Shown one piece after another: positions 1 through 20,011 of a stretch of DNA of 20,011 nucleotides; position 1 is the stretch's first letter, and each line of letters opens with the position of its first letter. The notes under the pieces were generated by a model. It was given only the letters and a program-made list of their open reading frames with translations. It made no database searches and had not been told where the DNA came from. Source of the stretch: a bacterium (GTDB lineage Bacteria > Vulcanimicrobiota > Vulcanimicrobiia > Vulcanimicrobiales > SCRA01); the NCBI GenBank assembly GCA_004298675.1, contig SCRI01000018.1:1-20011 (forward strand). Reading direction: 5' to 3'. A program made the position numbers and the translations under genes.

Positions 1-21
1 GAGATGGGGTAACGCCAGACG

Positions 22-120
22 ATGCTAACCTCCGAGTTCTTCTGGAAGATCTTCAAAACAACGGGATCTATCAACGCGTACCTGCTGTACAAGCAACTCG
101 CACCGGCTCGAGCCATCTAA
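22..120 (+). CDS. YqzL-like microprotein, 32 aa
   Basis: This short ORF opens with ATG at 22 and stops with TAA at 118-120. The protein reads MLTSEFFWKIFKTTGSINAY and continues LLYKQLAPARAI. The pattern W-x-I/V-F-x-x-T-G-x-I-x-x-Y-L-L-Y/F-K-x-L is that of the YqzL family of very small proteins known mainly from Bacillus relatives, whose function is unknown. A purine-rich stretch (gagatgggg, 1-9) lies upstream. The reading GAG ATG GGG TAA at 1-12 could also be the tail of a preceding gene, which would put this ORF 9 bp downstream in the same transcript. In Bacillus the family member sits near era and recO; here it precedes pheS. The family call rests on memory of the motif, and the small size makes chance resemblance possible. 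Confidence 0.6.
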   Translation: MLTSEFFWKIFKTTGSINAYLLYKQLAPARAI

Positions 121-139
121 GCCGCAAGGATTTTCGAGG

Positions 140-163
140 CGCCCCGGTTGAATAGCCGGGGCG
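140..163 (+). terminator. GC-rich hairpin between the YqzL-like ORF and pheS
   Basis: An 8-bp perfect stem (cgccccgg at 140-147 pairs with ccggggcg at 156-163) closes an 8-nt loop. No T-tract follows, so a classical intrinsic terminator is not clear. It could be a weak terminator, a Rho-assisted stop or a leader structure in front of pheS. The rest of 121-232 shows nothing else I recognise. In particular I see no T-box consensus. Confidence 0.45.
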
Positions 164-232
164 TCATCGCGTTCTTCGCACGCACTCGCTGAAGCGGTTC
201 GCACATGCCGAATCCGCTTTCTTTTTGGGATT

Positions 233-1252
233 ATGGAATTCGAACGAGCACTGGCCGAGGTGGAGTCCACCTTCGAGCAACGCTTGGCCGCCGCGAGCCG
301 CGACGCCGAAGTGGAGGAGCTGCGCATTGCCTATCTGGGGCGCAGCGGAGAGCTGACGCTCATGCGCCGTGGTATCGGCAAACTCCCCGCGGGGGAGCGC
401 CCTGCCGCGGGGCAGCGCATCAACGCCGTCGCGGACCGCATGGAGTTGCGCCTGGCATCGGCGCTGGAAACGTTGCGCGCCCACGGCCTGGAGCAGGCGC
501 TGCACGAACGCGTCGACGCCACATTCCCGGCGCAGGCGCGCCACGGCAGCATCCATCCCATCCGCCGCACGCTGGAAGACATCTGTAACTTCTTCGAGCG
601 GCGCGGCTATGGCGTGGTGGTGGGCCCCGAAGTCGAGACCGAATACCACAACTTCGACGCCCTGAACATCCCGCCCGACCATCCCGCGCGCGAAGGCTTC
701 GACTCGTTCTACCTTCCCGGTGGCCTGCTCTTGCGCACGCATACCTCGCCGATGCAGGTGCGCACGATGCAGGCGCACCAGCCGCCGTTGGCGATCGTGA
801 CGCCCGGCCGCTGCTATCGCCGCGACGCCCTGGACGCACGCCACTCGTTCGCGTTCCACCAGGTCGAGGGACTGGTGGTGGCCGAGGGCATCACGATGGC
901 GCACTTGAAGGGCACGATGGAGGCGATGTGCCGCGCGCTCTTCGGCCCAGCCCAGCGCGTGCGCTTTCGCCCGTCGTACTTCCCGTTCACCGAGCCCAGC
1001 GCCGAAGTCGACACCACCTGCCCCGGCTGTCGGGGCTTGGGATGCCGCACGTGCAGCGGCAGCGGATGGCTGGAGATCGGCGGCTCGGGCATGGTTCATC
1101 CCAACGTCTTTCGCGAAGTAGGGTACGACCCCGAACGCGTGACCGGCTGGGCCTTTGGCCTGGGGCCGGAGCGCATCGCGATGGTGCGCCACGGCATCGA
1201 CGACATCCGCACGTTCGTCGAAAACGAGCCCGCGTTCTTGGAGCAATTCTAA
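233..1252 (+). CDS. pheS: Phenylalanyl-tRNA synthetase alpha subunit
   Basis: Catalytic subunit of the cytoplasmic alpha2beta2 PheRS, which charges tRNA-Phe with phenylalanine. The 339-residue length is normal for bacterial PheS. The first ~90 residues are charged and helical, as in the tRNA-contacting coiled coil. The class II core follows: GPEVETEYHNFDALN (131-145), HTSPMQVRTMQ (170-180), the RCYRRD stretch (193-198) and the final GWAFGLGPERIAM (305-317) with the motif 3 arginine. Four cysteines in a CxxC...CxxC arrangement (263, 266, 271, 274) are typical of many bacterial PheS proteins and may hold zinc. The ATG at 233 has only a weak upstream gggatt but gives the expected N-terminus. The stop lies 4 bp before pheT, so the two are co-transcribed. 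Confidence 0.97.
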   Translation: MEFERALAEVESTFEQRLAAASRDAEVEELRIAYLGRSGELTLMRRGIGKLPAGERPAAGQRINAVADRMELRLASALETLRAHGLEQALHERVDATFPAQARHGSIHPIRRTLEDICNFFERRGYGVVVGPEVETEYHNFDALNIPPDHPAREGFDSFYLPGGLLLRTHTSPMQVRTMQAHQPPLAIVTPGRCYRRDALDARHSFAFHQVEGLVVAEGITMAHLKGTMEAMCRALFGPAQRVRFRPSYFPFTEPSAEVDTTCPGCRGLGCRTCSGSGWLEIGGSGMVHPNVFREVGYDPERVTGWAFGLGPERIAMVRHGIDDIRTFVENEPAFLEQF

Positions 1253-1256
1253 CCGT

Positions 1257-3626
1257 ATGCGCGTACCATTGGGTTGGCTCAAAGCCTACGTCGACGTCAC
1301 CGAGAGTGCCGACGAGGCGGCGGAGATCTTCGCCCGGCTCGGCTTCCCCGTCGACGCCGTCGAGCGCGCGCCGCGCGTCGAAGGCGTGGTGATCGGCGAG
1401 ATCGTCGCGCTCGAGAAGCACCCCAACGCGGACCGGCTGCTCGTCGGCACCATCAGCGTCGGCAATGGCGCTCCGCTAACCATCGCCACCGGCGCCACCA
1501 ACGTGGCGGTGGGACAGCGCATCCCGGTGGCCACCATCGGCTCGCACCTGCCGGAGATGAAGATCGAGCGGCGGACCATGCGCGGCATCGTCTCCGAAGG
1601 GATGATGTGCAGCGCGCGCGAGCTGGGCTTGGAGCCGGAGCACTTCGAAGACGGCATCATGATCCTCGACGGCGAGGCAGCGGTGGGCGCCAATGCCGTG
1701 GCCGCGCTGGGCTTGGCGCAGGCCGTGCTCGATCTCGACGTCACGCCCAACCGTCCCGACTGCCTCTCCGTGCTGGGCCTCGCGCGCGAATACGCGGCGG
1801 CGATGCGCCGCACGTTGCGCCTGCCGGAGCTGTATGCGGGGCCGTATGCCGCGCCGAGCGAGGTGCGCGTGGTGCTGGAAGGCGACGGCTGCAACCGCTA
1901 CGTCGCCCAGCGTTTCGAGAACGTGCGCGTGGGTGCCGCGCCGGCGTGGATGCGCGTACGTCTCTCGCTGGCGGGGCAGCGCCCCATCTCCAATCTCGTC
2001 GACATCTCGAACTACGTGATGCTCGAAGTGGGGCAGCCGCTGCACTTCTTCGACTGGGAGTCCGTGGCCGGCGGCACCATCATCGTGCGCAAGGCGCACC
2101 GCGGCGAGCATCTGCTCACGCTCGACGGCGTGGAACGCGAGCTGGACGAGCGCGTGCTGCTGATCTGCGACGGGGCCGGCCCCAGCGTCATCGCCGGCAT
2201 CCGCGGCGGCGAGCGCAGCGAGGTTAAAGAGAGCACGCGCAGCCTGCTGATGGAGTCGGCGAACTTCGACGGCCCCACCATCCGCCGCGGCTCGCTCTCG
2301 CTGGGCCTGCGCACCGACGGCTCGCTGCGGCACGAGAAGTCACTGCCGTTGTCGTTCGCGGATTTCGGCGCGGCGCGCGCCGCCAAACTGCTCGCGAACG
2401 AAGGCGCCACCATCAATGCGCCGCTGGCGACCGGTCAGCCGGTGCCGGCGCCGGCGCACATCGCCTTCCCCGTAGCACAAGTACCGCGGGTGTTGGGGCT
2501 CTCGCTGCCGCTGGAGCGCGTGGCTTCGAACCTTCAGGCCTTAGGCTTCGCCACGACACCCCTCAGCGGCGAGACGCTCGACGTCGAAGTGCCGCCGTGG
2601 CGCGCCGACGTTCACGAGAACGTGGACCTGGTGGAAGAGGTCGCGCGCATCGAGAGCTACGACGAGATTCCAAGCGAACTGCCGCCCATCGCGCAGCACG
2701 GCATCAACTCCGATGATTGGCACTTGGAGAGCGACATCGCCCATGCGCTGATGGACAGGGGCTACCGCGAGATCGTCTCGCTGCCGCTGCATTCGTCAGC
2801 GATCCTAGAGAAGTACCGCAACGCCGGCATCGAGCTGCCGCGCCCGCCGGTGGAGGTACTCAATCCGCTCTCCGAGGAGCAGCGCTGGCTGCGCTTCGCC
2901 ATCCTGCCGCTGATGCTGCAGTGGCTCTCGCGCAATTGTCAGGAGCTTCCACGCCGCGTCTTCGAGATCGGCCACGCGTTTCGCGGCGAGGCCCCCATCA
3001 CCGAAGAGACGATCGCGGGCATCATCTTCGCGCCCGCGGAGCGGCCAGAAAAAGACGAGCCGGTCTGGCGTGACCGCACGCTGCTGGAGTTCCGCGGCGA
3101 GATCGAGTCGCTGCTGCGCGGCCTCACAGGCATCTCGCCCAAGGTAGCGCAAGACGCCATCCAGGGGATGCATCCGGGAAAGACGGCCTCACTGCTGCTC
3201 GATCACGACAGCGTTGCGATGGTGGGGCGTGTCGATCCGCGTTTGTGCGCCACCTTCGAGGTGCCGCTCTCGACGTACTATGCTTTCCTGCGCGTGGACA
3301 AGCTGCCCGCGCGCAGCGTGGCCGCATACAAGCCCGTGCCGAAGTTTCCCGGTACCTCGCGCGATTTGGCGCTGCTGCTGGACGAGAACGTGCCCGCCGA
3401 AGCGGTCTTGGGCGCGGTGCTCCAGGCGCACGTACCGCAACTGGAGCGGGCGCGCCCGTTCGACGAGTACCGCGGCCCGCAGGTACCCGCCGGCAAGAAG
3501 TCGATGACGGTGCGCATCTGGCTACGTGAGCCTGAGTCCACGATCACCGACGCCATCGCCGATCGCGCCACCGCCAAGATCGTCGCGGCGCTGCGCGAGC
3601 GCGTCGGCGCCGAACTGCGCACCTGA
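1257..3626 (+). CDS. pheT: Phenylalanyl-tRNA synthetase beta subunit
   Basis: Beta subunit of PheRS, giving tRNA recognition and the editing of mischarged tyrosine. The ATG at 1257 yields 789 residues starting MRVPLGWLKAYVDV, the standard PheT opening. An in-frame ATG 34 codons earlier lies inside pheS and was not used. Domains in order: a tRNA-binding OB fold at about 39-150 (VIGEIVALEKHPNADRL), the linker motif DVTPNRPDCLSVLGLARE (161-178), the B3/B4 editing domain, B5, the catalytic-like core, and a C-terminal FDX-ACB anticodon-binding domain over roughly the last 95 residues (KFPGTSRDLALLLDE). No truncation is seen. The stop codon overlaps the cvpA start by one base (TGATG), so three genes are read as one operon. 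Confidence 0.97.
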   Translation: MRVPLGWLKAYVDVTESADEAAEIFARLGFPVDAVERAPRVEGVVIGEIVALEKHPNADRLLVGTISVGNGAPLTIATGATNVAVGQRIPVATIGSHLPEMKIERRTMRGIVSEGMMCSARELGLEPEHFEDGIMILDGEAAVGANAVAALGLAQAVLDLDVTPNRPDCLSVLGLAREYAAAMRRTLRLPELYAGPYAAPSEVRVVLEGDGCNRYVAQRFENVRVGAAPAWMRVRLSLAGQRPISNLVDISNYVMLEVGQPLHFFDWESVAGGTIIVRKAHRGEHLLTLDGVERELDERVLLICDGAGPSVIAGIRGGERSEVKESTRSLLMESANFDGPTIRRGSLSLGLRTDGSLRHEKSLPLSFADFGAARAAKLLANEGATINAPLATGQPVPAPAHIAFPVAQVPRVLGLSLPLERVASNLQALGFATTPLSGETLDVEVPPWRADVHENVDLVEEVARIESYDEIPSELPPIAQHGINSDDWHLESDIAHALMDRGYREIVSLPLHSSAILEKYRNAGIELPRPPVEVLNPLSEEQRWLRFAILPLMLQWLSRNCQELPRRVFEIGHAFRGEAPITEETIAGIIFAPAERPEKDEPVWRDRTLLEFRGEIESLLRGLTGISPKVAQDAIQGMHPGKTASLLLDHDSVAMVGRVDPRLCATFEVPLSTYYAFLRVDKLPARSVAAYKPVPKFPGTSRDLALLLDENVPAEAVLGAVLQAHVPQLERARPFDEYRGPQVPAGKKSMTVRIWLREPESTITDAIADRATAKIVAALRERVGAELRT

Positions 3627-4198
3627 TGCCCGCGGCCTTCCAGCATCTGGGTTGGCCCGACGTCGTTCTCGGCGCGCTGCTGCTCTTCGCGCTGCTCAAA
3701 GGCATCAAGCGCGGCGGCGTCCGCGAAGTAGGCGGACTGCTCGCCATCGCCGCGGCCATCGCCGCCGCCATCCTCTACCGCGGGCAGCTCGACCAGAACA
3801 TCGGCTGGATGACGCACGCCAGCGCCGGCGTCAACCGCCTGCTCGGCGTGCTGACGGCCGCGGTGCTCGGCTACGTGGTCGCGCTGCTCGTCGTCAGCGT
3901 CATCGACCGCGTGATGCACCTGCCCGTGCTAGGCACCGGCAACGCCCTCATCGGCGGCGCTATCGGCCTGGCCAAAGCCGCCGTGCTGCTATGGGCCGTC
4001 CTCTACGTCGCGCTCTTCTTCCCGCTCCCCACCGGCATGCGCGCCGATCTCGCGCGCTCGCCCGTCACGCTCTTCCTCACGTCGCCCAACGCCCGCGTCG
4101 ACCACGGTCTGCAAACCATGCTCCCGTCGGTCGTCGAACCCTACGCGCACCCGCTCTTCCAGCGCCACACCCTGCATCGTACCGCCACCGGCTGGTAA
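3626..4198 (+). CDS. cvpA: CvpA family membrane protein
   Basis: A 190-residue inner-membrane protein with four hydrophobic segments at about 11-27, 36-51, 72-93 and 107-131. The stretch GTGNALIGGAIGLAKAAVLLW (103-123) is the conserved CvpA signature region. The family was named for colicin V production in E. coli and is linked to envelope homeostasis and stress tolerance; its biochemical role is unsettled. The ATG overlaps the pheT stop by one base with no separate ribosome site, pointing to translational coupling. In Firmicutes a cvpA homologue (yshB) also follows pheT with zapA between, so the position supports the call. The C-terminal ~55 residues are polar and probably soluble. Confidence 0.85.
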   Translation: MPAAFQHLGWPDVVLGALLLFALLKGIKRGGVREVGGLLAIAAAIAAAILYRGQLDQNIGWMTHASAGVNRLLGVLTAAVLGYVVALLVVSVIDRVMHLPVLGTGNALIGGAIGLAKAAVLLWAVLYVALFFPLPTGMRADLARSPVTLFLTSPNARVDHGLQTMLPSVVEPYAHPLFQRHTLHRTATGW

Positions 4199-4213
4199 CT
4201 ACTCGCGAACGTC

Positions 4214-4252
4214 GCGTGACGCATAAGTCCTTGCGCGAGGAATGCGCCACGC
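4214..4252. terminator. Long hairpin between convergent cvpA and aminotransferase genes
   Basis: gcgtgacgcat (4214-4224) pairs with atgcgccacgc (4242-4252) over 11 positions with one mismatch. The intervening 17 nt contain a further 4-bp stem (tcct/agga, 4228-4231 with 4238-4241). A perfect 12-bp palindrome, ctgacgcgtcag, lies at 4260-4271 and includes the aminotransferase stop. There is no T-tract on either side. The position between convergent genes suggests a bidirectional transcript end. Confidence 0.45.
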
Positions 4253-4267
4253 TCGCTCGCTGACGCG

Positions 4268-5377
4268 TCAGTGGGCGATGGGGGCGAAACCGTGGGTGGC
4301 GAGGGATTCGCCGAGGGCGGCGAGGGCGCGCTGGACGTCGGCGGGGGCGATGGCGCCCATCGTGCCCATGCGGAAGATCTTGCCTTTGAGCTCGCTCTGG
4401 CCGCCGGCAAGCACGATGCCGTGGCGCTCGCGCAGCGTTTTGAGCACGGCGGAGGCCTGCACGTGCTCGGGCACGCGCATCGTCACCACCGTGGGCGAGG
4501 CGTAGCGGGTGTCGCCGAAGAGCTCAAGGCCCATGGCATGCACGCCGGCACGGATGGCGGCGGCATTGGCGGCGTGGCGCGCGTGCACGTTGGCCGCGCC
4601 CTCGGCATGGTAGCGATCGAGCGCAACGTCGAGCGCGAAGACCTGCGAGATGGGCGGCGTCCACGGCGTCTGGCCGTCGGCGCCGAACTCGCGCGCCTTG
4701 GCGAAGTCGAAGTAGAAGCGCGGCATCTTCGCACGCGCCACGGCATCCCATGCGCGCGCCGAGAGCGCCACGAACGCGAGACCGGGCGGCGCCGCCAGCA
4801 CCTTCTGCGACGCGCTGACCACGGCGTCGAAGCCGAGCTCGTCGATGGGCATGCGCGAGGCACCCAAGCCGCTCACGCTATCCACCACGCGCAGCGCGGG
4901 GTGATCCCGCATGACACGCGAGAGCGCCTCCATGTCGTTCTGCACGCCAGTTGAGGTCTCGTTATGCGTCAGCAAGATGCCGGCGATGCGTTGCTCGCGA
5001 TCCTGACGCAAGCGCCCTGCTAGTCGTGCGGGGTCGAGCCCATGGCCGGGCTCGGTGTCCAGGATCTCCACGTCGGCGCCATAGGTACGCGCGATGGCGG
5101 CAAGCCGCTTGCCGAAGTTGCCGATGGGGCACGAGAGCAGCAGATCGCCGGGGGAGAAGAGATTGGCCACGGCGGCCTCCAAGCCGCCGGTACCGCTAGA
5201 GCCCAGCACCAGCACTTCGCCGGAGGTCTCGTAGACGCGCGCGAGCTTCTCGCGCACGGCCAACAACGTCGCCGCGAAGCGCTCGCCGCGATGATTGACC
5301 ATCGGTTCGGCCATCGCGGCCAGGACCTCGGGAGCACAGGTCACCGGACCCGGTATGAAGAGCAGATCTCCGGGCAT
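4268..5377 (-). CDS. Class V aminotransferase, alanine-glyoxylate / serine-pyruvate type
   Basis: A 369-residue fold-type I PLP enzyme, the size usual for the alanine-glyoxylate/serine-pyruvate aminotransferase group (also PucG and the 'soluble hydrogenase 42 kDa subunit' branch). Visible landmarks are FIPGPVTCAPEVL near the start, the phosphate-cup region SSGTGGLEAAVANL (60-73), the PLP-ring aspartate in VVDSVSG (164-170) and the Schiff-base lysine K192 in VVSASQKVLAAPPG. The likely reaction is amino transfer between alanine or serine and glyoxylate or pyruvate; the exact substrates cannot be read from sequence. A strong ribosome site (aaggaga, 7-8 nt before ATG at 5377) supports the start. 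It lies 31 bp downstream of lon on the same strand, so it may be expressed with the heat-shock unit. Confidence 0.85.
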   Translation of the reverse strand: MPGDLLFIPGPVTCAPEVLAAMAEPMVNHRGERFAATLLAVREKLARVYETSGEVLVLGSSGTGGLEAAVANLFSPGDLLLSCPIGNFGKRLAAIARTYGADVEILDTEPGHGLDPARLAGRLRQDREQRIAGILLTHNETSTGVQNDMEALSRVMRDHPALRVVDSVSGLGASRMPIDELGFDAVVSASQKVLAAPPGLAFVALSARAWDAVARAKMPRFYFDFAKAREFGADGQTPWTPPISQVFALDVALDRYHAEGAANVHARHAANAAAIRAGVHAMGLELFGDTRYASPTVVTMRVPEHVQASAVLKTLRERHGIVLAGGQSELKGKIFRMGTMGAIAPADVQRALAALGESLATHGFAPIAH

Positions 5378-5408
5378 CGTCTTCTCCTTAGCGGGGCAAC
5401 CGAACGCG

Positions 5409-7859
5409 CTAACGCTTGCGCGCGGGGGAATTGCGCCGTGCCGGCCCGCGTTTCACGCTGGCGCGGCCATTACGGCGGCTCTTGAGCGATACCACGTTCG
5501 CCGCGCTCGCGGCGGTTTCCACCGCCGGCACGATCGGCGCACCCAGCGCAACCGTGAACGCACCCGCCAGATCGTCGAGCGGCACGAACGACATCGACTC
5601 GCGTACCTCCTTGGGAACGTCGTCGAGATCGACCTCGTTGCGCCGCGGCAGCATCACTTTGCTGATGCCCGCGCGCTTCGCGCCCAGCACCTTCTCTTTG
5701 ATGCCGCCCACCGGCAGCACTTGCCCGGTGAGCGTGATCTCGCCCGTCATCGCGAGGTTGGGATCGACGCGCCGCCCGGTCAGCAGCGAGGCGATCGCCG
5801 TGGCCATTGCCACACCCGCCGAGGGGCCGTCCTTGGGCACGGCACCGGCCGGCACGTGGACGTGCAGATCGTTCTTTGCGAAGAAGTCGTCCGGCAATCC
5901 CAGGTCCGCCGAGTGCGCGCGCAGGAACGAGACGGCGGCCGTCGCGCTCTCCTTCATCACGTCGCCGAGCTGACCGGTCAGCGTGACGGCGCCCTTGCCC
6001 GGCATCGCCGTGGCCTCGATGAAGAGGATGTCACCGCCCACCGGCGTCCAGGCCAAGCCCGTCGCCACGCCCACGGTGGCCACGCGCTTCTTCACTTCGT
6101 TGAAGAACCTGGGCTTACCCAAGTAGTCCACCAGCGACTCCGCGCTGATCTTCTCCTTGTAGCTAGGCGTCTCCGCGACTTTGCGCGCCACCTTGCGCAG
6201 CACCGTGCCGATCTCGCGCTCCAAGTTGCGCACGCCGGCTTCACGCGTGTAGTCGTTGATGATCGAACGCAGAATCCGGTCGCTCAACCGCGCCTGCGTG
6301 GAGCGCAAACCGTTGACGGCCTGCTGCTTCTTGACCAGGAAGCGCTTGGCGATCTGCAGCTTCTCCAGCTCCGTGTAGCCGTGGAGCGGGATGATCTCCA
6401 TGCGGTCGCGCAGCGGCGGCGAGATCGTCTCCAACTGATTGGCCGTGCAGATGAAGAGCACTTCGGAGAGGTCGAAGGGCAGGTCCAGGTAGTGGTCGCG
6501 GAAGGTCGAGTTCTGCTCCGGATCCAGCACTTCCAGCAGCGCCGACTGCGGATCGCCGCGGAAGTCCGCGCCCACCTTGTCGATTTCGTCGATCATCATC
6601 ACCGGATTCTTCGTTCCGGCGTCGCGCAGCGCGCGCACGATCGTGCCCGGCATCGCGCCGATGTAGGTGCGACGATGGCCGCGGATCTCCGCTTCGTCGC
6701 GCACGCCGCCGACGGAAAGGCGCACGAACTTGCGGCCCATCGCCTTGGCGATGGATTGCCCCAGTGACGTCTTGCCGACACCCGGCGGTCCCACGAAGCA
6801 GAGGATGGGGCCGGTCATCTTCTTCTTGAGCTTGCCGACGGCCAGGTACTCGACGATGCGGTCTTTGACTTTCTCGAGGTCGTAGTGATCCTCGTCGAGG
6901 ATCTTGCGCGCCTGCGCGATGTCGATTTGATCGGTCGTCTGCACGTTCCACGGCAGCTGCGTCAGCCAGTCCAGATAGGTGCGCACGACGCTGTATTCCG
7001 GCGAAGCGCTGGGCACGCGCTGCAGGCGGTCGAGCTCGCGATCGGCGGCCTTGCGGACCTCTTCGGGCATGCCGGCTTCGTCGATCTTCTTGCGCAGCTC
7101 GTTGGTCTCGGCTTGCTGAGGATCGACCTCGCCCAACTCCTCTTGGATGGCGCGCAACTGCTGACGGAGATAGAACTCGCGTTGGTTCTTCTCCATCTCT
7201 TTCTGGATGTCGCTCTGGATCTTGTGGCCCAGCTCCACCACCTCCAGCTCCTTGGTCAGGAGCATGGTGAGGCGGCGCATGCGCTTGGCGGTATCGCGCT
7301 CCTCCAGGATCGCCTGCTTCTCGGCAACGTCGAGGCGCATGGTCGAAGCCACGAAGTAGGTGAGGAGGTTGGGGTCCGCGATATTCTGGACCTCCATCTC
7401 CATCTCGCGCGGCACCTGCGGCAGGTAGCTGAGCAGGCGCTGGAAGAGCGTGGTGAGGTTGCGGTGCATCGCGACCAGCTCCTCGGTCTCACGCGTCTTG
7501 TCCGGCAGCTCCACCACGTCGGCCTTGAAGTACGGCTCGACTTGCGTGAACGAGGATATCTCGAAGGCCTGCGTGCCGCCGACGATGCAGCGCAGCGTGC
7601 CGTCGGGCACCTTCAGCATCTTCTGAATGATGCCGATGGTGCCGATGCGGCGCAGGTCTTCCGCGGTTGGCGTCTCGACTTCGCGATCCTTGAGCGCGAC
7701 GAATCCGATGGGGCGGCCGTCCTTGAGGGCCTCCTCCACCAACTGAATGCCCGTCTTCTTCACGACCGCCAGGGGCAGGACCGTGTTGGGGAAGAGCACG
7801 GCTTCCTGCAGCGGCAGAATGGCGAGGGCTTGGTGCGCAGTTTCTTGCTTTGCTGGCAT
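5409..7859 (-). CDS. lon: ATP-dependent protease Lon (LonA type)
   Basis: An 816-residue cytosolic AAA+ serine protease that degrades misfolded and regulatory proteins; the length is normal for LonA. The N-terminal LAN substrate domain begins [19 protein letters not shown] and spans about 12-200, followed by a helical linker. The AAA+ module has Walker [10 protein letters not shown] (357-365), Walker B MMIDEID (421-427) and the arginine-finger region. The protease domain carries the catalytic serine S680 in [12 protein letters not shown] and the lysine K723 in [14 protein letters not shown]. The last ~30 residues are a basic, low-complexity tail rich in R, K and A. The ATG at 7859 lies 5 bp after the hsp20 stop with no close ribosome site, so translation probably depends on hsp20 reading. 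Confidence 0.97.
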
Positions 7860-7864
7860 CTGTG

Positions 7865-8299
7865 TTAGACCGGCATCCTTCGAATGGTCATGCGGAGTTC
7901 GGTGTGTATGATCGGAGCGAGTTCGCGATCGCGCGCGATGGGGAGGCTGATGGTGAGGATGCCGTCACGGTAGACGGCGCTCACCTCACCCTCCTCGATG
8001 GGGGCGGGTAGGAGAATCTCCTTGGCAAACTCGCCGTGGCCGATCTCCTTGAGCAGGAGCGTGCCACGGCGGGCCTTGATCGTGGGCTCGCGCTTCCCGG
8101 CGATGTAGAGCCGCCGGCCCTCCACCGCAACACGAATGTGCTCGGGTTGGACGCCGGCAAGCTCGACTTCGACGATTAACGTGGCGCCGTCGTCGGTGAC
8201 GTAGGCATCCGCGTTGGGAACGAAGCCGCCGAAGCGCCTGGGGCCGCTCATGCCGGAGAACACGTGGTCGAACTCCCGAAAGAAATCGTCGTAGCTCAT
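7865..8299 (-). CDS. Small heat-shock protein, Hsp20/alpha-crystallin family
   Basis: A 144-residue ATP-independent holdase chaperone that keeps unfolding proteins soluble for refolding or proteolysis. The alpha-crystallin domain runs from about 29 to 121 (NADAYVTDDGATLIVEVELAGV through YRDGILTISLPI), ending with the family's conserved G-I-L strand. The N-terminal arm is short (about 28 residues, with F-rich SYDDFFREFDHVF), and the C-terminal extension is about 22 residues. The first gene of an hsp20-lon-aminotransferase run, it has a CIRCE-like operator starting 16 nt upstream of its ATG. No Shine-Dalgarno sequence is visible there. The pairing with lon makes functional sense as a hold-or-degrade unit. 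Confidence 0.92.
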   Translation of the reverse strand: MSYDDFFREFDHVFSGMSGPRRFGGFVPNADAYVTDDGATLIVEVELAGVQPEHIRVAVEGRRLYIAGKREPTIKARRGTLLLKEIGHGEFAKEILLPAPIEEGEVSAVYRDGILTISLPIARDRELAPIIHTELRMTIRRMPV

Positions 8300-8315
8300 C
8301 TAGATATCGCGCTCG

Positions 8316-8342
8316 TTAGCACTCGGCGTTTTCGAGTGACAG
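8316..8342 (-). promoter_or_regulatory. CIRCE-like operator (HrcA site) before hsp20-lon
   Basis: The + strand reads TTAGCACTC (8316-8324), a 9-nt spacer, then GAGTGACAG (8334-8342). The CIRCE consensus is TTAGCACTC-N9-GAGTGCTAA: the first half matches 9/9 and the second 6/9, with exact spacing. HrcA binding to CIRCE classically represses groE and dnaK operons until heat stress. The site ends 16 nt from the hsp20 start, so it probably covers the transcription start and early leader. I could not identify a convincing -35/-10 pair for hsp20. Confidence 0.75.
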
Positions 8343-8402
8343 CCCTTGAAACCCCGCCGCTTGGCTGATGGATGCGGCCGGTGCGTCCGATGAAGAGAAC
8401 GT

Positions 8403-8921
8403 ATGAAACCCGCTCAACCCGTCTACCCGTCCGCGGAGGAGTTCGCGCGCTTCTTGGGCGACCTGCGAGGCTGGAGGCATAAGACCCTCACGCTCGACGA
8501 GACCGTCAGCATGCTCGTCTCCCTAGCCAACCATCTGGTCGATAAGATCCAGCCGGCCACCGCCCAGGCCGTGGCCGACGCGGCGCACCGCCTCGCACCC
8601 GACCGCCCCGAGCCGCTCAACGCCCTGGGGCGGGCGTACGCCCAGAGCAGGAAGATGGGCGAGGCGGTCCAGGCGTTCGAGCGGGCCCTGGAGATCAATC
8701 CCAACCCCGCCTACGTGGCCAACCTGGAGCAGGTGGCGCGCAGCTACCCGGGCGGCGAGCCGGAGTTCTGGACCGCTACCCGCGCCGCCGTCCCTGACGC
8801 CAGCGCCGAGCAGGCGCTGAAGTTGCTCACCGACGAGCAGAGGCATTCCGTGGAGCAGTACCTGGCGGCGGAGAAGGCGCGCAAGGTGCTGGCGAAGCTG
8901 CGCACCGCGCGGCGCGCGTAA
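8403..8921 (+). CDS. TPR-containing protein upstream of tfuA
   Basis: A 172-residue, cysteine-free, soluble protein without a signal peptide. One clear tetratricopeptide repeat occupies about 70-103: EPLNALGRAYAQSRKMGEAV and then AFERALEINPN have the family's W/L-G-Y-A-F-A-P spacing. Helical stretches on both sides (35-65, 106-170) may be degenerate repeats. TPR proteins bind other proteins or peptides; no catalytic residues are seen. A gaagag element 5 nt before the ATG supports the start. The stop codon is followed after one base by the GTG of the TfuA-like gene, so the two are almost certainly co-translated. This suggests a helper or scaffold for the TfuA/YcaO chemistry, which is inference from context only. 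Confidence 0.8.
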   Translation: MKPAQPVYPSAEEFARFLGDLRGWRHKTLTLDETVSMLVSLANHLVDKIQPATAQAVADAAHRLAPDRPEPLNALGRAYAQSRKMGEAVQAFERALEINPNPAYVANLEQVARSYPGGEPEFWTATRAAVPDASAEQALKLLTDEQRHSVEQYLAAEKARKVLAKLRTARRA

Positions 8922-8922
8922 T

Positions 8923-9618
8923 GTGACGCCGTCAGACGCGGCGCCGGCTCCAAGGGTAGCCATCTTCGCGGGGCCGTCGCTCCCGCCGGAGGATCGCCCT
9001 CAGATTCCGGACTTCGTATATCTTCCGCCGGCCAGCCGTGGCGATGTGGAGGCGGCAGCCGAGCGCTACGATGCCATCGTCTTGATCGACGGCGTCTTTC
9101 ATCACGACCTCGCGCCGTCTCCGAAGGAGTGTTTGGTGGCCTGCCGCCGCGTGCCGACGATCGGCGCGGCCAGCATGGGAGCGCTGCGGGCGGCCGAGTG
9201 CTGGCCCTACGGATTGCGGCCGATAGGCGCGATCGCGCGCTGGTACATCCGCGAGGTCATCGACGGCGACGACGAGGTGGCGGTGTTGGTGCACCCGGAG
9301 ACGCACCACGCTTTGACGGTGCCGTCGGTGAACGTTCGCTATGTGGCATGGCTAGCGCGCCGGCGCGGCCTGCTGAACGCCGCGGAGGCCGAAGCCTTCA
9401 TCATCGGCGCCCGCAACGTGTACTACATGGACCGCTCCTGGTCGAGCGCCCTGGAATTCGTACCAGCGGACCGCCGCGACCGTATCCGCGAGATCGCGGA
9501 GCGCGAAGGCGACCTGAAGCGTTGGGATGCGCGGTTGGCCCTGAGGGCAAGTGCCAAGCTTACTGAAGCAGGCGGCTTGATGCATCCATTCCCCGAAATG
9601 CCTGCCTCGTTCGCCTAG
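8923..9618 (+). CDS. TfuA-like protein (YcaO partner)
   Basis: A 231-residue protein with the TfuA core. Visible motifs are AIFAGPSL (13-20), YLPPASRGD (33-41), IDGVF (55-59), GAASMGALRAAE (81-92) and the acidic DGDDEVAVLVHPE (114-126). TfuA was first described in the trifolitoxin cluster of Rhizobium. It assists YcaO enzymes in installing backbone thioamides, probably by handling the sulfur donor; homologues do this for methanogen McrA and for some RiPPs. The start is GTG at 8923, since the ATG at 8921 runs straight into a stop. No ribosome site is seen, so coupling to the TPR gene is likely. The cognate YcaO gene is not adjacent but on the opposite strand, about 3.1 kb away. Confidence 0.88.
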   Translation: MTPSDAAPAPRVAIFAGPSLPPEDRPQIPDFVYLPPASRGDVEAAAERYDAIVLIDGVFHHDLAPSPKECLVACRRVPTIGAASMGALRAAECWPYGLRPIGAIARWYIREVIDGDDEVAVLVHPETHHALTVPSVNVRYVAWLARRRGLLNAAEAEAFIIGARNVYYMDRSWSSALEFVPADRRDRIREIAEREGDLKRWDARLALRASAKLTEAGGLMHPFPEMPASFA

Positions 9619-9672
9619 CGAAGGCAGTGCGCTATCCCCCGCCGAATCTCGGATCTGCTACCAACCCACGTC

Positions 9673-9678
9673 TATGAT
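9673..9678 (+). promoter_or_regulatory. Possible -10 box before the small ORF
   Basis: TATGAT (5/6 to TATAAT) lies in the 74-bp gap after tfuA. No good -35 is found 16-18 bp upstream. It would place a start of transcription near 9685, so the small ORF may be expressed independently of the tfuA message. Such early initiation would clip the aaagagg ribosome site and favour the ATG at 9687 instead of 9693. Confidence 0.3.
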
Positions 9679-9692
9679 GAAAGAGGATGCAC

Positions 9693-9998
9693 ATGGACCT
9701 CCACGAGGCTCAATCTATTGCGTCACGCTACATCGCCCACATCATGGCCAACCCCGACGAACGGAAGACGTTCGAAACCTATGCGACGTCGGACGATTAT
9801 CATGCACCGATGGCGCAGCACATGCAGCGTCTGCTCGGCTTAGCTACCCCGCCGTCTAAAGACGACCTCGCCAAGATTCGTGAGGCGGGCGATACGCTTT
9901 TCCAGCCATTCGCCGCCGCACTCGAGCACCACTCACCCGGGCAGTTCGAAATGTATCAGCCCGCTAATCTTTGCTTTGTCAAGAAGACTACGACCTAG
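9693..9998 (+). CDS. Small protein beside tfuA, candidate YcaO-TfuA substrate
   Basis: I do not recognise this 101-residue family. The first ~80 residues look like three amphipathic helices (about 2-19, 22-48, 56-80). The remaining tail is less ordered and ends YQPANLCFVKKTTT, holding the only cysteine (C94) and three terminal threonines. A folded leader with a short tail containing Cys/Thr is how some RiPP precursors are built, and the neighbours are a TfuA and a YcaO. The precursor role is therefore a reasonable but untested inference; a small regulator or binding protein would look similar. The start at 9693 has aaagagg six bases upstream; an in-frame ATG at 9687 sits directly on that site. 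The 3' end overlaps the convergent regulator gene by 11 bp. Confidence 0.65.
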   Translation: MDLHEAQSIASRYIAHIMANPDERKTFETYATSDDYHAPMAQHMQRLLGLATPPSKDDLAKIREAGDTLFQPFAAALEHHSPGQFEMYQPANLCFVKKTTT

Positions 9999-12762
9999 TC
10001 GCCGCCCACGCATTGAGGCCGGCTGAGATCTGCCATCTCGCGACCTGAACGCGCGAGGTGACGTTTAGCTTTCTGAAGATGCTGGCAAGGTGCGCCTCCA
10101 CGGTACGCTCGCTCAAGAAGAGCGCCACCGCGATCTCCCGGTTGGTCTTTCCCTCGGCAACCAGACCGGCAATCTCCTGTTCCCTGAACGTCAAGCCCTC
10201 CTTTGCCTCGCGCCTCTTGGTCGGCTTTTTCTTGCCTCCGACAACGCGCGCGGGCGGCCTTATGTCAAGATCACGGAGCATCGCGCGCTCCACGGCATTT
10301 TCGGCCCCAACAATGCTATGCGCATAGGCGGCGTAAAAAGTGGCGCCCAGTCGCGCGAAGACGCCCGCGGCTTCTTCCAGGCGCAACTTCCCACTGCCCA
10401 CTCGAAGGGTCTCGGACGCCCAACCTGTCATCAGTAGATTGTGAGCTCTATGCCACGGTGAGCGCTCTTCAATCGTCTCACCTTGGGCGAGCATCTCCAG
10501 CAATCTAACGTCGCCGGCGCGTTGAGCGTAGAGCACGGCGAGGGCGGGGCACGAGGGCAGCCACCAAGACGCAGGCTTCGTCAGCGTCGAGCGGACCGCA
10601 TCGATGCGCCGCGCTGCTTCACGGCTGTCGCGTGCTACTTCGCCGGCCGCCCATGCTACGACGAGAAAGTCGCGGACGCTGGGATCTGGCAGACGCATCG
10701 CGCGCTCAACCTCTCGATTAACCTCCGCATCGAACACCGTCCCTCGATCAGTGAAGCCGGCGATCATCGCCGCAAGAGCGCACATCTCCCCGCGCGACGT
10801 ATCGGGGGCGGTCGCAAGTTCAACAGCGCTCAGCGCCTCCAAGACAGCACCGAAGTTACCACAGGCAATCTCGAGACTCAAGCTCCAATAGAGCATGCGG
10901 AGAAACCCCGTCCGCGCCCATTGAACCCGCGCCACCCTCAAGCGATCCGGGACGAGCTCACGCGCGCCGGTGACGCCGAACTCGTAGAGTTTCAACAGAA
11001 ACTCGTGCATCATGCATCCAATACCGAGATGTGTATTTCGCGAATCGGCCCGTACACGAGCGACATTGAGGGCCTCCAACGCCTCCTGATGGCCGAGGAG
11101 CCGCTGATCCATCATGAGATCCGCGAGCGCGAAGTTCGTCACGGCTGCATCCGACAGCTCCAGCGACTCCGCGACTCGCAACGCGTTCAGTGCATCCACC
11201 ACCTCCGTATCGACCCGGTCCGCGCTGATATAAGCCCAAATTGATCGAATGTCCCAGCGATCGCGCTCGTCCTCCATCGATCGAAGGAGACTCTCGTAGA
11301 TATGCCTGGCCCGCTCCCGATCGTGAAAGTACATGACAACCGTCCATACCAGAGCCATCGCGAGCGGGCCGAACCCACTCTTGATACCGAGCCGGCGCCC
11401 TTCTTTGATGGCTTGATCGAGTATGCTGAATTGCAGCTCCGGCGGCCGGTTCAGGGCTCGCAGAGCCATACCGTACTGGTTATAAAACGCCGCATGCTCC
11501 TCAATCGGCGGCTTTCTCACCTCGAGCGCCCGCGAGAAGCAGGCCTCGGCCGTATGCCAGGCGCTGGAGGCGATGGCCGCACGCGCGATCTTTAGGAGAT
11601 ACTCGTACTCGACGTCCTCCTCGCCGCAGGCGCGCGCATGGTAGACGATACGCTCGGCGAACTGCTCATCGGCGTGTGGCTGGCCCAGCAGAGCTCGAAC
11701 GATCTTTTGATGAAGCCCCTCGGGGAAGCGCACGATTGACCGCACGGCATCGCAGACGAGCGCATGAGAGAAGCGGAAGCTTCCTTCCTCCGCGACGAGA
11801 AACGAACCCACCAAGTGCGCGAGGTGATTCATCGCCACCTCGCTGCTCTGCGCCATGACCGCGGCGGCTTTGAAGCTCAACGGCTGCTCCATGAGCGAAA
11901 GGATCTCGAGATACGTCCGCACGTCGGGGTCGAGGCGCTTCATCTGATCCGACACGACGGCCCGCACGCTTTCACGCAACCCGTCGACGCCGTTGACATG
12001 CTGTGCGCGCGCCTCCGACGCCAGCGAGACGAGCGCGTACGGGAGTCCTTGAGAGCACTCGACGATCGATCCGATGACGGCGTCGCCGGCATCGGGGTAG
12101 ACCTGCGTGACGAGGGAGCGCGCGGCATCTCGCTCGAGATTCTCGAGGGCGATATCCTGCGGCACCGGTGCCTGCTGCTCATGCTCGGCGCTCGGGCGCC
12201 GTGCGAGGACGATCAAGAGCGGATAGACTGCCAAATCGGCGGCGGCGAGCTGCAGCGTCCTCAGACTCTCGCCGTCGATCCACTGGATATCGTCAACGAC
12301 GATGACGACGGGCAGATCGACGAGCATGCCTTCGAGCAGCGCCACGAATGAGCGCTGAAAGCGGAAGATATCCGCCTCAGCGGCGATCTGCTCCACGCCA
12401 AATCGCTCCGCAAGAACGAGGTCGCGGGCGAAGAGGGCTTGTTCGAGGCCGCTTGCGTACCGGCGCATGGGCTCGATCCCGACTTGATCGACGATCCGGT
12501 GGAGCAAACGGCGGGCGGTGGCTAACGGAACGCTCGACTGGCTCTCGTGAGCAGCCGCCTCGAAGATCGTACGTCCGCGTTCCGCGGCATCCGAAGCGAG
12601 CTGTGCCAGCAGCGCTGTCTTCCCCTGCCCGGAGACGCCGACCAGCGAGATCGTCTGCGCCACACGCTCGCGCGATACCCGCTCGAGTGCGTCGAGCAAC
12701 GCCTTTCGCGCGCCCTCACGGCCTACCAGCGGCTGACCGTTGTGCGTGGATGGCAGGCTCAT
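9988..12762 (-). CDS. LAL-type transcriptional regulator: AAA ATPase plus LuxR HTH
   Basis: A 924-residue cytosolic protein with the layout of large ATP-binding LuxR (LAL/MalT-like) regulators. The N-terminal STAND ATPase has Walker A GVSGQGKT (42-49) and Walker B VVIVVDDIQWID (152-163), preceded by the usual LVGRE motif (12-16). A long helical middle, about 350-820, probably forms TPR-like sensor repeats. The C-terminus has a LuxR/GerE HTH at about 856-910 (GLTFREQEIAGLVAEGKTNR, then LSERTVEAHLASIFRKL). The family activates pathway genes when a ligand or partner releases the ATPase. The ATG overlaps the ycaO stop by 4 bp, so the regulator is translated with the modification enzyme and is the best candidate controller of this locus. 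The inducing signal cannot be read from sequence. Confidence 0.93.
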   Translation of the reverse strand: MSLPSTHNGQPLVGREGARKALLDALERVSRERVAQTISLVGVSGQGKTALLAQLASDAAERGRTIFEAAAHESQSSVPLATARRLLHRIVDQVGIEPMRRYASGLEQALFARDLVLAERFGVEQIAAEADIFRFQRSFVALLEGMLVDLPVVIVVDDIQWIDGESLRTLQLAAADLAVYPLLIVLARRPSAEHEQQAPVPQDIALENLERDAARSLVTQVYPDAGDAVIGSIVECSQGLPYALVSLASEARAQHVNGVDGLRESVRAVVSDQMKRLDPDVRTYLEILSLMEQPLSFKAAAVMAQSSEVAMNHLAHLVGSFLVAEEGSFRFSHALVCDAVRSIVRFPEGLHQKIVRALLGQPHADEQFAERIVYHARACGEEDVEYEYLLKIARAAIASSAWHTAEACFSRALEVRKPPIEEHAAFYNQYGMALRALNRPPELQFSILDQAIKEGRRLGIKSGFGPLAMALVWTVVMYFHDRERARHIYESLLRSMEDERDRWDIRSIWAYISADRVDTEVVDALNALRVAESLELSDAAVTNFALADLMMDQRLLGHQEALEALNVARVRADSRNTHLGIGCMMHEFLLKLYEFGVTGARELVPDRLRVARVQWARTGFLRMLYWSLSLEIACGNFGAVLEALSAVELATAPDTSRGEMCALAAMIAGFTDRGTVFDAEVNREVERAMRLPDPSVRDFLVVAWAAGEVARDSREAARRIDAVRSTLTKPASWWLPSCPALAVLYAQRAGDVRLLEMLAQGETIEERSPWHRAHNLLMTGWASETLRVGSGKLRLEEAAGVFARLGATFYAAYAHSIVGAENAVERAMLRDLDIRPPARVVGGKKKPTKRREAKEGLTFREQEIAGLVAEGKTNREIAVALFLSERTVEAHLASIFRKLNVTSRVQVARWQISAGLNAWAATRS

Positions 12763-14072
12763 GAGATGACCCTCCGGAGCGCGGCGCCGATACGCCCATC
12801 CACCATGCCAGTCTCAAGGCCCGGCACGATCACGCGGGCAACGGAGATCGGAAGATCGGACGGCGAGAGATCGACCACGACCACCCGAGGTGCCCCGGCA
12901 GCGTCGACGGCATCGACCAGGGCGCGCAGCTCTCGCCCGAGATCCGAGCACGAGCGATCGGAGATGCTGTGCAGCGTCACGACCTGCGCGGGAGCGTCGA
13001 AATACCAGCGGCCGTGCGGCAACGTTGAGCGCCGGCGCCCATGATTTCCGTAACACGTCCTGGGATCGTCCTCGCGCAGCATATCTTCCCGTGCACCCTG
13101 AAAGTCGACAAGCCGCCCTTGCACAGCCTCGGTGATTGCCCGCATTGCCGCGTGCTCCGGCGACCACGAGCATCCCAGGCCGGCATGAGCGAGCGGCGGA
13201 TCGACTCCCAGCTGCCGGATGCTCGCGATGATGCACACAGGAAGGCCCGGCTCCTCGAGCGCCAACACGCGAATGCTCAGACCCGCGGCTTCGACCTCTG
13301 CAATCAGCGAATCGACGGCCGCACAGCCCGTCGGCAATCGGATCTCCTTGGCCACCGCATCGTCCACGAGCGAGGAGAAGTCGGGCTCGACTCCGATGCG
13401 GCGAGCGAACGCCTCGAGCAGGAAACGCGGGCGCAGGTGAGCACGTGCATGGGTCATCGACCATACGTGGCGCTCCACCAACTCGAAAAGCGCGTGGTAG
13501 ACGGCTTCGGTTAAGTTGTTGCCGGAGGCCAGGCCGTTGGTCGACGAAGTATCGAACGTCCGCGGGCCGTTCCAGGGGCAGCGTACCAGCGCCAACGGTA
13601 CCGGCACTACCTCTGCGCTGATCGCGTCGATGCCGGCGACGAACTGGCACGGGCGGTCCCAAGCTTCTTCGTAGAGTCCGAGGCCCTTGAGATCGATGCC
13701 ACCACCAATGTCGCACGGGCGCAGACTGACGGTAGGGGGATCGAACCGCGCGCAAATCTGCCGCTCCGTCGCCTCCATGACCGCGCTGGCTAGCGCGTGC
13801 TCGTATGTCGCGCCCTTGCCGCTGTAGTTGCTGATGACGTCGTCGGAGTCCGGAACGATCGCGCAGATCGTCGGGATCGCAACGCGGTCGAGGCGCGTGG
13901 CGTCGCTGATGCGTGTGATACCATAGCGCCTGCGAAGCTCGGGAACCAACTCCAACGTCCGGGCAAGAGGAACGCAGCGATCGTGAGAGCCCGCAGCCTT
14001 CGGCGACTCGGCGAAAAGCTGCGCGAGATCGATCGGCGGAACGCTGGATAGCGACTGTGTAACGGCCACCAT
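12759..14072 (-). CDS. YcaO-family ATP-dependent cyclodehydratase / thioamide synthetase
   Basis: A 437-residue YcaO enzyme. Family ATP/Mg-binding motifs are visible: SGKG (84-87), the E-A-x-E-R element (100-104), NGLASGNNLTEAVYHALFELVER (179-201) and the later GLGCSWSPEHAAMRAITEAVQGR (299-321). YcaO proteins phosphorylate the backbone amide oxygen, giving azolines with a Cys/Ser/Thr nucleophile or thioamides with sulfide. The C-terminus (RVIS) lacks the PxPxP tail common in azoline-forming members. With a TfuA in the window, thioamidation is the likelier chemistry, though not proven. No fused E1-like or leader-binding domain is present. The ATG at 14072 has a weak ribosome site. It forms an operon with the LAL regulator and diverges from a substrate-binding protein gene across a short spacer. 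Confidence 0.93.
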   Translation of the reverse strand: MVAVTQSLSSVPPIDLAQLFAESPKAAGSHDRCVPLARTLELVPELRRRYGITRISDATRLDRVAIPTICAIVPDSDDVISNYSGKGATYEHALASAVMEATERQICARFDPPTVSLRPCDIGGGIDLKGLGLYEEAWDRPCQFVAGIDAISAEVVPVPLALVRCPWNGPRTFDTSSTNGLASGNNLTEAVYHALFELVERHVWSMTHARAHLRPRFLLEAFARRIGVEPDFSSLVDDAVAKEIRLPTGCAAVDSLIAEVEAAGLSIRVLALEEPGLPVCIIASIRQLGVDPPLAHAGLGCSWSPEHAAMRAITEAVQGRLVDFQGAREDMLREDDPRTCYGNHGRRRSTLPHGRWYFDAPAQVVTLHSISDRSCSDLGRELRALVDAVDAAGAPRVVVVDLSPSDLPISVARVIVPGLETGMVDGRIGAALRRVIS

Positions 14073-14099
14073 CGTACGGAGTCATTTCCCGCAAAGCCT

Positions 14100-14127
14100 G
14101 TACCGGCCTGCAGGACGAGCCGGATAC
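14100..14127. promoter_or_regulatory. Inverted repeat in the ycaO / binding-protein divergent spacer
   Basis: gtaccggc (14100-14107) pairs with gccggatac (14119-14127) across an 11-nt centre, with one bulged A at 14124. It occupies the middle of the 58-73 bp gap between two divergent starts. It is a plausible two-way operator, for instance for the LAL regulator, but GC-rich dyads arise easily here. No clear -35/-10 boxes were found. Confidence 0.3.
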
Positions 14128-14145
14128 GGCGTGAAGAGCGCGGCC

Positions 14146-15558
14146 ATGCGTCGTCCTGCCTTCATCGCCGGTCTAACCTCGGCGCTTCTGGCACCATCAG
14201 CAGTGCGTGCAGCGCCGGGCGTGCTGCGCACGGCCACCATCCATGGCCTTGACGACCCCGATCCATACATCGGCACCACGCCGCTCTCCCCGATCATCGC
14301 GTGGGCCTACGCCGACGGGCTCGTTGCAACCTCAACCGGCGGCCGGATCGTACCGGCTCTGGCGGCGTCCCTTCCCGATCGCTCCGCGGACGGACTGGTC
14401 TATCGCTACACTCTTCGTCGCGACGTTCGTTGGCACGATGGCGCGCAACTACGCGGCCAGGACGTGCAAACGGCCTTCTCCCGCCTCAGCAAGCGCGCCG
14501 ATCTTCGCTCCACGCCGCCGTTTGACACCGTTGCCGACATCGCGGCAACCGACCACACGATAACTGTCCGGCTTCGCCGGCCGTTCGGAGCGTTCGTCGA
14601 GCAATTCTTCGGACCACGCGGAGCTTTACCACTGCCACTGGTTCGGCCGGGCCACATCGGTACGGGACCGTTTCAAGTTCAGCGCGTGCAGCCAAATATT
14701 TCCGCCGTGTTAACACGCGCAGGCGGGGGGCCACGCGGAGCAGCAGCGCTGGGCGAGCTACGGATCGAAACGATTCCAGACAAGAACTCTCTGCTCGTGG
14801 CCTACGAGTCCCATGAGATCGACGTCGCCATCTATCCGCCCACGGAGACCGCCGCTGCGTATGCCAAAGCCGGCGCGCGCATCTACCGCCAAGATGGCAC
14901 GACGCTCATGATCCTCGCTAATTGCGCCGCTGGGCCCATGGCGGACGCCGCATTGCGGCAGGCCGTCTTCGCATCGATCGATCGCCGCGAGATCGCGCAC
15001 GCCGCCTTCGGCGAGTGGCTGCAGCCTTCGGCGTTGCTCCCCGAGCCGCGGCTCCCAGAGTTGACAACCGCACGCGCGTTGCTAGCCCGGACGCGGCCGC
15101 ATCTGCGCATCATCGCGACGGAGGGTCACCCCGGCCAAGTTGCGCTTCTGGTTCAGCAGATGCTTCAAGACGCGGGAGCCTCCGTGGAGATCGTCCACAT
15201 CTCGATTCCGCAGTTCTTCTCTCCCGATGGTCCGGTTCACCGCGGATCGTACGATCTCACGCTGTGGTTCTCGGACCTGGCGACCCCGGATCTCCGCCCG
15301 ATCCTTGGCTGCAGAGCACCGCAAAATGTGTCGGGATGGTGCGCGCCCGCGTTCGACGCGCTCGAAGCCAGCGCTGCCGGAACGCGCGGAGCCGCCTCGG
15401 CCACCGCCCTCACGCATGCCGATGCTCTTCTCAACGACGCGGCTCCGATGCTGCCGCTCGGACGATTCCAATTGGCGATCGCGTCTAACCCAGACGTCTC
15501 TCTCTTCGTCGACGAGCACGCCCCGTTATTCATGCACGTGGAGCGCTGGCGTACCTAG
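14146..15558 (+). CDS. Family 5 extracellular solute-binding protein (peptide/nickel type)
   Basis: A binding protein of about 470 residues for ABC-type uptake of oligopeptides, nickel or similar ligands. The hallmark stretch YTLRRDVRWHDG, followed by DVQTAF, is clear, as are IVPALAASLPD and the C-terminal ALTHADALLNDAAPMLPLGR. The N-terminus MRRPAFIAGLTSALLAPSAVRA is a signal peptide with an AxA-like cleavage site and no lipobox cysteine, so it is a secreted or periplasmic protein rather than a lipoprotein. I chose ATG 14146 with gaagag 7 nt upstream; an in-frame GTG at 14131 adds five residues. At 470 residues it is shorter than the typical 500-540. No permease or ATPase gene lies nearby. 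Divergence from ycaO suggests it handles the modified peptide, a metal or a precursor. Confidence 0.85.
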   Translation: MRRPAFIAGLTSALLAPSAVRAAPGVLRTATIHGLDDPDPYIGTTPLSPIIAWAYADGLVATSTGGRIVPALAASLPDRSADGLVYRYTLRRDVRWHDGAQLRGQDVQTAFSRLSKRADLRSTPPFDTVADIAATDHTITVRLRRPFGAFVEQFFGPRGALPLPLVRPGHIGTGPFQVQRVQPNISAVLTRAGGGPRGAAALGELRIETIPDKNSLLVAYESHEIDVAIYPPTETAAAYAKAGARIYRQDGTTLMILANCAAGPMADAALRQAVFASIDRREIAHAAFGEWLQPSALLPEPRLPELTTARALLARTRPHLRIIATEGHPGQVALLVQQMLQDAGASVEIVHISIPQFFSPDGPVHRGSYDLTLWFSDLATPDLRPILGCRAPQNVSGWCAPAFDALEASAAGTRGAASATALTHADALLNDAAPMLPLGRFQLAIASNPDVSLFVDEHAPLFMHVERWRT

Positions 15559-15615
15559 CGATCGCGCGCACTCGTAGCTGGCGCTCTACGCCGGGTAAAG
15601 GAGCAATGAGCCGAT

Positions 15616-16590
15616 ATGCTGATCTTGCGCGAACAGGAAATCATCCCGCTGCTCCCGATGCGTGACGCGATCCACGCCGTGGAGCACGCGCTGCGCGCGC
15701 AAGCCGATGGCACGGCGCGCATGCCGCTGCGCATCGGCGTGCCGGCGCATGCCGGCATTCTGGCGGCGATGCCGGGCTCGCTCATCGCCGGCGACGCGGC
15801 GCTGGGCGCCAAGCTCGTGACTATCTTCGAAGGTAACGCGGAGCGGCGTATCCCCACGCATCAAGGCGCGATCATGCTCTTCGATCCGGACACCGGCACC
15901 CCACAGTCGCTGCTGGATGCGCGCTACCTCACTGAGGTGCGCACGGCCGCCGTCTCCGCCGTCGCCACGCGCCTGCTAGCCAACCCTGGCGCGCGCACGG
16001 CCGCCATTCTCGGCACGGGCGTGCAGGCGCGCTCGCACGCGCTGGCGATGCGTGAGGTATTGACGCTGGAAGATCTGCGCATCTGGGGGCGCAGCGCCAA
16101 ACATGCCCAGGAGGCGGCGGCATGGGCATGCGAGCAAGGGCTGCCGGCGCGCGCCGTTGGCGACGCCAGCGCCGCGATCCGCGGCGCGCAGGTCGTCAAC
16201 ACCGTCACCTCTGCCAAGGCCGCGCTCTTCGACGCTGCCGCCGTCGCCCCGGGCGCGCACGTCAACGCGGTCGGCAGCTCCACGCCGGTGGCGCGCGAAG
16301 TGCCCGGCGCGCTGGTCGGCCGTGCGCGCCTCTTCGTCGACTCGCGCGAGGGCGCCATGAACGAGAGCGGTGACATCCTGTTGGCCATCGCCGAGGGCGC
16401 GCTACAGGCGCACCCCGAGCTGACGCTCCTGGGCGACGTGCTGACGGGTCGCGCCCACGGACGGCGCTCGCCGGAGGAGATCACCATCTTCGACTCGCTG
16501 GGCATCGCCATCGAAGACGTCGCCTGCGCGGCGCTGGTGGCCGAGCGCGCCCGCGACCAGGGCCTAGGCGCCGAGGTCGATTTCCCATAG
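15616..16590 (+). CDS. Ornithine cyclodeaminase / mu-crystallin family NAD(P)-dependent enzyme
   Basis: A 324-residue enzyme of the OCD/mu-crystallin family, which includes ornithine cyclodeaminase, ketimine reductase and archaeal-type alanine dehydrogenase. K66 (GAKLVTIFEGN) and R109 (TEVRTAAVSAVAT) match the substrate-binding lysine and arginine, and GTGVQARSH (133-141) is the Rossmann dinucleotide loop. The position of the catalytic aspartate of true OCD (GGDCP in Pseudomonas) reads GSSTP here, with serine at 222. Ammonia-releasing cyclisation of ornithine is therefore doubtful, and an imine reductase or amino-acid dehydrogenase role is more likely. An in-frame TGA nine bases upstream fixes ATG 15616 as the earliest start; aaaggag lies 12 nt before it. 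It begins 57 bp after the binding protein on the same strand. Confidence 0.88.
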   Translation: MLILREQEIIPLLPMRDAIHAVEHALRAQADGTARMPLRIGVPAHAGILAAMPGSLIAGDAALGAKLVTIFEGNAERRIPTHQGAIMLFDPDTGTPQSLLDARYLTEVRTAAVSAVATRLLANPGARTAAILGTGVQARSHALAMREVLTLEDLRIWGRSAKHAQEAAAWACEQGLPARAVGDASAAIRGAQVVNTVTSAKAALFDAAAVAPGAHVNAVGSSTPVAREVPGALVGRARLFVDSREGAMNESGDILLAIAEGALQAHPELTLLGDVLTGRAHGRRSPEEITIFDSLGIAIEDVACAALVAERARDQGLGAEVDFP

Positions 16591-16596
16591 GTCATA

Positions 16597-16631
16597 CGAC
16601 ATATTTGTCGCAGATCTACTACATTTTTGTC
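16597..16631 (+). promoter_or_regulatory. Paired operator-like repeats upstream of the winged-helix gene
   Basis: GACATATTTGTC (16598-16609) and TACATTTTTGTC (16620-16631) agree at 10 of 12 positions and start 22 bp apart, about two helical turns. The first is the core of a perfect dyad, cgaca-tatt-tgtcg (16597-16610). The surrounding 65 bp are strikingly AT-rich for this genome. The layout fits autoregulation by the adjoining winged-helix protein, as in toxin-antitoxin operons. Confidence 0.55.
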
Positions 16632-16642
16632 ATAATTTGTGA

Positions 16643-16648
16643 TAGACT
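16643..16648 (+). promoter_or_regulatory. Possible -10 element for leaderless expression
   Basis: TAGACT ends six bases before the ATG at 16655, so transcription would begin at or next to the start codon. There is no Shine-Dalgarno sequence in the gap. The TANNNT-next-to-ATG layout is known from leaderless genes in Deinococcus and Actinobacteria. The second repeat (16620-16631) would cover the -35 position, allowing repression. Confidence 0.35.
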
Positions 16649-16654
16649 AACGCC

Positions 16655-16990
16655 ATGCTCGACCTACGCCCTCAAGTCTTTGGAAGCGTTGTTCGGACCA
16701 AGGTCCTCACCGCAATCGGGGCGCTCGAGGAAACCTACGCCACCGAGCTGGCTAGGGCGCTGGAAGTCCCCTTGCGCTCGGTACAGCGCATCGTAGAGGC
16801 GTTGGAGACCGACGGCATCGTTGCCACGCGCCTTGTCGGCAATCAGCGGCGCATTGCCCTCAATCCTCGCTGGTTAGGCGCCGCGGAGTTGCGCGCTCTG
16901 CTCGATCGCCTCATGCTCGCGGACGCCGATCTGCAGCGCCGATTGGGCGCGCTACGCCGCCGCCCCCGCCGCAAGGGGAAGCCGCTGTGA
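16655..16990 (+). CDS. Small winged-helix DNA-binding protein, probable antitoxin or autoregulator
   Basis: A 111-residue protein with a clear winged helix: TKVLTAIGALEETYATELARA (15-35), the recognition region VPLRSVQRIVEALETDGIV (38-56) and a wing TRLVGNQRRIALN (58-70). A helical segment follows (75-100) and then a very basic tail (RRRPRRKGKP). It resembles ArsR/MarR-like helix-turn-helix proteins without metal or ligand residues. The stop overlaps the GTG of the nucleotidyltransferase gene by 4 bp, so the two are translated together. Pairs of a winged-helix protein and a nucleotidyltransferase occur in AbiE-type type IV toxin-antitoxin systems and in related uncharacterised modules. The operator-like repeats just upstream fit an autoregulator. 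Function is inferred. Confidence 0.8.
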   Translation: MLDLRPQVFGSVVRTKVLTAIGALEETYATELARALEVPLRSVQRIVEALETDGIVATRLVGNQRRIALNPRWLGAAELRALLDRLMLADADLQRRLGALRRRPRRKGKPL

Positions 16991-17550
16991 TCGACGCGTC
17001 CTCAAGCCTGATTGACGTCGCATTCGCGGCTTCGACGGCGCTTGACAAAGCGAACATTTCCGCCGTATTGACAGGCGGAAGCGCGGCGACGTTTTACGCA
17101 CCGGCTGAGTATCAGTCCGGTGACGCAGACTTCGTGCTGAGTTTCTATGAAGACGGACCCGCCGTTGCACCGGCCCTAGCCCCGCTCGGCTTTACGCTCC
17201 AGGAAGGATCCTTCCGACACCCACGGACCGCGTACATCGTTGAGTTTCCTCGCGGCCCTTTGAAGATCGGCGACGATGACGTTCGTACTCATGCGACCTA
17301 TCGCAGAGGAGACGAAGTGCTCCACATACTGACGAGCACCGATACGATCCGCGATCGGCTCATGAATTACTTCGCCTGGAGCGATCTTTCTTGTCTGAGC
17401 GCTGCGGTCGGCGTCTACAAGCGACAGCGAGGCTCCGCGGATCTCAACGCGATCGAAGCATGGGTTGCGCGAGAAAGCAACGGTCCGTTTGCCAGAGACT
17501 ACGACCGCAAGTTTCGGATCTTCTTGGAGCTCATCGGGCGCAACCCATAA
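16987..17550 (+). CDS. Nucleotidyltransferase-fold protein, possible toxin of a two-gene module
   Basis: A 187-residue protein with the minimal nucleotidyltransferase signature: LTGGSAATFY (29-38; G30 G31 S32) followed by SGDADFVL (44-51), giving the paired acids D46 and D48. The C-terminal half (STDTIRDRLMNYFAWSDLSC, later ADLNAIEAWVARES) resembles the helical region of AbiEii/DUF6036-like nucleotidyltransferases. Such proteins transfer nucleotides to tRNA or protein targets in toxin-antitoxin or abortive-infection systems, though many are uncharacterised. It starts with GTG inside the stop of the winged-helix gene. Its codon use looks less GC-rich than its neighbours (GTATTGACAGGCGGA, for example), hinting at transfer. 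A toxin role is an inference; a housekeeping nucleotidyltransferase cannot be excluded. Confidence 0.78.
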   Translation: MIDASSSLIDVAFAASTALDKANISAVLTGGSAATFYAPAEYQSGDADFVLSFYEDGPAVAPALAPLGFTLQEGSFRHPRTAYIVEFPRGPLKIGDDDVRTHATYRRGDEVLHILTSTDTIRDRLMNYFAWSDLSCLSAAVGVYKRQRGSADLNAIEAWVARESNGPFARDYDRKFRIFLELIGRNP

Positions 17551-17555
17551 TGACG

Positions 17556-17581
17556 AGGGGTGCGGCGGATGCCGCACCCCT
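17556..17581. terminator. Strong hairpin between the nucleotidyltransferase and groEL
   Basis: aggggtgcggc (17556-17566) and gccgcacccct (17571-17581) form a perfect 11-bp stem with a GGAT loop. The genes on both sides converge on it, so it probably ends transcripts in both directions. No long T-tract follows on either strand. Confidence 0.7.
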
Positions 17582-17613
17582 CTCGACGCTTCGTAACTGA
17601 GCCGCAGCCCAGG

Positions 17614-19284
<1,671 letters not shown>

Positions 19285-19332
19285 TTACAGCTCCTACAGC
19301 TTCGTGAGAAACGGAAGTGCGTGCAACGCGGT

Positions 19333-19644
19333 TTACGCGTGCGCGGCGACCTTCGCGTCGGTGAAGACGGCCAGCACGTCCTTCTCCGGGATGATGAGGT
19401 ACTCAGTACCGTCCACCTTGACTTCGCTGCCCGCGTACTTCGAATAGATGACGCGGTCGCCGACCTTGACGGTCATGGCGATCGTCTTGCCATCGTCGGT
19501 GACGCGGCCGGTTCCCACGGCGCGGACGACGCCCTCTTGGGGCTTCTCCTTGGCCGTGTCCGGCAGGAACACGCCGCCGGGGCTCTTCTCGGCCTGCTCG
19601 ACGTGCTCGACGATCACGCGATCGCCCAACGGTTTCAGGTTCAC
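19333..19644 (-). CDS. groES: Co-chaperonin GroES (Hsp10)
   Basis: A 103-residue subunit of the heptameric lid that closes the GroEL chamber. The opening [20 protein letters not shown] and the mobile-loop segment [20 protein letters not shown] are diagnostic, as is [20 protein letters not shown]. The start is GTG at 19644, with a consensus aggagg six bases upstream (19651-19656 on the opposite strand). The C-terminal VAAHA tail is slightly longer than in E. coli. First gene of groES-groEL, it has a recognisable promoter and a CIRCE-like operator within 100 bp upstream, so heat-inducible expression by HrcA release is expected. Confidence 0.97.
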
Positions 19645-19677
19645 GGGATTCCTCCTAGTGCGAGACTTCGCATGGGT

Positions 19678-19704
19678 TTAGCACTCTTAGCAGTTGACTG
19701 CCAG
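19678..19704 (-). promoter_or_regulatory. CIRCE-like operator (HrcA site) before groESL
   Basis: The + strand reads TTAGCACTC (19678-19686), nine bases, then GACTGCCAG (19696-19704). Against TTAGCACTC-N9-GAGTGCTAA this is 9/9 and 6/9 with exact spacing. It sits just downstream of the predicted transcription start and 33 nt before the GTG, the classical place for HrcA repression. Confidence 0.78.
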
Positions 19705-19713
19705 GCGCTAAGG

Positions 19714-19742
19714 ATTCTAGCAGACGCAGGTAGGGAGTGCAA
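19714..19742 (-). promoter_or_regulatory. Predicted housekeeping-sigma promoter of groESL
   Basis: Read on the - strand, TTGCAC (19742-19737) is followed by a 17-bp spacer and TAGAAT (19719-19714). The -10 matches 5/6, but the -35 only in TTG. Transcription would start near 19707, so the CIRCE-like element covers about +3 to +30. The geometry with the operator supports the call. Confidence 0.55.
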
Positions 19743-19780
19743 GAGGGGAGCGGGCTCCAGCCTGCACTAATCTACGCAGC

Positions 19781-20011
19781 ATGTCGAGCATCATTTCCCC
19801 CGCCAAGCGGGTGAACCTCATCCCCGCCGGCGTGACCGCTGGAATCATCGGGGCGGTCGTCATCGATCTCTACCTCATGCTCGCCCTGCGCGTGGGGCCC
19901 GCCGGCCTCTTCCAGTGGGTGGCCTCGAACTTCCACGGCGCGGGGGCCGCCCCGCCCGCCATTCAAGGCGCCGCGGTTCAGCTGGGGGTGGCGATCGTCT
20001 GGGGCGTGGTG
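19781..20011 (+). CDS. Membrane protein of unknown family, N-terminal part
   Basis: An open frame of 77 codons starts with ATG at 19781 and runs off the window. It reads MSSIISPAKRVNLIPAGVTA, then a hydrophobic helix (about 18-37, IIGAVVIDLYLMLALRVG), a Gly/Ala/Pro-rich linker and the start of a second helix (about 62-77, QLGVAIVWGVV). This looks like a multi-pass membrane protein; I do not recognise the family. The antisense frame at 19772-19966 is weaker and was not chosen. No ribosome site is visible. TAATCT ends seven bases before the ATG and could be a -10 for a leaderless message. It is divergent from groESL across a 136-bp spacer that holds the groES promoter. Confidence 0.6.
   Translation, partial: MSSIISPAKRVNLIPAGVTAGIIGAVVIDLYLMLALRVGPAGLFQWVASNFHGAGAAPPAIQGAAVQLGVAIVWGVV

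Follow-up and report, generated by a model that had tools for sequence, protein, structure and literature searches.

The window here analysed, a stretch of 20,011 nucleotides that makes up an entire contig of a 3.03-Mb genome with 98.5% completeness from the phylum Candidatus Eremiobacterota/Vulcanimicrobiota, harbours the single YcaO gene of that genome within a compact set of six open reading frames (ORFs). A TPR protein of 172 residues (8403–8921, plus strand; Pfam TPR) starts a run that continues with TfuA (8923–9618, plus strand; PF07812, E = 3.4e-28), the predicted sulfur-delivering partner of YcaO, and with a small ORF of 101 residues (9693–9998, plus strand; HMM family A1), the candidate RiPP precursor. 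Convergent with the latter lies a LAL/STAND regulator of 924 residues (9988–12762, minus strand) that combines a Pfam AAA_16 ATPase with a LuxR-type GerE HTH, after which come a YcaO of the TfuA-associated type (12759–14072, minus strand; PF02624, E = 1.2e-51) and an SBP of family 5, the oligopeptide/nickel type (14131–15558, plus strand; PF00496 (SBP_bac_5), E = 8.8e-40), with a signal-peptide-like N-terminus.

All six ORFs lie where the initial annotation had put them, and its identification of TfuA on the plus and of YcaO on the minus strand is borne out by Pfam matches. The opposite-strand split that it described is equally real, with TfuA ending at 9618, YcaO running from 14072 to 12759 on the minus strand, and the small ORF and the LAL between them. 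The two genes are 3.1 kb apart and so not adjacent, adjacency being a genome-mining criterion and not a defining chemical feature. The stop codon of YcaO and the start codon of the LAL overlap as ATGA, behind GGAGGG, and on this sequence arrangement both genes probably form one operon. For the small ORF, a start at 9693 was preferred over 9687 because of the better spacing to its putative ribosome-binding site, AGAGG. In agreement with the initial annotation, the core module showed no gene for a protease, a transporter or a leader-binding (RRE) domain. The genome contains two genes of the ThiS family. PADLOC matched no system core gene, only the HTH part of the LAL to CARF models, and an anti-phage defence role was rejected.

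Distribution and layouts of the locus

TfuA was found in 29 of the 149 genomes of the phylum, nearly all of them metagenome-assembled and with genes called by a simple script, and the neighbourhoods of these relatives were scored with family HMMs. Once the distant G005, G122 and G132 are set aside, the TfuA tree places the window protein and those of its order-mates in one clade (100/100 support) on a long stem. The locus is conserved across one order of the phylum, its presence within that order being patchy. TfuA is usually followed by YcaO, frequently by a class I methyltransferase, and by the small ORF, after which come a convergent LAL and a small PAS-like ORF; the methyltransferase and the PAS-like ORF are missing from the window. 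In 25 genomes the LAL sits next to the precursor and converges with it. OPT oligopeptide transporters adjoin the locus in three genera other than those with an SBP, and redoxin, peroxiredoxin and Kdp genes, neighbours in some genera only, were treated as flanking.

TfuA and YcaO are adjacent or fused in most relatives, the fusion (~650 residues) being present in 11 genomes. Both are separated in six genomes from four genera (G000, G029, G031, G057, G079 and G086), whose YcaO genes form one clade (100/99 support); on this evidence the split layout of the window is a stable sub-type of the order-wide locus. Thus, the arrangement that the initial annotation had not recognised is genuine but not unique to the window. 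What is special to it among congeners with an assembled locus is the YcaO inversion, seen relative to G029 and G031. The six genes do not behave as the fixed set that had been proposed, since the TPR protein is restricted to the genus of the window (orthologues in G029, G030 and G031, none in G032) and the SBP, an accessory and optional component, adjoins the locus in only three genera.

One congener, G030 (L219, L220), was scored without YcaO and TfuA, yet both flanks and the SBP end are present. Its contigs break exactly on both sides of the locus, and a true absence was accordingly rejected; presence and absence counts from such assemblies are therefore lower bounds. In G046 and G048, a different large regulator-like gene (L048:3667-6147 and L049:10051-12540) takes the place of the LAL; in G055/G056, genes related to it encode GAF and NB-ARC domains and are located upstream of TfuA. 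Genus g2 has, beyond the PAS-like ORF, a second LAL-like gene of half length (L046:461-1825, L047:11153-12448).

The small ORF family

The HMM of family A1, constructed from 22 members, matched 31 copies of the small ORF in 26 of the 149 genomes, 30 of which lie at most 4.2 kb from YcaO; the exceptional match is on a 3-kb contig carrying a LAL and a methyltransferase. Two further and more diverged members occur in G057 and G079. Checked across the related genomes, the small ORF tracks the TfuA clade, both being present in 24 genomes, only TfuA in two, only the ORF in two, and neither in 121 (Fisher p = 3e-23, not a strict probability, as the genomes are related). Together with the linkage to YcaO, this co-occurrence upholds the initial reading of a compact RiPP-like YcaO-TfuA locus with the small ORF as the best substrate candidate. 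Values of dN/dS of ~0.04–0.22 within one genus indicate, at the sequence level, that the family is protein-coding and under purifying selection. No Pfam or NCBIfam family covers the small ORF, and none scores above cut-off for the window member.

AlphaFold2 predictions, with an input of only 9 diverse sequences, display an ordered helical leader followed by a disordered tail for both the window member and a type-A member. In the window precursor the predicted leader spans residues ~1–80/88 (pLDDT ~90 over most of it) and the predicted core tail residues ~81–101, SPGQFEMYQPANLCFVKKTTT, with pLDDT below 50 for residues 90–101. A linked short precursor with a leader and a core is, in silico, present at the locus.

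Two types of tail were distinguished. Among the type-A tails and repeat units listed, Gly is present in 29/29 and preceded by Val in 25/29, these tails having been anchored on the Gly by eye and by script, so that its position is descriptive and not an independent alignment result; the residues that follow are mostly hydrophobic, often MQ. The G096 precursor (L061:8097-8564) bears five tandem 14-residue tail units, four of them DAPSHVGxxFVVQx, whose copies differ partly by synonymous codons, and the tail of G061 is doubled. The window tail and those of its congeners, APEYYEMTLAGVLLCTTSH and SPEHYEMMLAGVIIGSFNK, constitute the second type; that of the window lacks the Gly common in relatives and holds Cys94, Ser81 and three Thr. 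Precursor tails of G046 and G048 carry FNGxNGP instead of VGxxxMQ. The five-core precursor of G096 shares its locus (L061:8097-8564, L061:8693-12052) with another precursor, which has a single core, and with two YcaO genes, while in G056 (L045:8367-9445) three tandem precursor genes with differing tails are found between YcaO and the LAL.

Family and profile searches found no homology of the leader to known leader families. Nif11 (PF07862) matched one of the 22 small-ORF members at E = 0.0089, and homology to this leader was rejected upon an hhalign probability of 0.13% against a small cyanobacterial Nif11 set. A fold search of the PDB with the leader model gave no match at E < 0.001, and sequence matches to protein A and to designed helical bundles look like chance. 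Outside the phylum, no precursor relatives were detected in 72 other TfuA loci, nor in 25 whole TfuA-bearing bacterial genomes, the latter in a search without positive control.

Enzymes and cassette divergence between congeners

The window TfuA, for which 6xp8 is a solved relative, keeps all 30 near-invariant residues of its family. YcaO, whose nearest solved structure is MJ1094, has E100, E103, E197, E200, R201, E315, Q318 and R320 intact, and with the exception of F324 retains every residue shared by 90% or more of 100 YcaOs, those binding ATP/Mg included as judged from that conservation. The best NCBIfam matches of both proteins are to the archaeal McrA-glycine pair, NF033432 and TIGR03266, with scores below the family cut-offs (148.4 against 235.2 bits and 192.6 against 365 bits, respectively), and the score of YcaO to NF040716, the E. 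coli-type (uL16) equivalog, is 21.3 against a 700-bit cut-off. YcaO identity within the genus of the window is only 50–52%, which fits a co-evolving RiPP enzyme and not a housekeeping one, following the argument in PMC13063428.

The window and its congener G029 are collinear at ~83–93% nucleotide identity as far as position 9533, which lies within TfuA; collinearity at this level resumes at 15616, where an ornithine-cyclodeaminase-family gene has its start codon. The 6.1-kb block in between (9534–15615, without strand assignment) comprises the TfuA 3' end, the precursor, the LAL, YcaO and the SBP. Its proteins share 29–52% amino-acid identity between the window and congeners, whereas flanks and TfuA mostly share 80–95%. 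For G029, the values are 31% for the precursor, 29% for the LAL, 50% for YcaO and 31% for the SBP, to be compared with 94% for Lon, 87% for TfuA, 85% for the cyclodeaminase and 95% for GroEL outside the block; between G029 and G031 the block identities are 52, 44, 62 and 63% for the precursor, LAL, YcaO and SBP, respectively. Trees are likewise discordant, with TfuA joining the window and G029 (100/81) and YcaO joining G029 and G031 (100/100), while the flanks of G030 are nearest those of G029 but its SBP end is 74% identical to that of the window.

Such divergence and discordant phylogeny point to replacement of the block as a specificity cassette. The simplest account of these sequences is that precursor, enzyme, regulator and SBP were exchanged together, or kept as a long-lived polymorphism, with TfuA outside; a block-specific burst of divergence would be a less simple one. 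Beyond the block, at 16590–17548, the window contains a two-gene module, in which a small HTH protein (16655–16990) overlaps a 187-residue protein (16987–17550) without Pfam match. This module is shared with G030 and cleanly absent from G029, where the flanks are joined directly.

Proposed function and relation to known systems

The locus is best read as a new family of YcaO-TfuA thioamidated RiPP, and we consider it likely that it makes a backbone-thioamidated peptide with the 101-residue protein as precursor. The combination of this precursor with a YcaO and a TfuA of intact conserved residues and with two ThiS-family genes in the genome leads us to infer backbone thioamidation of the tail. 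The folded helical leader would present the flexible C-terminal tail (~81–101), a backbone amide of which would be activated by YcaO with ATP, as YcaO proteins do (PMC13063428). TfuA, known to aid thioamidation, would then deliver sulfide; its source is probably a thiocarboxylated ThiS-like carrier whose gene lies elsewhere, such carriers being used where sulfide is scarce (PMC13063428). In keeping with this, thiovarsolin B requires no more than precursor, YcaO and TfuA (PMC6511847). Among relatives, modification would likely fall on the Gly of the APxxVG motif; its counterpart in the window is probably Asn92, which makes the site less certain there. Since the core module lacks an RRE, a protease and a dedicated exporter, maturation must rely on outside genes, among them presumably a protease that removes the leader, and the LAL, probably co-transcribed with YcaO, would control the locus.

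An extension of this explanation, not an exclusive rival, is quorum-like self-sensing, in which the modified peptide would be released, re-imported through binding proteins or transporters and read by the LAL. That the LAL and the SBP share the fate of the precursor, diverging with it and with YcaO between congeners while TfuA and flanks stay alike, and that SBPs of peptide type and OPT transporters recur at the locus, hints at uptake and sensing of the product; almost every locus, besides, has a regulator linked to the precursor. Nonetheless, SBP_bac_5 proteins are common (10–14 matching stretches per genome), neither SBP nor OPT is universal, an exporter was not found, and LAL ligands are not predictable from sequence, so that self-sensing is held as a tentative and rather unlikely addition. 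Equally doubtful, although conceivable, is the fuller reading of a self-sensing system with a backbone-thioamidated ribosomal peptide as its signal, whose precursor, YcaO, LAL as receptor-regulator and SBP would pass between species as one specificity unit while a generic sulfur-transferring TfuA stays.

It is improbable that the small protein stays uncut after modification and acts as an intact intracellular thioamidated protein in the manner of McrA or uL16, for instance as a partner of the LAL. A domain of ~80–88 residues predicted to fold, the lack of a constantly linked protease or exporter, and a gene nearly always 3'-convergent to a STAND-type regulator would agree with such a protein, but repeated tails in G096 and G061, a diverging tail and three copies in G056 are typical of released peptides. 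A further proposal is that YcaO and TfuA act on a conserved cellular protein, the small ORF being a linked passenger or an enzyme partner. Despite the precedents of McrA and uL16 (PMC5589413, PMC13063428) and the best, though far sub-threshold, NCBIfam matches to the McrA-glycine pair, the near-perfect linkage of the ORF, the patchy presence of the system in the order, the fast divergence of YcaO and the tail repeats render this very unlikely. Installation of azolines or amidines instead of a thioamide, for which the several products of the YcaO superfamily and the Cys, Ser and Thr residues of the window tail might speak, is scarcely credible given the TfuA partner, the best scores of YcaO to TfuA-type families and structures, and the many type-A tails without Cys, Ser or Thr downstream of the Gly.

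Thioamides are rare in natural peptides. YcaO-TfuA RiPPs are a widespread and known kind (PMC8120280), and what appears new in the thioamidated RiPP family here proposed is the precursor family, its occurrence in this phylum, a regulator that accompanies it almost constantly, the split layout as a stable sub-type and the behaviour of the cassette; a literature search of open-licence papers returned none naming both YcaO and Eremiobacter. With its naturally fused TfuA-YcaO enzymes, its precursors of one to five cores and its compact leader, for which folding is predicted, the family is a tractable set for studying how YcaO and TfuA recognise a substrate when no RRE is present. A prediction drawn from the cassette is that YcaO, and not TfuA, determines substrate specificity, with the LAL and the SBP adapted to the product.

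Regarding known systems, E. coli YcaO acting on uL16 (PMC13063428) shares the YcaO fold and the lack of an RRE, but it has neither TfuA nor a linked small ORF and its equivalog model matches weakly. The archaeal McrA-glycine pair provides the best NCBIfam matches and the nearest solved YcaO, MJ1094; scores fall, however, under both curated cut-offs, the TfuA found here belongs to a clade of its own with a long branch, and a small precursor takes the place of McrA. The TfuA-YcaO families of a global mining survey (PMC8120280), whose main text makes no mention of Eremiobacterota, include small precursor candidates and fused tfuA-ycaO genes, as here, although its abstract describes the pair as adjacent genes, unlike the split layout of the window. 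The thiovarsolin pathway of Streptomyces varsoviensis (varA, varY, varT) resembles the locus in its minimal set, consisting of a precursor, a YcaO and a TfuA, and in a precursor family with one to five core repeats (PMC6511847). None of its accessory var genes (amidinotransferase, ATP-grasp, heme oxygenase) was recognised at this locus, which differs from it in its core, in a helical leader of its own family, in the linked LAL regulator, in its phylum, and in a TfuA-YcaO pair that forms a fusion in 11 relatives but is split in the window.

Follow-up and report, generated by a model that had tools for sequence, protein, structure and literature searches.

The 101-residue protein encoded at positions 9693-9998 of the window, the whole 20,011-nucleotide stretch of DNA analysed here, founds an undescribed family of small proteins, and is very probably the precursor of a YcaO-TfuA modified peptide (RiPP). 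The family occurs in Eremiobacterota, a poorly known phylum of soil bacteria. Its genetic unit takes in a convergent STAND-LuxR regulator and, in the window's genus, a peptide-binding protein. In a second genus, g12, the C-terminal core of the precursor and the sensor region of the regulator were replaced jointly in one DNA segment. YcaO-TfuA pairs are widespread, and few have a known substrate. What is new is the possible signalling role; the system itself is a variant of thioamidated RiPP systems.

Results

Reading frame and family

A first-pass annotation of the DNA had claimed a 101-residue open reading frame (ORF) directly after tfuA. The ORF (101 aa plus stop) is present at 9693-9998 on the + strand and starts 74 bases past the tfuA stop (9618). 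A second in-frame ATG lies upstream, at 9687. The ATG at 9693 was taken as the start because the likely ribosome-binding site AAAGAGG (9680-9686, + strand), read directly from the sequence, is well spaced for 9693 only and because the homologues begin at the same methionine. The ORF is real. It is not a chance frame, since the alignment search recovered the family, at member E-values between 1e-40 and 1.6e-8, in 28 of the 149 Eremiobacterota genomes. The annotation had recognised no family, and no Pfam or NCBIfam model scored above its cut-off. Promoter and terminator scans gave no signal exceeding that of shuffled sequences.

The 149 Eremiobacterota genomes were searched with the single sequence and then with profiles. 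The single-sequence search returned relatives of approximately 100 aa adjoining YcaO, and the profile searches gave 35 members in the loci of the 28 genomes. Weak single-sequence matches (e.g. L008, L009, L018, and L021) were dropped as overlapping frames of other genes. G037 (E 0.0095) was dropped as a member after being lost with the refined profile. A scan of the genome contigs with the single precursor protein as the query gave no match.

TfuA is present in 29 and YcaO in 46 of the 149 genomes. The family and TfuA occur together in 26 genomes, the family alone in 2, TfuA alone in 3, and neither in 118 (Fisher P 2e-23). The corresponding counts for the family and YcaO are 28, 0, 18, and 103 (P 2e-18); every family genome carries YcaO. 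In the two family genomes without TfuA, the locus contigs end inside YcaO. The three genomes with TfuA but no family member (G005, G122, and G132) have much more distant TfuA and YcaO proteins. A family member in a genome lacking both YcaO and TfuA, named in the annotation as contrary evidence, was looked for across the 149 genomes and not found.

Three further observations concern distribution. G005 encodes a Nif11-type precursor with a GG site (L145:1501-1788) between its distant YcaO and TfuA, which represents another family in the same phylum. A congener of the window's genome, G030 (approximately 90% complete), lacks YcaO, TfuA, and the precursor; hence, the system appears to be accessory. 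An alphaproteobacterial TfuA (L094, 36% identical) was the only non-Eremiobacterota relative from the TfuA scan, and the L094 locus yielded no small-family member.

Gene neighbourhood

In the window's genus, a TPR protein is encoded upstream of TfuA (8403-8921, + strand, domain match). The tfuA gene follows directly from a GTG start (8923-9618, + strand; PF07812, E 3.4e-28; PDB 6xp8, E 4.6e-29). Convergent with the precursor gene is that of a 924-aa STAND (AAA_16) LuxR regulator (9988-12762, - strand, domain match), which overlaps the precursor 3' end by 11 bases. It is followed by YcaO (12759-14072, - strand; PF02624, E 1.2e-51; MJ1094/6pe3, E 6.3e-33) and an SBP_bac_5 oligopeptide-binding protein (14131-15558, + strand; PF00496, E 8.8e-40). 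An ornithine cyclodeaminase-like gene lies after the SBP_bac_5 gene, with its start codon at 15616.

The order common to many loci is TfuA, YcaO, methyltransferase, the small gene, and the convergent regulator. TfuA and YcaO are often fused, forming a single ORF in many relatives. A STAND regulator stands beside the small gene in nearly every locus; it is of the LuxR type or, in a few loci, carries an N-terminal Xre-type HTH. Among the PADLOC models, no anti-phage defence match was obtained beyond an overlap of the LuxR HTH with a CARF model, and a defence-system reading was dropped because only this shared domain had been matched.

Leader and core

The annotation had described a helical, leader-like body followed by a short tail. 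The AlphaFold2 model (mean pLDDT 83.5) agrees with this description: four helices span residues 3-80, in blocks mostly of pLDDT 83-96, and the end is disordered, with residues 95-101 below 50. Residues 1-80 (9693-9932, + strand), the conserved part of the alignment, are assigned to the leader, a predicted four-helix domain. Residues 81-101 (9933-9995, + strand) form the linker and C-terminal core, which is disordered in the model, variable, and repeated in a G096 paralogue. They end in YQPANLCFVKKTTT (9954-9995), which holds the sole cysteine of the protein and three threonines, as annotated; the threonines are consecutive. A fold search gave no PDB match better than a Foldseek E of 2.4 or a Z of 4.1, a result that is uninformative for a small helical bundle.

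Family members consist of a conserved helical leader (approximately 75-80 residues) followed by a tail that is short, variable, disordered, and mostly hydrophobic. The proposed comparison of leader and tail conservation gave a mean pairwise identity of 27% for the body versus 13% for the tail, with one representative per genus and two for the window's genus. In nine g12 loci, the nonsynonymous difference per site was 0.063 for residues 1-74 versus 0.20 for residues 85-92. The usual tail pattern is V-G, two to four hydrophobic residues, and then MQ, and glycine occupies the core column in 26 of 33 tails. The window tail, ANLCFVKKTTT, lacks the core glycine and resembles the tails of G057 (MNLIIFTTR) and G079 (MNLVVVSTT); its modification site is therefore not predicted. 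Conservation of the terminal MQ merely through the overlap with the regulator 3' end was considered and rejected, since the non-overlapping copies 1 and 2 of G056 keep MQ. The G096 repeats, likewise free of this overlap, keep Q.

Tandem paralogues near other YcaO-TfuA genes, which the annotation had suggested seeking, occur three in a row in G056 and two each in G057 and G061. One G061 paralogue has two cores. At the end of a G096 paralogue, the 14-residue unit DAPSHVGxxFVVQ occurs five times, with a period of 42 bp. This five-repeat gene (L123:8072-8563) lies between TfuA and the first YcaO; next come another YcaO and a precursor with a single core. The conserved leader, the variable tail, the tandem and multi-core copies, and the YcaO-TfuA linkage support the original proposal of a precursor with a C-terminal core.

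A divergent cassette in the window's genus

The precursor, regulator, YcaO, and SBP genes lie in a 6.1-kb cassette (9534-15615) that was delimited by DNA comparison with the congener G029. Identity to G029 is 84-86% over 515-9533, is then lost, and returns at 83% from 15616; the right edge is the start codon of the cyclodeaminase-like gene. The only DNA similarity inside the cassette is a 64% patch in YcaO. Gene order is identical in the two genomes. Protein identities are 94% (Lon), 90% (TPR), and 87% (TfuA) in the left flank; 31% (precursor), 29% (regulator), 50% (YcaO), and 31% (SBP) in the cassette; and 85% (cyclodeaminase) and 95% (GroEL) in the right flank. Conservation of YcaO is similar to that of TfuA in other genera; thus, the divergence belongs to the cassette and not to YcaO evolution generally.

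Joint replacement of core and sensor

In g12, the loci of G066 (L111) and G069 (L113) share 95.4% DNA identity along a 3.7-kb stretch that ends at base 221 of the precursor gene, in codon 74, where the leader stops. Past this codon there is no similarity for about 1.55 kb, followed by 92.5% identity in the NTPase; the swap as a whole was located between codon 74 and a point approximately 1.77 kb downstream. The replaced segment comprises the core together with two parts of the regulator, its HTH and its sensor region. Identity between the two regulators is 87-93% in residues 121-360, 17-38% in residues 361-780, and 57% in the HTH. The NTPase, leader, TfuA, and YcaO are kept across the swap. 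Further alleles, another core with another sensor, occur in G061. Across ten g12 loci, for which about two independent swaps are counted, core and sensor distances correlate with r 0.89 (partial r 0.85 given NTPase and leader; Mantel P 0.005).

The edges of the swap, at the leader/core and NTPase/sensor junctions, are as expected from selection for a matching core and sensor. The joint replacement may partly reflect the adjacency of core and sensor in the DNA, that is, linkage and recombination without direct recognition.

Uptake genes

SBP_bac_5 genes occur near the regulator or YcaO in five genomes (G000, G029, G031, G073, and G086; the last four carry the same gene as the window), and OPT transporter genes in another five (G033, G087, G088, G096, and G097). 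These uptake genes are usually divergent from the regulator or YcaO. The OPT genes (L124:3439-5433, L122:3740-5839, L121:14370-16364, L098:12508-14478, and L123:15418-17412) are mostly divergent from and directly adjacent to the STAND regulator of the cluster. Two unrelated uptake proteins at the same position suggest a common need, peptide import. Uptake genes are absent from many loci, and the g12 loci have neither SBP_bac_5 nor OPT.

Discussion

The family, its linkage to YcaO-TfuA, the leader/core anatomy, the tandem and multi-core copies, the TfuA-YcaO fusion, and the joint core-sensor replacement, all read in the sequences, can be brought together in one scheme. The YcaO-TfuA pair would bind the precursor and exchange the oxygen of at least one backbone amide in the core for sulfur. 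The methyltransferase of the relatives would probably methylate the product, and the core would be cut off from the leader. The resulting hydrophobic thioamide peptide would bind the convergent STAND-LuxR regulator as its ligand, and the SBP_bac_5 or OPT protein would carry it back into the cell. We consider this scheme of a modified precursor, a cleaved core, sensing by STAND-LuxR, and uptake probable as a whole. Counting against it, the loci yielded no recognisable dedicated protease or exporter, many of them (g12 included) have no uptake gene, and the window tail is without the core glycine. The steps of the scheme differ in strength. Cleavage of the core and its release from the leader are likely, judging from the repeated cores and tandem copies. 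Sensing of the modified core by the regulator, suggested by the joint replacement, is an evenly balanced proposition. Secretion and re-uptake of the peptide, to which the uptake genes point, are proposed tentatively, and a full pheromone cycle with re-uptake stands at about the same level or slightly above. A thioamidated pheromone with a cytoplasmic STAND-LuxR receptor, in which a single DNA segment carrying core and sensor is exchanged while the enzymes stay constant and new communication groups arise, is a possibility that we place somewhat below even.

The strongest alternative is that the RiPP product is an antimicrobial or metal-binding peptide, that the STAND-LuxR protein is merely the cluster regulator, and that uptake recovers the peptide or its metal complex. 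Uptake proteins of the OPT and SBP_bac_5 types would also suit a metallophore. Thioamidated peptides of known activity are, moreover, cytotoxins or antibiotics (PMC8120280, PMC6511847). Against these points, no immunity gene or dedicated exporter was recognised in the loci, and replacement of core and sensor together, with leader and NTPase kept, would be unexpected if the regulator sensed something other than the product. The exchange of the core together with the sensing half of the regulator suggests a signal rather than an antibiotic only. We therefore regard this alternative as unlikely, though a serious competitor.

The same exchange would fit a protein that is never cleaved and acts inside the cell as a signalling partner of the STAND regulator, docking through a tail that is thioamidated without being detached. 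The leader is a predicted folded domain and no dedicated protease was recognised in the loci, both of which agree with such a partner. However, a precursor with five cores in tandem is typical of released peptides, as are several paralogues in a row, and the uptake genes beside the regulator also speak for release. An uncleaved partner is improbable, and a released core remains the preferred reading.

With respect to the reaction, the McrA glycine thioamidation pair provides the best curated models for both enzymes, each below the equivalog cut-off: the window TfuA scores 148.4 bits with NF033432 (cut-off 235.2) and the window YcaO 192.6 bits with TIGR03266 (cut-off 365). Scores below the cut-off are expected with a different substrate. 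The window YcaO aligns to MJ1094 (6pe3) over the characteristic motifs, and the TfuA aligns to 6xp8. Many YcaO proteins are cyclodehydratases (PMC12455567), and the one cysteine and three threonines of the window tail (LCFVKKTTT) could suggest azoline rings at these residues without a thioamide. The first-pass annotation had placed weight on these side chains. This weight was misplaced: in 11 of 33 tails, the final nine residues contain no C, S, or T. Ring formation is thus excluded as the general reaction, but thioamidation of the backbone does not depend on any given side chain. The constant presence of TfuA in the system and the McrA models, although below their cut-offs, also point away from azolines. 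Azoline formation alone thus has little probability, and backbone thioamidation of the core is favoured as the likely reaction. That the small protein is an accessory subunit of YcaO-TfuA (for recognition, scaffolding, or sulfur transfer) instead of a substrate is highly improbable: strict co-occurrence with YcaO and the predicted folded domain would suit a subunit, but such a subunit would not need a tail with greater variability than the leader, with duplications inside single proteins, and with different versions in one cluster.

To our knowledge, most large MalT-like STAND regulators have no known inducer. If the present reading is true, it would supply a concrete ligand class for them. 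If the regulator senses the core, the system would pair a STAND receptor with a thioamide peptide signal, a combination for which we found no precedent in the literature searched, and the natural swaps would already constitute a specificity test. The precursor family is well bounded and has many natural core variants and repeats, which make it suited to co-expression.

Supplementary tables aside, where an unlabelled entry is possible, the genome-mining papers PMC8120280 and PMC9259500 contain no description of the precursor family, its leader, or the core-sensor exchange. The former names no Eremiobacterota; the latter deals with other RiPPs of the phylum and mentions neither YcaO nor TfuA. 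As in thioamidated RiPP systems of the YcaO-TfuA type, YcaO and TfuA are encoded together beside a precursor with a conserved leader and a variable C-terminal core. The thiovarsolin clusters of Actinobacteria encode the VarA precursor, the YcaO VarY, and the TfuA VarT; these three are enough to make the thioamidated peptide, and the precursor family ranges from no repeats to five imperfect core repeats (PMC6511847). The present system likewise has TfuA and YcaO beside a precursor family with single-core and five-core members. It differs in its long, predicted folded leader, its different hydrophobic core, the methyltransferase of many loci, the obligatory STAND regulator, and its host phylum, Eremiobacterota.

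Nif11-leader precursors with YcaO-TfuA (PF07862; PMC8120280) also have a helical N-terminal leader and a C-terminal core, but the small family lacks a GG cleavage motif. Only 2 of 33 members match PF07862 at all (best E 0.0089), and none reaches the Pfam gathering score. In a profile comparison with Nif11, the in-register match had P 0.0022 and outscored 200 column shuffles; homology is not claimed, because helical windows of the STAND regulator, which are unrelated, reach scores as high. Precursors with nitrile hydratase-like leaders (proteusins; PMC12455567) resemble the family in an unusually long (about 81 aa), folded leader, a short core, and a YcaO enzyme. The leader is, however, modelled as all-helical here, and the proteusin YcaO is azoline-forming and works without TfuA. 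None of the 33 members matched an NCBIfam model, although the nitrile hydratase-like leader model was possibly outside the library. Archaeal McrA thioamidation (PMC5589413) shares with the present system the closest curated enzyme models and, in most cores, the conserved glycine. McrA itself is not involved here, and the substrate is a small variable protein.

The ComQXPA pherotype loci of Bacillus, in which pre-peptide, modifying enzyme, and receptor diverge together (PMC4408185, PMC4008528), are comparable by analogy only. None of the ComQXPA proteins, among them the isoprenyl transferase ComQ and the membrane histidine kinase ComP, is related to the YcaO-TfuA, STAND-LuxR, and SBP proteins described here. 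By this analogy, the switching of core and sensor would resemble pherotype switching.
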